Positions 1 through 64,000 of a stretch of 64,000 bases of DNA are shown one piece after another. The stretch covers positions 62,001-126,000 of the forward strand of contig CANFTW010000004.1 in NCBI GenBank assembly GCA_947450025.1, given 5' to 3'. How positions within the stretch are numbered: the first letter of the stretch is position 1; every line of letters begins with the position of its first letter. The notes under the pieces are model-generated. The model ran no database searches and was not told the DNA's origin. It saw nothing but the letters and a program-made list of their open reading frames with translations. This DNA is from Bacteroidota bacterium (GTDB taxonomy: Bacteria; Bacteroidota; Bacteroidia; B-17B0; Aurantibacillaceae). The position numbers were made by a program, and so were the translations under genes.

Positions 1-831
1 TGTTAATTGAGATAATCCATATACTAGTTTTGAATCAGTCATAAAAACACCTGGTTTATAACTACTTGTTCCGTCCTTAAGGTTAGAAGTAATTAGATTA
101 GAATTATTAAAAAGTATATCAAGACCAAGCTGTACCTTAGAAAATTCACTTGTGGAATTGAGATTTGGATTTTGCTCAAACGCTGCTCCAATATCATTAT
201 AAATTTGCCTATAACTTAAATTTGGATCGTTTCCAATTGTATTAACATAACTTGTAAGAATGTTTTTTAAATTTCCATTAGGCATATTATTTGAAAGATT
301 TAAAATAAATTTATCATCAATATTTAACGGATTATCAGGATTTTTTTCAAGTTGGATTAGGATAGCCTTTAATGTTTTCGATAATTCTTCGTTACTAGAA
401 CCTTTTTCTTTTTAATTAATATCTATCCCTAAATTATTATTGTTATCAATATTTGTAGTATTAGATGTAATTCCTTGATTTGCAACTTGAGTGTTTGATT
501 TTCCAACCATTATGCCCCATTCCGGCTCTTTACTCAGATATTCTGGACAACAATATGGCTGGCCCATTTGTTTAATATTGCCTTTACAAGCTGTAATCAT
601 GGCCGAAACTTTTCTTTTATCCTCAACTTTTTCACAATATTTTGCTGAACAAAAATATAATGCAAGCATGGCACATTGTGAACAGCCTTGGGCGTCTTGA
701 GTTTCTGTTAACTTTTTGTATTTAGCCATTTCTGAGTCTTTGGCTTCTGTACATTGCCCAAAAGCTTGTATTTGGCTCTGAATAAGGATTATAATTAAAT
801 AATATTGTATAAATTTTAGTTGTGTTGTCAT
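1..831 (-). pseudogene. Secreted Cys-rich-module protein split by an in-frame stop; 3' end off the window
   Basis: Translation from the ATG at 831 gives a signal peptide (hydrophobic run, ending near QAFGQ) followed by a Cys-rich module with CTEAKDSEMAKYKK, GCSQCAMLALYFC, TACKG and PYCCPEYL, eight cysteines in all. An Asn-rich linker then ends at a TAA (412-414). The same frame is open for all 137 remaining codons to the window edge, encoding a plausible soluble region (EELSKTLKAILIQLEKNPDN and onward). I therefore read 1-831 as one gene interrupted by a single nonsense codon, or one using readthrough. A real 139-residue protein followed by an unrelated frame is less likely. The module is about 88% identical in protein to the one at 2624-3805. 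No known family is recognised. A sequencing error at the stop cannot be excluded. Confidence 0.7.
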
Positions 832-1540
832 TTACTTGTAAATTATTATGTAATGATCTAAATTACTGAATACTACTTAAATAATTTATTTTTTTATAGA
901 TTATAAATTATAGTCTCTAATATTTATTAAATATTTAATACAGAAGTGATATTATCTTTCCAATTGGATTATTATATGCAGAAATTATAGAATAGTTTAT
1001 TATTATTATTATAGTTTATATTTTCTGATTTAAGACCGGGTATATATCAATTTTATCTTTTTAGTTTTGAGCTTTTACTTTAAATTTAAAATAAAATTAA
1101 TTATTTATTCAAAAATTATCAAGAAAATTAAAAGATAAATCATAATTAAAAAACCAAAAAAATTTCATTAACTTTAATTTTATATCTATCGAAATTTTAA
1201 ATTAATTAATCGTATAATAAAAATATTTAAACATTATTTAAATTTTGATAAGACTTTTTTTATTTTGGATTTAAAAAATAGAAAGGTGTATTATTGGTTA
1301 TGTCATGTAAATTAAAATGTAAATTTAATATAATTAAAATGAATAATATTTTTATTTAATATTTTCTCGTTCATAATATTTTATTTTTATATTTACTTGT
1401 CTTAAATTCTGTTTTATAGTTATTATTTTCCAAATTATGCAAGATACATCTATACAAATCATTTACAAGTCTTCTGAAAACAATTAAATATTTAATTTCA
1501 AAAATTATTACAATAAAAAATTAATTATTTTGAAACTATT
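832..1540. other. Gene-free, very A+T-rich divergent spacer
   Basis: No ORF, RNA gene or exact TAnnTTTG box was recognised in these 709 bases, which separate the divergent starts at 831 and 1541. An imperfect inverted repeat just before the start at 1541 (TTTCAAAA near 1496 against TTTTGAAA near 1530) is the only structure noted. The region should hold both promoters, but none can be called with confidence. Confidence 0.6.
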
Positions 1541-2605
1541 ATGAAAAAAAAATATTTGTTCGAATTTAAAAATTTAGATGTTTTTAAAAATGATTTTTTT
1601 TTGCAAATCAAAAATATTTTATTTGCACTACTTTTTATAAATATTTTTCAATTAAAAGCTCAAACAGGAAATAAAAATAATATTACAAATAATTGTGATG
1701 CTTTAGTGAAATATCGAGATGAAATACTGATTCTTAAGTATGATAAAATAGCAAAAGATTATTCCGTTAAAAAGGATAATTTAAACTGGATAATTGCTAT
1801 GAAGCAAGAAGCAAAAGACGAATCAAAATGGGCCGCAAGTAATTCAGTCGGAATCTTAAAATACATTAATACAATTTGTAACGGAATCCAAAATGCATTT
1901 GCTATTGCAAGTCCTCAAGGCAATATTTTAAACTTAGCAAAAAAAATCCATGATGTTGATCAAATAAAAAGGAAAGAAAAATATTTTAATACTTTTTCTA
2001 AATCAATAGAAAATATTGAAAATCTCATGGCAGAGGATATTGAACAGGAATTAATTAAGGGTGCGCTTGTTAAAGAAACAGGCACTATTGGAGCTATTTA
2101 TTCTTTTTTTGATGATGCAAAAAAAGATTTAAAGGATATTAAAGATTGGAAACAATTAAGAATTGATGTAAATAATCAGTTATTAATGTTTGAAAAAAGT
2201 ATTATAGTCTATCAGGAAAAGTATGACTCTGAATTAAAAAAATTAGATCAGATAAATAGATACAATAATTACATAGCCGAATATTTAAATGAATATTGTA
2301 AAAAATCAAACAATATAATTGATAGTAAAGCATCCGCCAAGAATGAGTCTATTGGCGATAAAAAACTTTTAGCAACCTACAAGGAAGATGGGAAATGGAT
2401 AGCAATGGGACCATATATGACGACCGAGGGTTTTCCTTCTGAAAAGGAAGCATTAGAGTCTCTCTTTTATACTGAATCGGATATTACATTCCTTTGTCAA
2501 AGAGAAAAATATAAAATATATACATTAAATGAAAAAGTAAAACATGATGCAAGGGATATAAGAGCTTATTTAAAATCAATCGGTATAAATGACATCCCTG
2601 AATAG
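1541..2605 (+). CDS. Uncharacterised secreted protein with helical, coiled-coil-like middle
   Basis: 354 residues, family not recognised. The N-terminus has a long basic region, then a hydrophobic core (about residues 24-39) ending in LKAQ, consistent with Sec export. Residues 50-260 are rich in Lys, Glu, Asp, Ile and Leu, with long helical stretches and no obvious catalytic motif. The C-terminal segment (GKWIAMGPYMTT, then PSEKEALESLFY) loosely resembles the C-terminus of the next gene (TSEKDANSLRDSFLY), which suggests a shared terminal domain. It is first in a tight co-directional cluster: the next start lies 18 bases downstream. Base composition is strikingly A+T-rich compared with genes right of 6000. 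Confidence 0.65.
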   Translation: MKKKYLFEFKNLDVFKNDFFLQIKNILFALLFINIFQLKAQTGNKNNITNNCDALVKYRDEILILKYDKIAKDYSVKKDNLNWIIAMKQEAKDESKWAASNSVGILKYINTICNGIQNAFAIASPQGNILNLAKKIHDVDQIKRKEKYFNTFSKSIENIENLMAEDIEQELIKGALVKETGTIGAIYSFFDDAKKDLKDIKDWKQLRIDVNNQLLMFEKSIIVYQEKYDSELKKLDQINRYNNYIAEYLNEYCKKSNNIIDSKASAKNESIGDKKLLATYKEDGKWIAMGPYMTTEGFPSEKEALESLFYTESDITFLCQREKYKIYTLNEKVKHDARDIRAYLKSIGINDIPE

Positions 2606-2623
2606 ATAAATTAAAGTTACAAA

Positions 2624-3805
2624 ATGTTAACTAAAAAACGTTATTTAATATTCATTTTCTTAATTATGAAAATGACTGTATTTGCTCAATGCACTGAGGC
2701 AAAAGACTCAGAAATGGCAAAATATAAAAAATTGACAGAAACAAAAGATGCGCAAGGCTGCTCGCAATGTGCGATGTTGGCTCTTTACTTTTGTTCAGCT
2801 AGACACACGGTTTCTGTTGAAGACAAAAGAAAAGTTTCGGCCATGATTACAGCTTGTAAAGGCAATATTAAGCAGATGGGTGAGCCATACTGCTGTCCTG
2901 AATATTTAAATAAGCAACCAGAATGGGGAAAAGAAGCAAATAGCAATGATAAAGCTAATAATAAAGAAAATAATAATACTACAGATTTAGAAAATAAACT
3001 TAATGATGTCATTGTTTTTGGACAAAAATTAGAAAAAAGTTATTATTCAATGCAAGAAGTTGATAAAAATAGAAAAGAGCTAAACGAACTTTCATCACTT
3101 AAAGGAAATTTTAATTCAGTTGAAGAAATAGAAAATGTATTTCAGGAAAAGTTTAATAAAATAGCAAGTACTGTTGATAAAACTGTAGAATCGGAAAACT
3201 CTGCAATAGTTGATAACATTGCTACAATGAATCAATTGACTGGAGGGAATGAACTTATAGGGCAAGGAGTTGGATTAGTAGCAGGACTATTAAACAATAT
3301 TACCGCAGAAGATAGAAAAAGGGAATATGAAGAAAGATTGAAAAAACAAAAAGAGGAACAAATAAATAGATTAAAAGCAATGAAAGCTAGTCAGGTTGTT
3401 GAGGTAAGAAAAGCATTATTTTCAACTTTTCCAGATGGAGGTTTACCCGCGTCGTCTAAATCAATTGAAAATCAAGTTATTTATATTTTCTCATATAGTG
3501 CAAATCAATATACAATTATTAGAGATAAACCGACGCTCACTGTAACCAATGTTTTCAAGATAACAAGAAATGAAAACGGAACCTGGCCTTTTAAGAATGC
3601 AATACTAAAAAATTTACAATCTCAATTTAACAATGAAAATATCCCTATAATACTTGGCTTTTTTACCTCAGAAAAAGATGCCAATAGCTTAAGAGATTCA
3701 TTTTTATATTTAGCAAGCCAATGTGATTTTGATTTAAAATTTTTAACCTACACAAATAATAATGAAACAAATGATAAAAATGGCAATGATTTTTGGGAAA
3801 AGTAA
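2624..3805 (+). CDS. Secreted protein with N-terminal Cys-rich module (second copy)
   Basis: 393 residues. Residues 1-22 form a signal peptide ending FAQ, directly followed by the Cys-rich module (about 23-100) with seven cysteines: one at the mature N-terminus, GCSQC, YFC, TACKG and YCC. The spacing matches the interrupted copy at 1-831, which has one extra Cys. After an Asn/Lys-rich linker the protein is helical and charged (about 120-265, with EEIENVFQEKF and EDRKREYEERLKK), with a short Gly-rich stretch (GQGVGLVAGLL) between. The C-terminus has a mixed alpha/beta segment. With paired Cys and export the module is probably disulfide-bonded, but no family is recognised. The next gene overlaps its 3' end. 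Confidence 0.65.
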   Translation: MLTKKRYLIFIFLIMKMTVFAQCTEAKDSEMAKYKKLTETKDAQGCSQCAMLALYFCSARHTVSVEDKRKVSAMITACKGNIKQMGEPYCCPEYLNKQPEWGKEANSNDKANNKENNNTTDLENKLNDVIVFGQKLEKSYYSMQEVDKNRKELNELSSLKGNFNSVEEIENVFQEKFNKIASTVDKTVESENSAIVDNIATMNQLTGGNELIGQGVGLVAGLLNNITAEDRKREYEERLKKQKEEQINRLKAMKASQVVEVRKALFSTFPDGGLPASSKSIENQVIYIFSYSANQYTIIRDKPTLTVTNVFKITRNENGTWPFKNAILKNLQSQFNNENIPIILGFFTSEKDANSLRDSFLYLASQCDFDLKFLTYTNNNETNDKNGNDFWEK

Positions 3806-4727
3806 AAAGACGGAAAAATTGTTAATTATGAGTTTTATTTGCTTTGCAAATATGCAAATAATTGGACAATCAAAAGATGCAAATATCGTCTTTGTTCAGG
3901 CGGAAGAAAAATATAATGAAAAAAACTATAATGAAGCGCTTTCAAAATTACAATTATATGAAAATTTATCAAGTGCATCCAAAGAAAAAGCTCAGGTTTT
4001 AAAAATACAAATATACAGGGAACTTGCTTTAAAAGACAAATCGCAAGTTGTTAATTACAATAATTCCATCGAAGAATTAAAAAAAATGTATTCAGATGGA
4101 AAAAAAATTAATGTTGATGATTTGTATAGAATATTAAAAGAACAGCAGGAATTTGGAAAAGATGCTATCACTAATGCTAAAGATGATCTTAGCTCTTCAT
4201 CAAGTGAAATCAACATAGATGGTATTAAAATAGGAATGAATATAGAAGAAATACCATCGCAAATCGCTGCGAATTTTGATTGGAATGAAGGTGTAAAAGG
4301 ACAAGCTAATAACCAAATGAATTATGTTCCATTAATTTTCACTCCTAAAAAAGCCGGTACAGGAAGTGGTTTTAATTTTAAACTTGCAGGTATTCAAAAT
4401 ATAATCGCAGACGATAGAACTCGAAGAGTTATTGAAGTTTTTAAATTTACTGAAAACGGAAAATATAAGGAAAAAGACAAAACAGGATTAAGTAAATATA
4501 ATTCAATGGTTGAAGAATTAAAAGTAAAATATGGTAAAAGTAATATTACTGAAAATCCAGTGCGGATTAGTACAAGCAAGATTATGAACAGAGAAATGAC
4601 TACTGAATCTTATAGCACGATTTTACGTTCAAAATCAGTAACATACACTTTAACATACTCAATTGTTAATGGTGACAATTACTCAATAATTGAAATGTTA
4701 TGTATTCCAGATTATTTAAAAAACTAA
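3780..4727 (+). CDS. Secreted TPR-like protein, paralog of the next gene
   Basis: About 315 residues from the ATG at 3780. The open frame reaches back to an ATG at 3762, but starts at 3780 or 3786 give a better signal peptide (KSKKTEK, then LLIMSFICFANMQIIGQ). Mature residues begin with a TPR-like helical pair (AEEKYNEKNYNEALSKLQLYE). A Ser-rich linker then leads to a C-terminal domain starting IDGIKIGMNIEEIPSQI. The next gene has the same order of parts, so the two look like tandem duplicates that have diverged widely. The start lies inside the 3' end of the preceding gene, consistent with translational coupling. Function unknown; export and protein-protein contact through the TPR are inferred. 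Confidence 0.6.
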   Translation: MAMIFGKSKKTEKLLIMSFICFANMQIIGQSKDANIVFVQAEEKYNEKNYNEALSKLQLYENLSSASKEKAQVLKIQIYRELALKDKSQVVNYNNSIEELKKMYSDGKKINVDDLYRILKEQQEFGKDAITNAKDDLSSSSSEINIDGIKIGMNIEEIPSQIAANFDWNEGVKGQANNQMNYVPLIFTPKKAGTGSGFNFKLAGIQNIIADDRTRRVIEVFKFTENGKYKEKDKTGLSKYNSMVEELKVKYGKSNITENPVRISTSKIMNREMTTESYSTILRSKSVTYTLTYSIVNGDNYSIIEMLCIPDYLKN

Positions 4728-4731
4728 ATTT

Positions 4732-5586
4732 ATGAAAAGTCTAGCATTTATTATACTATTATTTTTATTTAGTCAAATCGTTTTCGCACAAGGTACTGAC
4801 CTTGCAATAAAGGCATATAAAGATGCGGAATTAGCATTTGATAATGGTAATTACGAAGATGCATTATCAAATTTAAATATTGCAGAAACAATGTTAAAGA
4901 AAACAAACCCGAAAATCCAAGAACTTAAAAGAAAATCATATAAGCTGTTAGCATTTTTAGACAGTGCAAAAAATTTCGAGTCATACTCTTCTTATGTAAA
5001 TGATTTAAATACGAAAAAATCTAGTTTAGCAAATAATGCAGTCATTGAGAAAAATAATTTTTCTAAAGAAAAAGTACTTTTTTTAGAAAACAAAAAAAAC
5101 AGTTTAATAAATCCTATAGAGAAAATTACACTTGGCCAATCATTTTCAACAATACAAAAACAGTTATATAACTTAATTGATTTTGAAAATCCAATAGAAG
5201 AAAATCATTTTATTCATTATATCAGAAAAGCTTCTTCAACAGAAACGGAAATAGGACTTTACGAAATTTCCGTTGATAAAAACAATGATAGAATTGTAAA
5301 AATTACTGCGATTTTTAAATCTTTTACATTTGAAGAATTTCAAAAGCAAAATATGAGTAAATTTTATAATGAAAAATTTTCAAAGTTTGGACAAAATGAT
5401 ATTTCTTCAGAAAACAATGTTTCAAAAATTAAAAAAAAGGATTATAATATTGCTATCACTCGAGCAAAAATAGATAATTCTACTTCATACTTTATAAGTT
5501 TATATACACCAACAAAACTTAAATATAAGGACTTAACAAGTAGTAATTCAATGTATTTTTATATGGAAGGTTATGAAATTAAATAG
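4732..5586 (+). CDS. Secreted TPR-like protein, last gene of the accessory operon
   Basis: 284 residues. The signal peptide (MKSLAFIILLFLFSQIVFAQ) is clear. A TPR-like pair (AYKDAELAFDNGNYEDALSNL) follows, then a charged helical linker and a C-terminal domain beginning PIEKITLGQSFSTIQKQL. The layout mirrors the upstream neighbour (IKIGMNIEEIPSQI at the equivalent point), supporting an ancient tandem duplication. Only four bases separate it from that neighbour. No catalytic motif was seen. Very low G+C. No strong terminator follows directly; A+T-rich sequence continues to about 5760. Confidence 0.6.
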   Translation: MKSLAFIILLFLFSQIVFAQGTDLAIKAYKDAELAFDNGNYEDALSNLNIAETMLKKTNPKIQELKRKSYKLLAFLDSAKNFESYSSYVNDLNTKKSSLANNAVIEKNNFSKEKVLFLENKKNSLINPIEKITLGQSFSTIQKQLYNLIDFENPIEENHFIHYIRKASSTETEIGLYEISVDKNNDRIVKITAIFKSFTFEEFQKQNMSKFYNEKFSKFGQNDISSENNVSKIKKKDYNIAITRAKIDNSTSYFISLYTPTKLKYKDLTSSNSMYFYMEGYEIK

Positions 5587-5770
5587 TTAATAAAAATTAA
5601 ATTAATTAACAGTTTTTAATTCGTAGAATTTTATAATTATATATTTCTAATATTTTTCTTTTCATAAAATACTAATAGATATTTTAAAATTAGTAAAGTA
5701 AATCTAAAAAACACACATAGTTTTAAAAGAGTAAAAAAATACAGATTCGAATAAATAAAAAATTTAAAAT

Positions 5771-5796
5771 TTTTGTAGAAATAGGGAATCGAACTG
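5771..5796 (-). other. tRNA 3'-end-like fragment (possible attachment-site remnant)
   Basis: Read on the minus strand, this segment resembles the T-loop and 3' acceptor strand of a tRNA (TTCGATT, then CCC and TTTCTAC). The 5' half of a tRNA is absent: the preceding bases do not form the T-stem. It lies where very A+T-rich accessory genes give way to core genes. Tyrosine-recombinase elements commonly leave such tRNA 3' ends as attachment sites. No integrase is seen here, so this is only a suggestion. Confidence 0.25.
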
Positions 5797-5843
5797 TTTA
5801 AAATCTTCATATACTAAAGATATTATATTTTTCCGCTTTTTCT

Positions 5844-5911
5844 GAATGTCTTTCGCTACATTCTGGCTCTTTGCTAAAAACATCCACTGGATGTTTTCTT
5901 AACGCAAAGCC
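5844..5911. repeat. Nested inverted repeats in the island/core spacer
   Basis: Three stem pairs occur in 68 bases: GAATGT (5844) with ACATTC (5858); AAAACATCCA (5877) with TGGATGTTTT (5888), a near-perfect odd palindrome with one central base; and GGC..TTTGC (5865-5874) with GCAAAGCC (5904-5911) enclosing the latter. No T-run follows, so this is not an ordinary terminator. It could be a small repeated element or a protein-binding site. Confidence 0.5.
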
Positions 5912-5956
5912 CTGATAAACCGAAGTTTTTACAAAATGTTCATTTTAACATATAAA

Positions 5957-5988
5957 AAGCCTCAAGCCCCAAGAAATTCTTGAGGCTT
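5957..5988 (-). terminator. Terminator of tex
   Basis: AAGCCTCAAG (5957-5966) pairs perfectly with CTTGAGGCTT (5979-5988) around a 12-base loop. It lies just past the tex stop codon, and a T-rich tract follows on the minus strand. Confidence 0.8.
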
Positions 5989-6006
5989 CATTAAATCTAT
6001 CTTAGG

Positions 6007-8253
6007 TTATTTCTTAAACTTTCCTTTCAATGCCGCTAATGCCGACATCATATCATTTGGATCGTAGCTTGCTACTTCTTCCTTTTTAGGAGTTGGTTTT
6101 TTATGCGCTGTAATGCCTTCGCCTTTCATAGATAAAGCAATACGCTTACGTTTTACATCGCATTCGGTAACATTTACCCACACTTGCTGCCCAACTTTCA
6201 CCACTATGTTAGGATCATCCACAAATGTATCACTCAACTGAGAAATATGCACTAAACCATCTTGATGAACACCTACATCTACAAAGGCACCAAAATTTGT
6301 CACGTTAGTTACAATACCCGGTAAGCGCATTCCTTCTCTTAAATCTTCAATGCTATGCACATGCTCATCAAAACTAAATACTTCAAATGATTTACGAGGG
6401 TCGCGACCTGGTTTTTCCAACTCACTCATAATATCTTTTAAGGTTGGTAAACCAATGGCATCGGTTACATAAGACATTAAATTTATTTTTTTACGTAAGT
6501 CTTTATCCTTTATCAAATCGTCAATACTGCAATTTAAATCGCTAGCCATTTTTTCTACAATATGATATGCCTCTGGATGCACCGCACTTTTATCTAATGG
6601 ATGAATGCCATCTCTGATGCGCAAAAACCCAGAACATTGTTCAAATACTTTATCGCCCATACGATTCACTTTTAATAACTCTTTACGAGATTTAAAGGCA
6701 CCATGTTCGTTACGATAGTCCACAATGTTTTTAGCTAAGCCCTCTCCAATACCTGACACATAAGACAGTAATTGTTTAGAAGCCGTATTTAACTCAACCC
6801 CTACTCCATTTACACAGCTCATAACCACGTCATCCAATTTATTTTTTAAAGCCGTTTGGTCTACATCATGCTGATACTGGCCAACACCAATGGATTTAGG
6901 ATCTAACTTTACTAACTCTGCCAATGGATCAGCCAAACGACGACCAATGGATACGGCACCACGCACGGTTAAATCGTATTCAGGAAATTCTTCACGAGCC
7001 ACATCTGATGCTGAATAAATAGATGCCCCAGCTTCGCTCACCATAATCACCGGAATTGTTTTTGGTAATACTTCAATACTTCTAATAAACTGTTCAGTTT
7101 CGCGAGAAGCCGTTCCATTACCAATGGCAATGGCTTCTAATTCGTATTTAGCACATAATGCCATTACCACATGTTGTGAATCCATCACACGTCGTTGAGG
7201 TTCATGCGGATAAATGACGGTTTCTTCTAATAACTTACCTTGTGCATCTAATGCCACTACCTTGCATCCTGTTCTAAAACCAGGATCAATGGCCAACATA
7301 GATTTTTGTCCTAATGGTGACGCTAATAATAACTCACGTAAATTATCGGCAAACACCTGAATAGCTTTTTCATCTGCTGTTTGCTTTGTCATTAAACGCA
7401 TTTCGGCTTCAATGCTTGGCTGCAATAAACGTTTGTAACCATCCTCAATGGCTAAAGCAATTTGCTCGGCACATTCGTTTCGAGAGATGATGAATTGTTT
7501 TTTTAATTGTTCATGTGCTACTTCATCATCAATGATGATATCTAAAATTAAAAAATCTTCTTTCTCTCCACGACGCATCGCTAGCATTCGGTGACTTGGA
7601 CAAGACATTAAAGGTTCTTCCCACTCAAAATAATCTTCAAATTTTTGACCTTCTTCTTCTTTCCCTCTAATCACTTTTGTTTTAATAATCGCCGACTTCT
7701 TGAACAATGTTCTCATGCCTTCACGAGCCACCGCATCTTCACTCATAATTTCAGAGATGATATCTCTTGCTCCAGCTAACGCCTCATCAGGATGTTCAAC
7801 ATCTAATTCTTTATTCACATATTGTAAAGCCTCCGGAAACAACTCTTTAGTTTGTTGCGCTAATATTAATTGAGCTAATGGCTCTAAACCTTTTTCGCGA
7901 GCAACAGTAGCTTTAGTGCGGCGTTTTGGTTTGTAGGGTAAATACAAATCTTCTAAAGTTGATAAAGTTTCGGCAGCCGTAATTTTATCGGATAACTCTT
8001 GAGTTAACTTACCTTGGCCTTCAATAGATTTTAAGATACTTTCTCGTCGTTGTTCTAATTGACGTAAACGTTCAATTTCATTTTTAATGGTAATGACCTG
8101 TACTTCATCTAAACTACCAGTGACCTCTTTTCGGTAGCGAGAAATAAATGGTACGGTGGCACCTTCGTCTAATAATTCAACGGTTGATTTTACTTGCTTG
8201 GCATCGATTTTTAATTCGGCGGCAATTTTAAAAAATAAAGAAGCGTCTGTCAT
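6007..8253 (-). CDS. tex: Transcription accessory protein Tex (S1 RNA-binding)
   Basis: 748 residues, the normal length of the Tex/YhgF family. The order is canonical: N-terminal helical region (ELLDEGATVPFISRYRKE), YqgF-like RNase H fold (LAIDPGFRTGCKVVALD), helix-hairpin-helix (VSGIGEGLAKNIVDYR) and a C-terminal S1 domain (LPGIVTNVTNFGAFVDVGV, LVHISQLS). Tex binds nucleic acid and influences transcription and stress tolerance. It is transcribed alone, with a -7 box at 8282-8289 and a terminator at 5957-5988. It marks the start of core-like, less A+T-rich sequence. Confidence 0.95.
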   Translation of the reverse strand: MTDASLFFKIAAELKIDAKQVKSTVELLDEGATVPFISRYRKEVTGSLDEVQVITIKNEIERLRQLEQRRESILKSIEGQGKLTQELSDKITAAETLSTLEDLYLPYKPKRRTKATVAREKGLEPLAQLILAQQTKELFPEALQYVNKELDVEHPDEALAGARDIISEIMSEDAVAREGMRTLFKKSAIIKTKVIRGKEEEGQKFEDYFEWEEPLMSCPSHRMLAMRRGEKEDFLILDIIIDDEVAHEQLKKQFIISRNECAEQIALAIEDGYKRLLQPSIEAEMRLMTKQTADEKAIQVFADNLRELLLASPLGQKSMLAIDPGFRTGCKVVALDAQGKLLEETVIYPHEPQRRVMDSQHVVMALCAKYELEAIAIGNGTASRETEQFIRSIEVLPKTIPVIMVSEAGASIYSASDVAREEFPEYDLTVRGAVSIGRRLADPLAELVKLDPKSIGVGQYQHDVDQTALKNKLDDVVMSCVNGVGVELNTASKQLLSYVSGIGEGLAKNIVDYRNEHGAFKSRKELLKVNRMGDKVFEQCSGFLRIRDGIHPLDKSAVHPEAYHIVEKMASDLNCSIDDLIKDKDLRKKINLMSYVTDAIGLPTLKDIMSELEKPGRDPRKSFEVFSFDEHVHSIEDLREGMRLPGIVTNVTNFGAFVDVGVHQDGLVHISQLSDTFVDDPNIVVKVGQQVWVNVTECDVKRKRIALSMKGEGITAHKKPTPKKEEVASYDPNDMMSALAALKGKFKK

Positions 8254-8281
8254 TTTATAGTGTGTTAAATAGTCCTATGAA

Positions 8282-8289
8282 CAAATATA
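8282..8289 (-). promoter_or_regulatory. -7 promoter box for tex
   Basis: On the minus strand TATATTTG matches the Bacteroidota TAnnTTTG -7 consensus, 29 bases before the tex start. No clear -33 TTG at 19-base spacing was found. Confidence 0.45.
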
Positions 8290-8424
8290 ATCCTATAAAA
8301 CCTTTGTTGAGCCCTGATTTATGAACAGTTAAGCGATTTTAAAATCTTATAAAAGACTCACTATGAAAGACTTAAAATATAAAATGTTGAAAAATAATTA
8401 AGTTATGTTTCATACAGCAAACGG

Positions 8425-9078
8425 TTAAAACGATTGTCTGTTTTCAAACACCTCTACTTCTGCTAAAGGACTAAATAAATATACCGAACCCGTGCTTAGC
8501 TCTTTACAGCGAAACCGTTTACGAAGCTTCTCTCCCTTTTCAAAAATCCGAGATCCATTATATAAAAAATGGGTGCGAAAAGGTAAATGTTCTAATAACA
8601 TTAAGTGTCCGTTTGTGTGCGCGGTATCGTATAACTTTAAAGTACGCATTAAGGTAACATCGCTACAACTGGCTGCTGCAGGGTTTTGTAAATACTTTCG
8701 CAAAGCATACAGCACATCTAAGGGTAAATTATCGGTACTTAAAAAAGGCGTCATTAATACTCTAAAAGATTGTTTCCATTCTTCGCCATGAGGAGCTACC
8801 GTATTTCGATGTTTATTAAAGGTATGTAAATGAGCAATCTCATGAACTAAGGTGATAAAAAATGAATACGGATTGAGATTATGATTTATCGTAATTGTAT
8901 GATTTAATCCATCACGTGGCGAGGTATAATCACCTAATTTAGTGCTCCGCTCTTTGGTAATCTTTAATTTAAAATCAAATTCAATAATCCATATGGCAAT
9001 TTGAGGCACAGCAAACTCTGGAATATATTTTTTTAATATTTCCGAATTACGCAGTATTTGTTGTTCTCTGAGAGACAT
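8425..9078 (-). CDS. SprT-like zinc metalloprotease domain protein
   Basis: About 217 residues from the ATG at 9078 (MSLREQQILR). The frame is open to an ATG at 9144, but that 22-residue extension looks unlike the family. Residues 79-83 are HEIAH, the gluzincin-type zinc motif, with a third likely ligand in APHGEEW (His97), as in SprT-like proteins. It is probably a cytoplasmic protein; family members include proteases acting on DNA-linked or misfolded proteins, but the substrate here is unknown. It lies downstream of gldB on the same strand, about 100 bases away. Confidence 0.75.
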   Translation of the reverse strand: MSLREQQILRNSEILKKYIPEFAVPQIAIWIIEFDFKLKITKERSTKLGDYTSPRDGLNHTITINHNLNPYSFFITLVHEIAHLHTFNKHRNTVAPHGEEWKQSFRVLMTPFLSTDNLPLDVLYALRKYLQNPAAASCSDVTLMRTLKLYDTAHTNGHLMLLEHLPFRTHFLYNGSRIFEKGEKLRKRFRCKELSTGSVYLFSPLAEVEVFENRQSF

Positions 9079-9179
9079 GTTTTTGAAGGGACTTTTGAGA
9101 CAGAAGAGATGAAAAAGACTTAAGAGAGGATTAAAAACTGTCACAATTCCCTTAAGTCAAATAGTCTTTTCAGTCCCTC

Positions 9180-10202
9180 TTAAGGTTTATATTTTGATTT
9201 TGCTAAAATTTTTTGAGCGTCTTTTTCATTCATTAAATCTTCTAAAGTCACATCTTCATTATGTTCCATATACGACTTCACAATTTGTCTACCTAACCAC
9301 ATGGCAATTCGTGGAGGACACTCTTTACTAATTGCTCGGGTAAAAGGTCCGTCACTTGTAAATTCAGATACTAATTTCAAATCATTATCATACAATTTAT
9401 TGTCCTTAGCAAAAAAGCCCCATAAATTTTTCTCATAAGTCCCACAATATTTCATTTGAGCCGAAGTATAGCCCATTTTGATAGAATCTTGAACATTTGG
9501 CAGAAGGCCGTCGCATACATAAAATATTTTACCATAAAAAATCATGTGATTTAAAAGGTTGTTTACCGGATCGGCATTATCAAATTCTGTAATCATCCAA
9601 CCTCTTACCGCATCAGACAATACATGTTCTTTATTCATGGTTCGGGTTCTAAATTTCGGCAGCTGCATCATATTATAAAATACATTTTCACTTCCCATAT
9701 ACATATCTAACCCTATTCCTAAAGTAGAATCTACATACACCACGTTGTAATGAAAGCCACTCATAAAGGTTACAAACTGATTAGGTGTTTTACGTTTTGG
9801 AAAAAACACTTTAAATCGCTTAACAGCTTCTGTCATGTCATCACCTAATAGTTCCACATCATTATCTGTATACTCTTTCGTTAAATCACGATAAGCATCT
9901 TTAATATCTTTGTTTTCGATAAATCTTAATAAGGTTTGAGAATATAAGGAATCTACCTTGCCTCCATTGTTGACAATAGAAGAAACATACCTCATATAAA
10001 ATGATTGATATTTTTTTTGATAGTCTACTAGTTTAGAAGAACAATTTTCGGGAGTTAAGGCAAAAATATCCTTATCTAAGCGCTTAAAGACAATAGGTTT
10101 CATGTCTATTTTACTTGTATCAATATCAAATTGATTATGCCCACATCCCATTAAAATTAAGATAAATAAACATGATAGGAGTGCTCTAAAAAAGATTGTC
10201 AT
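9180..10202 (-). CDS. gldB: Gliding motility lipoprotein GldB
   Basis: 340 residues with a lipoprotein signal peptide (lipobox LMGC, Cys20) and the conserved body of GldB (KPIVFKRLDKDIF near the N-terminus, FYNMMQLPKFRT and MYMGSENVFYNM in the centre, ECPPRIAMWLGRQIV near the C-terminus). In Flavobacterium johnsoniae GldB is needed for gliding, a process tied to the type IX secretion system. This fits the two T9SS-sorted proteins elsewhere in the window. A TAACTTTG -7 box lies 62 bases upstream. Confidence 0.9.
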   Translation of the reverse strand: MTIFFRALLSCLFILILMGCGHNQFDIDTSKIDMKPIVFKRLDKDIFALTPENCSSKLVDYQKKYQSFYMRYVSSIVNNGGKVDSLYSQTLLRFIENKDIKDAYRDLTKEYTDNDVELLGDDMTEAVKRFKVFFPKRKTPNQFVTFMSGFHYNVVYVDSTLGIGLDMYMGSENVFYNMMQLPKFRTRTMNKEHVLSDAVRGWMITEFDNADPVNNLLNHMIFYGKIFYVCDGLLPNVQDSIKMGYTSAQMKYCGTYEKNLWGFFAKDNKLYDNDLKLVSEFTSDGPFTRAISKECPPRIAMWLGRQIVKSYMEHNEDVTLEDLMNEKDAQKILAKSKYKP

Positions 10203-10264
10203 AGGTTGCTAGTGTATTTTAAATGATCAACTACATTCATTAATATTCATTTTAGTATTACTAA

Positions 10265-10272
10265 CAAAGTTA
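10265..10272 (-). promoter_or_regulatory. -7 promoter box for gldB
   Basis: TAACTTTG on the minus strand is an exact TAnnTTTG match, 62 bases upstream of the gldB start, in the spacer with the divergent barrel gene. Confidence 0.4.
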
Positions 10273-10330
10273 TTACTTACCGAAATTTATATTAATTTTA
10301 CCTTGTTAAATTATATAAAAAATAAAATAG

Positions 10331-11212
10331 ATGAAAAAGATTTTACTTATAGTTTCGAGCACAATATTGTTAGCTAATACCATTTTAGCGCAAGATGATT
10401 CTGATAAAAAATTTAGACTAGGATTAAAAGCCATTGTGCAGCCTACTTGGTTTAAATCAAATGATAATAATGCCTCTAAACTTGGAACAGGGTTCGGATA
10501 CGGATTTGGACTAGTTACTGAATTTAGATTAAGCAGCACCGCTTATTTTGTTACAGGAATTGGTGGAGATTTTGAAAGCGGAAGTGTTAAATACAAATAC
10601 GACCCTAAAACCATCATTGGCAATTCTGGGTATTCTGTTGGATACGTTTTGGATGGATCAACTGACCTGAAAGCCATCAAAGACCACACAAATGAATTAA
10701 ATTATATTTCATCTGGCGATGTTCAATACAATGGAATTACTGAACGAAAAATAAAAACAACTCATATCACTATTCCACTGATGTTAAAAATGATGACCAA
10801 AGAATTAAGTGGCTTTAAATATTTTGGAATGTTTGGTGGAGAACTTGGTATTAGAATTAAAGCAAGAGCCGAAGATAAATACACCTCTACCACATTTAAC
10901 AATAATGGGGTTTTAGCGACTAATGTGACTGGTGGAACTAACTCAAATATTAATATTAATAAAGATTGTGCTATTATTCCATTACGCGTAGGCATGAATA
11001 TTGGAATTGGAACAGAATACCGCATTGCAGGTTCTACATCAATATTTTTAAGTGTGAATTACTTCCATTCATTTACTAATTTAATGAGAAAAGAATCTAA
11101 ATATATGGCCTACAATATTAATAGAGATTTAACTGGAGATTTAACTTATTTCAACGTTAAACAATCGTTGATTATGAATGCAATCAGAATTAACATCGGT
11201 TTCTTATTTTAA
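10331..11212 (+). CDS. Outer-membrane beta-barrel protein (PorT-like fold)
   Basis: 293 residues. A signal peptide (MKKILLIVSSTILLANTILAQ) is followed by alternating hydrophobic/polar strands with Gly and aromatic residues (GTGFGYGFGLVTEFRLSS, YFVTGIGGDFESGSVKY, FKYFGMFGGELGIRI), ending in a hydrophobic strand with C-terminal Phe (AIRINIGFLF), typical of Bacteroidota outer-membrane barrels. Substrate or role cannot be told. It stands alone between gldB and nadE and ends in a strong terminator. Confidence 0.8.
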   Translation: MKKILLIVSSTILLANTILAQDDSDKKFRLGLKAIVQPTWFKSNDNNASKLGTGFGYGFGLVTEFRLSSTAYFVTGIGGDFESGSVKYKYDPKTIIGNSGYSVGYVLDGSTDLKAIKDHTNELNYISSGDVQYNGITERKIKTTHITIPLMLKMMTKELSGFKYFGMFGGELGIRIKARAEDKYTSTTFNNNGVLATNVTGGTNSNININKDCAIIPLRVGMNIGIGTEYRIAGSTSIFLSVNYFHSFTNLMRKESKYMAYNINRDLTGDLTYFNVKQSLIMNAIRINIGFLF

Positions 11213-11235
11213 AAATATCTAAAAACAAAATCTTA

Positions 11236-11264
11236 AATCCCAACAGGCTGTTGGGATTTTTTTT
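11236..11264 (+). terminator. Rho-independent terminator after the barrel gene
   Basis: AATCCCAACAG and CTGTTGGGATT form an 11-bp stem with a one-base centre (11236-11258), followed by a run of T. Confidence 0.85.
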
Positions 11265-11298
11265 ATTTTTATAAAGTGCTACAACATAATTTAAGAAA

Positions 11299-12078
11299 AT
11301 GAAACATCAAGAAATCATTCAACATATTGTCAATTGGTTAAATCATTACCAGCAAAACTCTAAAACAGAGGGATTTGTGATTGGGATTTCAGGAGGTATT
11401 GACTCTGCTTTAACATCAACGCTATGTGCCATGACTGGCAAAAAGGTGATTTGTTTAAATATGCCTATCCGTCAACATCAAACTGAATATGACAGAGGTA
11501 ATGAACATATTGAATGGCTTAAAAAAAACTATCCAAATGTCAGTAGTGCCGATGTTAACTTAAGTTCAATATTTGAAGAAATGGAGAATAGCTTTGATAA
11601 AACTATTCAGGATTTTTTAACCATGGCAAATACTAGAGCACGATTAAGAATGACGACCTTATATGCTTACGCTGGTCATCATAAATTGTTAGTGGCAGGC
11701 ACAGGAAATAAAATAGAAGATTTTGGGATTGGCTTTTTTACAAAATATGGCGATGGCGGCGTGGATATTAGTCCTATTGCCGATTTAATGAAGTCGCAAG
11801 TGTATGCCTTAGCGGGCCATTTAGGAGTAACACCTTTGATATTAAATGCAAGACCTACGGATGGTTTATTTGCAGATGGCAGAACTGATGAAGATCAAAT
11901 TGGGGCGAGTTACGATGAATTAGAATGGGCTATGTTGTATATTGAACATCAAGAATCCTATCAATTAAATGAGCGACAAAAAACAGTCATGCAAATTTAT
12001 CAAAGCAGAAATCAAGCGAATAAACATAAAATGGAATCTATTCCTGTTTGCTTAATTCCAAAAGAATTTTTAAATTAA
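11299..12078 (+). CDS. nadE: NAD(+) synthase, ammonia-dependent type
   Basis: 259 residues with the PP-loop ATP motif SGGIDSAL near residue 30 and the family signature GTGNKIEDFGIGFFTKYGDGG. It lacks the N-terminal glutaminase domain found in long NadE proteins, so it should use ammonia to amidate nicotinate adenine dinucleotide to NAD in the cytoplasm. The next gene starts four bases after its stop, so the two are probably cotranscribed. Confidence 0.93.
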   Translation: MKHQEIIQHIVNWLNHYQQNSKTEGFVIGISGGIDSALTSTLCAMTGKKVICLNMPIRQHQTEYDRGNEHIEWLKKNYPNVSSADVNLSSIFEEMENSFDKTIQDFLTMANTRARLRMTTLYAYAGHHKLLVAGTGNKIEDFGIGFFTKYGDGGVDISPIADLMKSQVYALAGHLGVTPLILNARPTDGLFADGRTDEDQIGASYDELEWAMLYIEHQESYQLNERQKTVMQIYQSRNQANKHKMESIPVCLIPKEFLN

Positions 12079-12082
12079 TTGT

Positions 12083-12442
12083 ATGGAAAAAAGAAAATGT
12101 TTAGAGTGTGAGGAAACGTTTAATGGTAGAGCTGATAAAAAGTTTTGTAGCGACTTATGTCGAAATGCCTACAATAACAAACTTAATAGCGACCACGTAA
12201 ACTATGTTCGCAACATCAATAATATTTTGCGAAAAAACAGAAGAATCATAGAGGATTTTTTACCCGAAGAAACTGCCAAAGTATCCCATCAAAAACTGAT
12301 TGAAAAAGGATTTAATTTTAATTTCTTCACCAACATTACGACGACAAAAACAGGCAAAAACTATGTGTTTTGCTATGAATTTGGTTATCTGCCAATAGAA
12401 GGTAATTATTATCTTTTGGTGAAAAGAAAAATAGAGTCTTAG
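12083..12442 (+). CDS. Small zinc-ribbon-type protein of unknown function
   Basis: 119 residues. The N-terminus has two close Cys pairs (KCLECEETF and KKFCSDLCRNAY), a treble-clef or zinc-ribbon knuckle of the DUF2116-like type, then a basic helix (NNILRKNRRIIEDFL) and a short mixed C-terminal part. Probably cytoplasmic and possibly nucleic-acid-binding; this is inference. It follows nadE after four bases. Its TAG stop overlaps the stop codon of the convergent folB. Confidence 0.75.
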   Translation: MEKRKCLECEETFNGRADKKFCSDLCRNAYNNKLNSDHVNYVRNINNILRKNRRIIEDFLPEETAKVSHQKLIEKGFNFNFFTNITTTKTGKNYVFCYEFGYLPIEGNYYLLVKRKIES

Positions 12443-12792
12443 TCCTCAATAACAATAGAAACCTTATCAACCGGTCCATTCATTGGAGGTAAAAGTTTAG
12501 TAACTTTTACTTTAGTCTCAATTAATTTAGGAAAAGCATGAATAATTCGATCGTAAATTCGTTTTCCAACATGCTCAATTAATTTTGACGGAATAGCCAT
12601 TTCTTCCTTACAAATAGTAAATACAGAACAATAATCAATTGTTAAATTTAAATCATCTTTCACAGCGGCTTCATGAAAATCATAGACCATATAAACATCA
12701 ACAATATATTCGCCTCCCACTTTTGTTTCTTCAGGTAAACACCCATGGTAAGCATATAATCTAATTCCTTCAACATTAATTTGATTTTTCAT
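12439..12792 (-). CDS. folB: Dihydroneopterin aldolase
   Basis: 117 residues, full length for FolB. It opens with INVEGIRLYAYHGCLPEE (the family's conserved AxHG region), then a VGGEYIVDV strand and a C-terminal KLLPPMNGPVDKVSIVIED. It converts dihydroneopterin to hydroxymethyl-dihydropterin and glycolaldehyde in folate synthesis. It follows ansA after 16 bases on the same strand, so is probably cotranscribed with it, although the two have no obvious metabolic link. Confidence 0.9.
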   Translation of the reverse strand: MKNQINVEGIRLYAYHGCLPEETKVGGEYIVDVYMVYDFHEAAVKDDLNLTIDYCSVFTICKEEMAIPSKLIEHVGKRIYDRIIHAFPKLIETKVKVTKLLPPMNGPVDKVSIVIED

Positions 12793-12808
12793 AATCTAAT
12801 TTTTAAAC

Positions 12809-13840
12809 TTAATTCGTAATCTCTCCTCTTAAATTCGTTTCTAATAATTGTTTTCTTTTTTCAAGTGTTTGCTTTTTTCCTAAAACATACATCAATTTTG
12901 TTACAGCACTCTCAAAAGTAATATCATAGCCGCTCACTACTCCTATTTTTTTCAAGGCACTACTTGTTTCATACATCCCTTGTATAACCTTGCCTTCGGC
13001 ACATTGAGTAACATTATAAATAATCACCCCTCGATCAATCGTTTGTTTTAAGGCAGTTAAAAACCATTCGTCAGTACAAGCATTTCCTGCCCCAAAGGTT
13101 TCCATAATCACCGCTTTAACATCCAATGAATTTAAAATAGATAAGGTTATTTTTTTACTGATACCAGGAAATAATTTTAAAACAGCTATGTCGTTTTCTA
13201 ATGTGGTATGAACAGTTAATGCTTTTTTAGAGGGTTTTAAAAGGGCATTAACGTTGTATTGAATTTTAACACCTGCCTCGGCTAAGGCAGGATAGTTAGG
13301 TGATTTAAAGGCATCGAAATGAGCCGAATTATATTTGTAGGTTCGATTACCTCGGTATAATTTATACTCAAAATAAACACATACTTCTGTTACCAATGGT
13401 TTTCCGTTTTTTTGAGCAGAAGCAATTTCGATCGCCGTAATTAAATTTTCCTTTCCATCCGTTCTGATGATTCCAATCGGTAATTGTGAACCAGTTAATA
13501 TAACAGGCTTAGATAAATTCTCTAACATAAAACTCAATGCGCTAGCTGTATAAGACATCGTGTCTGACCCGTGAAGAATAACAAATCCATCATATTGATG
13601 ATAATGGTCTTTAATAATCGTCACTAATTCAATCCAAACTTGAGGATTCATATTTGATGAATCGATTGGATTTTTAAAAGATATAGAAGAAAGTTGGATA
13701 TCAAATTTTTCTAATTCGGGAATTTGCTTTGATAAAGCCTTAAAATTAAAAGGCTTTAATTCGCCCGTGCGATGGTCCTGCATCATGCCAATGGTACCAC
13801 CTGTATAGATTAATAAAACGGAAGGTTTAGAATTTGTCAT
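12809..13840 (-). CDS. ansA: Type I (cytoplasmic) L-asparaginase
   Basis: 343 residues without a signal peptide. Both active-site signatures are present: LLIYTGGTIGMM near the N-terminus and LHGSDTMSYTASAL around residue 90, followed by TGSQLPIG. It hydrolyses asparagine to aspartate and ammonia. Its start codon lies only nine bases past the stem of the terminator that closes the upstream DUF3127 gene, so its transcription start must be very close, or some transcripts read through that hairpin. Confidence 0.92.
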   Translation of the reverse strand: MTNSKPSVLLIYTGGTIGMMQDHRTGELKPFNFKALSKQIPELEKFDIQLSSISFKNPIDSSNMNPQVWIELVTIIKDHYHQYDGFVILHGSDTMSYTASALSFMLENLSKPVILTGSQLPIGIIRTDGKENLITAIEIASAQKNGKPLVTEVCVYFEYKLYRGNRTYKYNSAHFDAFKSPNYPALAEAGVKIQYNVNALLKPSKKALTVHTTLENDIAVLKLFPGISKKITLSILNSLDVKAVIMETFGAGNACTDEWFLTALKQTIDRGVIIYNVTQCAEGKVIQGMYETSSALKKIGVVSGYDITFESAVTKLMYVLGKKQTLEKRKQLLETNLRGEITN

Positions 13841-13849
13841 AAAATAAAA

Positions 13850-13874
13850 AAGCCTAAGAATTAATCTTAGGCTT
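13850..13874 (-). terminator. Terminator of the DUF3127 gene, abutting ansA
   Basis: AAGCCTAAGA and TCTTAGGCTT form a perfect 10-bp stem with a five-base loop, followed on the minus strand by a T-rich stretch. The ansA ATG begins at 13840, within ten bases. Confidence 0.8.
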
Positions 13875-13886
13875 TAGATTCAAAAA

Positions 13887-14270
13887 TTAAAAAGGTAAAT
13901 CGTCGTTATCTGAGATACTGCTATTAAACACAGGAGCAGAGGTATTTTCCTGCATACTTGCATTACTTTGTGCTGGAGCAGATGATTGACCTGCTGCCAC
14001 TTTTTCAATTCTCCAAGCTTCTAATGTATTAAAATACTTAATGCCTTGAGGACCGTTCCATTCACGACCACGTAAATTAAATTGAACTTTGATTTCATCT
14101 CCTTGATTAAATGTATCTAACATACTACATTTATCTTGAGTTACTTGAAAACTCACATATTGAGGATATGGTGTGCTTAAATCTGTAGCTAAAACAAAAT
14201 CTCTTTTTTGAAATTTTTCACTTACTTTTTGCGTGTCGTACTTTAATTTTAATTGCCCTGTTACTTCCAT
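13887..14270 (-). CDS. DUF3127 domain protein (OB-fold, SSB-like)
   Basis: 127 residues. The conserved DUF3127 core spans about residues 1-90 (EVTGQLKLKYDTQKVSEKFQKRD, then FNLRGREW and YFNTLEAWRIEK). A low-complexity Ala/Ser/Asn tail ends in DDDLPF-type acidic residues (NDDLPF). That tail resembles the acidic C-terminal tip of single-stranded-DNA-binding proteins, which recruits partners. DUF3127 proteins are common in Bacteroidota and their function is not settled. The gene is monocistronic, with a -7 box at 14316 and a terminator at 13850. Confidence 0.88.
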   Translation of the reverse strand: MEVTGQLKLKYDTQKVSEKFQKRDFVLATDLSTPYPQYVSFQVTQDKCSMLDTFNQGDEIKVQFNLRGREWNGPQGIKYFNTLEAWRIEKVAAGQSSAPAQSNASMQENTSAPVFNSSISDNDDLPF

Positions 14271-14315
14271 TTTTATATATTTTACGTTATTGATTTACAA
14301 AACCATGAATTAAAA

Positions 14316-14323
14316 CAAATTTA
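14316..14323 (-). promoter_or_regulatory. -7 promoter box for the DUF3127 gene
   Basis: TAAATTTG on the minus strand matches TAnnTTTG exactly, 45 bases before the start codon. A T-rich stretch precedes it, but no TTG at the usual spacing was found. Confidence 0.4.
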
Positions 14324-14417
14324 CAAAAAGTTAGGGGTAGTTTTAAATAAAACTTAATGACAAAAAAGACAATATTTAAACAATTTTAAGGTATAAAATC
14401 AGTGATTTTAAAGCCAA

Positions 14418-16976
14418 TTATTTCTGAATTAGCTTTACTAATTCAGCTAATTTTTTAGTAGAATACAGATCACCAGGTTTTTTACTAAGGGCATCTTCGT
14501 AAACAAGCTTCGCTTCCGTGTATCTTCTCATTTTAAATAATTCGTCCCCTCGTTTAATTAACTCTTTGTATTTATCTTCACCAAGTGGTTGTGAAATGGA
14601 GTATTTAGCCTCGTTTGACCCAATTTTATCAACAGATTTCTCATTATTAGAGCTAACGGGCACAATCACATTTTTATTGTCTGGATTGACTTTGGTTTCG
14701 GTTAAAACTTTCTCTTTTACCAACTTCTCTGCAGTGGCTTTCTCTTGAGCTTGTTTCTCTGCTAATGCTTTTTCCTTTGCTAATTTCTCCGAAGCAGCTT
14801 TCTCTTTTACCAACTTCTCTGCTGTAGCTTTCTCTTGAGCTTTTTCCTGTGCTAATTTCTCCAAAGCAGCTTTCTCTTTTACCAACTTTTCTGCTGTGGC
14901 TTTTTCTTGCGCTAATTTTTCTGCTGCTGCTTTCTCTTGAGCTAACTTTTCTGTTGTGGCTTTCTCCTGAGCTAACTTTTCTGCAATAGCTTTTTCTTGT
15001 GCTTGTTTCTCGGAAGAAACTTTTTCTAGCGATAATTTTTCTGCTGCTGCTTTCTCTTGAGTTAACTTCTCTGCTGTGACTTTCTCTTGCGCTAGTTTTT
15101 CTGCAATAGCTTTTTCTTGTGCTTGTTTCTCGGAAGCAACTTTTTCTTGCGCTAATTTTTCTGCTGCTTTCTCTTGAGCTAACTTTTCTGTTGTGGCTTT
15201 CTCCTGAGCTAACTTTTCTGCAATAGCTTTTTCTTGTGCTTGTTTCTCGGAAGCAACTTTTTCTTGCGCTAGTTTTTCTGCTGCTGCTTTCTCTTGAGCT
15301 AACTTTTCTGCAATAGCTTTTTCTTGTGCTTGTTTTTCTGCAATAGCTTTTTCCTGTGCTAACTTCTCTGCTGTGGCTTTCTCTTGCGCTAACTTCTCTG
15401 CTGCTGCTTTCTCTTGAGCTAACTTCTCTGCTGTGGCTTTCTCCTGAGCTAACTTTTCTGCAACAGCTTTTTCTTGTGCTTGTTTCTCGGAAGCAACTTT
15501 TTCTTGCGCTAATTTTTCTACTGCTGCTTTCTCCTGCGCTAACTTTTCTGTTGTGGCTTTCTCCTGAGCTAACTTTTCTGCAATAGCTTTTTCTTGTGCT
15601 TGTTTCTCGGCAGCAACTTTCTCCTCCGCTAACTTCTCTTCTGCTGCTTTCTCTTGAGCTAATTTTTCTGCTGTGGCTTTCTCCTGAGCTAACTTTTCTG
15701 CAACAGCTTTTTCTTGTGCTTGTTTCTCGGAAGCAACTTTTTCTTGCGCTAATTTTTCTGCTGCTGCTTTCTCTTGAGCTAACTTCTCTGCAATAGCTTT
15801 TTCTTGTGCTTGTTTTTCTGCAATAGCTTTTTCCTGTGCTAACTTCTCTGCTGTGGCTTTCTCCTGAGCTAACTTTTCTGCAATAGCTTTTTCTTGTGCT
15901 TGTTTCTCGGCAGCAACTTTTTCTTGCGCTAATTTTTCTGCTGCTGCTTTCTCTTGAGCTAACTTCTCTGCTGTGGCTTTCTCTTGCGCTAGTTTTTCTG
16001 CAATAGCTTTTTCTTGTGCTAATTTTTCTGCTGCTGCTTTCTCTTGAGCTAACTTTTCTGCTTTGGCTTTCTCTTGAGCTAACTTTTCTGCTTTGGCTTT
16101 CTCCTGAGCTTGTTTCTCGGCAGCAACTTTTTCTTGCGCTAATTTTTCTGCTGCTGCTTTCTCTTGAGCTAACTTCTCTGCTGTGGCTTTCTCCTGAGCT
16201 AACTTTTCTGCAATAGCTTTTTCCTGTGCTAACTTTTCTGCCGCAACTTTATTGACCTGTGATTCTATCCCTTTTAAACAGTCACCTACTTTTAATAATT
16301 GATTTGCTGGATATTTTTCACCAGCAATAATGGTCATTGCCTTTTCGTAATTTGATTTAGCCAAAGGACAATTTCCTTTACTTAAAGCGATATCCCCCGC
16401 ATTATTTAAGGAGGTGAATCTTTCTAATAAATCATTTTCATCATTCCAAATCTTTTCCAACCCACCTAACATTTGATTTGTATATGATTCGTCATGTCCA
16501 AACTTTTTGCCTTTTTCGATATAGCCTATTTTAACCAATGGTTGCTGTAAAATAGAATAATTAACCCCTACAAATCCTTTTGCCATGACAACACCTTCAA
16601 TGCTAATAACAGGGGCATACTTATCACTGACAATATTTGAAGGGACAGCCATTGTTGAAATTGCAAATTTTTTAGAATTACAACCTGGATATGAAACTAC
16701 TAATATAAAATCACCATTAGCTGGAACATCAATCGCAAATTGCCCCTTTACATCACTCTGCATTTGATTGACAACTGAAGTACCTTTATATAAAGTAATT
16801 AATGCTAAAACCAAGGGATCTTCTTTAATCTCAACCTTATTCGTCAATTTAAAAGTTCGCAATTCAACTTTACTCTCTAATTTTAAATTCCAAGATTGAG
16901 CAAGGATAATAAACGGACAGAGTATAAAAAATATACTGAAGTATTTACTTGCTTTTTTATAGGATACTTTATTCAT
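14418..16976 (-). CDS. Exported TPR protein with a long TolA-like decapeptide array
   Basis: 852 residues. The order is: signal peptide (to about residue 27, ILAQ), a carboxypeptidase-regulatory-like beta domain (about 35-135), a TPR-like helical pair (LSKGNCPLAKSNYEKAMTII, about 200-235), some 51 tandem copies of a ten-residue unit of the form AEKLAQEKAx (about 243-757), and a C-terminal TPR pair (GDELFKMRRYTEAKLVYEDAL). The array is almost all Ala, Glu, Lys, Gln and Leu, predicting a continuous helix or coiled coil like TolA domain II. Function unknown; a periplasmic or surface spacer holding TPR ends apart is inferred. It lies 23 bases after the hydrolase gene on the same strand. Repeat number probably varies among strains. 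Confidence 0.85.
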   Translation of the reverse strand: MNKVSYKKASKYFSIFFILCPFIILAQSWNLKLESKVELRTFKLTNKVEIKEDPLVLALITLYKGTSVVNQMQSDVKGQFAIDVPANGDFILVVSYPGCNSKKFAISTMAVPSNIVSDKYAPVISIEGVVMAKGFVGVNYSILQQPLVKIGYIEKGKKFGHDESYTNQMLGGLEKIWNDENDLLERFTSLNNAGDIALSKGNCPLAKSNYEKAMTIIAGEKYPANQLLKVGDCLKGIESQVNKVAAEKLAQEKAIAEKLAQEKATAEKLAQEKAAAEKLAQEKVAAEKQAQEKAKAEKLAQEKAKAEKLAQEKAAAEKLAQEKAIAEKLAQEKATAEKLAQEKAAAEKLAQEKVAAEKQAQEKAIAEKLAQEKATAEKLAQEKAIAEKQAQEKAIAEKLAQEKAAAEKLAQEKVASEKQAQEKAVAEKLAQEKATAEKLAQEKAAEEKLAEEKVAAEKQAQEKAIAEKLAQEKATTEKLAQEKAAVEKLAQEKVASEKQAQEKAVAEKLAQEKATAEKLAQEKAAAEKLAQEKATAEKLAQEKAIAEKQAQEKAIAEKLAQEKAAAEKLAQEKVASEKQAQEKAIAEKLAQEKATTEKLAQEKAAEKLAQEKVASEKQAQEKAIAEKLAQEKVTAEKLTQEKAAAEKLSLEKVSSEKQAQEKAIAEKLAQEKATTEKLAQEKAAAEKLAQEKATAEKLVKEKAALEKLAQEKAQEKATAEKLVKEKAASEKLAKEKALAEKQAQEKATAEKLVKEKVLTETKVNPDNKNVIVPVSSNNEKSVDKIGSNEAKYSISQPLGEDKYKELIKRGDELFKMRRYTEAKLVYEDALSKKPGDLYSTKKLAELVKLIQK
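14705..16250 (-). repeat. About 51 tandem 30-bp units encoding a decapeptide
   Basis: The unit encodes AEKLAQEKAx with few variants (L to Q at position 4, and A/T/I/V/K/S at the ends). Units containing EKQAQEK recur mostly every 40 residues, giving a 120-bp higher-order period in the centre of the array. Two units are short (EKAAEKLAQEK and EKLAQEKAQEKATAEK), indicating in-frame slippage or unequal recombination. The composition makes the opposite strand look open over several hundred bases. Confidence 0.95.
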
Positions 16977-16999
16977 GTACTATCATTTAACATTGACAC

Positions 17000-17860
17000 T
17001 CATTCCAAAGTTTCTACAAAATTACGATTAAAAAACATAACCGTATCGTTAATCACTTTCTTTCCAATTTCGGGAAAAACGGTATCTAAAAAAGGATGCT
17101 TTACTTCAAAGGTGTGTCCCGCACCTTCAATGACTAATAATTCTGAATGCTTTGAAGATTGATGCAATTCCTCTGCATCATGAAAAGAAACAGCTTCGTC
17201 AGCAGTACCATGAATAATTAAGAAAGGAATGCTTAATTTTTTAGCAGCTTTTTTAATATTTAAGCGCTCCTTATTATTTTGTATTACTTCGTAAAATTGG
17301 TAATACAAAGGCATGTTTTGTTTAGTTCGCGCATTAAAAACATAAATAACCCCTTTTGTCTTCCACTCTGAAATTGTTTTATCTTTATAGCGATTCAAAA
17401 AATCACCAACGGATGCCCAGGTTACTATTTTAGAAATTCTTTTATCTTCAGCTGCCTTTAAAATAGAAATTCCCCCTCCCCTGCTGTGTCCTAATAAATA
17501 GATTTGTTGTCCATTAATGTTCTGATTTGATTTTGCTAGATTTTGAACCCAACTAATTACAATATCTAAATCATTTAATTCAATCAGATAATTATTTTTA
17601 CCAAAGGAATCTAAATCTTCAAATTCTGAAGGATTTTGAAGGGTTGTTCCATTGTGTGAAAAATTGAATTTCACAAAAATAAAACCTGCATTAGCAAATG
17701 TCTGAGCCATTTGATTAAAATGCCCCCAATCTTTAAAACCTTTAAATCCATGAACAAAAATAACTACAGGCTTTAATGATGGCGAAGATTTATAAACAAT
17801 GTCTAAGCTAATAGGTTTATCATGACTTCCTGCTATGACCAGATTTGTTTCCATTTTCAT
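17000..17860 (-). CDS. Alpha/beta hydrolase
   Basis: 286 residues, no signal peptide. The oxyanion region VIFVHGFKGFKDWG and nucleophile elbow GHSRGGG (Ser in HSRGG) are clear. Later IIHGTADEAV and GAGHTFEVKHPF carry the likely acid and catalytic His. It resembles small dienelactone-hydrolase or esterase-type enzymes; the substrate cannot be predicted. It is divergent from the phospholipase gene with only 36 bases between the starts, and may be cotranscribed with the decapeptide-repeat gene downstream. Confidence 0.85.
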   Translation of the reverse strand: MKMETNLVIAGSHDKPISLDIVYKSSPSLKPVVIFVHGFKGFKDWGHFNQMAQTFANAGFIFVKFNFSHNGTTLQNPSEFEDLDSFGKNNYLIELNDLDIVISWVQNLAKSNQNINGQQIYLLGHSRGGGISILKAAEDKRISKIVTWASVGDFLNRYKDKTISEWKTKGVIYVFNARTKQNMPLYYQFYEVIQNNKERLNIKKAAKKLSIPFLIIHGTADEAVSFHDAEELHQSSKHSELLVIEGAGHTFEVKHPFLDTVFPEIGKKVINDTVMFFNRNFVETLE

Positions 17861-17896
17861 GGATTAAATGTATATATATTTTAGTAATTTTATTCA

Positions 17897-19435
17897 ATGA
17901 AGAAACTGCTATTTTCAGCCATATCTTATTTAATTCTAATTTCATGTTCAAACCAACGTACTGAAACAAGTGAATCCAAAACTATTCCTGATTTTTGTTC
18001 TCAAGTTCATCGCGATTCTAGTATCAGCCTTTCTCATAAACTTGATTCCTTGTCGGAACTCATGAGTAATAAAACTGGAGTTTATGTTTTAGAAGATGGA
18101 GATGGCTCTATGGTTGCAAGGGCCTGGTTAAGCGAATACGCAGAACATACTATCGATATACAATATTTTATATTTACTGCAGATAATGTAGGCTTGATCG
18201 CAGCAGACTATCTGGTGAGAGCCGCTGACAGAGGTGTAAAAATAAGGATTCTAGTTGATGATGTTATGGTAGAGGCGGATGAAGAAAGTCTTTTGATCCT
18301 AGATTCACATAAAAACATTTCTATTAAAATATACAACCCATCGGTTAATGTCGGAAAAAAATTATCTAATAAAGTATACAATTTGACAACCAATTTCAGA
18401 GGAGCAAATCAACGGATGCACAATAAAACTTTTATTGTGGATGGAAAAGTTGTGATTACTGGAGGTCGTAATATAGCCGATGAATATTTTGATTATGATC
18501 ATGAATATAATTTCAGAGATAGAGATGTATTACTTATTGGTGGTGTAACAAAACATGTCAACCAATCTTTTGATGATTTTTGGGATAGTCAATATGTTAA
18601 AGAAGTGAAGTCATTAATAGATACCACTCAATATAATTACAACCAACCTAATCGATTTGAAAATTTACACCAATATGCTTGTGATTCAAATAATTTTTGG
18701 CCTCAGGTGCGAGAAAAAATTAAACATATTCCTGAAACATTTGAGTTCATCCAAAAAACAGGAAAATTGAAATGGGTTGATCGTGTTAATTTCATCTCTG
18801 ACATTCCCGGAAAAAATGATGGTTCAAAAGGACTTCAAGGAGGAGGTATCACAACAGACTCGCTTATTAAGCTTATTAAACAAGCTAAAACCTCTATCCT
18901 CATTCAATCCCCTTATTTAATTACAACGGAACTAGGACAAACATTGTTTTCTGATGCCATTAAACGAGGTGTGAAAATTAAAATCTTGACCAATAGTTTA
19001 TCTTCTACTGATAATTTACAAGCCTTTAATGGATATCAACGCGATCGTAAAAAACTATTACAAACAGGTGTGGAGATTTATGAATTTAGGCCAGATGCTG
19101 CTATCCGATTAAAAATATTAACTGGTGCTTTACAAAAAAAATTACACCATCAACCTATTTTTGGTTTACACGCAAAATCAATGGTCATTGATGAAGAAAT
19201 TACTGTGATTGGAACGTTTAATTTAGATCCAAGAAGTGCGAATTTAAATACGGAATGTCTGACCGTTATTTATTCCAAACAAATTACACAAGAGGTTCAG
19301 AAAGAAATGGAAGAAGAACTTAAACCTGAAAATGCTTGGAAAACAACACTCAATTTCAATCCAGACACAAAAGCTTCGTTCACTAAAAACATGAAAACAA
19401 AAATTATGAAAGTTATCCCTAAGGGAATTTTATAA
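17897..19435 (+). CDS. Phospholipase D-family lipoprotein (cardiolipin synthase-like)
   Basis: 512 residues with a lipoprotein signal peptide (LISC, Cys17). Two complete HKD motifs are visible: HNKTFIVDGKVVITGGRN in the first half and HAKSMVIDEEITVIGTFN near the C-terminus, each with the family's G-x-N tail. These form one active site that attacks phosphodiesters, as in cardiolipin synthases and periplasmic phosphatidyl transferases. The lipobox places it in the envelope. The next gene starts 15 bases downstream, so cotranscription is likely though the functions seem unrelated. Confidence 0.88.
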   Translation: MKKLLFSAISYLILISCSNQRTETSESKTIPDFCSQVHRDSSISLSHKLDSLSELMSNKTGVYVLEDGDGSMVARAWLSEYAEHTIDIQYFIFTADNVGLIAADYLVRAADRGVKIRILVDDVMVEADEESLLILDSHKNISIKIYNPSVNVGKKLSNKVYNLTTNFRGANQRMHNKTFIVDGKVVITGGRNIADEYFDYDHEYNFRDRDVLLIGGVTKHVNQSFDDFWDSQYVKEVKSLIDTTQYNYNQPNRFENLHQYACDSNNFWPQVREKIKHIPETFEFIQKTGKLKWVDRVNFISDIPGKNDGSKGLQGGGITTDSLIKLIKQAKTSILIQSPYLITTELGQTLFSDAIKRGVKIKILTNSLSSTDNLQAFNGYQRDRKKLLQTGVEIYEFRPDAAIRLKILTGALQKKLHHQPIFGLHAKSMVIDEEITVIGTFNLDPRSANLNTECLTVIYSKQITQEVQKEMEEELKPENAWKTTLNFNPDTKASFTKNMKTKIMKVIPKGIL

Positions 19436-19450
19436 AAAATATATTACACC

Positions 19451-20632
19451 ATGATCAACGAAATCACTTCATTAAAATCACAATTTTTGATAAACCCTAA
19501 CATTACATTTTTAAACTTTGGATCATTTGGCGCTTGTCCAAAACCCATTTTTGAAGATTATCAAAAATGGCAATTAGAACTAGAACAAGAGCCTGTTCAA
19601 TTTATTACCGTTAATGGCTATAAATATTTAAAACAATCCAGGGAGGCTCTAGGTCAATATATTCATTGTGATGCAGATGATCTTGTATTTACAATGAATC
19701 CTTCTTATGCTATTAATATTATAGCAAAAAGTATTGATTTAAAACCAGGTGATGAAATTTTAACAACCAATTTAGAGTATGGTGCCATGGATAAAACATG
19801 GAATTATTACTGTCAACAAAAAGGAGCCAAATACATTCGCCAAGAAATTAGTTTACCGATAACGAGCAAAGAAGCTATCATTGAACAGTTTTGGAAAGGA
19901 TTTACGAAACACACTAAGGCTATTTTTATAAGTCAAATAACCAGCAGTACCGCGCTTATTTTACCTGTAAAAGAAATTTGCGCCATGGCCAAGGAAAAGG
20001 GATTATTAACGATTGTAGATGGAGCGCATGTTCCTGGACACATTCCATTAAATCTAGAAGAATTAGAAGCAGATATTTATACTGGTGCTTGCCATAAATG
20101 GATGATGGCTCCTAAGGGCTGTTCGTTTTTATATATTAAAAAAGAATTTCAGAAACTATTTTCTCCGCTTATAATTAGTTGGGGATTTGAAAGTGCTTTT
20201 CCGTCGCATTCGCAATTTTTAGACTATCATGAATTACAAGGAACGAGGGATTTTTCTGCTTTTCTAACGATACCAAAAGCCATTGATTTTTTAAACACCC
20301 ATCATTGGAAAGATCATGCAGCTGCTTGCAGAAAATTAGTTAAAGAAAATGCGCTACGCTTTTGCGAATTATTAGGAACAAAACCGTTATGTCCTTTAAC
20401 TGATGAATTTTTAGGGCAAATGTTTAGTATTCCCATTCATACTAAAGAGCCAGAAACATTACAGCGTGATTTATTTGAAGCTTATAAAATTGAAATTCCA
20501 GTGATGCGACATGGCAGCGATGTGTATTTAAGATATAGCATCCAAGTATTTAATACTCAAAAAGATTTGGATGTTCTATATGAATCCTTAAAAGAATTAA
20601 TCGCTAATACTGAACTTATAGAAATAAAATAA
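19451..20632 (+). CDS. Class V aminotransferase (isopenicillin-N-epimerase-like)
   Basis: 393 residues of the fold-type I PLP family. The signature VDGAHVPGHIPLNL (Asp binding the PLP ring nitrogen) is followed by ADIYTGACHKWMMAPKG, in which the Lys of HKW should form the Schiff base. The N-terminus FLNFGSFGACPKP is typical of this subfamily, whose members act as cysteine desulfurase-like lyases, epimerases or aminotransferases; the substrate is not decidable. A bidirectional terminator follows. Confidence 0.85.
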   Translation: MINEITSLKSQFLINPNITFLNFGSFGACPKPIFEDYQKWQLELEQEPVQFITVNGYKYLKQSREALGQYIHCDADDLVFTMNPSYAINIIAKSIDLKPGDEILTTNLEYGAMDKTWNYYCQQKGAKYIRQEISLPITSKEAIIEQFWKGFTKHTKAIFISQITSSTALILPVKEICAMAKEKGLLTIVDGAHVPGHIPLNLEELEADIYTGACHKWMMAPKGCSFLYIKKEFQKLFSPLIISWGFESAFPSHSQFLDYHELQGTRDFSAFLTIPKAIDFLNTHHWKDHAAACRKLVKENALRFCELLGTKPLCPLTDEFLGQMFSIPIHTKEPETLQRDLFEAYKIEIPVMRHGSDVYLRYSIQVFNTQKDLDVLYESLKELIANTELIEIK

Positions 20633-20636
20633 ACCG

Positions 20637-20666
20637 AAAAAGCCTTAGTTTTCACTAAGGCTTTTT
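20637..20666. terminator. Bidirectional terminator between the aminotransferase gene and initiator tRNA
   Basis: AAAAAGCCTTAG and CTAAGGCTTTTT form a 12-bp stem with a six-base loop. It has A-runs on one side and T-runs on the other, so it can serve both converging units. Confidence 0.88.
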
Positions 20667-20669
20667 CAA

Positions 20670-20744
<75 letters not shown>

Positions 20745-20813
20745 ATATGTATGTAATACTAAAAGTATTAGGGTAATTAATTTAGTTTTAAAAAAGAACG
20801 TATTTTTATTGCG

Positions 20814-21752
20814 GTGCAAAGATATAATTCTTTTCTTTGTAAACAAATAAAAAATAAAACTATTTCACATTCAGCACATAAATCAGGCTTTGTAAGCATC
20901 ATTGGTTGCCCAAACGTAGGTAAATCAACCTTAATGAATGTCTTAGTTGGGGAGAAACTAAGTATTATTACTTCTAAAGCTCAAACAACCCGTCATCGTA
21001 TTATGGGTATTGTAAGTGGTGATGACTATCAAATTGTATTCTCTGATACTCCAGGAATTTTAAAACCAAATTACAAACTTCAGGAAAAAATGATGGAGTT
21101 TGTTGTTTCTGCATTTAGTGATGCCGATGTGTTTTTATTAATCGTCGATATTTACGAAGATATTATTCTAGATGAAAAGTATTTAGAGAAATTAAAAAAC
21201 ACCAAAACACCTGTTTTATTATTATTAAATAAAATAGATATGGCTACTCAGGAAGTGTTAGATACTAAACTAGCTGAGTGGAAAGAAAAATTACCGAATG
21301 CTGAGATTATACCAATTTCTGCGTTAAAGAAATTTAATTTAGAAAATGTCATGTATCGTATTACCCAGCTATTACCAGTTGGAGAAGCATTTTATGACAA
21401 AGATACATTAACCGATAAACCTGAAAAGTTTTTCGTTTCGGAGATTATACGCGAAAAGATACTATTACAATACAAAAAAGAAATTCCATACAGCGTTGAA
21501 GTCGTTGTCAATTCTTTTAAAGACGAGGAATCTATTTTAAGAATTCAAGCTGATATTTTAGTAGAACGTGAAAGCCAAAAAGCCATTATCATTGGGCACA
21601 AAGGTGAGGCTTTAAAAAAAGTTGGTACTCGTGCTCGTATCGATGCTGAAACATTTTTCGGAAAGAAAATATTTTTAGAGTTGTTTGTGAAAGTTGCTAA
21701 AGATTGGAGAAGTAACGATTCTAATTTAAAAAATTTCGGATACCAGAGTTAA
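20814..21752 (+). CDS. era: GTPase Era
   Basis: Era binds 16S rRNA and couples GTP hydrolysis to small-subunit assembly. G1 (GCPNVGKS), G2 region (SKAQTTRHR), G3 (DTPG) and G4 (NKID) are all present, followed by a C-terminal KH domain (IIIGHKGEALKKVGTRARIDAE). Total 312 residues from a GTG at 20814. The family usually begins with M-x-H-K-x-G-F-V, and here the matching text is ISHSAHKSGFVSIIG with an ATT codon at 20862, so the true start may be that ATT or another non-ATG codon. No in-frame ATG precedes the G1 loop. Confidence 0.93.
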   Translation: MQRYNSFLCKQIKNKTISHSAHKSGFVSIIGCPNVGKSTLMNVLVGEKLSIITSKAQTTRHRIMGIVSGDDYQIVFSDTPGILKPNYKLQEKMMEFVVSAFSDADVFLLIVDIYEDIILDEKYLEKLKNTKTPVLLLLNKIDMATQEVLDTKLAEWKEKLPNAEIIPISALKKFNLENVMYRITQLLPVGEAFYDKDTLTDKPEKFFVSEIIREKILLQYKKEIPYSVEVVVNSFKDEESILRIQADILVERESQKAIIIGHKGEALKKVGTRARIDAETFFGKKIFLELFVKVAKDWRSNDSNLKNFGYQS

Positions 21753-21753
21753 T

Positions 21754-22443
21754 TCACTTTAATCCTCTTGTCATTTCTCTTTTCCCTAATGCCCCTGGCA
21801 GGGTTTGTAAGTCAAATCCTACTTTTTTCATAGTTCGTTTCATTTGACCTTGTGCGCAATACGTTACTAATACACCATATTTAGCAAGTAAATCATACAT
21901 CTTTTTAAAAACAAACTCTGTCCATAATTCAGGTTGCTCAGATGGAGAAAATGCATCAAAATAAATGAGATCGAACTGTTTTTGAGAGCTAAATTCTTCT
22001 AATAAACATAAATGTTTTTTGAGGGTAAATAGATTAGACACTTGCATTTCTCTATTCCATTCTTGTAAATGCAATTGACTAAACACGACTTTTTCTTGTC
22101 CTGAAAAGTCATTTGTGTAATTAAGTTGAGAGGCCTCTGCTAAAGGAACAGGATAAGCTTCAACACTCTGGTAATTAATTTTTAAAGCATGCTCTTCAGC
22201 AAACAAATAAGTCATAAAAGCATTAAGCCCTGTCCCAAAACCTATTTCTAAAATAGAAATTTCTTTTGCTTGAAATTGCTCGTGAACATATTGTAATCCA
22301 TTTTGAATAAATACATGTTTACTTTCGGACATAGCACCTCTAGTTGAATGATAAGTTGTCTTAAATCGCTCACTAAATAAGGTGTGTGAATTATCATCCG
22401 TTACCAAAAAAGAAATAGGATTTGAATCTTTTTCTTCCATCAT
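21754..22443 (-). CDS. mnmD: tRNA 5-methylaminomethyl-2-thiouridine methyltransferase MnmD
   Basis: 229 residues. It has the SAM-binding motif LEIGFGTGLNAF, the YFDAFSPSEQPELW segment and the C-terminal GALGKREMTRG of the DUF752/MnmD family. It performs the final methylation of the wobble uridine modification in tRNA; the stand-alone form lacks the MnmC oxidoreductase half, as is usual in Bacteroidota. It ends two bases after era on the opposite strand, and is the last gene of a three-gene unit with the helicase (7-base gap) and the hydrolase. Confidence 0.88.
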   Translation of the reverse strand: MMEEKDSNPISFLVTDDNSHTLFSERFKTTYHSTRGAMSESKHVFIQNGLQYVHEQFQAKEISILEIGFGTGLNAFMTYLFAEEHALKINYQSVEAYPVPLAEASQLNYTNDFSGQEKVVFSQLHLQEWNREMQVSNLFTLKKHLCLLEEFSSQKQFDLIYFDAFSPSEQPELWTEFVFKKMYDLLAKYGVLVTYCAQGQMKRTMKKVGFDLQTLPGALGKREMTRGLK

Positions 22444-22450
22444 TCAATTA

Positions 22451-24385
22451 TTAAGCTTCGTAATGATATTCCCAAGCCGATTTATAAAAGTTGTGTTTTT
22501 CGCAATACTCAATAAACGATTTATAAAATGGATGATTACCAATCGTAGCTGTATCCATGATCACCACCAACTTTTTCTTAGCGCGAGTTAATGCCACATT
22601 CATTCGTCGTATATCCGATAAAAAACCAATTTCCGATGTTGGATTACTACGTACTAAAGAAATATAAATCACATCACATTCCTCACCCTGAAAACCATCA
22701 ATGGTTTTCACTGCTAATTCATTAATAGGATAAGCTGAATGATCAAAGGCTGTTAATTTTTCTTTCAGTAATTCTATTTGCTCTTTATAGGGAGAGATGA
22801 TTCCCACATCAATTTTAGCGGTTTCCCCTGATAATAAATATTGCTGTAACAGTAACTCTAAATGTTTAAATAACAAGTCAGTTTCGCCTTTATTAGATAA
22901 ACTTAATGTTTCAGGATTTTGCAGTTCATCAAAACTACAACCCGCTGTGTCTACTAATTCTATTGGTAGATGTAATATTTCAAAATCTTCATTTGTAGAA
23001 AGCAAAGTATCTTTTACGGTTGCGTCGGCTTCTAGTTCGTTATTATAAAAGTAAGCATTACTAAATTGCATGATGTGTTGATGCATACGATACTGTCTCG
23101 TTAACAAAGTAGAAATAGTATCGTGCTGAATGCAACGATCTAACATGGTTTTATCTAATCCCTCTTGTTTAGCTTTCACACTTTTAACAACAGGGGGCAA
23201 CTGAAAATGATCGCCACTAAAAATAACTCGATGACATTTTAGCAAGGGAATCCAGGAGATAGCTTCTAAGGCTTGAGATGCTTCATCAAAAAACAAAGTA
23301 TTAAATTTTTTCTTTGACAAAGCTCTATTTGTAGCCGTAACAGGTGTGCAACAAATAACTTGTGCATTTTCAAATAAAGAATCAACAATATAATCTTCTA
23401 ATAAGCGAGACTCTTTAATACAGTTTCTAGCTTCAGTGTAATACAAGGCACGTTGCTTCGCATCTTCTTTACCAAACACACGTTTAAATTTAGAAGCCAT
23501 TTTAAAATACTCTTCGGCATTACGACGCAAGTTTTTTATGTCTTTATAATTGATATGTGTTTGTATTTGGCCGTCAATCGTTGTTTTCTGTAAATCTTCC
23601 GAAACTCTTGCTGGGTGACCAACACGTAACACATTAACCCCCTGCTCAATTAACTTCTCGGTTAATAAATCAACTGCTGTATTGGTTGGAGCGCAAACTA
23701 ATACTTGTTTTTCTGTCTGTAAAACTAAACGTATGGCTTGAACAATCGTTGTTGTTTTACCAGTTCCAGGAGGACCGTGAACAACGGCTATATCGTTAGC
23801 TGATAAAATATGGCGAACCGCTCTGTTTTGAGATAAATTTAATTGAGGAATGACTAAACTATCATCAATCTTTTCAAAAGTAGGCACTTCCGTTCCTTCA
23901 ATAATCTCTCTTAACTCTGCTACCCTATTATTTCTTGCTCCAATAACTTCATCTAATGCTTTCTGCATTTCGATGTAGCTATTATCATCAAACTGAATAT
24001 TAACACCTAAACGTCCTTCATAACACCAATCAGGTAATTCATCAGTATGAAGAATAATCTTCATTTTATTTTTGCCAGATTGCTTAATTGTTCCTGTTAT
24101 CTCCTGTACATCATCAGGATTTTTATTAGAAAACACGGTCACATTTTTCCCTGTACCAAACTGATGCGGTGTATCTAATTGATTCGTTCGTTCGATTTCA
24201 ATATGCACATAATCTGCATAACCCAATTCATCCGATAAAATTTGAATTGGAAACCAAGTAACTCCATTCTTCTTTCTTTGCTCTATACTTGCTCTTAAAA
24301 ATTGCTCTTTGTATTGATAATAATCTTCTTCTCGCTCAACAATCAACAACTCTTTCAGGCGCTTTATTCTATCTATACTGTTCAT
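22451..24385 (-). CDS. Superfamily 1 helicase (UPF1/IGHMBP2-like)
   Basis: 644 residues. It has Walker A GPPGTGKT (204-211), Walker B FDEASQAL (about 365-373), GDHFQLPP (motif III), TLLTRQYRMH (motif IV), TIDGFQGEECDVIYISLVRSN and IRRMNVALTRAKKKLVVI (motifs V and VI). An N-terminal beta-barrel-like region (about 40-130) matches the 1B domain of IGHMBP2-type proteins. It probably unwinds RNA or DNA 5' to 3'; the cellular role is not known. Its ATG overlaps the stop of the upstream hydrolase gene by four bases, suggesting translational coupling. Confidence 0.88.
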   Translation of the reverse strand: MNSIDRIKRLKELLIVEREEDYYQYKEQFLRASIEQRKKNGVTWFPIQILSDELGYADYVHIEIERTNQLDTPHQFGTGKNVTVFSNKNPDDVQEITGTIKQSGKNKMKIILHTDELPDWCYEGRLGVNIQFDDNSYIEMQKALDEVIGARNNRVAELREIIEGTEVPTFEKIDDSLVIPQLNLSQNRAVRHILSANDIAVVHGPPGTGKTTTIVQAIRLVLQTEKQVLVCAPTNTAVDLLTEKLIEQGVNVLRVGHPARVSEDLQKTTIDGQIQTHINYKDIKNLRRNAEEYFKMASKFKRVFGKEDAKQRALYYTEARNCIKESRLLEDYIVDSLFENAQVICCTPVTATNRALSKKKFNTLFFDEASQALEAISWIPLLKCHRVIFSGDHFQLPPVVKSVKAKQEGLDKTMLDRCIQHDTISTLLTRQYRMHQHIMQFSNAYFYNNELEADATVKDTLLSTNEDFEILHLPIELVDTAGCSFDELQNPETLSLSNKGETDLLFKHLELLLQQYLLSGETAKIDVGIISPYKEQIELLKEKLTAFDHSAYPINELAVKTIDGFQGEECDVIYISLVRSNPTSEIGFLSDIRRMNVALTRAKKKLVVIMDTATIGNHPFYKSFIEYCEKHNFYKSAWEYHYEA

Positions 24386-25599
24386 TTCTTTCTTTTCAAT
24401 TCATAAGCATACATTTGTCTTCCTAACTCTGCCAAAAAAGGTAAAGCAATTGTATTATACTCATATTTACCATCATTGATTATTTGATCTTCGTTTGTAT
24501 AGATTACCGCACTTAACATAAACTCTACATTATCCTTTTCATTAAGAATATAAGCGCAATCAGTCATAAAGCCATAGGATTGGCCTACAATATTAGTAAT
24601 TTTAAGATCTGAATTTGTAATAGGACTTTTACTGTCTCCATAGATAAAATACTTCTTATAACTATCAAAATAGATTTTAGAATTATAAGTTGGATGGGAA
24701 CTTTCTCGAGGATACATCGTTAGATAATTGATTAAAAACTGTCGATCATCTTCCATCATATCAAAGCGCTGATCAAAAGGCAAGTAATTACTAAAGACTA
24801 ATCGTTGAAGTATAGTATGAGTATTTTGCAAAGACATATAATTCATATTAGTAAAATCTTTGGGTTGATTCACTTTTTTATTATCAGAATTGATATAAGC
24901 TTTACCTACTAAAACTTTCCCTAGTGGATGGGCATAAATCTTAGATGCCGTTTTAGACTCCAAATAAATAAATCCTCTAAGATTGTTATCACAAAAACCA
25001 ATCGGATTAGTGGTTGTATTTTCAGTGCCTTTGCAGCCTACATCAAAACGATGAACAATTCGAATATTTTTATATCCTAATTCGGCAAGTCTTTCATGCA
25101 TATCATCAACACCTAAAAATTCATAAATACGGCTGTATGCAAAATTATCACTTACTAAAGCCATTCGCTTTATATACTGCGCAACACTTGGATATCCGTT
25201 AATAGAAGTAGTATCTATGTTTACTTTATGTTGACAAGCATTTGCACTGTCTGTCAACATAATTGTATTACTGAATATTTTAAGTTTCTTTGTTTTTTCT
25301 AAAGCTAAAATTGAACAAGGTAACTTTACTAAACTTGCACAATAAAAATAGTTAGTAGAGTCTACATGAAAGTTATATTGCTTAAACGAAGGATTGCCTT
25401 TTAAATCCCTTGTGATTTGAGTATAAATAATTTGTAACCGATATTTTTTTATATCAGAATTAACTTTTTTTAAAATAGGCTTTTGATTTAAAATTGAATC
25501 GAATGGAAATGTCTTTTGACCATCACTTATTTTAAAAGTAAAGATATATACAAAAAACAAGGATGTTTTAAGAATAAATCCAAAATGAAGATTAAACAT
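24382..25599 (-). CDS. Exported serine hydrolase of beta-lactamase class A-like fold
   Basis: 405 residues with a hydrophobic N-terminus (about residues 7-22) suggesting export. SLVK at 89-92 matches the SxxK active site and SDN at 150-152 matches the second class A motif. The expected third motif (K-T-G) is not apparent: the corresponding region reads NIVGQSYGFMTDCAYIL. The family (Beta-lactamase2) includes class A beta-lactamases and related acyl-serine hydrolases. Resistance activity cannot be asserted without the third motif. It heads the unit hydrolase-helicase-mnmD. Confidence 0.72.
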   Translation of the reverse strand: MFNLHFGFILKTSLFFVYIFTFKISDGQKTFPFDSILNQKPILKKVNSDIKKYRLQIIYTQITRDLKGNPSFKQYNFHVDSTNYFYCASLVKLPCSILALEKTKKLKIFSNTIMLTDSANACQHKVNIDTTSINGYPSVAQYIKRMALVSDNFAYSRIYEFLGVDDMHERLAELGYKNIRIVHRFDVGCKGTENTTTNPIGFCDNNLRGFIYLESKTASKIYAHPLGKVLVGKAYINSDNKKVNQPKDFTNMNYMSLQNTHTILQRLVFSNYLPFDQRFDMMEDDRQFLINYLTMYPRESSHPTYNSKIYFDSYKKYFIYGDSKSPITNSDLKITNIVGQSYGFMTDCAYILNEKDNVEFMLSAVIYTNEDQIINDGKYEYNTIALPFLAELGRQMYAYELKRKK

Positions 25600-25613
25600 A
25601 ATTTCTATTTATA

Positions 25614-25621
25614 CAAATATA
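25614..25621 (-). promoter_or_regulatory. -7 promoter box for the hydrolase-helicase-mnmD unit
   Basis: TATATTTG on the minus strand lies 15 bases before the hydrolase ATG and matches TAnnTTTG exactly. Expected -33 bases are not evident. Confidence 0.45.
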
Positions 25622-25705
25622 AGTATAATCAAACGATGCGCATATTGATAAGTGGTTATAAATAATCATATCATCTAAATATTAAAAGAATAACTTTATA
25701 AGACA

Positions 25706-26299
25706 ATGGATTTCAATAACAAAGAGAAGCCTGAACTCACTGAAAAAAGTTTTAATGACTGTTTGCCTGACTATTTGAAACATGCTTCTCGATTATATTT
25801 TACGCCAATTGATGTTGCTAAAAAAGCAGGAGAATGGCTTACTGAATTAAACGCCAAGCGCATTTTAGATATTGGCGCTGGTGTTGGAAAATTTTGCATT
25901 GCAGGTGCTAACCAAAGCTCTAGCCATTTTTATGGCATTGAACACCGAGCGAGTATTGCAAAAATAGGAAATCAGATTGCAAAACATTTCGAAATTTCAA
26001 ATGCCACTATTTTACATTCAAATATTTTAGATATCGATTTTTCTAATTATGATGCCTTTTATTTATTTAATCCATTTTATGAAAATTTAGAATACTCGAA
26101 ACGATTAAACGATGAAGTATTACTTGAAGAACGTTTATACTTAACCTATTTAAAATACACCGACGATCAATTAGATAAAGCTAAAGTAGGCACGCGCTTA
26201 GTAACCTATCATGGTAATAATTTTGAAGTCCCAAGCTCATATACTAAAGTTCAAGATGCCTTTAATGGAGATTTAAAATTATGGATTAAACAAGAATAA
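25706..26299 (+). CDS. Class I SAM-dependent methyltransferase
   Basis: 197 residues. ILDIGAGVGKFCIAG is a clear SAM-binding motif I, with YGIEHRAS as motif II. FNPFYEN sits where N6-adenine or N5-glutamine methyltransferases carry (N/D)PPY, so the substrate could be an amide or amine, but this is weak. No transmembrane part. It is convergent with the lipoprotein gene (three bases between stops) and stands alone. Confidence 0.8.
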   Translation: MDFNNKEKPELTEKSFNDCLPDYLKHASRLYFTPIDVAKKAGEWLTELNAKRILDIGAGVGKFCIAGANQSSSHFYGIEHRASIAKIGNQIAKHFEISNATILHSNILDIDFSNYDAFYLFNPFYENLEYSKRLNDEVLLEERLYLTYLKYTDDQLDKAKVGTRLVTYHGNNFEVPSSYTKVQDAFNGDLKLWIKQE

Positions 26300-26302
26300 A
26301 TT

Positions 26303-27520
26303 TTAATTCTGTTTAGTGGCAATCATAAAATTACTATTCTTATCCTTAAAATTATATCCAATACCAAAGCCAATTGGTTTAGCACCTTGTTGCTTATATA
26401 ATGAATCTAAATCTTTCTGATAAAATTGCGCAAACATCGGAATTGGCTTTAAATATTGACCAAAAAAAGAATATTTCCATTTATTAGCATCCTCTAAAAA
26501 ATAATGAAATGCAATGCCACTATCATCTTGTATCACATGTTGACTTTGACTTAAAATCACTTTTCTGATGATTGAAAAATAATCTTTATGCATTAAATAA
26601 GAAGCTCCTTTTAAATACGTATTTACAGTACCCATGTTCTTTAAATATGCTGTAAACCCTTTATTATATTTAAGGCCTCCATCTGCTGCATTTAATGAGA
26701 AATAATATAACGTATTAAGTTGCTTATTTATATTAACAAATTTAATTTCAACGCCTCTTGTATTTGTTTTTAATTTTTTAAGATCAGAGAATGACTTTAT
26801 ATATTGAATATTACCAATACTATCTATTGAAATAGGTTTTGCTGAACATAATTGATTTCCAGTACGTTTTAAGAACAAAAACAATAAATGAAGAGTTCCA
26901 TCCACTTCTTTATTTCGTAAATCTTTACTCATGCTTTCAGTTCTAAAAAAACTAAATTTTAAAATCGCATTTAAAGACGTATTCACTTTATTAAAATATG
27001 TATCTAAAGAATCGACTTCCTCTTTTTTAAAATCAGGCAAACTTCCTACGGGTTCTAATCCAATCATAACGTATTTATCTGCCTCAGGAAAAAACGTTTG
27101 TGCATGCAAAATATCTGGTCCTGAAAAAGGATAAAACAACGTTGTTTGAGGTTTCACTATTTTTGAAATTTCATTTTCCTTAAATCTTCTTAAATTCATT
27201 AAGCGTGTAGAGTCATAATTCATCCATCGTTTATCAAAATTTTTGCTAAAAATTTTAAAATCTGATGATGACTGAATAAATTGATAAAAGGTATATTGAT
27301 CCTCTATTCCCGCCATAATATTAGCCAATGCATTTAACGAATCGTTAACTGGAAAATCAGACATTTCTGGCTCGGTCATAGAATCATCAGCCATTGTAGT
27401 TTGATCGATTATTATTTTAGCGGTATCTTTTTTTACATCAGATTTTTTCTCTGATGATGAACTAGAACAACCTAGCAATAACGCACTAATTACTATTAAT
27501 AAACTACCTTGTTTTAACAT
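26303..27520 (-). CDS. Uncharacterised lipoprotein
   Basis: 405 residues with a lipobox (LLGC, Cys18) and a Ser-rich stretch after it. An acidic linker (about 20-65) leads into a soluble domain with TTLFYPFSGPDILHAQTFFP around residues 127-146, a pattern seen in conserved Bacteroidota proteins of unknown function. No enzyme motif was identified. Its start overlaps the permease 3' end by 17 bases, so it belongs to the M23 peptidase-permease-lipoprotein unit. Confidence 0.7.
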   Translation of the reverse strand: MLKQGSLLIVISALLLGCSSSSSEKKSDVKKDTAKIIIDQTTMADDSMTEPEMSDFPVNDSLNALANIMAGIEDQYTFYQFIQSSSDFKIFSKNFDKRWMNYDSTRLMNLRRFKENEISKIVKPQTTLFYPFSGPDILHAQTFFPEADKYVMIGLEPVGSLPDFKKEEVDSLDTYFNKVNTSLNAILKFSFFRTESMSKDLRNKEVDGTLHLLFLFLKRTGNQLCSAKPISIDSIGNIQYIKSFSDLKKLKTNTRGVEIKFVNINKQLNTLYYFSLNAADGGLKYNKGFTAYLKNMGTVNTYLKGASYLMHKDYFSIIRKVILSQSQHVIQDDSGIAFHYFLEDANKWKYSFFGQYLKPIPMFAQFYQKDLDSLYKQQGAKPIGFGIGYNFKDKNSNFMIATKQN

Positions 27521-28823
27521 ACCTTTCTTCTTTTTTTTCTGAAACTAATTTTCCAATAAAATAAACGCTTCCTCCAATAGCGACGTTTAATAATCCTAAT
27601 AACGATTCGGTAGGTTTTTGAGTAAACACAAAATAAATCGTAAATCCATTCAATAATAAAAACAAAATGGGAGTTACTGGATAGCCCCAAGTCTTATATC
27701 CTGTGTTTTCAATTTTTCTATATCTCAAAATAAAAACACTACTCACTGTTAAAAACGTAAAGATACTTAAACTAAAACCAACAAACGTTAAGACTGCCTC
27801 AAACTGAGCTGTAATAATAAGAAAAACTGTGATACAAGATTGTGTTATTACCGCCATGTAAGGCACATGATGTTTATTTGTTTTAGCTAAAACATGCAGC
27901 ATTGGTAAATCTTCTCCCATTGATTTAATGATGCGTGGTCCAGCCATAATCATAGCACTAATAGAAGACAATAATAAAAAAGCAATCATCAAACTCATCA
28001 TTTTACCGATGTACTCCCCAAAAATATGAGCAGCACTCACATGGCCAATTTCTAATACACCTGTCAACTCACTCATGGGGGCACTGTATAAAAACACGAA
28101 ATTTAATAACACATAAATAACGGTTACAATGAAGGTTCCTAGTAATAAGGCCTTCGGTAAATTCTTTTGAGGGTTTTGCATATCTCCTGCTAAATAAGAA
28201 GCCGCATTCCAACCACTATAGGCATAAGAAACATAAACTAATGATACCCAAAAACCAGCACTAAAGATTTCACTCATCGAAGTTGGCTGCGGTAAAATAG
28301 AAACCACGTGACTTGGTGTATGAACCAATCCGGCAACAATAAAACCGATTATTACAATTACTTTTAAAACCGTCAAAGTTTTTTGTACGCCACTTCCATA
28401 TTTTAAATGCATAGCATGCACCAACGTAATAACACCAACTACTGCCAGAGCACAAACTGTAATAGCAATTTCAGGAATAATTTTATGCACATAGGTCCCT
28501 AAAGCCATAGAGGCTAAGGCCACCGGAGCAGCAAAGCCAACGGTTGATGAAACCCAACCCGACATAAACCCAACGCTAGGATGAATTAACTTTGATAAAT
28601 AGACATATTCTCCCCCACTTCTAGGAATTGTAACACCAAGCTCACCATAAACCAAGGCCCCACAAAATGAAATAATACCCCCCAATAACCATAACACCAT
28701 AATGCTAAATACTGAATGAATATCAAATAACTGAAAGCCTAAACTGGTAAACACTCCTGTACCAATCATATTGGCAATCACCAACGAAATTGCAGTATAA
28801 AATCCAATTTTATAAGAGCCCAT
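27504..28823 (-). CDS. APC-superfamily amino acid permease
   Basis: 439 residues, nearly all hydrophobic, consistent with 12 membrane helices. Helix 1 carries the substrate-binding GTGVF loop (NMIGTGVFTSLGF) typical of amino acid/polyamine/organocation transporters. The segment YSGWNAASYLAGDMQNP is characteristic of the LAT/cationic-type branch. Transport of amino acids across the inner membrane is expected; the substrate is not decidable. Its ATG overlaps the stop of the upstream M23 gene by one base. Confidence 0.88.
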   Translation of the reverse strand: MGSYKIGFYTAISLVIANMIGTGVFTSLGFQLFDIHSVFSIMVLWLLGGIISFCGALVYGELGVTIPRSGGEYVYLSKLIHPSVGFMSGWVSSTVGFAAPVALASMALGTYVHKIIPEIAITVCALAVVGVITLVHAMHLKYGSGVQKTLTVLKVIVIIGFIVAGLVHTPSHVVSILPQPTSMSEIFSAGFWVSLVYVSYAYSGWNAASYLAGDMQNPQKNLPKALLLGTFIVTVIYVLLNFVFLYSAPMSELTGVLEIGHVSAAHIFGEYIGKMMSLMIAFLLLSSISAMIMAGPRIIKSMGEDLPMLHVLAKTNKHHVPYMAVITQSCITVFLIITAQFEAVLTFVGFSLSIFTFLTVSSVFILRYRKIENTGYKTWGYPVTPILFLLLNGFTIYFVFTQKPTESLLGLLNVAIGGSVYFIGKLVSEKKEERYVKTR

Positions 28824-29794
28824 TAATCGAAAGATTGTGTTGATTTAGAAGATAGCTCTAACATAATTTGATACTCTTCCGGTGATAAATCGTTATAATA
28901 GAAATTAATCGGATTAACTTTTTCTCCATTTTTAATGACCTCGTAATGCACATGTGGACCAGTACTTAAACCTGTACTTCCTACATAACCAATTAAATCC
29001 CCACGCTTCACTTTCGCTCCTGACTTAGTAGCCATTCTGCTCATATGTCCATATAATGTTTTATATCCGTAACCATGATTGATAACGACGTGATTTCCAT
29101 ATCCTTGTGCCGAAGCGTCTGCAACTTCAACAATGCCGTCACCTGTGGCATAAATTGGTGTTCCTTGCTCTGCGGTGAAATCCATTCCAGGATGGAACTC
29201 TTGAGTTTTGTAAATCGGATGCGTTCTCCAACCGTATCCACTTGGAGCATGTTTTAAATTTTTATTATTCAATGGCATAATTGCAGGAATAGAGGCTATT
29301 AATTTTTCTTTTCCTTTAGCCATTTTAACTACTTCATCAAAAGATTTTGATTGAATATATAATTGTTTGGTAATTCTATCTAATCTTTCGGTGGTTGTTT
29401 GCATTAATTCAGAATTATCATAACCTTCTAAATCCTTGTACCGATCGCTACCACCAAAGCCTGCCTGACGAACTGCACTAGGAATAGGCTCTGCTTCAAA
29501 AATAACTCTATAAATATTATCATCGCGATCTTGCATATCATTTAATACTAGCTGCACTTGGTCTAATTTTTTCATGACCAAGTCATACTGCAATTTCATG
29601 ACTTCATTTTCTCGTCTTAACTGTTTTTCCTTAGGAGAGTCAATAAACCGATAAGCAATCAACATGGTTACTACTGCAAACACAAGACCTATACCTAAAT
29701 AAGATAGTACTTGCAATAACCGTTGTTTAAAAGTAACTTTTACTTTTTCATAGGTTAATGATTTCGTATTAAACTTGTATTTTACTTTAGACAT
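28823..29794 (-). CDS. M23 family peptidoglycan endopeptidase (LytM-like)
   Basis: 323 residues. A short cytoplasmic N-terminus precedes one membrane helix (about 32-50) and a coiled-coil region (about 55-100). The C-terminal LytM domain has the zinc ligands: H and D in EFHPGMDF, and HVHYE near the end (GPHVHYEVIKNG). Such proteins cut peptide crosslinks in the cell wall or act as activators when catalytic residues are lost; here the ligands are intact. First gene of a three-gene unit. Confidence 0.9.
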   Translation of the reverse strand: MSKVKYKFNTKSLTYEKVKVTFKQRLLQVLSYLGIGLVFAVVTMLIAYRFIDSPKEKQLRRENEVMKLQYDLVMKKLDQVQLVLNDMQDRDDNIYRVIFEAEPIPSAVRQAGFGGSDRYKDLEGYDNSELMQTTTERLDRITKQLYIQSKSFDEVVKMAKGKEKLIASIPAIMPLNNKNLKHAPSGYGWRTHPIYKTQEFHPGMDFTAEQGTPIYATGDGIVEVADASAQGYGNHVVINHGYGYKTLYGHMSRMATKSGAKVKRGDLIGYVGSTGLSTGPHVHYEVIKNGEKVNPINFYYNDLSPEEYQIMLELSSKSTQSFD

Positions 29795-29813
29795 ATCCTC
29801 TTAAATAGGCAAA

Positions 29814-29821
29814 CAAATATA
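29814..29821 (-). promoter_or_regulatory. -7 promoter box for the M23-permease-lipoprotein unit
   Basis: TATATTTG on the minus strand, 20 bases before the M23 ATG, matches TAnnTTTG exactly. Confidence 0.45.
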
Positions 29822-29972
29822 GCAAAAGGATTGATAATTTTATAACCCGTTTTTTGATAAACTTATGTCCAAACAAGCTTAAAAATCTCATAAATTCTTA
29901 TGAAATAGTGAATAATTTGTGATTTATCATCCCACTGATTTTAGTATATTCGCTACTTCTTTTTAATATATT

Positions 29973-32630
29973 ATGGAATCGAATAAAGTACGTCAAACAT
30001 TTTTAGATTTTTTTAAATCAAAAGGTCACGAAATTGTACCATCTGCACCTATGGTTGTTAAAGGTGATCCTACCTTAATGTTTATTAACTCAGGTATGGC
30101 TCCTTTTAAAGATATCTTTTTAGGAAATGCTCCTATTAAATATCCTCGTGTAGCTGATACACAAAAATGTTTACGTGTCAGTGGTAAACACAACGATTTG
30201 GAAGAAGTTGGAGTAGACACCTATCACCATACCATGTTCGAAATGCTTGGAAACTGGAGCTTTGGCGATTACTTTAAAAAAGAGGCTATTGCTTGGGCCT
30301 GGGAATTATTAACGGAAGTCTATAAAATTGATAAATCTCGTTTATATGTTACAGTATTTGAAGGTAGTGTAGAAGAAAACGTTCCTTTTGATCAAGAAGC
30401 TTATGACACATGGAAATTATATGTTGAAGAAAAAAGAATTTTAAAAGGAAATAAAAAAGATAACTTCTGGGAAATGGGAGATACTGGGCCTTGCGGACCA
30501 TGTACTGAAATTCATTATGACGGAAGAAATGACGAAGAAAGAGCAAAAGTAGACGGCGCTACTTTAGTTAATAACGATGACCCTCAAGTAATTGAAGTAT
30601 GGAATAATGTATTTATGGAGTTTATGCGTAAAGCAGACAAAAGCTTAGAAAAACTACCAGCACAGCATGTAGATACAGGTATGGGGTTTGAGCGATTAGT
30701 GCGTGTTTTGCAAGGCAAACAATCCAATTACGACACAGATGTTTTTACGCCATTATTAACTAAAATTGAAGCGTTAAGCGGTTTAAAATATAAACCTGAA
30801 AATGAAGAAAACGATAAAAAGCAATTAGTCATTAATATTGCCATGCGCGTTATTGCTGATCATATTCGCACGATTTCATTTTCAATTGCCGATGGTCAGC
30901 TACCAAGTAATACAGGCGCTGGTTATGTCATTCGTCGTATTTTACGTCGTGCAATTCGTTACGGATATCAATCGTTAAACATTAAAGAACCATTCATGTA
31001 TCAAATTGTTTCAACCTTAGCTAATCAGTTAGGTCAACAATTTACAGAATTAAATACCCAAAAAACATTAATTGAAAAAGTGATTAAAGAAGAAGAAATT
31101 TCTTTTTACAAAACTTTAGAAATTGGATTAAAACGTATTGAACAAGTTTGTGCTGATTTGTTAGCGTCAAAAACAAGTAAAGTAATTGACGGAAAAGTTG
31201 TTTTTGAATTATATGATACCTTTGGTTTCCCTCTAGATTTAACATCTTTAATCGCTCGTGGCTACAATCTAAGTATTGATGAAGAAGAGTTTAATAAATG
31301 TTTACAAGAACAAAAAGATCGTTCAAGAGCAGCTACTTCAATAGATACAGATGATTGGGTTAATATTAATACACCAAAAGACGAAAAAAACTTAACTGAA
31401 TTTATTGGGTACAATGCATTAACAAGTGAATCAAACATCATTCGTTATCGTAAAGTTAAAGCTAAAAACAAAGAACAGTTTCAAATTGTGTTAGACAAAA
31501 CACCTTTCTATGCTGAAAGTGGAGGACAAGTAGGGGATTCTGGAGTATTAGAAAACATTAATGATAAAATTTATATCACCGATACTAAAAAAGAGAATGG
31601 AGTTATCATTCACTTTTGTGATAAATTACCAGATAATATTTCAGTAACCTTTACAGCCAAAGTTGATTCTAACAAACGAAATTATACTGAAAACAATCAT
31701 AGTGCTACTCACTTATTACATGCTGCATTAAGATCAGTTTTAGGAACACATGTAGAGCAAAAAGGTAGTTTAGTAAATGAAGACTATTTACGTTTTGACT
31801 TTTCGCACTTCTCAAAAATTACGGATGAAGAATTAGCTAAAATTGAAAAAATAGTTAATACAAAAATCCGTGAAAACATCACAAGTAATATTCAACAAAT
31901 GAGTATTGATGATGCTAAAAAAACAGGGGCTATGGCTTTATTTGGAGAAAAATATGGCGATGTCGTTCGTGTGGTAGAATTTGATAAAAACTACTCAATT
32001 GAATTATGTGGCGGTACTCATGTAAAAGCGACTGGACAAATTGGTTATTTTAAAATCACTTCTGAAGGGGCTGTTGCTGCTGGCATTCGTCGTTTAGAAG
32101 CCGTAACTGCTCTAAAAGCTGAGGAGTATTTTGATAATCAAACAGCTACTTTAAATGAAGTGAAAGCTATTTTAAAAAACAATAAAGATGTCGTTAAAAG
32201 CTTAAGTAATTTAGTTGAAGAAAACAATGACTTACAAAAACAATTACAATCTTTACTAAAAGAAAAAGCACAAGGCATTAAACAAACCTTATTATCTAAA
32301 GTGCAAAACAAAAATGGAATTAACGTCATCATCGAACAAATTTCATTTGATAGTGCTGAAGAAATTAAAAACATCTTATTTGAAATTCGTAATCAAGTTG
32401 AAAACTGTGTATGTGTTGTTGGCGCTGAAGTAAAAGGCAAACCAAGCATCTCCGTAATTATTGATGACAATTTAGTAAAAGAAAAAAACTTAAATGCTGG
32501 TAATATCATTCGTGATTTAGCAAAAGAGATCAATGGTGGTGGTGGCGGACAGCCATTTTACGCGCAAGCAGGTGGAAGCAAATTAGACGGTTTAAGTTCA
32601 GCTCTTGAAAAAGCAAAAGGATTATTTTAA
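29973..32630 (+). CDS. alaS: Alanyl-tRNA synthetase
   Basis: 885 residues, full length. The class II catalytic core begins at [20 protein letters not shown]. The editing domain has HSATHLLH (HxxxH zinc site) with CGGTHV further on. The C-terminal region has a coiled coil and a DHHA1-type [14 protein letters not shown] segment. It charges tRNA-Ala and clears mischarged Ser and Gly. It is transcribed alone, divergent from the M23 gene, and ends in a strong bidirectional terminator. Confidence 0.97.
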
Positions 32631-32646
32631 AATTCTTTATCCAAAT

Positions 32647-32674
32647 AAAAAAGCCGCAACGATGCGGCTTTTTT
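32647..32674. terminator. Bidirectional terminator between alaS and the T9SS protein gene
   Basis: AAAAAAGCCGCA and TGCGGCTTTTTT form a 12-bp stem with a four-base loop, lying between two convergent genes. Confidence 0.9.
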
Positions 32675-32677
32675 ATT

Positions 32678-35600
32678 TTACTTTAGTAAAGTTACATGAC
32701 CAATATATTCATGTTTTTTATCAAACACATCGGTTAGTTTAACTTTCCAAACATATACATCTTGTTGTACGATATTATCATGTCCTAGTTTTTTACCATT
32801 CCATCCTTTATAGATATCGTCTGTGTAAAATATTTTTTCTCCCCAACGATCGAATACCCACATTTCATACTTCTGTATTCCTATACCCATTCCTGAAAAA
32901 TAATCATTGATTCCATCAGCAGACTCTGGCGTAAAGGCATTAGGTATATAAAAAGTAAACTCTGGTTTTATTTCAATTGGTAAGGATACTCTATCTTCAC
33001 ATCCATGTATAGATGTCGCAATTAATGTAACAACGTATTCACCTGAATTTACATACATATGACTAGGATTAACCTCTGTAGATGTATTATTAATTCCGGA
33101 TGAAAATGGGTCGCCAAATCCCCAAACAAAAGAGAAAGCTCCTTGCGAGGTATTTACAAATGAGATATTCGGATCCGTAATCGTTCCAAAGGAAGGATTA
33201 GTATAGAACGAAGCTACTGGCATAGGATATACCTCAATCATGTCAGGAATACTAAATGTATTTGAGCATTGATGATTTGTAGTAGCAGTTAAAGTAACAC
33301 TATATAAACCGGCATTGGAGTAACAATGTGCTGGATTTTGACTCGTGCTAATTCCTCCATCACCAAAATTCCATAACCAAGACTGAATAACATCAGGCGC
33401 AGTAACATTTGATTGATCTGTAAAATTAACACAATGTGCTGGACATCCTGTAGGATTATCAACTACGAAATTAATCACAGGTTTCTTATAAAAATTAATT
33501 TGAACCGTTGATGTTACATTTTGACATGGAGCTGTAGCAATAGCCGTTAACGTTAATGTTAATGAGCTATTTAAAAAATCACTTGAAGTAGGATGATATT
33601 GAGCATTTAACATGGTATTATTTACACTAAAAACACCTGAACCTCCAGACCAAACTGCACTATTAGCAGATCCACCTAGAGTTCCATTTAATTGAATACT
33701 ACTAACACCTTCGCAAGCAAACGCAGAACTGCCTGCATTAACAGTTGGCAAAGGTAATACTGTAACTATAACGCTTGCATTTGATTGGCATGATGTTGCA
33801 ATATCTGTTGTAAGAACAGTATATGAAATATTTACAGGATTTAAACCTGAATTTGTTGCAGTTACAGACGGATTAGAAACAGATGTATTGTTTAAATTAA
33901 TTGCAGGAGACCATGAATAAGTATAATTAATATCTGGATTTGTACCTAACACTCCTGTTTGTCCTGAACAAATTGTGATTGGACTTCCTGCGATTGATTG
34001 AGGTATCGGATTAACCGTAACTTGAACCTGATTACTTGCTTGACAACCATTAGAAGTAACTGTTAAGGAATAGGTTGAAATTGAAGGAGACGTTCCTAAA
34101 TTACTCAATGTGACTGTTGGATTAGAAATGTTTGAATTACTTAATCCTATTAACGGATACCAGGAATATGTATATCCAGATGAAGGAGAAGATCCTATTA
34201 TCCCTGATTGACCATTACAAAATGCAATTGCATTACCGGCATTGGCAATTGGCAATTGATTAACTATTACCTGAGTTTGTGCTGCACCAACACAACCGTT
34301 TGCACTTGTAACGGTTATACTATAATTAGTAGTAATTGTTGGAGTTACAACAGAACTAGATGTATTTGAAAAACCAATGTTCCCTGGAGAATCCCATGAA
34401 TAAATATTTCCTGCGCTTGTGGGACTGACACTCAACGTTGCGTTTCCACCTATACAAATTGTTTGATTAGGTGATGCGCTAACTGATAAAAAATTTAAAA
34501 CATTAGCTATGGCTGCAGAAAATGGGCTCACACATCCAAATGTATTGGTTGTATTGACATAATAGGAGGTAGTTGTGCTTAGGCCTGGTGTAGAATATGA
34601 TGGATTAGTCGCCAACAAAGTGCCTCCAACATTATTAGAATACCAATTATACGTTCCTCCTGGAGCAGTTGCTATTAATGTAGCGGATGAACTAGGACAT
34701 ACCGTTACATTTAAAACGGTTGGAGCTAAGGGGTTTGGATTTATTGTTATCGTAAAACTTTCTGGAATTCCAACACAAGAATTTAAGGATGGCGTAACTG
34801 TGACAATCCCACTTAGTGAAGTTGTTCCATTATTAGAAGATACAAATGAAGGTACATTTCCTGTTCCTGATGTTCCTAATCCATTTGATGAATTTGAATT
34901 TACCCAATTGTAAGCTGTTCCAGAAATATCTCCAGTAAAAGTTGTGCCTGCTACTGTTGATCCTGTACAAACAGTTGAACCCAAAACAGCATTAACCGTA
35001 GGAATTGGATTTACTAAAACAGTATAATTCGTAGGAGTTCCTATACAAGAATTTGCAGAAGGCGTTACTGTAATAATCCCCAATATAGGAATCAATGTTG
35101 TGTTTGTGGCACCAAAAGTAGTAACAATACCTATACCAGAAGTACCTAATCCAATAGATGAATTTGTATTAGACCAACTAAACGTTGTACTTGTCACACT
35201 TCCAGAAAAAACAGTTGAAGGAACAGTAACACCTGCACAATATGTTGAACTAGTAACCGCATTTACATTAGGAATTGGATTTACTAAAACAGTATAATTC
35301 AAGGGAGTTCCTATACATGAATTTGCAGAAGGCGTTACTGTAATAATCCCCGATACGCCAGAATTAGTATTATTGATTGCATTAAATGAACCAACTACTC
35401 CAATACCAGAACCTGGAGCACCTATACTAGTATTTGAATTAGTCCAATTAAATACAGTACCTATCACATTTGCTGAAAAAGAAGTTACTGGAACATTACT
35501 AGCACTGCAATACGTTGAACTCGGCACACTACTAACTACTGGTATTGGATTAACATTCACAGTAAAATCTGTTGGAATACCTATACAAGAATTTGCAGAA

Positions 35601-37678
35601 GGAGTAACCGTAACCACTCCAAATATTCCTGAAGTGCTTGTATTTATTGCACCAAAAGCTGCTATATTTCCTGCACCAGAAACTCCTAATCCAATAGATG
35701 AATTTGTATTAGACCAACTATAGGTTGTACTTGTTACACTTCCAGAAAAAACAGTTGAAGGGACAGTAACACCTGCACAATATGTTGAACTAGTAATCGT
35801 ATTGATATTAGGTATTGGGTTAACCGTAATTGTATATATAATTGGAGGTCCAACACATGAATTAGCTGTTGGTGTAACAGAAATGATTGCGTTTATAGGT
35901 GAGGCGCTTGTATTTACAGCTGTAAAACTTGGTGTATTTCCAGATCCATTTGGTAACAGACCTATTGAATTATTACTATTTGTCCAACTATATGTTGTTC
36001 CTGCAACCGTACTGGAAAAAACCGAAGCTGGAACAATTGAATTATGACAAATAACAACATTTGTAGGAGTTAACATTGTAGGCAATGGATTAACCGTTAC
36101 CCTGCTAAGAGCAGTATCTTGACATCCGTTAATATCTGTATATGTAACTGTATAAATTGTTGTTGACGTTGGGGAAGGAGATAATGAAGCTCCTCCTCCT
36201 CCTCCAGGAGACCAAGAGTATGTCCCTGCTCCATTATTAACAGTTGATGTTAACAATGCTGCTGTTCCATTACAAACAGTTTGAGAGTTTGCTGATGCTA
36301 ATGCAGCAGGATATAAAGAAACTGAGTACGTTAAAAATGTTTGACAATTAGAATATGATGTTAATTGACAGGTATAAGTTGTTGTCGTTGTAGGAGTAAC
36401 AGCAACAGTTTGTGTAGTTGCTCCCCCAGGTGTCCATGAATAGGTAAATAATCCAACAGGTGCACTTAACACTGTTGATTTAGAAGGGCATACTTTATTA
36501 ATACCAGTAATAGCTAAAGGAGAGCAATTAGCGTCGATATATGCGTAAGCAAAATGGGCTCCTCTAGTACAATCGCCAACAGTATATCTCACGGTTACAC
36601 AAGTTCCAATATATGGAGTTAAATCCACAGCAACTGGCGACCAATTTTTATAATAAACATTAGATCCTAATCCTGCCAAAGTAAAGCCGGGTATACCAGG
36701 GCCTCCAGTGACAAGATATTGACCGCATGCCACTGGATTACCTGAACAGTCATAAATATCCGTTTTAAAAAAAGGTTGTTCTTGATTTGTATGATCAGAT
36801 CCTGCATCCTGCAAAACAACCGCATAATAATAAACGAATAAGGCATTAGATGCGGTTACTGTAAATTTTTGTTCTAAGGATGCTCCGCATGCCCCGGGAA
36901 TACCTCCATAATATTGGCCAGTTAAACCAAACGTACCAAAATCTCCTAATCTGATAGAATTCGTTCCCCCTGAAGGATTAACGATTGGAAACCCTCCATA
37001 TGGGTCAACTCCTGCTCCACTTGTTACAGAATGTTGGGTAGGAGAAGTCGAATAATACATTGGAATATAAGTTGGCGTTGGCGCTCCTGCCGCTCCAATA
37101 TTAACACAACCAGTAGTCCCAATCCAACCAGATAAATTTCCATTATCATATCCTATATTAGTGCATGCTGGCTGCAATGTTGCTGCTGGTGGATTTACAT
37201 GATATTGAATATTTAAAGAATAACTAATACATGTTTCAGTAAATGTTGCTGTTGGATAATTATCAATCATTACATAATAACAACTGCCTGCGGTGGCTGT
37301 GACAGATAAAATACTATTAATATAATTTGCACCTGTAAATGATGTCGAAGCCCAATTAGATCCGCTAGCATTAGGAACAGAAGTATATACCATCACTGCT
37401 GGAGGTGTTCCATATACATTGTTCATCAAAATATCTATCACTCCTGAAGTTGGTGCACAAAAATAATATAACCAATCACTTCCATCTGGAGTAATTCCAT
37501 ATGGACCTAGTGGATTATAATTGTTTACGTGGCCACAAGTGGTGCCTGATGCTGAAAATGGAAGTGTAATTGGGCTTGCTGCTGCTGCTGCTGCATTATC
37601 GCCTCCTTGTGAGAAAGACTTCTGCGAAAATGAAAATAAAAAAATTAAAGAAATTTTAATAAATAAAATTTTTCTCAT
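32678..37678 (-). CDS. Giant secreted adhesin-like protein with T9SS type B sorting domain
   Basis: 1666 residues. A signal peptide (to about 23) is followed by an N-terminal domain (to about 400), Ig/PKD-like units, and a block of five about 90-residue repeats (about 530-985) each beginning near NPIPxVNAVxSSTYC and ending with ITVTPSANSCIGTP. More Ig-like units lead to two PKD domains (about 1400-1575, with SWLWNFGDGGIST). The last 85 residues form the CHU_C/gliding-motility-associated sorting domain (FYIPNAFTPE..DGINDYF, VFDRWGEKIF, HVTLLK). The last signature is the type B signal for export by the type IX system. A cell-surface adhesin or matrix protein is inferred. Stand-alone gene. Confidence 0.9.
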   Translation of the reverse strand: MRKILFIKISLIFLFSFSQKSFSQGGDNAAAAAASPITLPFSASGTTCGHVNNYNPLGPYGITPDGSDWLYYFCAPTSGVIDILMNNVYGTPPAVMVYTSVPNASGSNWASTSFTGANYINSILSVTATAGSCYYVMIDNYPTATFTETCISYSLNIQYHVNPPAATLQPACTNIGYDNGNLSGWIGTTGCVNIGAAGAPTPTYIPMYYSTSPTQHSVTSGAGVDPYGGFPIVNPSGGTNSIRLGDFGTFGLTGQYYGGIPGACGASLEQKFTVTASNALFVYYYAVVLQDAGSDHTNQEQPFFKTDIYDCSGNPVACGQYLVTGGPGIPGFTLAGLGSNVYYKNWSPVAVDLTPYIGTCVTVRYTVGDCTRGAHFAYAYIDANCSPLAITGINKVCPSKSTVLSAPVGLFTYSWTPGGATTQTVAVTPTTTTTYTCQLTSYSNCQTFLTYSVSLYPAALASANSQTVCNGTAALLTSTVNNGAGTYSWSPGGGGGASLSPSPTSTTIYTVTYTDINGCQDTALSRVTVNPLPTMLTPTNVVICHNSIVPASVFSSTVAGTTYSWTNSNNSIGLLPNGSGNTPSFTAVNTSASPINAIISVTPTANSCVGPPIIYTITVNPIPNINTITSSTYCAGVTVPSTVFSGSVTSTTYSWSNTNSSIGLGVSGAGNIAAFGAINTSTSGIFGVVTVTPSANSCIGIPTDFTVNVNPIPVVSSVPSSTYCSASNVPVTSFSANVIGTVFNWTNSNTSIGAPGSGIGVVGSFNAINNTNSGVSGIITVTPSANSCIGTPLNYTVLVNPIPNVNAVTSSTYCAGVTVPSTVFSGSVTSTTFSWSNTNSSIGLGTSGIGIVTTFGATNTTLIPILGIITVTPSANSCIGTPTNYTVLVNPIPTVNAVLGSTVCTGSTVAGTTFTGDISGTAYNWVNSNSSNGLGTSGTGNVPSFVSSNNGTTSLSGIVTVTPSLNSCVGIPESFTITINPNPLAPTVLNVTVCPSSSATLIATAPGGTYNWYSNNVGGTLLATNPSYSTPGLSTTTSYYVNTTNTFGCVSPFSAAIANVLNFLSVSASPNQTICIGGNATLSVSPTSAGNIYSWDSPGNIGFSNTSSSVVTPTITTNYSITVTSANGCVGAAQTQVIVNQLPIANAGNAIAFCNGQSGIIGSSPSSGYTYSWYPLIGLSNSNISNPTVTLSNLGTSPSISTYSLTVTSNGCQASNQVQVTVNPIPQSIAGSPITICSGQTGVLGTNPDINYTYSWSPAINLNNTSVSNPSVTATNSGLNPVNISYTVLTTDIATSCQSNASVIVTVLPLPTVNAGSSAFACEGVSSIQLNGTLGGSANSAVWSGGSGVFSVNNTMLNAQYHPTSSDFLNSSLTLTLTAIATAPCQNVTSTVQINFYKKPVINFVVDNPTGCPAHCVNFTDQSNVTAPDVIQSWLWNFGDGGISTSQNPAHCYSNAGLYSVTLTATTNHQCSNTFSIPDMIEVYPMPVASFYTNPSFGTITDPNISFVNTSQGAFSFVWGFGDPFSSGINNTSTEVNPSHMYVNSGEYVVTLIATSIHGCEDRVSLPIEIKPEFTFYIPNAFTPESADGINDYFSGMGIGIQKYEMWVFDRWGEKIFYTDDIYKGWNGKKLGHDNIVQQDVYVWKVKLTDVFDKKHEYIGHVTLLK
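34730..36090 (-). repeat. Five tandem about 270-bp units encoding PKD-like repeats
   Basis: Each unit encodes about 90 residues. Long DNA matches survive between units: 35151-35256 and 35691-35796 differ at only four of 106 positions, and 35001-35081 resembles 35271-35351 at 270-bp offset. The near identity at a two-unit distance indicates recent duplication of a two-unit block or conversion between units. Confidence 0.85.
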
Positions 37679-38132
37679 AGGTTTAGTGGTTTAATTTTTG
37701 CGTAAATTAATCTAAGTTGATAGCAATGTTAAAGAATAAAAACAATCCTATTTTGTAGAAATTCGGCATTTCAAAAAATATTTTTTATTTTTTATGAAAT
37801 CTGTATTTTTTTTGTCGATAATCAAAACATCATATTTTCTCGAAAAAAAACAAGAAAAAAAATCGAAATGAATTACAAAAACAATCTTTCCATTTACTAT
37901 TTTTAGATGAAATCATTAAAAAAAATTCAAGCATTAATACCCTTTTTTCATAAAAAAAATGGATGTAAAAACTATTTTTTCCGCTTAATAAAAAATAAAT
38001 TCACTCAACAAGGTCAGTATTTCACTTTAAATTAAAAGCATTTCACTCATTCGAAAGAAAAATAATGAGTTTGATTTTCAAAGACTTAAGCTGAATACGT
38101 GATTTATTTCACTTTTACATGTAACTATTTGA
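37679..38132. other. A+T-rich divergent spacer with repeated TTCACT sites
   Basis: These 454 bases separate the T9SS protein gene from the ECF sigma gene. No convincing gene was found. The left part has many A and T runs; the right part holds the TTCACT repeats listed separately and an inverted pair ACTCATT (38045-38051) and AATGAGT (38064-38070). Confidence 0.55.
38000..38113 (+). promoter_or_regulatory. Four TTCACT repeats upstream of the ECF sigma gene
   Basis: TTCACT begins at 38000, 38021, 38042 and 38108. The first three are exactly 21 bp apart (two helical turns), and the fourth lies 66 bp further, 20 bp before the start codon. Three of them extend to ATTTCACT. Phased sites upstream of a regulator gene suggest cooperative binding of a protein, possibly autoregulation. 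Confidence 0.4.
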
Positions 38133-38753
38133 ATGGTTTCGCATTATAAACCTACAATGCTTTTAGACGCAGTTCATATGGAATTTTCACCCCGATACCA
38201 CCATACCGCCGATATGTTGCTTGATGAGCAAATCATCATTGAGGCTGCGAAACAAAACCCAGAGCATTTTGGGCCATTGTACGACAAATATTATAAACAA
38301 ATCTTCGGATATGTTTATCAACGTATGGATTGCAAAGACACTGCTTTTGACTTAACAGCGCAAGTATTTTTAAAAGCATTAACTAATATTGGAAAATATG
38401 AATACAAAGGGGTGCCATTTGCTAGCTGGTTATATCGAATAGCTCATAGTGAGGTTATGCAATTATTCAGGAATCAAAAAAACCTAAGAACAATTAATGC
38501 AGACATAAGTGACTTGAGAAATATTTGCGAAGAAGTTGAAGAAGAGTACATGGAACAATACAAAGGGGTACTCATGAGTGTTATTAAGAACTTGCCTGAA
38601 GATGATTTACAACTTATTGAATTACGTTTTTTTGAAAAACGTCCATTTAAAGAAATTGCTGAAATCCTAAATTTGACTGAAACAAATGCTAAAGTTAAAC
38701 TTTATCGAATACTAGAACGAGTAAAAAAAACATTGACTAAAACATCCAAATAA
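38133..38753 (+). CDS. ECF-type RNA polymerase sigma factor
   Basis: 206 residues with sigma region 2 (LYDKYYKQIFGYVYQRM, FLKALTNIGKY, SWLYRIAHSEVMQLFR) and region 4 helix-turn-helix (LPEDDLQLIELRFFEKRPFKEIAEILNLTETNAKVKLYRIL). The ATG at 38133 gives about 28 residues more than family norm; ATGs at 38178 and 38214 (MLLDEQIIIEAA) are alternatives. It probably directs an envelope-responsive regulon. Its stop overlaps the start of the next gene (TAATG), the usual arrangement for a sigma and its membrane anti-sigma partner. Confidence 0.9.
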   Translation: MVSHYKPTMLLDAVHMEFSPRYHHTADMLLDEQIIIEAAKQNPEHFGPLYDKYYKQIFGYVYQRMDCKDTAFDLTAQVFLKALTNIGKYEYKGVPFASWLYRIAHSEVMQLFRNQKNLRTINADISDLRNICEEVEEEYMEQYKGVLMSVIKNLPEDDLQLIELRFFEKRPFKEIAEILNLTETNAKVKLYRILERVKKTLTKTSK

Positions 38754-40516
38754 TGGGAACAAAATTTAATATTGATCGAAAACCAGTACCTGACGAAGAA
38801 ATCAATTCACATAAAGATTTTGGAGAACTCGTCAATAAATTTAAAAAGCAGAGCATTGAAAAAGCCCGAGGTGACTCAAATTTTTTAAAAAATAAAAAGG
38901 CAACCTATTCCACAATTATTGCAGGCGTCGCCGTTATTTGTACAGTAACCTATTTCTCAGTATTAAAAAAAGAACCCACTAAAGAAATTGCCCATGACAA
39001 AATAATTACTAAGCAAAACTCTGATAAAAACACCCCCTCTAATAAGCTCAAAAAAGCATTTATTGCGCCACCTATATCCAAACTCAATGTGCCTTATACT
39101 TCGTATAAAATAAAAGCTGAGCAAGGTGCAATCATTAAACATCAATCTCATTCAAAAATTATTATTCCAAAAAAAGCCTTTGTTGATAAACAAGGGCATG
39201 ATATTGTTGGTGATGTTGAGATTAAATACAGAGAGTTTCATAACCAAGCAGACATTATTGTCAGTGGAATACCAATGACCTATGATAGTGCAGGTGTGAA
39301 AACTCATCTTGAAAGCGCTGGAATGTTCGACATAAAAGGTTATCAAAATGGAGAACCTATCTCTATTAATCCAAACAAACAAATTACCATTGAATTTGCA
39401 TCTGAGTATCCTAATGATCGATATAATTTATATGAATTAGATACTATAGCTAAAAACTGGAATTACCTTGAACGAGATAATTCTTTAAAAAAATCACCTA
39501 TCAATGCTGTGTATCATACCCTTTCAAAAACTGAATCTCCAAACGCTAAAGAATTACAAAATAAAATAGACTTAATTCCACCAAAAATTGAATTAGAGAA
39601 AACAGTATACTCAAAAAAACTCAATCAATTACCAAAAATTACAGAGCCAACAAAACCAACAAAAGCTATAGTTGGAAGGCCTCAATTTGAATTAGAAGTT
39701 GATTATAAAGAATTTCCTGAACTAGCTGCATTTAAAAATGCTGTCTTTGAAGTTGGTTCTAAAAACAAAAATTACAATTCTAAATTAGCAGATATCACAT
39801 GGGGTAGCGCAGAAATTTCAGAAGGTCCTCAAAAAGGAAAAAATTATTTATTGACTTTGAAATTAAGAGAACGAGTAGAAAAACTAATTGTTTATCCAGC
39901 CCTAACTGCTGCTAATTATGATAATGCTTTAAAATCGTATGAGTTAAAATTTACTGACTATAAAAATTTAGTTGTAAAAAGAGAAGCCAATGAAAAAAGA
40001 TTGAAAGAAGAATTTGAAGCAAAACAATCTCAGTACCTAACTGAAATGAAACAATTAGAAGAAAAAAAAATCCAAGAAAATATTAAATTATGGAAAGAAC
40101 AGGAAAGTAAACAAAATGAACAATTCCGCTCAATTGACAATCAAGAAAAAGTCGTTCGTGTTTTTCAGATCAGCAAATTTGGCACTTACAATTCTGATTG
40201 CCCTACTTTTTTGCCTGATGGAGCGACAATAAATCCTAAGTTCGTTCTAAATCATTCTGAAACAAAAATCAATCCTCATACAATATACCTTATTTGCCAT
40301 TCTAAAAATTTAGTTTACAACCTACAAAACAATTCGATTACTTATAATCCCGACGAGACTTATAGTTTATGTGTCTTAGCAAAAGGGAAATTATATTTAT
40401 GTAGTAAAGAAGAATTTCATAGGATTACAACTTCTAAAGAACATGAGATTCGTTTAACTGAATTAAGTGATGAGGTTAACGATGCTAATGATTTAAAAAA
40501 AGCAATGGGAATTTAA
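38753..40516 (+). CDS. Single-span membrane protein, candidate anti-sigma partner
   Basis: 587 residues. A 50-residue cytoplasmic N-terminus (DFGELVNKFKKQSIEK) precedes one membrane helix (about 53-71). The extracytoplasmic part has a conserved Bacteroidota-type domain (IIIPKKAFVDKQGHDIVG, VSGIPMTYDSAGVKTHLESAGMF, about 135-250) and a coiled coil (about 400-460, KRLKEEFEAKQSQYLTEMK). No canonical anti-sigma domain is recognised. Position, overlap with the sigma gene and topology make an anti-sigma or sensor role likely, but it is inferred. The next gene follows after 11 bases. Confidence 0.65.
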   Translation: MGTKFNIDRKPVPDEEINSHKDFGELVNKFKKQSIEKARGDSNFLKNKKATYSTIIAGVAVICTVTYFSVLKKEPTKEIAHDKIITKQNSDKNTPSNKLKKAFIAPPISKLNVPYTSYKIKAEQGAIIKHQSHSKIIIPKKAFVDKQGHDIVGDVEIKYREFHNQADIIVSGIPMTYDSAGVKTHLESAGMFDIKGYQNGEPISINPNKQITIEFASEYPNDRYNLYELDTIAKNWNYLERDNSLKKSPINAVYHTLSKTESPNAKELQNKIDLIPPKIELEKTVYSKKLNQLPKITEPTKPTKAIVGRPQFELEVDYKEFPELAAFKNAVFEVGSKNKNYNSKLADITWGSAEISEGPQKGKNYLLTLKLRERVEKLIVYPALTAANYDNALKSYELKFTDYKNLVVKREANEKRLKEEFEAKQSQYLTEMKQLEEKKIQENIKLWKEQESKQNEQFRSIDNQEKVVRVFQISKFGTYNSDCPTFLPDGATINPKFVLNHSETKINPHTIYLICHSKNLVYNLQNNSITYNPDETYSLCVLAKGKLYLCSKEEFHRITTSKEHEIRLTELSDEVNDANDLKKAMGI

Positions 40517-40527
40517 CCACTAAAAAA

Positions 40528-41307
40528 ATGAAAAAACTATTTTTACCACTACTAGGAATAGTCCTATTAACCGTTTCTTTTAAGGTTAATTTAAAAAAAG
40601 ATTTTATTCCTCCTGGAACTGTGCAAATAAACGACACTTTGTTTGCTGATGAATGTGAAATCTCGAATTTTTCTTGGCAAGAATATGAAATGTGGACAAA
40701 AGCCATTTATGGTTCAAATTCAAATGAACATTTAGCTGTTTTACCTGATACACTGGTTTGGAGAGAAAAATTATCCTATAATGAACCTTATGTTCAATAC
40801 TATTATCGTCACCCTGCCTATAAAGATTATCCGGTAGTTGGAATTAGCTACGAACAAGCTATTGCATATTGTAAATGGAGAACGGATAGAGTAAAGATAT
40901 TTTTAATTAAGAAAAAAAACTTTTCAAGCCATAATTTTGAATACCGTTTACCGTCAAAATCTGAATGGGAAATTTTAGCTGAAACTTCTTCTATTGCCTT
41001 AAATAATAATGGAAAAAACGAAAAAGGCATTTACTTATTGAATTGCGTAAACCCTTTACCTAATGGAGATTGCATCCATGCTCCTTACCCTGATGTTACA
41101 ACTCCTGTAAAATCATACGAAAAAAATTTCATTGGCCTATATAACATGTTAGGAAATGTCTCTGAAATGGTTCTGGAAAAAGGGATTAGTAAAGGTGGGG
41201 GTTGGAAAAACAGGTTGGAAGAGTGCCGAGTAGGAAAAAATCAAGAATATACGAAGCCTAATTCATGGACAGGTTTCAGATGTGTTTGTGTGATTAAAAA
41301 GAAATAA
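40528..41307 (+). CDS. SUMF1/FGE-fold protein, GldJ/GldK-like, exported
   Basis: 259 residues with an N-terminal hydrophobic segment (about 5-20) and the formylglycine-generating-enzyme fold: YPVVGISYEQAIAYCKWR, YRLPSKSEWEILAE, GLYNMLGNVSEMV and a C-terminal SKGGGW followed by WTGFRCVCV. The paired cysteines used by catalytic FGE after the GG(S/G) motif are not visible in KGGGWKNRLEECRVGKN, so it is probably structural, like GldJ and GldK of the gliding/T9SS machinery. Third gene of the sigma operon, suggesting that the sigma system monitors or builds an envelope structure. Confidence 0.78.
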   Translation: MKKLFLPLLGIVLLTVSFKVNLKKDFIPPGTVQINDTLFADECEISNFSWQEYEMWTKAIYGSNSNEHLAVLPDTLVWREKLSYNEPYVQYYYRHPAYKDYPVVGISYEQAIAYCKWRTDRVKIFLIKKKNFSSHNFEYRLPSKSEWEILAETSSIALNNNGKNEKGIYLLNCVNPLPNGDCIHAPYPDVTTPVKSYEKNFIGLYNMLGNVSEMVLEKGISKGGGWKNRLEECRVGKNQEYTKPNSWTGFRCVCVIKKK

Positions 41308-41334
41308 ATTTTGTGCAGCAAGTAAAAATCTTGC

Positions 41335-42462
41335 TTATCCAACTAGAGTATTGATTAATAAATCAATTTCCTGCTTAGTATTAAAGGAATGTAAACAAAT
41401 CCGTAATCGTTCTTGTCCTTCCTTCACTGTTGGGCTTTTAATAGATTTTACAAATAAATCTTTATCTCTAAGTTTCTGTTCAAGTAATTGAACATTCTGA
41501 TTCCCTTTGATTAATTGGCAATGTATAGCACTTTGACTCTTAATAAAACCATTTAAGTGAGTAATCCTAGAATTAAAATACTGTATATTTTCTTGAAGGT
41601 GTTTTTTTTGATCTGTTTTAGAAAGTAATTGGTAAGCAGCTTTTATAGACAATAAACTATGTTCAGGCATAGCGGTTGTATATATAAAAGAACGAGAAAA
41701 ATTAATTAAATATGTTTTCAATTCTTCACTCCCTAAAACAACAGCTCCATGACATCCCATTGCTTTTCCAAAGGTATAAATTCGAGCAAAACAATCTTGA
41801 TGTATATTTAACTCTTGACATAATCCATTACCCTTTTCACCGAAGACTCCAATAGCGTGAGCCTCATCTACAATTAAATGAACACGCGACTCATTTTGAC
41901 AAATCTCAGCTAATTCAATTAACGGAGCCTGATCGCCATCCATAGAATAAACACTTTCAACAACTATAAAAATTTCATTAAATGAATATTTATATCGAGA
42001 AATGAGTTCTTTTAAAGCGTCAATACTATTGTGTTGAAATTTATAGTGTGTCGCAAAACTTAATCTAATCCCATCAATTAATGAGGCGTGTATTAATTCA
42101 TCACTTAAGATTAAATCTCCTTTTTGAGGAACGCTTGACAATAATCCTAAATTAGCGTCATACCCTGAGTTAAATATTAAAGAAGATTCTGCTTCATGAA
42201 ATTGAGCTATCTCATTTTCAACTTCATTAAATAAGATTGAATTTCCACTAATTAATCTAGAACCTGTAGAGCCAATCTTATTTGAAAAGTTAATTGTTTT
42301 TAATTCTTCAAACAAATATCCTTGAGTTGAAAAACCAAGATAATCGTTGCTTGAAAAATCAATTTTAGGATATAAAGAAATAAGGGAGCGTAAGCTCCCT
42401 TTATTATTTCGTAGTTGTAATAAAGAGGTTATTGTTGATGGACTTTTTTTTGCATCACTCAT
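41335..42462 (-). CDS. bioF: 8-amino-7-oxononanoate synthase-type aminotransferase
   Basis: 375 residues of the alpha-oxoamine synthase family. It has SSNDYLGFS near the N-terminus, GSTGSRLISGN, LIVDEAHAIGVFGEKGNG (Asp binding PLP) and TFGKAMGCHGAVV with the Schiff-base Lys. BioF condenses pimeloyl thioester with alanine in biotin synthesis. Close relatives make 2-amino-3-oxobutyrate or sphingoid bases, but adjacency to bioB (32-base gap, same strand) supports BioF. Confidence 0.85.
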   Translation of the reverse strand: MSDAKKSPSTITSLLQLRNNKGSLRSLISLYPKIDFSSNDYLGFSTQGYLFEELKTINFSNKIGSTGSRLISGNSILFNEVENEIAQFHEAESSLIFNSGYDANLGLLSSVPQKGDLILSDELIHASLIDGIRLSFATHYKFQHNSIDALKELISRYKYSFNEIFIVVESVYSMDGDQAPLIELAEICQNESRVHLIVDEAHAIGVFGEKGNGLCQELNIHQDCFARIYTFGKAMGCHGAVVLGSEELKTYLINFSRSFIYTTAMPEHSLLSIKAAYQLLSKTDQKKHLQENIQYFNSRITHLNGFIKSQSAIHCQLIKGNQNVQLLEQKLRDKDLFVKSIKSPTVKEGQERLRICLHSFNTKQEIDLLINTLVG

Positions 42463-42494
42463 ATTCTTTAAATTAACCTCTAATGATTAGATAA

Positions 42495-43475
42495 TTAAAC
42501 TAACTCTTCTTTTTTTAATTTATCGATAAATGGTTGTTTAGTATTTAATCCTAAAATTTTAAACATTTCCATATCTTGATTATATAATGGATTGGGAGTC
42601 GTTAATAATTTTTCGCCAGCAAAAATAGAATTAGCACCTGCCATAAAACATAATGCTTGTCCTTCCATACTCATAGTTAAACGACCTGCAGATAAACGGA
42701 CTGCCGTTCTTGGAAGAACAATACGAGCGGTTGCAATCATTCTTACCATATCCCAAATTGGAACTGGAGGTTGATCTTCCATAGGAGTTCCTTCAACGGC
42801 AACTAATGCATTTATTGGAACTGATTCAGGTTGAGGACGGAGTAAGCTTAATGTATATAGCATCCCTACTCTATCTTCCACTTTCTCACCCATACCAATA
42901 ATTCCACCAGAACAAACCGTTAATCCAGCTTTACGTACGTTGTGGATGGTATTTAAACGATCATCAAATTTACGAGTAGAAATAATGTTTTCGTAATTCT
43001 CTTCACTCGTATCAATATTATGATTGTATGCATATAAACCTGCTTCAGCTAAACGTTTTGCTTGATCTTCTGTTACCATTCCTAATGTAGCACAAACTTC
43101 TAAACCTTTACTATTAATGGTTTTTACCATGTCTAGCACTGTTTCAAAATCTCTATTGTCTCTCACTTCTCTCCAAGCAGCTCCTAAACACATTCGACTT
43201 GCTCCACCTGCTTTTGCATTATTAGCAGCAGCATCTACTTCGGGCACACTCATTAATTTATGTACTTTAACTTCCGTGTGATAACGAGCAGCTTGAGGAC
43301 AGTACGAACAATCCTCTGGGCATCCACCAGTTTTTATAGATAATAGCGAACTTACCTGCACTTCACCCACCGTGTGATGTTGTTTATGAACTTCTGCTGC
43401 TCTATATATTAATTCCATTAAAGGAGTATTATAAACCTCTAATATTTCTTCTTTTGTCCAATCTTTAATAGCCAT
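42495..43475 (-). CDS. bioB: Biotin synthase
   Basis: About 326 residues from the ATG at 43475 ([11 protein letters not shown]). The radical-SAM cluster motif CPEDCSYC occupies residues 52-59, with [14 protein letters not shown] and a C-terminal [18 protein letters not shown] that matches the family. BioB inserts sulfur into dethiobiotin. The frame is open upstream to a TTG at 43526, but that codon overlaps the -33 box, so the start must be 43475 or the ATG at 43487. bioB-bioF form an operon; other bio genes are not in the window. Confidence 0.95.
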
Positions 43476-43496
43476 ATTCACTTTCATATATTCTAA

Positions 43497-43529
43497 CAAA
43501 TTTACTATAAATGCCACAAACCACAAAAA
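43497..43529 (-). promoter_or_regulatory. Promoter of the bioB-bioF operon
   Basis: On the minus strand TTTTTG (43529-43524) and TAAATTTG (43504-43497) are separated by exactly 19 bases, matching the Bacteroidota -33 TTTG and -7 TAnnTTTG layout. It decides the bioB start. Confidence 0.65.
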
Positions 43530-43608
43530 GTAATTATTGAAAAAACATGTTAGTAATTTTTAAGCCTATATATGTATCTTGTTTAATATTAGTGCGTTAT
43601 TTGTAACA

Positions 43609-43905
43609 ATGAAAAAAATAATCGTTTTAAGTTTGTTTTTAATTTTTATTGGTCAATCAACCATAAAAGCACAATTTACCGAAAGTAAAGAGCGTAAAAA
43701 AATGTGGCGCAAATCAGGAAAACGTCATAAAGCCAGAGAAGCCTATAATCCCTATTTAAAAAAGAAACAAAAAGATAAACCAAGTTCAATTGCTGCTAAG
43801 CAAGAAAAAGAAGGTACAAGAAAAATGCGTCGTGATTACAAAAGAATGAATAAGAAAGAAATGAAAAAACGCGGAATTAAACCTACGAAAGTAAAAAAAG
43901 CTTAG
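43609..43905 (+). CDS. Small, strongly basic exported protein
   Basis: 98 residues from the ATG at 43609. A signal peptide (MKKIIVLSLFLIFIGQSTIKAQ) is followed by about 76 residues dominated by Lys and Arg (KERKKMWRKSGKRHK, KKKQKDKPS, RDYKRMNKKEMKKRG). No Cys or catalytic motif. Such an exported basic peptide could bind anionic envelope polymers or nucleic acid, but this is only inference. It lies 54 bases upstream of the next gene on the same strand and may share its transcript. Confidence 0.6.
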   Translation: MKKIIVLSLFLIFIGQSTIKAQFTESKERKKMWRKSGKRHKAREAYNPYLKKKQKDKPSSIAAKQEKEGTRKMRRDYKRMNKKEMKKRGIKPTKVKKA

Positions 43906-43959
43906 GTTTTGTCTTCAAAAACTGTTAAACAAAATAAGAAGGTGAACTGTTTCTAGACT

Positions 43960-45024
43960 ATGAAAAAACTACCAGTATTCCTATTTTTTGTTTTGCCAAT
44001 AATAGCATTATCTCAAAAAGAAAACAAATTTGGATCGTCATACTCCTATTGTAATTGGGACAATACTAAATTAAACAAAAACTATATTGCCAAAGAAAAC
44101 GACACTTGTTTATTAGTTGTCTCTACAAGAAATTATCATGCTTTAAAAAACGAATTTTTAGATTATGATTACGATACCACGGGCACTTTAAACTATTTTG
44201 CTGTTTACTTTAATGGTAATCAATGGACAGCTGTTCCATACCCATCACTAAATGAATTATTAACTATTAAAAAAGAATTTAAGAATCTCGTTGTTTTTAC
44301 AGAAGGATTAGGGAAAACCTTTACATCAGGCATCGATAGAGCGACTCAATTAATGAGAACCTATCAAATTGATGAATTGTTTTTTGATTGGCCGACGGAA
44401 AGACCATATATGAAACCCGGAAAAAACATTAAAACAACCTGTAAACTTGCTCCTATAGTAGCTCAACCATTTGCGGTTTTTTTAGAAAATTTTGAAACTT
44501 ATAAAAACGAACATCCAGAAAAATTTAAAACGACTACTTTATTTAATCATAGCATGGGCAATCTGCTATTGATGTATGATTTACAAAATGATTATTTAAA
44601 AAATATTCACACCAAATTATTTGATAACATTGTTTTAAACGCAGCCTGCGTCAATCAAAAAAATCACAAATGGTGGCTAGATAAATTAGCCATCTCTAAA
44701 AATATTTACTTAACAATAAATGATAAAGATCGAAATTTAAGAGGTGCCCGAATTCTTTTTAAAGCCCGTCAATTAGGAGAGAGTCCGCAACCTGAATATT
44801 GTAAAAACGTGACTTATGTTGACTTTTCAGAAGTTTTAGACATAGAACACAATTACTTTTTATTACCTAATGTTTTAAATCAAAAACCTTATTTGAAAAA
44901 ATTTTATTCAGACATTTTTAATGGTCAAACTCCCCAACTTATTTTTAAGGATAATTCTACTCCTGAAGATGTGAAAAAATATCTACCCGGTAAATCAGAA
45001 AATTCAATTCCCATTGGTATGTAA
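43960..45024 (+). CDS. Exported alpha/beta-hydrolase-fold protein
   Basis: 354 residues. The signal peptide (MKKLPVFLFFVLPIIALSQ) is clear. LFNHSMGNLLLMYDL is a nucleophile-elbow-like motif (H-S-M-G-N) of the DUF900-type alpha/beta hydrolases, preceded by a region with FTEGLGKTFTSGIDRATQLM. A later acid (NDKDRN) and His (DIEHNYF) could complete the triad. The substrate is unknown, and export suggests a periplasmic or surface substrate. A bidirectional terminator separates it from rocD. Confidence 0.68.
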   Translation: MKKLPVFLFFVLPIIALSQKENKFGSSYSYCNWDNTKLNKNYIAKENDTCLLVVSTRNYHALKNEFLDYDYDTTGTLNYFAVYFNGNQWTAVPYPSLNELLTIKKEFKNLVVFTEGLGKTFTSGIDRATQLMRTYQIDELFFDWPTERPYMKPGKNIKTTCKLAPIVAQPFAVFLENFETYKNEHPEKFKTTTLFNHSMGNLLLMYDLQNDYLKNIHTKLFDNIVLNAACVNQKNHKWWLDKLAISKNIYLTINDKDRNLRGARILFKARQLGESPQPEYCKNVTYVDFSEVLDIEHNYFLLPNVLNQKPYLKKFYSDIFNGQTPQLIFKDNSTPEDVKKYLPGKSENSIPIGM

Positions 45025-45026
45025 AA

Positions 45027-45054
45027 AAAGAGTTTATGTTACCATAAACTCTTT
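45027..45054. terminator. Bidirectional terminator between the hydrolase gene and rocD
   Basis: AAAGAGTTTATG and CATAAACTCTTT form a 12-bp stem with a four-base loop between convergent genes. Confidence 0.8.
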
Positions 45055-45077
45055 CACAGTTTAACTATTTAAAAAAA

Positions 45078-46313
45078 TTAATTAAACGATTCAATTGTTT
45101 TTTTAATAATTGAAGCGCATTCTAAAATTTGATTCTTAGTAATTACCAATGGTGGAGCAAATCTGATGATATCGCCATGGGTAGGCTTAGCAAGTAATCC
45201 ATTTTCAGCTAATCTTAAACACACATCCCAAGCAGAAATACCGTCTTTTTCTTTAATAATAATCGCATTTAGTAATCCTTTTCCTCTCACTAACGTAATT
45301 CTATCTGATTGAATCGCTCTTAGTTCAGCTCTTAATAATTCGCCTAATGTATTAGCATTCTCCGCTAATTGTTCATCTAAAACTACTTGCATAGCCGTCA
45401 TGGCAATTTTACAACCTAAAGGATTTCCACCGTAAGTTGAACCATGTTGACCAGGCTTAATACACATCATGATTTCATTATTTGCAAATACCGCAGATAC
45501 GGGATACATCCCCCCTGAAAGTGCTTTTCCTAAAATAAGCATATCTGGTTTGACATCTTCATGATCACAAGCTAACATTTTACCGGTACGAGCAATACCT
45601 GTTTGCACTTCATCAGCGATAAATAAAACATTTGCAGCTTTACACATGTCAGCACATGCTTTTAAATATCCATCATGAGGAACATAAACACCTGCTTCCC
45701 CTTGAATTGGTTCCACTAAAAATCCAACGACGGTATTATCTTTTAACGCATCCGACAAGGCTTTTACGTCATTATAAGGAATCGTAATATATCCTGGAGT
45801 AAATGGTCCAAAATTTTGGCGAGCATCGGAATCTGTACTAGCAGAAACAATAGAAATAGTTCTTCCATGAAAATTGCCTTCACAAACTATAATTTTTGCC
45901 GTATTTTCAGGAACACCTTTTTTTTCGTAACCCCATTTACGAGCTAATTTTAAAGCAGTTTCAACGCCTTCTGCACCTGTATTCATAGGCAAAACTTTAT
46001 CGAAGCCAAAAATACTTGTCACAAATTTTTCATATTCTCCTAGTACATTATTATGAAATGCACGAGAAGTTAAGGCTAATTTTTGTGACTGCTCAATTAA
46101 GGTTTGTGTAATTTTAGGATGACTATGACCTTGATTAACAGCACTATATGCCGACAAGAAATCGTAATATTGTTTTCCATCAACATCCCATACATAAACA
46201 CCGAGTCCTTTCTCTAAAACTACTGGTAAAGGATGGTAATTATGCGCACCATGTTTATCTTCTAAATCTATTAACTGTTGTGCTTTGGCTGATATGTTCA
46301 TCTCTGCGATCAT
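45078..46313 (-). CDS. rocD: Ornithine--oxo-acid aminotransferase
   Basis: About 411 residues from the ATG at 46313 (MIAEMNISAKAQ). It has the class III aminotransferase signature LFIADEVQTGIARTGKMLACDHEDVKPDMLILGKAL, with Lys in ILGKALSGGMYP as PLP ligand. LPLVVLEKGxGVYVWDV-type N-terminal text and GSTYGGNPLG match RocD rather than acetylornithine aminotransferase. It converts ornithine to glutamate semialdehyde. The frame extends to a GTG at 46334, but this falls inside the -7 box, so the ATG at 46313 or 46301 is the start. Confidence 0.9.
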   Translation of the reverse strand: MIAEMNISAKAQQLIDLEDKHGAHNYHPLPVVLEKGLGVYVWDVDGKQYYDFLSAYSAVNQGHSHPKITQTLIEQSQKLALTSRAFHNNVLGEYEKFVTSIFGFDKVLPMNTGAEGVETALKLARKWGYEKKGVPENTAKIIVCEGNFHGRTISIVSASTDSDARQNFGPFTPGYITIPYNDVKALSDALKDNTVVGFLVEPIQGEAGVYVPHDGYLKACADMCKAANVLFIADEVQTGIARTGKMLACDHEDVKPDMLILGKALSGGMYPVSAVFANNEIMMCIKPGQHGSTYGGNPLGCKIAMTAMQVVLDEQLAENANTLGELLRAELRAIQSDRITLVRGKGLLNAIIIKEKDGISAWDVCLRLAENGLLAKPTHGDIIRFAPPLVITKNQILECASIIKKTIESFN

Positions 46314-46333
46314 GCTATTATTTTTATACTTCA

Positions 46334-46341
46334 CAAAGATA
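46334..46341 (-). promoter_or_regulatory. -7 promoter box for rocD
   Basis: TATCTTTG on the minus strand matches TAnnTTTG exactly, 20 bases before the ATG at 46313. It rules out the upstream GTG as start. Confidence 0.5.
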
Positions 46342-46441
46342 GAAAAACGGGCCTAAACCGCCTAATCTAAATAATCGTTAAATACAAAAAACTGTTAACA
46401 TATTTTAACAAGGGTGTAATAGCTGTAGCCCTTACCATTAG

Positions 46442-46449
46442 TAACTTTG
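46442..46449 (+). promoter_or_regulatory. -7 promoter box for the moxR-bat operon
   Basis: TAACTTTG matches TAnnTTTG exactly and ends 27 bases before the moxR ATG. No TTG sits at the usual -33 spacing. Confidence 0.45.
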
Positions 46450-46476
46450 TGGCGCTTGTATTAAACAAAAACAGTT

Positions 46477-47469
46477 ATGGTAGTAGATATTAGAGAATTG
46501 AATGAGCGCATTCAGCGTGAGAGCGCCTTTGTGGATATTTTAACTTCTGAAATGGACAAAGTGATTATTGGACAAAAACACATGGTTGAACGTCTATTAA
46601 TTGGTTTGTTGAGTAATGGACACATTTTACTAGAAGGAGTTCCTGGATTAGCAAAAACATTAGCGATTAACACCTTAGCAACTTGTATAGATGCTAAATT
46701 TAGTCGTATTCAGTTTACACCCGATTTATTGCCTGCCGATTTAATTGGCACCATGATTTATAATCAAAAGCAAGAACAATTCTCTATTCGCAAAGGACCA
46801 ATTTTTGCTAACTTTGTTTTAGCTGATGAAATTAATCGTGCTCCAGCAAAAGTTCAATCGGCACTTCTAGAAGCCATGCAAGAAAAGCAAGTAACTATTG
46901 GCGACGAAACCTTTAAATTACCAAATCCATTTTTAGTATTAGCCACTCAAAATCCTGTTGAGCAAGAAGGAACCTATCCTTTACCAGAAGCTCAAATGGA
47001 TCGTTTTATGCTGAAAGTTGTGATTACTTACCCAACAAAAGAGGATGAGCGTAAAGTGATTTCAGCAAATATTTCTCGAGAAGGAATGCCTAAAGCTAAT
47101 ATAGTTTTAAAACCTGAAGATATTTTAGCAGCCAGAAATGTTGTAAAAGATGTATACATGGACGAAAAAATTGAGCGTTACATCGTTGATATTGTTTTTG
47201 CTACTCGTTTCCCTAAAGAATATAAATTAGAAAAATTTGCTCCATTAATTTCTTATGGAGGTTCACCTCGTGCTAGTATTAACTTAGCCTTAGCTGCAAA
47301 AGCATATGCTTTTATTAAACGAAGAGGTTATGTTATTCCTGAAGATGTGCGAGCAATTTGTTTAGATGTAATGCGACACCGAATCGGATTAACCTATGAA
47401 GCGGAAGCGGAAAACATAACAACAGAGCAGATTATCAACGAAATATTAAATACCGTTGAAGTTCCATAA
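46477..47469 (+). CDS. MoxR-type AAA+ ATPase
   Basis: 330 residues. Walker A appears as EGVPGLAKT, Walker B as VLADEINRAPAKVQSALLEAMQE, with sensor ATQNPVEQEGTYPLPEAQMDRF, all typical of MoxR. MoxR ATPases act as chaperones with VWA-domain partners; here it heads the operon with DUF58 and the Bat proteins. The Bat system of Bacteroides fragilis is linked to aerotolerance. The operon runs uninterrupted to 54809. Confidence 0.93.
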   Translation: MVVDIRELNERIQRESAFVDILTSEMDKVIIGQKHMVERLLIGLLSNGHILLEGVPGLAKTLAINTLATCIDAKFSRIQFTPDLLPADLIGTMIYNQKQEQFSIRKGPIFANFVLADEINRAPAKVQSALLEAMQEKQVTIGDETFKLPNPFLVLATQNPVEQEGTYPLPEAQMDRFMLKVVITYPTKEDERKVISANISREGMPKANIVLKPEDILAARNVVKDVYMDEKIERYIVDIVFATRFPKEYKLEKFAPLISYGGSPRASINLALAAKAYAFIKRRGYVIPEDVRAICLDVMRHRIGLTYEAEAENITTEQIINEILNTVEVP

Positions 47470-47488
47470 TAGTTTCAAAGTTATTAGT

Positions 47489-47552
47489 GTTTAGTTTTAA
47501 GTAAACTGTATTAAAACTAAACATGACTTTATTAAACACTAAAAACTAAACA
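47489..47552 (+). repeat. Inverted and direct repeats between moxR and the DUF58 gene
   Basis: GTTTAGTTTTAA (47489-47500) and TTAAAACTAAAC (47511-47522) form a 12-bp stem with a ten-base loop. AAACTAAACAT repeats at about 47515 and 47544, so a second pairing is possible. It may be a partial terminator, attenuator or RNA-stability element within the operon. Confidence 0.45.
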
Positions 47553-47570
47553 TTAAAAAAACTTCCAAAA

Positions 47571-48437
47571 GTGGAAACTGCCGAATTACTTAAAAAAGTA
47601 AGAAAGATTGAAATTAAAACGAAGGGTTTAAGTAACCAGATATTTTCTGGCGAATACCACTCTGCGTTTAAAGGTCGCGGTATGGCGTTTAGTGAGGTAA
47701 GAGAGTATACGCCTGGTGATGATGTGAGAACAATAGATTGGAATGTAACGGCTCGTTTAAGAACTCCATATGTAAAAGTTTTTGAAGAAGAGCGCGAATT
47801 GAGTGTGATGATTTTAGTTGATGTAAGTGCCAGTGGTTTATTTGGAACACAACAGCAATTAAAAAAAGATCTAATTACTGAACTATGTGCTGTCATTGCT
47901 TTTTCAGCATCTCAAAACAACGATAAAATTGGAGTCATCTTTTTTAGTGATAAGATTGAAAAATTTATTCCACCTAAAAAAGGAAAATCACATATTTTAA
48001 GAATAATCAGAGAACTTATTAATATAGAACCAGAACAAAAAGGAACCAATATTGAACTCGCTCTAAAATACTTAACTAATATAATCAAAAAGAAAAGTGT
48101 CTGTTTTTTAATCTCTGATTTCAGAGACAATCATTCATATGATGATGCCATGAAAATAGCGAATCGTAAACATGATCTAGTTGCGTTAAGAATTAATGAC
48201 AAACATGAAAACACCCTGCCTAATGTGGGTTTAATAAAACTAAAAAATAACGAAACTGGCAAATTAATGTGGATTGATACTAATGATAAGCATTTTAAAA
48301 AGCAATTAGAGGTGAATCATTTAAAATTTGAAGCACAACTAAAAGATACATTTACAAAAAGTGGCGTTGATTACACAACTATTCAAACACACGAAGGATA
48401 TATTAAACCCTTAATGACTTTATTTAAAAAAAGGTAG
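47571..48437 (+). CDS. DUF58 domain protein (VWA-like)
   Basis: 288 residues from a GTG start (47571). The DUF58 core KGRGMAFSEVREYTPGDDVRTIDWNVTAR is intact, followed by a VWA-like stretch with a metal-site-like DVSAS (ILVDVSASGLFG). DUF58 proteins accompany MoxR ATPases and are probably their membrane-proximal partner. No membrane helices in this version. The next gene starts with a GTG overlapping its stop by one base. Confidence 0.9.
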   Translation: METAELLKKVRKIEIKTKGLSNQIFSGEYHSAFKGRGMAFSEVREYTPGDDVRTIDWNVTARLRTPYVKVFEEERELSVMILVDVSASGLFGTQQQLKKDLITELCAVIAFSASQNNDKIGVIFFSDKIEKFIPPKKGKSHILRIIRELINIEPEQKGTNIELALKYLTNIIKKKSVCFLISDFRDNHSYDDAMKIANRKHDLVALRINDKHENTLPNVGLIKLKNNETGKLMWIDTNDKHFKKQLEVNHLKFEAQLKDTFTKSGVDYTTIQTHEGYIKPLMTLFKKR

Positions 48438-49420
48438 TGAATATAAAAAAACACATATTAATTATTTTTTCTGTTTTAACATTATCATATGTTAAAGCTC
48501 AAACACATGTTGAAGTTCATGCTGTTTTAGATTCAAGTATAATTAGAATTGGTGCTCAAACAAAATTAAATATATACTTAAGCTACGATGCTTCTGCACA
48601 AAAAAACTTAGATATTATTTGGCCTTTCATTGAAGACACCTTAAGAAAAGAAATTGAAGTTGTTCATGTTTCTAAAATTGATACAACAATTCCAAATAAA
48701 AACAAACCGAATCTTGTTCAACAACATCTTGAGTTAACTATCACATCTTTTGACTCTGGGGCATACTATATTTCTCCATTTAAATTTATTCTTAATAAAG
48801 ATACTGCAAACCCTCTATATACAGAACCTTTACAACTTATTGTTCATACAGTTGCAACAGACACATCCCTAGCAAAAGTAAAAGACATCAAAGCTCCCTT
48901 TGATGAACCTTTTGATTGGAAATGGTATTTACCATATGCCTATTGGGGATTAGCGATCTTAGCAATAGCAATTATAATCACACTCATTATCATAAAACTA
49001 AACAAGAAAAAACCTCAAGAGATTATTATCGAGCAACCAAAAATTCCTGCTCATATAACAGCATTAGAAACACTAGGAAAGATAAAAGAAGAAGCTATTT
49101 GGAAAGATAACAAAACCAAAGAGTACTATTCATCTATTGCTGATACAGTTCGTTTATACATTGAAGAACGATTTGGTATTAATGCTTTAGAACTTACTTC
49201 TGACGAAATTATTAAAATATTTAAATCTCAAGTCGTAGATTCTGAAAGTAAATCAAAACTATCGCAAATTTTAGTTCTTTCTGACTTTGTAAAATTCGCA
49301 AAACAAATTCCTATAGAAACCGAACATACGCTGACTTTAAATAATGCCTTTGATTTTGTAAAAGGTACCATGCGAGAAGAACAAATTACAAACCAACAAA
49401 ACGAACAAACAGGTGCTTAA
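48437..49420 (+). CDS. Membrane protein of the Bat operon (DUF4381-like)
   Basis: 327 residues. A signal peptide (ILIIFSVLTLSYVKAQ) is followed by a beta-rich periplasmic part, one membrane helix (about residues 170-190), and a cytoplasmic C-terminal region with the conserved YYSSIADTVRLYIEERFG. The layout resembles a short BatD or DUF4381 protein. GTG start overlapping the DUF58 stop; the next gene starts eight bases before its stop. Confidence 0.78.
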   Translation: MNIKKHILIIFSVLTLSYVKAQTHVEVHAVLDSSIIRIGAQTKLNIYLSYDASAQKNLDIIWPFIEDTLRKEIEVVHVSKIDTTIPNKNKPNLVQQHLELTITSFDSGAYYISPFKFILNKDTANPLYTEPLQLIVHTVATDTSLAKVKDIKAPFDEPFDWKWYLPYAYWGLAILAIAIIITLIIIKLNKKKPQEIIIEQPKIPAHITALETLGKIKEEAIWKDNKTKEYYSSIADTVRLYIEERFGINALELTSDEIIKIFKSQVVDSESKSKLSQILVLSDFVKFAKQIPIETEHTLTLNNAFDFVKGTMREEQITNQQNEQTGA

Positions 49421-50423
49421 CTACTTCAAAGACATACAATTTGCCGAAAAGCACTGGTTTTGGTTATTTATGATTGTTCCAATCATGATTGCATGGTATA
49501 TATATAAACTAAAAACGCAAGAGGGAGAAGTTAATTATTCGTCATTTACATTATTTACCGGAATTAAATCATCTCTAAAAGCTAAATTCAGACATGTTTT
49601 ATTTGTATTAAGATTATTTTGTGTGTCATTACTCATTCTTGCCATTGCAAGACCACAATCACGAAGCAGCTGGAAAGATACTAAAACAGAAGGCATTGAT
49701 ATCGTCGTAAGTTTAGATTTATCATTATCAATGCTTGCTAAAGATTTTAAACCTAACCGATTAACCGTAGCAAAGGAAGTATTAAGTGATTTTATTGATG
49801 CTAGACCTAACGACAAAATAGGCTTAGTTGTTTTTGGAGGCGAAGCTTTTACTCAGTGCCCATTAACCACTGACCATAAAATTATCAAAAACATGTTTAA
49901 TGACATACAAGCAGGCATGCTAGATAATGGGACAGCCATTGGTCTTGGATTAGCCGATGGCGTAGCTCGTGTGAAAGACAGCAAGGCAAAAAGCAAAGTT
50001 GTGATATTAATTTCTGACGGCGTTAATAATGCTGGCGAAATAGCGCCATTAACCGCTGCAGATATCGCTAAAACATTTGGCGTTAGAGTGTATTGCATAG
50101 GCGTTGGAACAAAAGGAAAAGCGTTACAGCCTATAGCCATGTATCCAAACGGACAAATAGAATATGATTATATGGATGTTGATATTGATGAAGCTACTAT
50201 GACTCAAATTAGTAAAATGACTGGTGGTAAATATTTTAGAGCAACAGATCGTGAAAGCTTAGAGAAAACTTATAAAGAAATTGATCAATTAGAAAAAACC
50301 ATTATTAGTGAAAAAAGTTTCACTAATAAAGCAGAGCATTTTTTACCATTAGCAATTGCAGCAGCCATTTGTCTATTATTAGAATTTTTATTAAAACGCT
50401 TTGTATTTAAAGCCATACCGTAA
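49413..50423 (+). CDS. batA: BatA, VWA-domain membrane protein
   Basis: 336 residues from a GTG. Two N-terminal membrane helices (about 15-30 and 58-75) precede the VWA domain with a MIDAS of the form DLSLSM (about residue 94), the TTD/threonine around 150 and ISDGVNN. A C-terminal helix closes it (FLPLAIAAAICLLLEFLL). VWA domains bind metal-dependent protein ligands, here probably the other Bat proteins and MoxR. A sequence-similar batB follows directly, with a one-base overlap (TAATG). Confidence 0.88.
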   Translation: MLNYFKDIQFAEKHWFWLFMIVPIMIAWYIYKLKTQEGEVNYSSFTLFTGIKSSLKAKFRHVLFVLRLFCVSLLILAIARPQSRSSWKDTKTEGIDIVVSLDLSLSMLAKDFKPNRLTVAKEVLSDFIDARPNDKIGLVVFGGEAFTQCPLTTDHKIIKNMFNDIQAGMLDNGTAIGLGLADGVARVKDSKAKSKVVILISDGVNNAGEIAPLTAADIAKTFGVRVYCIGVGTKGKALQPIAMYPNGQIEYDYMDVDIDEATMTQISKMTGGKYFRATDRESLEKTYKEIDQLEKTIISEKSFTNKAEHFLPLAIAAAICLLLEFLLKRFVFKAIP

Positions 50424-51466
50424 TGTTTAAATTTGAACATCAAATATTTTTTTATGCATTAGCAATCATTCCGATATGTATAGGAATTTATATTTGGTAT
50501 GTACGTCAATCCAAAAAGAATTTAAAAAAACTAGGCGAATTACACTTAATTAAACAATTAATTCCAGAAGTTTCAAATACTAAGAAAAATATAAAATTTA
50601 TTTTATTTATTCTTGGATTTGTATTTCTTATTTTAGGATTATGTAATTTACAAACAGGCTCTAAATTACAAAATGTAAAACGTGAAGGTGCTGACATTAT
50701 GGTTTGTTTAGACGTTTCCAATAGTATGATGGCTCAAGATTTATCTCCAAACAGATTGGAAAGAGCTAAAATGGCTATTGAAAATATGATAGACAAATTG
50801 GAAGGAGATCGATTAGGAATTATTGTATTTGCTGGCGAGGCATACGTTCAATTACCGATCACAACCGACTATAATTCTGCCAAATTATTTTTAGATGGAA
50901 TAAACAATAAGATTGTACCAGTTCAAGGAACTAATATTGCTGAGGCTATAAATTTATCTATCGAAAGTTTTGGAAAAGACGAAGGTAAAAACAAAGCAAT
51001 AGTGATTATTACTGATGGAGAAAATAATGAAGAAGCAAATGAAAGTGCTGTTGATGCTGCTGAAGAGGCATCAAAGAAAAATATTGTCATTCACACCATA
51101 GGTGTTGGTTCTGAATCAGGAGTGCCTATTCCAAATGTTATTGACGGAGTTGTGACTGGTTATAAAAAAGACAAAGATGGGAACACGGTAGTCACAAAAT
51201 TAGATCCTAAAATTTTACAAAACATAGCGTCAGCTACAAATGGTGTTTACGTTCAAGCTACTAGCTCTGATATTGGCCTTGACGCTATATTAAATAAAAT
51301 GGATGAGCTAGATAAAAAACAACTGGAAAGTAAAATGTATACTGATTTTGAAGATCAATTTCAGTGGTTCTTAGGGTTAGCGTTATTATTTTTAGTAATT
51401 GAATCATTTATATCAGAGAGAGTAAGCAAAATTTTAAAAAAATTAAATTTATTTAATCATGCATAA
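50423..51466 (+). CDS. batB: BatB, second VWA-domain membrane protein
   Basis: 347 residues. N-terminal helices (about 5-25 and 55-75), MIDAS DVSNSM (about residue 95), VFAGEAYVQLPITTDYNSAK and ITDGENNEE, with a C-terminal membrane helix. It is a paralog of batA with the same layout. In the family BatA and BatB are thought to form a membrane complex. Start codon overlaps the batA stop; it overlaps batC by eight bases. Confidence 0.88.
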   Translation: MFKFEHQIFFYALAIIPICIGIYIWYVRQSKKNLKKLGELHLIKQLIPEVSNTKKNIKFILFILGFVFLILGLCNLQTGSKLQNVKREGADIMVCLDVSNSMMAQDLSPNRLERAKMAIENMIDKLEGDRLGIIVFAGEAYVQLPITTDYNSAKLFLDGINNKIVPVQGTNIAEAINLSIESFGKDEGKNKAIVIITDGENNEEANESAVDAAEEASKKNIVIHTIGVGSESGVPIPNVIDGVVTGYKKDKDGNTVVTKLDPKILQNIASATNGVYVQATSSDIGLDAILNKMDELDKKQLESKMYTDFEDQFQWFLGLALLFLVIESFISERVSKILKKLNLFNHA

Positions 51467-52229
51467 AGAGTCCAGATATATCTATATTTTGTTTTCATTG
51501 CTGATTATAGGTTTAACTTGTTTTTCACAAGAAGAGAAAATGGCTCTAAGAAAAGGTAATGATGCTTACCATAGTGGAAAAATATTGGAAGCAAGTAATC
51601 ATTACAAAAAGTCACTAAACTCAAAACAAAATTATTATAAAGCTAATTTCAATTTAGGAGATGCGTTATACAAAACTGCAAGCTTAATAAAATCAGGTAA
51701 AATAGCGCCACCAAATAAAAAAATGACCGCTGACTCAGCCGCTAACATTATTTTTGATCAAGCCTCCGAGCAATTTGAAATTGTTGCAAAAACAGTATCA
51801 CATGCAGATACTATTCAAAAGGCTTGGCATAACTATGGTAACTCAAAACTAATGCAAGGTAATTATGAAGATGCGATATTTGGTTATAAAAAAGTTCTAA
51901 AGTTAAATTCCAAAGATGAAGACACGCGTTATAATTTAGCTTACGCTCAAAAAAAATTAGCAGAACAACAAAAGAACAAAAAAAACAAAGACGACAAAAA
52001 AGATCAAAATCAAAAAGATCAAGAGAAGAAGGAACAAGATAAAAAAGAAAAAGAAAACATAAATAACCAAAATAACAAAGATAAACAAGAAGCTCAGCAA
52101 CCTCAAATGAGCAAGGAACAAGCCGAGAAAATGTTGAATGCTTTAAAAAATGATGAAAAAAAAATGCAGTCACTGAGAAAGAAAAAAAGTGATGCTACAC
52201 AAAAACCAAAAGTTGAAAAAGATTGGTAA
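51459..52229 (+). CDS. batC: BatC, TPR protein
   Basis: 256 residues. A signal-anchor-like N-terminus (about 6-23) is followed by TPR units (ALRKGNDAYHSGKILEASNHYKK, then AWHNYGNSKLMQGNYEDAIFGYKK). The C-terminal third is a Lys/Asp/Gln/Glu run (KKDQNQKDQEKKEQDKK), ending in a conserved MSKEQAEKMLNALKNDE motif. In other Bat operons BatC supplies TPR contacts to BatB and BatD in the periplasm. It overlaps batB by eight bases. Confidence 0.88.
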   Translation: MHKESRYIYILFSLLIIGLTCFSQEEKMALRKGNDAYHSGKILEASNHYKKSLNSKQNYYKANFNLGDALYKTASLIKSGKIAPPNKKMTADSAANIIFDQASEQFEIVAKTVSHADTIQKAWHNYGNSKLMQGNYEDAIFGYKKVLKLNSKDEDTRYNLAYAQKKLAEQQKNKKNKDDKKDQNQKDQEKKEQDKKEKENINNQNNKDKQEAQQPQMSKEQAEKMLNALKNDEKKMQSLRKKKSDATQKPKVEKDW

Positions 52230-52234
52230 TAAAC

Positions 52235-54046
52235 ATGATGAAAAAAATAGTCATATTCTTATTATTCTTTAGTTATTGGGCAAATGCACAATCGCCAAAT
52301 TTCGTTGCGCAGGTAAGTAAAAATAAAGTGATTGTTGGAGAAGTCTTCCAAATTGCCTTTACAATTAATGGAAGTGGTAGCAACTTTATATACCCTAACT
52401 TAAAAGATTTTGTTATATACTCTGGACCAAATCAGAGCCAAAGTATGAGTATGATTAACGGAAACATCTCTCAATCAACAACTATTTCTATTTTAATATA
52501 CGCGAGAAAAGAAGGGAAATACACTATTGGTTCGGCGTTCGTAAACTCAGGTAATCAAAAACTTGAAACAAAACCGTTCACGATTGAAGTGGTAAAAGCT
52601 TCACCTCAACCAACAAATCAAAACACACAAGCAAATCAATCACAAGATGAAAATCAGTATGCTAGCGAAATAAGTAATGATGACGTATTTGTTAGATGTT
52701 TTTTAAGTAAAACCTCCTGCTATAAAGGAGAACAAATTCATTTATCTTATAAATTATATTCTCGATATCAAATTATTGATTTTGCACCAAAAGAACTTAG
52801 GAAATCTTTTGAAGGATTTTGGAATAAAGAAGATGTAAATACAGGTCAATTTTCAGGCACAACCGAAAACATTAATGGTATCAACTATTATGTATTAGAC
52901 ACTTATAACACTTATCTTTTTGCTCAAAAAACAGGTAAAATTTCCATAGATCCTATTGAAATTATATGTAGGGTTAGAAGACAATCTAAAAGACAACCTC
53001 GGAATATTATCGAACAATTATTTGGAACTGGAGGATATGAAGATGTTGATGTGAAAATAAAATGTAAGCCTTTAAAAGTAGAAGTGATTGACTTACCTAA
53101 TACCAACAAACCTCTCGAGTTTTCTGGTGCAGTTGGTGATTTTTCATATAAAGCAGAACTTGATAGAGAACAAGTAAAAGCCAATGAAGCTGTTAATTTA
53201 AAAATTACAATCAGTGGAAAAGGAAATCTTCAGTTAATTGAACCTTTAAAATTAAACCTTCCAGAAAGTTTTGAAAGCTATGACCCTAAGGTCACTGACA
53301 ATATCAGAACAACTGGAGGAGTTTCTGGAAGCATCACCTATAATTATTTAATTATACCAAGAGAAAAAGGTGAGTTTATACTTAATAATTTAGGCTTCAA
53401 TTATTTTAACGCTGCAAAAAAACAGTACACTATTATTCCTTCGCCAGATATGAAAATAAGCGTTTTAGAGGGAGATGCTCAAACTGCTAAAATAGTTACA
53501 CCGATAAAAAATGGAATAAAAGAAAGTGAAAACGATATACGTTATATTAAAACTGGCAACCTAGAATTAAAAACAAAAAATACTATTTTCTTTTCTTCAG
53601 CATTGCATTACCTGTTATTATTACTCCCTACTCTTTTATTTATTTTAGGTATTATATTTATAAATAAACATAAAGAAGCAAATAGTGATATTATTGCTGT
53701 AAAACAACGAAAGGCGGCTCAATTAGCTAAAAAACAATTAATCATTGCTGAAAAACAAATGATGAGTAATGAAAAGGATTTATTTTTTACAGAAATATTA
53801 AATGCCTTGCATAAATACATTGGTGACAAGTTTGCGATGTCCATTGTCGATTTATCAAAAAATAAAATTACAGAAATGCTTTTATCAAAAGGCATTCAAA
53901 TCGAAACAGCTAATAAAATCATTGAGACTTTAAACACTTGTGAATTTGCTAAATACGCTCCTAGTTCTGTAACTGGAGATTTAAAACAAGTATACAATGA
54001 CACTATTATTTTGATATCGAAAATTGAAGAACAAATCAAGAAATAA
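52235..54046 (+). CDS. batD: BatD, beta-rich periplasmic membrane protein
   Basis: About 603 residues from the ATG at 52235; the frame also has a TTG at 52223, but the ATGs directly precede a good signal peptide (MMKKIVIFLLFFSYWANAQ). Long beta-rich periplasmic region with BatD signatures (VSKNKVIVGEVFQIAFTING, then SEISNDDVFVRCFLSKTSC). A membrane helix lies near residues 455-475 and a cytoplasmic helical tail follows (LNALHKYIGDKFAM). BatD proteins are thought to be the main envelope part of the Bat complex. Five bases after the batC stop. Confidence 0.88.
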   Translation: MMKKIVIFLLFFSYWANAQSPNFVAQVSKNKVIVGEVFQIAFTINGSGSNFIYPNLKDFVIYSGPNQSQSMSMINGNISQSTTISILIYARKEGKYTIGSAFVNSGNQKLETKPFTIEVVKASPQPTNQNTQANQSQDENQYASEISNDDVFVRCFLSKTSCYKGEQIHLSYKLYSRYQIIDFAPKELRKSFEGFWNKEDVNTGQFSGTTENINGINYYVLDTYNTYLFAQKTGKISIDPIEIICRVRRQSKRQPRNIIEQLFGTGGYEDVDVKIKCKPLKVEVIDLPNTNKPLEFSGAVGDFSYKAELDREQVKANEAVNLKITISGKGNLQLIEPLKLNLPESFESYDPKVTDNIRTTGGVSGSITYNYLIIPREKGEFILNNLGFNYFNAAKKQYTIIPSPDMKISVLEGDAQTAKIVTPIKNGIKESENDIRYIKTGNLELKTKNTIFFSSALHYLLLLLPTLLFILGIIFINKHKEANSDIIAVKQRKAAQLAKKQLIIAEKQMMSNEKDLFFTEILNALHKYIGDKFAMSIVDLSKNKITEMLLSKGIQIETANKIIETLNTCEFAKYAPSSVTGDLKQVYNDTIILISKIEEQIKK

Positions 54047-54050
54047 TAAC

Positions 54051-54809
54051 ATGAACACAAGACACTACATTTTATTTTATCTTTTTTTATGCTGTTCTTA
54101 TGCAACTGTTTTTTCAAATTCTGAATTTCAAATAAAAGCTGAAAAAGCTTATTCCGAAAAAAACTATAAAGTAGCTATTCAAAATTACGAGGCTATCCTT
54201 AAAGAAGGATTAAGCTCCTACAAATTATACTATAATTTAGGCAATGCTTATTATAAAAATAAAGAATTAGGGAAAGCCATTTACAATTATGAATTAGCTA
54301 ATAAACTATCACCAAATCAATCTGATGTAAAAAATAATTTAAGAATTGCTTCTGAAAAAACAATTGATAAGATTGAGAGTAAAGAGAATTTTTTTATTAG
54401 TGCTATAAAATCTGGATTAGTGAATAGTTTCTCAAACACTGGATGGGCATGGCTTTCCATTCTATCTTTAACGACCATGTTTGTATTAGCTTTTTTATTT
54501 TATATTTCACCTAAGACAATCATTAAACGTATTTCATTTTTCTTAAGCGGAGTCTTCCTTATTCTTTTTATAGCTTTCATGATTTTAGGATATGCATCTA
54601 AACAAAATTCGGAAGAATTAGACTTTGCTATTATTATAAACAAAGAGTCAAAAATATACGAAGAACCAAATAGTCTTTCTAAGTCAAAATTCAGTCTTCA
54701 TGAAGGCACTAAAGTGAGTGTTTTAGAAACAAATAAAGAATGGACGAATATTAAACTTGAAAATGGTAATGAAGGTTGGATAAAAACGACTGAAGTAGGT
54801 TTATTTTAA
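54051..54809 (+). CDS. batE: BatE, TPR-SH3 protein
   Basis: About 252 residues from the ATG at 54051. A signal peptide is followed by TPR units (FQIKAEKAYSEKNYKVAIQNYEAIL, LYYNLGNAYYKNKELGKAIYNYELANKL). Two membrane helices lie near 130-155 and 165-185, and a C-terminal bacterial SH3 domain (IYEEPNSLSKSKFSLHEGTKVSVLETNKEWTNIKL as a region) ends in GWI. The frame extends to a TTG inside batD, but the ATG lies four bases after the batD stop. Last gene of the operon; no clear terminator before the convergent gene. Confidence 0.88.
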   Translation: MNTRHYILFYLFLCCSYATVFSNSEFQIKAEKAYSEKNYKVAIQNYEAILKEGLSSYKLYYNLGNAYYKNKELGKAIYNYELANKLSPNQSDVKNNLRIASEKTIDKIESKENFFISAIKSGLVNSFSNTGWAWLSILSLTTMFVLAFLFYISPKTIIKRISFFLSGVFLILFIAFMILGYASKQNSEELDFAIIINKESKIYEEPNSLSKSKFSLHEGTKVSVLETNKEWTNIKLENGNEGWIKTTEVGLF

Positions 54810-54833
54810 TAAAAAAAAATTAAGAAACTAATT

Positions 54834-55904
54834 TTATTCTTTCTTTTTACCTCTTACAAACTCTAATTTATGGTTTGTTTTAAAACTGAATATATCACTT
54901 CCTAAATCCGATACCTGATAGTACTCTAAATTAGTTTCATTCATCTCACCATTCCAACTATCTTTGCCAATAATGGCATTAGGATCCGTAATCTCGGCTA
55001 AATAATAATCCGTATTATTTAATTTGAATTTTATAGGTTTGTCACATTTAAAATTTCCAGAAACTCCAACACACACATGATGTTCAAAATAAAACAAACA
55101 CCATTTAATCCCAATCTGTTGTAATAACGACGCATATAAAATTGCTTTGCCGCTGCAATCACTGTTTTTAGTAAATAACACCTCATCAGGACGCTTAATT
55201 GTTTCATAACCATTAGTCGCTTCATTTTGATTGTATTCAATTTCTTGAGTAACAAAATCCAACAATACCTGCGCTTTCAATTCTGAAGTCATTTCTGTTT
55301 TGATTAATTGTTTTACGAAATTTGAAAGAGATGGTTCATTAGGTTTTGCTACTACTGACCCATGGTTCATAAAATGAGAATTATTTTCCGTAATGGCAAT
55401 TGCACCGCCACCAATTGCACTTCTTAAATAAGTAAAATCAAAAATTTGAGGGAGTGTTATTTTAAAAGTAGCTTTTTTATAGGGGGTTTCGATAACTCTA
55501 TTACTATCAACTTTAAAATTAGATACGGGCATTTTAAAAAACACCTTACTCGTATCACGATAGGTTTTTGTATCTAGCTCTAAAACATCAGTATTTAATT
55601 TGGCAATAATTAAACTGTCTTTGCTAATAATAAATTTATTGAGATTCTCATCTATAAAATCCTGTTTGTTACAAGTCATATAGATTTGCTTTGTATCATA
55701 ATAATACATTTCTAAATTAGCTTTAGCAGAAGTTACTTTGTAAAATATATAATCTCCTGCAAAAGTTGGTTGCGCAATAAAATTGATTGTATTAAGCTGC
55801 ATTTTTTCATATGGAGTTTCTTCTTTTTTACTGGAAGAACTGCATGATGAAAAAAGACAACTCAGTGTCAAACAAATTATAAAATAAAAAAAACGCTCAA
55901 TCAA
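54834..55904 (-). CDS. Lipoprotein with transglutaminase-like domain
   Basis: 356 residues. A lipoprotein-type signal (LFSSC, Cys21) with a Ser-rich stretch is followed by a beta-rich part. The C-terminal half has a transglutaminase-like core: FTKNSDCSGKAILYASLLQ (nucleophile Cys), FEHHVCVGV (His) and LAEITDP (Asp). These are the three triad positions of papain-like transglutaminase folds, which in bacteria act as peptidases or amidases. Substrate unknown. It lies 17 bases downstream of pntB on the same strand. Confidence 0.78.
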   Translation of the reverse strand: MIERFFYFIICLTLSCLFSSCSSSSKKEETPYEKMQLNTINFIAQPTFAGDYIFYKVTSAKANLEMYYYDTKQIYMTCNKQDFIDENLNKFIISKDSLIIAKLNTDVLELDTKTYRDTSKVFFKMPVSNFKVDSNRVIETPYKKATFKITLPQIFDFTYLRSAIGGGAIAITENNSHFMNHGSVVAKPNEPSLSNFVKQLIKTEMTSELKAQVLLDFVTQEIEYNQNEATNGYETIKRPDEVLFTKNSDCSGKAILYASLLQQIGIKWCLFYFEHHVCVGVSGNFKCDKPIKFKLNNTDYYLAEITDPNAIIGKDSWNGEMNETNLEYYQVSDLGSDIFSFKTNHKLEFVRGKKKE

Positions 55905-55921
55905 AATTATAATGAAAAAAA

Positions 55922-57322
55922 TTATGCTTTCAGGAAACCCATTATTTTCTCTACACTATCCTTTGCATCCCCGTACAACATTTCTGAATTTGGTTTGTAA
56001 AATAAAGGATTGTCTTCTCCCGAATAACCAGCAGACATTGAGCGTTTCATGATAATCACTTTTTCTGCTTTCCAAGCCTCAATCACAGGCATCCCGTAAA
56101 TAGAACTAGCTGGATCATCTTGTGCACTTGGGTTTACCACATCGTTAGCACCTATAACCATCACCACATCGGTATCTGGCATGTCACCATTAATTTCATC
56201 CATTTCCATAACAATATCATAAGGCACATTCGCTTCCGCTAATAACACATTCATATGACCCGGTAAGCGACCAGCTACTGGATGAATAGCGAAACGAACA
56301 TTTTTACCTGCTTTACGCAGAAATTGAACCATATCATAAATAGGATATTGTGCTTTTGCAACTGCCATTCCATAGCCTGGAACAATCACTATCGATTTTG
56401 CTTCTTTTAATAAACCCGCAACTTCTTCGTGGTTTAAGGCGGTTACTTCTCCTTCAATTGCTTTTTTCTCGCCACCTGATCCATTACCTGAACCACTTGC
56501 AAATATAACTGAAAAGAAAGAGCGATTCATGGCATGACACATATGCATAGAAAGAATAGCACCCGAACTTCCCACTAAAGCACCAGTAACAATTAATAAA
56601 TCATTGCCTAACATAAAGCCCGCAGCAGCAGCTGCCCAACCTGAATAGGAATTTAACATCGATACCACAACTGGCATATCTCCGCCACCAATTGCCATCA
56701 CCAAAACAACTCCAATAAACGAAGCAATAGCAGTCATGATTCCTAAGTATAACATGCCACCTGTTCCTTCTGCTTGACAAAATAAAATGCCAAGACCAGT
56801 GCAAGCCAACATTAATAATAAGTTCATAGTTTGTAATCCTTTAAAACTCCATGGTTTTGAAGGAACTTTACCGTCTAATTTTCCCCAAGCCACAATAGAA
56901 CCTGTGAAGGTAATCGCTCCAATAAAAATACCAATGAACACTTCCACTAAGTGAATCATATGCGCCGCGCCAGTTAATTCATGTGATTTAGGATCTAAAT
57001 ATGAGCCAAAACCAACTAATACAGCAGCTAATCCCACAAAACTATGAAGAATAGCAACTAATTGAGGCATTGCAGTCATCTCAACTTTACGAGCTAGTAA
57101 TAACCCAATAATAGATGCAACAGCAATAGCTGAAATAATATATACATGGCCAGCAACTCCCTGACCTAGAACCGTTGCAATAATGGCAACGATCATACCG
57201 ATGATACCATAGAACACGCCTCGTTTTGCGGATTCTTGTGAGGATAACCCTCCTAAACTTAAAATGAACAGGATACTTGCAAATAAATATGCTGCTGTTT
57301 GTATTTCTTTTGCGATAAACAT
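55922..57322 (-). CDS. pntB: NAD(P) transhydrogenase, subunit beta
   Basis: 466 residues. An N-terminal membrane half with several helices (about 5-260) leads to a C-terminal NADP-binding dIII domain with [35 protein letters not shown] and [13 protein letters not shown], the family signatures. With PntA it couples proton entry to hydride transfer from NADH to NADP, supplying NADPH. It follows pntA after 144 bases without a recognised terminator. Confidence 0.95.
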
Positions 57323-57466
57323 AATTTAACTCCTTTTAATTAATTAATAATTTTTGTGTCGTTGAAGCTTGCGCTTTCTATTTTAACTCTATTAGTTTTT
57401 AATTATTTTGTTTTGTTAAAAAAAGGTTACTGTAGTTCGACAATCTGGCTGACTAACTAATAAGTA

Positions 57467-59011
57467 TTATTTTTTAAACATTTTCAACATTCGGTGAGTC
57501 ACTACAAAACCTCCAACAATATTAATGCTGGCAACTAAAATGGCAATAAACGCCAAAATAGTCATTGGATTTAATAAATCATCTGTTGTTTGTAATAACC
57601 CTCCAACTACGATGATTCCACTAATCGCATTAGTTACTGCCATTAAAGGTGTGTGTAAAGAGTGAGCAACATTAGTAATTAATTGCCAACCTACAAACAC
57701 AGCTAAAATAAATACAGTGAAATGTTGAATAAATTCAGCCGGAGCAAACTTACCTACCAACAATAATAAAGCTCCAACCACCGCCAGGCGGATGAACATA
57801 GAAGTAGTTTCCTTTTTTGATTTTTCTGCGTCAGAAATTTTCTGCTCTTCGGCAGTAGGCGGAACTACTTTTACTTTTCCACCCGCAGTTGGACTAACTG
57901 GAAGCGGAGCAGGTGGCCAATTAATTTTACCATTATAAGTAACCATTGCTCTAGACACAACAGCATCTTCCATGTCTATCTTCCATTTTTCAGCTTTACC
58001 CATATCATCTAATAAATGACATAAGTTGTTTCCATATAATTGAGACGCTTGACTTGGTAATTGACTTAATTTACCAACCATAGTTACTCCATTATCAGTT
58101 GTGTAAACCTCTCCATTTCTTGTAAGAGCACAGTTACCTCCTGTTGAAGCCGCTAAATCTACAATAACCGAACCTGGTTTCATAGCCGCTACGTGATAAT
58201 CCATCCACAATTTAGGAGCTGGTCGGCCAGGAATTTGTGCCGTCGTAATCACAATATCAACTTCTTTGGCTTGTTCTAAGAACAATTTCATTTCAGCCTC
58301 AATAAACTCCTTACTCATTTCTTTTGAGTAACCTGATGATGTCGCTCCATCCTCTTCTATTTCAACAGTTAAGAAAGTGGCGCCCATTGATTCTATTTGC
58401 TCGGCAACCTCTTTACGAGTATCAAATGCTCTGACAATAGCGCCTAAAGAATTAGCTGCTCCAATAGAGGCTAATCCAGCTACACCCGCACCAATCACTA
58501 ATACTTTTGCTGGCTCTACTTTTCCTGCGGCTGTAATTTGTCCATTCAGAAAACGACCAAAATGAAATGAACCTTCAATAACAGCTCTATATCCAGCAAT
58601 GTTAGCCATAGATGATAATACATCCATTTTTTGCGCCCTCGAAATACGAGGAATAGCATCCATAGCTACTGCATTTACTTTTTTATCAGCTAATTTTTGT
58701 AATAAAGGTTGATTTTGTGCTGGCCATAAATAACTTAATAATACTAAACCTTCTTTCATCAAATCAACTTCTTCCATCGAAGGCTCTTTTACCTTTAATA
58801 CAATATCCGAATTGCCATATATTTCAGCGGCGGTATTGACAATTTTAGCCCCTGCTTCTTCAAATTCTTTATCAGAAAAATTAGCTTTAGCACCAGCATT
58901 TTGTTGAACATAAACCTCAAATCCTTGCTTCTGCAATCGTTTGACAGTTTTTGGAGTTGCAGCTACTCTCAACTCATTTGGAAATATTTCCGATGGAATA
59001 CCAACTTTCAT
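57467..59011 (-). CDS. pntA: NAD(P) transhydrogenase, subunit alpha
   Basis: About 514 residues from the ATG at 59011 ([17 protein letters not shown]). The frame continues upstream to 59062, but MKVGIPSE is the family start. The alanine-dehydrogenase-like dI domain has the Rossmann motif [21 protein letters not shown] and FDTR. Four C-terminal membrane helices (about 415-514) are fused on, so alpha is not split as in some bacteria. Gene order alpha then beta is usual. Confidence 0.95.
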
Positions 59012-59196
59012 ATCGTATATGTTTATTGTTTTATGATTTAGCTTAGATGTAAATGATATCAACTTTATGCAATTAAATCACATGTAAGAGGCTATTTGAT
59101 TTACATAAAAAATCAAGCAACAAATAAAGCAAAAAAACACGAGTAATTCAACTTTGATTTATAAACAGACTTAAGGGGTTTTAACTATCAAATAAA

Positions 59197-59226
59197 AAAG
59201 CCCATTTATCAATGATAAATGGGCTT
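59197..59226 (-). terminator. Terminator of the small Lys/Cys-rich gene
   Basis: AAAGCCCATTTATCA (59197-59211) pairs with TGATAAATGGGCTTT (59212-59226), a long near-perfect palindrome immediately after the gene on the minus strand, followed there by a T-run. It separates this gene from pntA. Confidence 0.85.
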
Positions 59227-59246
59227 TAAAATTAAAAGCAAGAAAA

Positions 59247-59498
59247 TTATTTCGTTTCAGCTGCTTTTGTTTCAGCTGCTGCTCCAGTAGCTTTTTTGTC
59301 TTTGCAACAAGCTTTTTTCTCACCAGATTTTGCATCTCCAGAACAAGCTTTTCCTTCTGCTCCAGCTTTTTCTTTGCAACAAGATTTTTCACCTTTTTTA
59401 CACTCTTTTTTTCCTTTATCTTTATCATCGTTGTTAACAGATGCAGATACGCTTCCTACTAATCCAGCGAAAGCTAACATTAAAAATACTTTTTTCAT
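59247..59498 (-). CDS. Small exported Lys/Cys-rich protein
   Basis: 83 residues from the ATG at 59498. The signal peptide (MKKVFLMLAFAGLVGSVSASV) is followed by a short mature chain of Lys, Glu, Ala and Gly with six Cys in a repeated pattern (CKKGEKSCCKEK, KACSGDAKSGEKKACCKDK). The Cys clusters could bind metal or form disulfides, but no family is certain. An exact TATATTTG box and a strong terminator show that it is an independently expressed gene. The upstream in-frame extension to 59528 is not needed. Confidence 0.7.
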   Translation of the reverse strand: MKKVFLMLAFAGLVGSVSASVNNDDKDKGKKECKKGEKSCCKEKAGAEGKACSGDAKSGEKKACCKDKKATGAAAETKAAETK

Positions 59499-59525
59499 GA
59501 TTGTGTTTGTTATAAATTTATATAG

Positions 59526-59533
59526 CAAATATA
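59526..59533 (-). promoter_or_regulatory. -7 promoter box for the Lys/Cys-rich gene
   Basis: TATATTTG on the minus strand lies 28 bases before the ATG at 59498 and matches TAnnTTTG exactly. It overlaps the longer open frame, supporting the shorter start. Confidence 0.5.
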
Positions 59534-59702
59534 ACTTATTTAATTTTTAAAGAAGAGAACATTTGTCATATTCACCGCATTTTTTTGTTAAAAAAACATA
59601 TTTCATACCTATAATGATTTAAACCCTGAAAATTGTATTTTTTTTGAAGTTTGCTTTTTTCGATTTAGATTTTTAGATTTATTCATCATTAAAATTGAAA
59701 CT

Positions 59703-61982
59703 ATGAAAAAAACTATACTCTTAGCAAGTTTTATTATCTGCTCCCTATCCTTTAATGCTCAATCAAATCAAGGTTTATGGACATCAATCAATGAGAAAGA
59801 TATCATTGTAACAGGCAAACGAGATATTGTTCCAGAGAAGTATCAAACAATTCATGTTGATATGATTTCTTTAAAGAACTTCCTATCTACAGCCCCTTTA
59901 GAAAAAAACGTCAAAACTGAATATTCAAATGTTGCCATTAGTCTTCCAATGCCTGATGGAAGTTTTCAAGATTTCAAGATTGTTGAATCTCCTGTGATGG
60001 AAGAATCATTACAAAATAGCTTTCCAAACATTAGAACCTACAATATCAGAGGAATTGATGATAATTATGCAAGCGGAAAATTAGATTTAACTGAATTTGG
60101 ATTTCACGGCATGATTCGCAGCCCAAAAGGAGATGTTTTTATTGACCCTTATTGTAAATGGAATACTTTGGATTACATTAGCTACTATACAACTGATTTT
60201 AATAAACCATTAAACGAAAGAGGTTTTTGTGAAGGAGTATTAGGTAATGTTCAATCAGGAAATATTCAAAATAATGTTTCATCTCCTAATGTTATGATTT
60301 GTTCTGGAACAAATCTTAGAACGTATCGTTTAGCCATTGCTTGTACTAAAGAGTATGCGATTGCAGCCACTGGCTCAACAACACCTACAAAAGCACAAAC
60401 ACTTGCTAAAGTTGTTACCACTGTTAATAGAGTTGATGGCGTTTATGAAACTGAAGCTGCTATTAAATTAGTATTAGTTCCAACAACAACGCTTGTGTTA
60501 TATACAAGTGCCACAGGATCTGGCTTTACAACCGCAGATAATAGCAATGCAAATACATTAATTTCTAAAAGTCAATCTGTTATCACCTCAAATATAGGTA
60601 GTGCAAATTTTGATATTGGCCATACTTTTAGTACTGGCGGCGGCGGATTAGCGCAATTAGGTTGCGTTTGCTCAACTAACTCAAAAGCAAGTGGTATCAC
60701 CGGAAGCCCAAGTCCTGTTGGAGACGCTTACGATATTGATTATGTTGCTCATGAAATGGGGCATCAATTTGGAGGAAATCATACGTTCAATAATTCTTCA
60801 CTAGGAAGTTGTGCTGGTAACAGAAATGCGGGCACATCTGTTGAGCCAGGAAGCGGTATTACAATTATGGCTTACGCTGGGATATGTGGTACCGATGATT
60901 TGGCAGCACATAGTATTGCTTACTTTCATTCTGTAAGTTTTGATGAAATTATGGCCTATTCAAATTCAGGAAATGGAAATAGCTGTCCTGTTAATACAGC
61001 AACAGGAAATCATGCACCCGTAGTAACAGGAAGTGCTAATTATATTGTTCCTGCTAATACCCCATTTCAATTAACAGGTTCTGCAACTGATGCAGACGGA
61101 GATGCATTAACCTACCAATGGGAAGAAGCAGATGCTGGTCCAACGGCAAGCGTTTGGAATGCTGGAACAAAACCATTTTTTATGTCATATGCTCCAACCA
61201 CTTCACCAACAAGATTATTTCCAAAACTATCCGTTATTTTATCAGGAAATATGCAATCAACTAAAGGTGAATATTTACCAACTACTGCACAAACATTAAA
61301 ATTCAGATTAATCGCTCGTGATAATAAAATGGGCGGCGGCGGCGTTTGCTATGCTGTTTCGCAAGTTACTGTTAATGCAGCAACTGGACCTTTTGCAGTG
61401 ACGTCTCAAAGCACAACTGGTATTACTTATCCAAGTGGTTCAACTCAAGCTGTAACGTGGAATGTGAACGGAACAAATGCTGCACCTATCAATTGTGCAA
61501 ATGTTAATATTTATGTTAGTACCGATAACGGTACAACATTTACCTTAAGCGTAGCTAATACACCTAATGATGGGTCTGAAAACATTGTACTACCAGTAGT
61601 GACGGTTACAAAGCCTTCATGCAGAGTAAAAGTGGAAAGTATTGGAAATGTATTTTTTGATATTAATGATAAATTTTTTGCGATTACCACCACAACTGGT
61701 TTAAACCAATATTCAAATTCTAATAATTTCAATATTCAATTATATCCTAATCCATTCTCAAGTTCGGTTAAAGTTGACATTAATGCAACAACTGGTTTAG
61801 AGGAATCTAAAACAGTGATTAATGTTTATGATATCTTAGGGAATATTGTAAGAACTGAGCATATTAAAATAACTGAAAACTTCTCTAAAGTTTTTGATTT
61901 TTCATCGCTTGCTAATGGCTCGTATATCGTTGAAGTAACGGATGGAAAACAAAAATCTGTAGCACGATTAATCAAGATGTAA
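59703..61982 (+). CDS. Reprolysin-like (M12B) metalloprotease with T9SS type A sorting domain
   Basis: 759 residues. Signal peptide (to about 20, FNAQ), then a propeptide-like region (about 25-190). The catalytic domain holds HEMGHQFGGNH at 350-360, the extended HExxHxxGxxH metzincin zinc site. MAYAGICG further on is the expected Met-turn. A beta-sandwich region (about 430-655) follows, and the last about 80 residues are a T9SS type A sorting domain (IQLYPNPFSSSVKVDI, VYDILGNIVRT, GSYIVEVTDG, RLIKM). It is predicted to be secreted or surface-bound through the type IX system and to degrade external protein. Confidence 0.92.
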   Translation: MKKTILLASFIICSLSFNAQSNQGLWTSINEKDIIVTGKRDIVPEKYQTIHVDMISLKNFLSTAPLEKNVKTEYSNVAISLPMPDGSFQDFKIVESPVMEESLQNSFPNIRTYNIRGIDDNYASGKLDLTEFGFHGMIRSPKGDVFIDPYCKWNTLDYISYYTTDFNKPLNERGFCEGVLGNVQSGNIQNNVSSPNVMICSGTNLRTYRLAIACTKEYAIAATGSTTPTKAQTLAKVVTTVNRVDGVYETEAAIKLVLVPTTTLVLYTSATGSGFTTADNSNANTLISKSQSVITSNIGSANFDIGHTFSTGGGGLAQLGCVCSTNSKASGITGSPSPVGDAYDIDYVAHEMGHQFGGNHTFNNSSLGSCAGNRNAGTSVEPGSGITIMAYAGICGTDDLAAHSIAYFHSVSFDEIMAYSNSGNGNSCPVNTATGNHAPVVTGSANYIVPANTPFQLTGSATDADGDALTYQWEEADAGPTASVWNAGTKPFFMSYAPTTSPTRLFPKLSVILSGNMQSTKGEYLPTTAQTLKFRLIARDNKMGGGGVCYAVSQVTVNAATGPFAVTSQSTTGITYPSGSTQAVTWNVNGTNAAPINCANVNIYVSTDNGTTFTLSVANTPNDGSENIVLPVVTVTKPSCRVKVESIGNVFFDINDKFFAITTTTGLNQYSNSNNFNIQLYPNPFSSSVKVDINATTGLEESKTVINVYDILGNIVRTEHIKITENFSKVFDFSSLANGSYIVEVTDGKQKSVARLIKM

Positions 61983-62055
61983 CAGCAAAAAAAGGACAAG
62001 CTAAATACAGCTTAGGATATTTTTTAAAAAAGTTTTTTTTATAAATATTTATTAT

Positions 62056-62063
62056 TAGCTTTG
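62056..62063 (+). promoter_or_regulatory. -7 promoter box for the cold-shock gene
   Basis: TAGCTTTG matches TAnnTTTG exactly, 28 bases before the ATG at 62092. Confidence 0.5.
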
Positions 62064-62091
62064 GGCATAAACAATTTTTTAAAAAAATAAA

Positions 62092-62283
62092 ATGAGCACA
62101 GGAACAGTAAAATTTTTTAACGAAACTAAAGGTTTTGGTTTCATTAAAGAGGAAGAATCAGGAAAAGAGTACTTTGTACACGTAACTGGTTTAGTAGACA
62201 AAATCAGAGAAAACGACAATGTTACCTTTGAAATCCAAGAAGGTAAAAAAGGATTAAATGCAGTAAACGTAAAACTATCATAG
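62092..62283 (+). CDS. Cold-shock domain protein (CspA family)
   Basis: 63 residues, standard length. RNP1 appears as KGFGFI and RNP2 as YFVHV, giving a single-stranded nucleic-acid-binding OB fold. CspA-type proteins act as RNA chaperones. The 5' leader is short (about 22 bases), so the long cold-sensing leader of E. coli cspA is absent. A -7 box at 62056 and a strong terminator at 62308 mark it as monocistronic. Confidence 0.93.
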   Translation: MSTGTVKFFNETKGFGFIKEEESGKEYFVHVTGLVDKIRENDNVTFEIQEGKKGLNAVNVKLS

Positions 62284-62307
62284 TTATATAATACCATTTA
62301 AAATTTT

Positions 62308-62340
62308 ATCCCCGGAAAGTAATTTTCGGGGATTTTTTTT
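62308..62340 (+). terminator. Rho-independent terminator of the cold-shock gene
   Basis: ATCCCCGG and CGGGGAT-type arms (62308-62318 with 62324-62333, one bulged base) are followed by a run of eight T. Confidence 0.88.
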
Positions 62341-62434
62341 ACAGTATTTTTTATGGAAAAAGTAAACATTAAACACACTAATAGTTAAAAAAATGTTATT
62401 TTAGGCGACTAATTAAAAAACACTAAAATTATTT

Positions 62435-64000
62435 ATGGAACAAGTTACTGTACAAAAAGGGCATCCAAAAGGACTTTACCTATTATTTTTTACTGAAATG
62501 TGGGAGCGTTTTTCTTACTATGGAATGCGTGCAATTTTTACGTTATTTATGGCCAATGCCTTATTGTTTGATAAATCTTTATCATCAACTATTTATGGTA
62601 ATTATACAGGCTTAGTATACTTAACTCCGCTTATCGGAGGTTATGTGGCAGATAAATATTGGGGCAACAGACGTTCGATTTTTATTGGAGGTATTTTAAT
62701 GGCAATTGGGCAATTTTTCATGTTCATGTCTGCTTCTTTTTATAGTAACAGCTCGCTTTCAGCAACGCTTATGTTTACTGGTCTTGGATTTTTAATTTTC
62801 GGTAATGGTTTTTTCAAACCAAATATTTCAACATTAGTTGGTCAATTGTATGCCGATGGTGATAAGAGAGTGGATTCGGCATTCACTATTTTTTACATGG
62901 GTATTAACTTAGGCGCTTTTTTCGCACCATTAGTTTGTGGTGGATTAGGCGAAGTTTATGAAAATGGAGTTATTAATCCAGCAGCTTTTAAATGGGGATT
63001 CCTTGCGGCTTGTATAGGAATGATAATAAGTACCATTTCATTTGAATTTTTAAAAGGTAAATATCTAGTTTCTCCAACTGGCGAGGCTATAGGCGTAAAA
63101 CCAAAGCCTGCTGTAATTGATAATAGTGTTTCAAAAGTTAAAACTACACCTGTTCAAATGGCATTTTGGGCTATTTTAGCACTTGTTTTATTTGTTGTAT
63201 TTAAAGGATTTGTAGGATTTGATACCATTGGCGCGTTTATTTATACAGCTTGTATTGTTGCACCAGCAACTATTATTACTGATAAAAGTTTAACTAAAGA
63301 AGAAAAAGAAAGAATTTGGGTAATTTTTATCATTGCATTTTTTGTTATTTTCTTTTGGTCGGCATTTGAACAAGCTGGTGCATCATTAACCTTTTTCGCT
63401 CAGGAACAAACTAATCGTATGATTGGTTCATTTGAAGTAAAAGCAAGTTATTTCCAAAGTATAAACGCAGTAGCAATTGTTATTTTTGCTCCACTATTTG
63501 CTATTTTATGGACAACTTTAGGTAAAAAGAATCGCGAACCCGCTTCGCCTGTTAAGCAAGCTGTTGGTTTGTTTTTATTAGCAATCGGTTATTTGATTAT
63601 TGCTATTGGTGTTAAAGATTTAGATCCAAGTGTAAAAGTTAGCATGATGTGGTTAGTAACACTTTACACGGTGCATACCTTTGGTGAATTATGTTTATCT
63701 CCAATTGGATTATCAATGGTTGTTAAACTAGCTCCTGTAAGATTTGCATCATTATTAATGGGAGTATGGTTTTTATCGACGGCAACTGCCAATAAATTTG
63801 CAGGAGACTTAAGCGCATTATACCCTGAAGAAGTGAAATTAGAAAAAAGTGTAACTGCATCTCAATTTACATTTAACACAACTGATAGTTTAATGAATAA
63901 AAACATTACAATTGACAGTTTATTAGTTACAAAATTGGCAGCCATGCACCCTCACACAATTATGAAGATTGCATTAGATACAGATGATGATGCTAAAGCA
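62435..64000 (+). CDS. POT family di/tripeptide transporter (cut by window edge)
   Basis: Open for 522 codons from the ATG at 62435 to the last base, with no stop. The N-terminus has the POT signature EMWERFSYYGMRA (ExxERF), then GGYVADKYWGNRRSI, GNGFFKPNISTLVGQLY and FYMGINLGAFFAPLVCG, followed by FGELCLSPIGLSMVVKLAP in a late helix. Proton-coupled peptide import at the inner membrane is expected. The last visible region (YPEEVKLEKSVTASQ and onward) is a hydrophilic insertion after a late helix, and the terminal helices lie beyond the window. Confidence 0.92.
   Translation, partial: MEQVTVQKGHPKGLYLLFFTEMWERFSYYGMRAIFTLFMANALLFDKSLSSTIYGNYTGLVYLTPLIGGYVADKYWGNRRSIFIGGILMAIGQFFMFMSASFYSNSSLSATLMFTGLGFLIFGNGFFKPNISTLVGQLYADGDKRVDSAFTIFYMGINLGAFFAPLVCGGLGEVYENGVINPAAFKWGFLAACIGMIISTISFEFLKGKYLVSPTGEAIGVKPKPAVIDNSVSKVKTTPVQMAFWAILALVLFVVFKGFVGFDTIGAFIYTACIVAPATIITDKSLTKEEKERIWVIFIIAFFVIFFWSAFEQAGASLTFFAQEQTNRMIGSFEVKASYFQSINAVAIVIFAPLFAILWTTLGKKNREPASPVKQAVGLFLLAIGYLIIAIGVKDLDPSVKVSMMWLVTLYTVHTFGELCLSPIGLSMVVKLAPVRFASLLMGVWFLSTATANKFAGDLSALYPEEVKLEKSVTASQFTFNTTDSLMNKNITIDSLLVTKLAAMHPHTIMKIALDTDDDAKA

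Follow-up and report, generated by a model that had tools for sequence, protein, structure and literature searches.

The question raised by this locus is whether four closely packed genes, all coding for exported proteins, form a functional set or only share a place in the genome. They are situated on the + strand of the window, i.e. the whole stretch of 64,000 nucleotides that was analysed (contig C4:62001-126000), in a 3.2-Mb Bacteroidota genome. The ORF coordinates (Table 1) agree with the tight packing reported in a preliminary description of this DNA: genes 1 and 2 are separated by 18 nt, genes 3 and 4 by 4 nt, while genes 2 and 3 overlap by 44 nt, or by 20 nt should the ninth codon of gene 3 be its start. 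The very AT-rich region upstream of gene 1 is presumed to hold the promoters for both directions. The Bacteroidetes promoter motif gave fewer matches in this region than in shuffled sequences, and sigma-70-type motif matches, about two standard deviations above shuffles, are uninformative because the DNA is so AT-rich. Within the genome gene 1 is present in a single copy, gene 3 has one further match (E=0.025), and the Cys module of gene 2 occurs twice, both times at this locus.

Table 1. Coordinates of the features of the locus, given as window positions unless a contig position is indicated.
Feature	Position	Strand	Remarks
AT-rich accessory insertion, about 8.2 kb	1..6006; contig C4:59811-68006		Between the 135-aa exported-protein gene and Tex
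Divergent gene, broken: Cys module, propeller-like part, SHOCT tail	1..831, runs on to C4:60315 outside the window	-	
In-frame TAA interrupting the divergent gene	412..414	-	Sequence read directly
Cys module, second copy, 81 aa	514..756	-	Protein 89% identical to the gene 2 copy (alignment A4)
Divergent intergenic region, very AT-rich, presumed promoter region	832..1540		GC about 19-22%
Gene 1: exported protein, variable N-terminal helical region and C-terminal GPY domain	1541..2605	+	
GPY domain, about 81 aa	2360..2602	+	Alignment A6; profile search; conserved in the gene that immediately precedes Cys genes
Gene 2 (hub): Cys module, coiled/low-complexity linker, GTWPF domain, DFW tail	2624..3805	+	
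Cys module of gene 2	2687..2929	+	87% mean column identity over nine copies
GTWPF domain of gene 2	3422..3754	+	Alignment A7; AF2 pLDDT 84-94 over most of it; class search
C-terminal DFW tail of gene 2	3788..3802	+	NDFWEK, degenerate form of DFWGNPxKD
Gene 3: exported, TPR-like N-terminal module and unclassified C-terminal domain	3762..4727	+	Possible start ATG 3786
TPR-like N-terminal module of gene 3	3867..4100	+	Alignment A11; profile E=7.4e-23 (sequence itself within profile)
Gene 4: paralogue of gene 3	4732..5586	+	24% identity over 255 aa, E=8e-6, two-sequence comparison
TPR-like N-terminal module of gene 4	4789..5010	+	Alignment A11
Tex gene	6007-8253	-	Insertion flank

The GC content around the four genes is 26%, against 32-34% in the flanks. 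In a sibling genome (G016) the homologues of Tex and of the 135-aa gene lie only 235 bp apart, with the remaining flank in the same order, and the region of about 8.2 kb is therefore considered an accessory insertion. The spot beside Tex was found to be variable within the genus (loci L057-L064), with other small genes in G003, G004, G005 and G012, and may represent a variable insertion site. Neither integrase or transposase genes nor a tRNA were found at the insertion site. A segment at its right edge (5760-5945), proposed by eye as a tRNA remnant, was rejected as it is unique in the genome and has no Rfam or ARAGORN match; a T-loop-like string, GAATCGAAC, is located within it. An origin from a phage, plasmid or viral contig was likewise discarded after searches of those collections gave no matches.

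The divergent Cys-module gene facing the operon, previously described as a short gene, turned out to be the start of a much longer one. After the single TAA at which the ORF 412-831 (-) ends, 698 further sense codons follow in the same frame, giving 838 codons in total. The continuation contains putative propeller-like repeats and a SHOCT domain (PF09851, E=1.2e-9). Since the frame stays open past the lone TAA and a homologue without a stop is present at locus L009 (32% identity over 624 residues), this is a broken long gene or a sequencing error, and not a small partner of the four genes. No propeller-type C-terminus was found in eight other genomes, mostly cassette-bearing, by a search that included no positive control.

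Database searches were performed for all four genes. No match above the cut-off was found in Pfam and none in NCBIfam, PHROGs gave no convincing match, a PDB sequence search gave no significant one, and eight proteins compared with the PADLOC defence models had no match at E<=0.01. Structures of the gene 1 and gene 2 proteins, predicted with AF2 from 11 sequences, gave no significant match in a fold search. For gene 1 only the GPY domain was predicted with confidence (pLDDT about 76-94 up to residue 330, then 67-87), most of the protein remaining below 50, too low for the fold search to bear on its overall fold. For gene 2 the Cys module was predicted to be helical (pLDDT about 74-92) and the GTWPF domain to be of alpha/beta type. 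The view that no known system has this set is thus supported for its core modules, and alignments confirm that gene 2 has a Cys-rich module and that genes 3 and 4 are paralogues. The coiled coil assigned to gene 1 corresponds to predicted helices, but these are of low confidence and are its sole basis. Grouping GPY and GTWPF in a single domain family found no support (hhalign probability 0.7%).

The order of GPY gene, gene with the 81-residue Cys module and TPR gene(s) was found in three other Bacteroidota genomes. In UBA4416, of the same genus, the set occupies a different genomic place and consists of GPY, Cys/GTWPF and a TPR protein with a predicted beta-barrel-like end; in G125 (L019) a second TPR protein with an Ig-like end follows; L011 encodes GPY, Cys/GTWPF, a TPR protein and a TPR protein with a beta-barrel-like end. 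In three more (L009, L010 of Algoriphagus alkaliphilus, and L013) the GPY gene lies directly upstream of the Cys gene, whereas at L018 (G298) no GPY gene accompanies the Cys gene. The module is rare. At least five loci were detected in 84,980 species scanned, a lower bound because the scan requires degenerate exact patterns, and profile searches found it in 3/395 class and 2/395 phylum genomes, samples that overlap and both include the genome of the window. It was absent from the viral, plasmid and phage collections searched. In the class sample the GPY profile matched strongly only in the window genome and G125, both Cys-bearing, and five other matches (E=0.002-0.007) look like chance. The TPR-module profile at 1e-6 similarly recovered only these two among 325 genomes. 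The GTWPF domain has a wider range than the cassette: in G365 and G410 a GTWPF gene is followed by four TPR-module genes, with neither Cys nor GPY genes, and G039 and G085 have GTWPF alone, without TPR-module genes.

The gene set is more than a chance grouping, since other genomes carry its homologues in identical order, and the maintenance of this order in different families, together with purifying selection on the shared module, speaks for a functional set. It is a real, rare and horizontally spread operon of putative Bacteroidota envelope proteins. The preliminary description had named, as the outcome that would speak against it, members of known families with unrelated functions and no shared surroundings; instead, the neighbourhood is conserved in genomes of different families and the core modules belong to no named family. 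Unrelated orphan genes in a loose cluster, travelling together as island cargo and forming no complex, would agree with the patchy distribution, the low GC, the broken copies and the unrelated genes found near the same spot in other siblings. Such a cluster would not be expected to keep a fixed order across families although its copies have long diverged, nor would its Cys module be expected to be under purifying selection or the tail to coincide with TPR genes (see below), and we consider this explanation rather improbable.

The Cys module consists of 81 residues and nine copies could be aligned without indels, the G125 copy carrying a short insertion. Six to eight cysteines are present per copy, with two or more lost in some copies. 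Between distinct loci, leaving aside the near-identical pair L011/L013, the module is 72-86% identical in protein although roughly 50-85% of fourfold sites are changed, and this indicates long divergence under strong purifying selection, as judged from the codon comparison. That a module so well preserved occurs in a handful of species is an unusual evolutionary pattern. At least four different continuations follow it: GTWPF, Sel1/TPR-like repeats, a propeller-like part as read from its repeats, a low-complexity region and a segment with hydrophobic stretches. L010 contains two nearly identical copies (3028-3420 and 4515-4907) of a 393-bp segment, which spans the last part of the GPY gene, the spacer and the Cys module and breaks off at the module boundary. 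The last GPY codons thereby precede the second Cys gene as well, as in a cassette that has been displaced.

Polymorphic toxin systems are defined by a toxin domain, an immunity gene and a trafficking domain (Zhang et al. 2012, PMC3482391). The cassette resembles them in its conserved exported N-terminal module with varying C-termini, its duplicated module cassettes and its island location, and differs in having no toxin domain, adjacent immunity gene or known trafficking domain, its recognisable variable parts being binding domains. As a polymorphic conflict system, the Cys module would serve for delivery or processing, with the variable C-termini acting as effectors against other cells and being exchanged via displaced cassettes; the single conserved N-terminal module with differing ends, the near-identical duplication at L010 ending at a module boundary, the rapid turnover, the broken copies and the AT-rich mobile island could all be read in this way. 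However, no toxin family was detected with Pfam, NCBIfam or PADLOC, which cover known families only, in the scanned proteins of the window and its relatives, and those C-terminal parts that can be identified (PDZ, Sel1, SHOCT) are for binding, not toxins. In the window and at L011, L012 and L019 the genes downstream of the variable ends are exported TPR-module genes, and none is a small cytoplasmic gene with a single domain, of the immunity type; no secretion or delivery gene was found. A conflict system therefore appears to us an improbable explanation.

The TPR-like N-terminal modules of genes 3 and 4 are homologous across loci (G125 TPR1 matched gene 3 with E=6e-8 and gene 4 with E=8e-8 in a 15-protein database), and the assignment as TPR is a provisional one, made from the sequence pattern and weak profile matches. 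Elsewhere the C-terminal partners of these modules are PDZ, Sel1, Ig-like or, by prediction, beta-barrel-like. The idea that genes 3 and 4 share their C-terminal domains with the G410 and G365 paralogues was not supported by hhalign. One G410 paralogue (L036 7346-8237, -) carries a frameshift, its C-terminal half being readable in another frame.

A short tail was found at the C-terminus of some hub proteins, as gene 2 and its counterparts at other loci are called here. Typically it contains two copies of DFWGNPxKD, while the window hub has one short form. The tail, D[FY]W[GEDN], is present in all six hubs with TPR-module neighbours and missing from the three hubs that have no such neighbours; L009 and L010, cut by contig ends, and L013, where it is deleted, are left out of this count. 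Among background ORFs the motif occurred anywhere in the protein in 2 of 93. In L013, compared with L011, the GTWPF part, the tail and the TPR genes were lost together. This coincidence could hint at how the exchangeable parts are held, and is suggestive only, as the nine loci are related and thus not independent; that the window's own tail is short and degenerate also weakens the case. Docking of the TPR modules on the tail is possible on these grounds, and we hold it as a doubtful proposal. Since no TPR-module genes were seen with the Cys genes of L009, L010 and L018 (the first two loci being cut by contig ends), the Cys module must be able to act without them.

The location of these proteins was approached through their leaders. 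All four carry hydrophobic leaders ending, as judged by eye, at Gln (LKA|QTGN, VFA|QCTE, IIG|QSKD and VFA|QGTD), in agreement with the earlier claim of signal peptides on each. Gln after the cleavage site follows the Bacteroidetes Q-rule for signal peptidase I substrates (PMC5837995). A lipobox is absent from genes 1-4, the residue preceding the first Cys being Gln, and neither a type IX sorting domain nor a Por/Gld family match was found in them with Pfam and NCBIfam. The same library does detect a CHU_C type IX sorting domain in another window protein, one of 1666 residues with Ig-like and PKD domains (32678-37678, -), and the organism therefore probably has type IX secretion. No secretion-system gene was recognised in the gene set, its leaders are of Sec type only, and no trafficking-domain family was matched. 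The proposed undescribed envelope or secreted assembly thus holds, as far as testable, in being undescribed; that it is secreted, or a single assembly, is a conjecture, and the set contains none of the marks of secretion that were looked for. Because the proteins are exported without surface-sorting signals, contain Cys-rich modules and have beta-barrel-like or PDZ partners in relatives, the periplasm and outer membrane would be the simpler location.

Taken with the conserved order, these properties lead us to a cassette of accessory genes, horizontally mobile, whose interchangeable parts would form a periplasmic/outer-membrane complex, tail docking included, a reading that we favour tentatively and hold at somewhat below an even chance. 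The hub protein (gene 2) would be exported and then disulfide-bonded. Its N-terminal Cys module would offer an unchanging surface for contact, probably with the GPY protein of gene 1, and its linker would lead to the C-terminal tail, read by the TPR-like modules of genes 3 and 4. The C-termini of the TPR proteins, unclassified here, would set what is attached or where. As parts turn over, the task may be guessed to be a strain-variable envelope function, e.g. adhesion, uptake or protection. A further step, that the near-invariant disulfide-rich module and the tail-reading TPR module constitute a categorically new, self-contained modular envelope system, appears to us unlikely at present. If true, a mobile cassette would re-equip the envelope with exchangeable domains, using no toxins, immunity genes or secretion machine of its own. 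Many exported proteins of Bacteroidota have no family or function, and this cassette is compact and conserved as a set. It makes one specific prediction, that a C-terminal tryptophan motif docks interchangeable TPR adaptors encoded alongside, and confirmed docking could unite several orphan families as one system.

The cysteines could alternatively point to metal handling, the module binding Cu(I) or another soft metal, which its partners would store or move. Six to eight Cys in a helical module of 81 residues would suit this, and the best structural lead, a weak one, is a dimeric periplasmic cuprous-ion-binding protein (7vw1), likewise small and helical and sharing the presumed periplasmic location of the Cys protein. 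This match, a fold comparison only, is non-significant (Foldseek E=2.0), and its VIA Z of 6.4 with an rmsd of 3.8 over 75 residues is under the level meaningful for helical folds. The loss of two or more Cys in some copies fits disulfides equally, and no transporter, P-type ATPase or metal regulator was present in the loci read. Metal handling is accordingly regarded as very improbable.

Two known groups of envelope proteins can be compared with the favoured complex. Outer-membrane components of PorE type, from type IX secretion and gliding, combine TPR and propeller modules. The exported Bacteroidota proteins described here also have TPR modules and propeller-like ones, but on separate proteins; an OmpA-like domain was not detected, and por/gld genes are absent from the loci read. 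In the second TPR protein of L011 the N-terminal module weakly matches, at the TPR level, the outer-membrane assembly lipoproteins BamD/YfiO (TIGR03302, E=8e-6), with 25.5 bits against a curated cut-off of 81.4; BamD/YfiO is universal, whereas the cassette is accessory. Genes 3 and 4 gave no BamD/YfiO match in NCBIfam, and their leaders end at Gln with no lipobox.

Some other genes nearby can be mentioned. M1-peptidase-like and small exported-protein genes (L003 243-2612 and 3157-3768; L035 17568-19000) are found no more than about 4-14 kb away from the cassette, in the window genome as in G365, either by chance or as an old shared location. The run of DUF58, BatA, BatB-like VWA, TPR, BatD and TPR-SH3 genes at 47571-54809 of the window is the usual Bacteroidota aerotolerance (Bat) operon.

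Follow-up and report, generated by a model that had tools for sequence, protein, structure and literature searches.

How is an ECF sigma factor governed when the membrane protein encoded beside it carries no recognised anti-sigma domain, and does an exported SUMF1-fold protein encoded behind both belong to the same circuit? Three genes raise this question in a 64,000-nt stretch of DNA, here called the window, from a Bacteroidota bacterium of the Aurantibacillaceae (GCA_947450025.1, contig CANFTW010000004.1, positions 62,001–126,000 of the forward strand). Class I anti-sigma domains are reported beside 6% of Bacteroidetes ECF sigma factors versus 32% overall, and the survey giving these figures suggests that synteny may be broken or that other modes operate, anti-sigma factors of other classes among them (PMC7406223). 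A sequence-only reading of the locus had suggested a three-gene circuit that senses envelope or secretion state. Here we follow that proposal through gene linkage, domain and fold prediction, and promoter conservation.

Gene layout and the start of the sigma gene

All three open reading frames named by the sequence-only reading (38133–38753, 38753–40516 and 40528–41307) are present in the window. The sigma and partner genes overlap, as it had stated, with one base shared by the sigma stop codon and the partner start codon, and the third gene starts 11 bases 3′ of the partner gene. The features are as follows.

38121–38148, forward strand: GTAAC-N18-TTATA, an ECF-type promoter preceding the sigma gene and conserved in orthologue upstream regions
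38178–38753, forward strand: ECF sigma factor from its probable true start, 191 aa; Pfam Sigma70_r2 and r4, start kept in relatives
38753–40516, forward strand: partner of 587 aa with one membrane span, probably an anti-sigma factor; linked to sigma, no Pfam family
38753–38902, forward strand: partner residues 1–50, cytoplasmic tail and probable sigma-binding segment, from the distribution of the tail profile
38909–38965, forward strand: partner residues 53–71, membrane span, from hydrophobicity read from the sequence; similar position in linked homologues
39083–39502, forward strand: partner residues 111–250, predicted ZU5/GAIN-like beta domain (AlphaFold2 models, VIA-align)
39908–40129, forward strand: partner residues 386–459, predicted long helix (AlphaFold2 model)
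40145–40210, forward strand: partner residues 465–486, strands predicted to complete the ZU5-like fold (AlphaFold2, alignment)
40528–41307, forward strand: mini-GldJ, an exported GldJ paralogue with the SUMF1 fold, optional as third gene; Pfam FGE-sulfatase, GldJ the nearest paralogue

Just upstream of the sigma gene, on the opposite strand at 32678–37678, lies the gene of a 1666-residue protein that carries PKD/Ig repeats together with a type IX sorting domain of the CHU_C kind.

The first product is an ECF sigma factor, matching Pfam Sigma70_r2 (5e-12) and Sigma70_r4_2 (5e-10) with no match in region 3, and scoring 88 bits against the NCBIfam sigma70-ECF model, above its cut-off of 43. Assignment as BldN or SigM was rejected, as the NCBIfam scores fall below the respective cut-offs. 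The reading frame opened at 38133 stands, but its start codon does not: position 38133 falls inside the conserved promoter and would be unusable by the transcript of that promoter, which makes 38178 the likely start. The real product is thus probably the 191-residue protein, a length shared with several relatives.

The promoter itself consists of GTAAC at 38121–38125 and TTATA at 38144–38148, separated by an N18 spacer. We compared 100 upstream regions from which loci with identical sigma proteins had been removed beforehand. Among the 49 same-family orthologue regions 47 have GTAAC-N18-TTATA 5′ of sigma, as do four of the 51 others (45 from other families and six from diverged or paralogous same-family pairs), the letter-shuffled control giving a mean of 0.12 per 100. 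Two copies, with a spacer of 17 or 18, occur in 29 of the 49 same-family regions. The variant GTATC-N17-TTATA precedes sigma in 14 of the 51 other regions, eleven of these from one genus, and any such dyad appeared at most four times in each of 20 shuffles. The position of GTAAC-N18-TTATA before its own sigma gene fits autoregulation, which is common among ECF sigma factors. Further 5′, at 38020–38046, stand two TTTCAC boxes 21 bases apart, possibly the site of a second regulator; at least two such boxes are found in 33 of the 49 same-family upstream regions.

Tight linkage of the sigma factor and its partner

The partner, or its exported domain, is present in 74 of 87 same-family genomes. Of 396 sampled Bacteroidia genomes, 197 are matched by a profile of 48 homologues, in some cases through the exported domain alone. 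We examined 57 same-family loci, which are part of the same-family matches found. With five excluded upstream, sigma lies directly 5′ of the partner in all 52 that were testable, and in 49 of these the gap is between −14 and +11 bases. In other Bacteroidia families a sigma gene lies within 500 bases of the partner in 35 of 40 loci (L118–L157; 386 bases in L154), a non-random set chosen among the better profile matches in which some loci share one genome. Shared ancestry among the genomes enters most of these counts. Across 100 sigma–partner pairs, restricted to partners of at least 450 aa, the two distance matrices correlate with r 0.90, reached in none of 500 permutations; common ancestry by itself would also make r high. 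In all six multi-pair genomes entered, each sigma pairs best with its physical neighbour, by small margins in G240 and G127. Sigma and partner are a tightly linked pair, and the unit is this pair rather than a triad.

That the partner spans the membrane once and lacks a recognised anti-sigma domain, both claimed from the sequence at the outset, agrees with what we find. A single hydrophobic stretch near residues 53–71 can be read from the sequence, and neither Pfam nor NCBIfam gives a match at E ≤0.01, the NCBIfam scan covering the window protein. In the 48 aligned homologues Pfam returned one weak, unrelated match in each of two proteins. No anti-sigma Pfam domain was detected in the window partner or in any of the 48 homologues, the feature by which class I is recognised. 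The pair resembles RseA and RsiW (class I) and RsbN (class III) in that a membrane partner is encoded beside an ECF sigma factor, and differs from them in this absence. As judged by sequence comparison, the pair is widespread in Bacteroidota and the partner is in no family that we can name. Most likely the two proteins are an anti-sigma/sigma pair of an unrecognised type.

A cytoplasmic tail confined to sigma-linked partners

The sequence-only reading had singled out partner residues 1–50, and a conserved cytoplasmic tail is indeed found there. Sigma-linked partners carry some 40–50 residues before the span, with the loose pattern N-R-x3-S-x-E-E-I-x4-[DN]-F. Trained on 41 same-family rows, a profile of the tail matches 37 of 42 sigma-linked test partners (35 distant and seven paralogous or diverged same-family proteins) versus none of 12 unlinked homologues at E ≤0.01. 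The 12 come from 10 loci with no adjacent sigma, eight of them resemble exported proteins or lipoproteins by eye, and all test proteins had at least 200 aa. This confinement of the tail to sigma-linked partners is the strongest hint that it contacts sigma, and residues 1–50 are the probable sigma-binding segment. In the AlphaFold2 model of the partner alone the tail forms helices at residues 14–17 and 23–40, with low to middling confidence. Compared by sequence with PDB chains, solved anti-sigma structures among them, the tail had no match at a convincing E-value.

Among the closest known arrangements is CnrH–CnrY, from class II, whose anti-sigma factors wrap two helices round the sigma; there a single-span protein with a short cytoplasmic segment is likewise encoded beside an ECF sigma factor (CnrY features in part from PMC7406223). 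The window partner differs in a tail that lacks a convincing counterpart among solved chains and in its large, predicted ZU5-like exported part. The tail is also short for class I, whose mean of 101 residues (PMC7406223) is roughly double its length.

Neither linkage nor the tail profile gives the sign of control, since both suit a sigma-binding protein that restrains or one that promotes. FecR-type regulators are needed for the activity of their sigma factor, and the partner could similarly recruit or activate sigma and be required for its activity instead of inhibiting it. We consider this quite improbable: four genomes keep a related sigma (57% identity in L214; 32–37% in L216–L218) and have no match to the partner within roughly 1.5 kb of it, so such a sigma can persist without a neighbour of this kind.

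The exported part is predicted to adopt a ZU5/GAIN-like fold

In AlphaFold2 models residues 111–250 and the strand pair 465–486 form one beta domain, with helix 386–459 standing between its two parts. The runs used one 11-sequence set and reached only middling confidence, with pLDDT 70.8 for the full length and 70.1 for the exported part (pTM 0.38 and 0.36). Ankyrin ZU5 heads both VIA-align lists (Z 11.0, rmsd 3.1 and 130 aligned residues in the first; Z 9.1, rmsd 3.1 and 121 aligned in the second), to be read against the Z of 7–8 that models with no clear match usually score and as a verdict among the listed folds. GAIN and FIIND domains follow lower in both. Unlike folds also appear, with the axonemal chain 9fqr_Hn at Z 9.0 between the ankyrin and GAIN rows of the first list and a MukBEF coiled coil at Z 8.1 in the second. 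Foldseek alone returned nothing at E 0.001, its best match being 3kbu_C at 2.6e-3. The exported part is accordingly predicted, from these models, to belong to the ZU5/GAIN superfamily fold.

Three residues of the partner, R469, N480 and D482, are invariant in 48 of 48 homologues. The likeness to ankyrin, PIDD, adhesion GPCRs and NLRP1 lies in the predicted ZU5, GAIN or FIIND fold; the partner differs from them in its identity of about 10%, in giving no Pfam ZU5 match, and in having no conserved autocleavage tripeptide. Autoproteolysis by the ZU5-like domain was considered and rejected, as no such tripeptide (H-L/F-S/T) occurs at a conserved place. The 48 ectodomains contain H[FLIMV][ST] four times, each time at another column, and a C-x-H near residue 483, present in 13 of 48 and absent from the window protein, is never followed by [LFIV][ST].

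ZU5-like domains are also found in proteins with no sigma neighbour. One is fused to an OmpA domain elsewhere in the same genome (C7:148000–158000; L080, 3335–5419), and a tandem pair of ZU5-like proteins lies at L155, 3664–7984; sigma is not adjacent in either case.

The third gene is an optional GldJ paralogue

The third open reading frame encodes a 259-residue protein with the SUMF1 fold that had been assigned to it (Pfam FGE-sulfatase) and an export-type N-terminus read by eye. Its description as GldJ/K-like is partly apt. GldJ is its closest relative within its own genome, with 54% identity over residues 37–135, but the protein is not an equivalog of GldJ or GldK: it scores slightly higher with the NCBIfam model of GldK (124 bits, cut-off 350) than with that of GldJ (108, cut-off 458), both far below threshold. 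It shares the GldJ-type SUMF1 core with GldJ and differs from it in being about half as long and in having no lipobox, its N-terminus containing no cysteine. Among 31 homologues 11 have a cysteine at residues 9–35, and two of these look lipobox-like by eye.

If the three genes formed one dedicated triad, with the SUMF1 protein as ligand of the partner, this would account for the close mini-GldJ gene that adjoins the pair 3′ in 32 of 55 testable same-family loci (two of the 57 being excluded downstream) and, by match coordinates, in four further genomes (G026, G027, G036 and G041). A conserved triad is not supported: the SUMF1 gene is not beside the pair at the remaining 23 same-family loci or at any of the 40 distant ones. 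G084 (39%) and, in part, G001 and G024 moreover have diverged SUMF1 homologues that are not linked to the pair. Among 19 searched partner genomes with no adjacent close copy, GldJ is the sole match in 15 and a contig-edge piece of GldJ the only one in G072; G084, G001 and G024 hold the further diverged matches elsewhere. The dedicated triad seems to us quite improbable. We describe the third gene, on sequence grounds, as a small exported paralogue of GldJ, accessory to the pair and optional. At L042, 1643–1880, a mini-GldJ remnant matches residues 1–31 and 218–257 only.

gldJ and tolQ as possible targets

Searching its own genome with the motif gave 14 matches versus 18 in a reversed control, and a CGTTA version gave nine versus 27, so that a genome-wide regulon drawn from the motif alone was rejected. 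As the motif is not enriched genome-wide, only cases that recur in other genomes were weighed. Four of the 14 copies are intergenic, lying 5′ of sigma, of a GldJ homologue (387 bits, cut-off 458), of a tolQ/exbB-like gene and of a gene for a 312-residue secreted protein. The last (L158, 560–1495) has no Pfam or NCBIfam match and starts 33 bases from the first base of the motif.

We surveyed the gldJ promoter in 41 same-family genomes. Among the 33 with a partner gene, 31 have the full motif before gldJ (the exceptions being G020 and G007), and so does G002, where sigma is seen with no partner beside it. The motif also precedes gldJ in three of seven genomes that have no partner, G043, G044 and G046, all of one genus. 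G043 and G044 encode a sigma of 32–37% identity with a similar N-terminus, and no sigma as close as this turned up in G046 (78% complete). In pair-bearing genomes of other families gldJ has the motif by eye in three of 30, as the GTATC type in G207 (one of six genomes examined in its family) and the GTAAC type in G149 and G158. A parallel change of the gldJ and sigma promoters in these families was rejected, as 27 of the 30 have no TTATA at the place. The tolQ-like gene carries the motif, with N17 or N18, in 13 of 26 pair-bearing and none of four pair-lacking genomes, always 108–116 bases upstream, the shuffled expectation being 0.065 per 30. The spacer is 17 in 12 of these genomes and 18 in the genome of the window, the one genome of its genus, out of ten examined, to carry the tolQ motif.

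Another ECF sigma factor, for example a SigP-like one, may serve gldJ and tolQ while this sigma serves mainly its own operon, and we give this only slightly less than an even chance. In partner-less G060, G061, G062 and G064 gldJ retains GTAAC and a CGTTA-like box, so that the gldJ promoter may have another reader, and in other pair-bearing families gldJ is mostly free of the motif. For Flavobacterium psychrophilum, ECF promoters of a class that has a CGT box are reported upstream of T9SS genes, together with one sigma/anti-sigma operon, THC0290_1774/1773 (PMC9723704). Against a second sigma, the same four genomes have lost TTATA, and the tolQ motif is seen in pair-bearing genomes only; moreover, of the three searched for a sigma, G061 and G064 encode none closer than 29% and G060 has one of 39%, while G062 is 56% complete. 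The comparison with the T9SS of Porphyromonas gingivalis runs along the same line: PorXY–SigP also ties an ECF sigma to T9SS or gliding genes, a tie that is only suggested here, and SigP is described as being under the control of a two-component system (PMC4800418), whereas in our locus the sigma gene comes with that of a membrane partner. From promoter conservation, gldJ and tolQ are possible targets of this sigma in this family. The envelope or secretion sensing put forward from the sequence gains indirect support from a promoter type shared with gldJ in most same-family genomes and with the tolQ/exbB-like gene in some, and loses from a gldJ promoter that is kept, whole or in part, where the pair is missing and mostly absent in other pair-bearing families.

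Discussion

Our results suggest a model, which we hold with good though not full confidence, in which the first gene encodes an ECF sigma factor and the second a membrane-bound anti-sigma factor for it, of an unnamed type widespread in Bacteroidia. Linkage, co-inheritance, the confined tail and the conserved promoter are observed, and the fold is predicted. Residues 1–50 of the partner would hold sigma in the cytoplasm, and the single span would carry a periplasmic ZU5/GAIN-like domain and long helix that read the state of the envelope. A signal may then free sigma through cleavage or a change of shape of the partner. Freed sigma would start its own operon at GTAAC-N18-TTATA and, in this family, possibly also gldJ and the tolQ-like operon. 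The exported mini-GldJ would play an accessory and optional part, perhaps as a periplasmic ligand or in place of GldJ. Among the titles and abstract openings of the open-access papers searched we found no paper describing this sigma–partner pair and none linking an anti-sigma factor to ZU5.

A bolder reading extends the model to a class of anti-sigma factors found throughout the Bacteroidota, with a sigma-binding tail of about 50 residues and a ZU5/GAIN-like periplasmic sensor, that would explain part of the missing anti-sigmas of the phylum and would in this family couple the state of GldJ/T9SS and of the Tol envelope system to transcription, a soluble GldJ mimic being the signal. Taken as a whole we regard this as rather unlikely. 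Minimally, the pair offers a concrete candidate for those Bacteroidetes ECF sigma factors that have no class I anti-sigma, and its conserved motif supplies a candidate promoter for gldJ.
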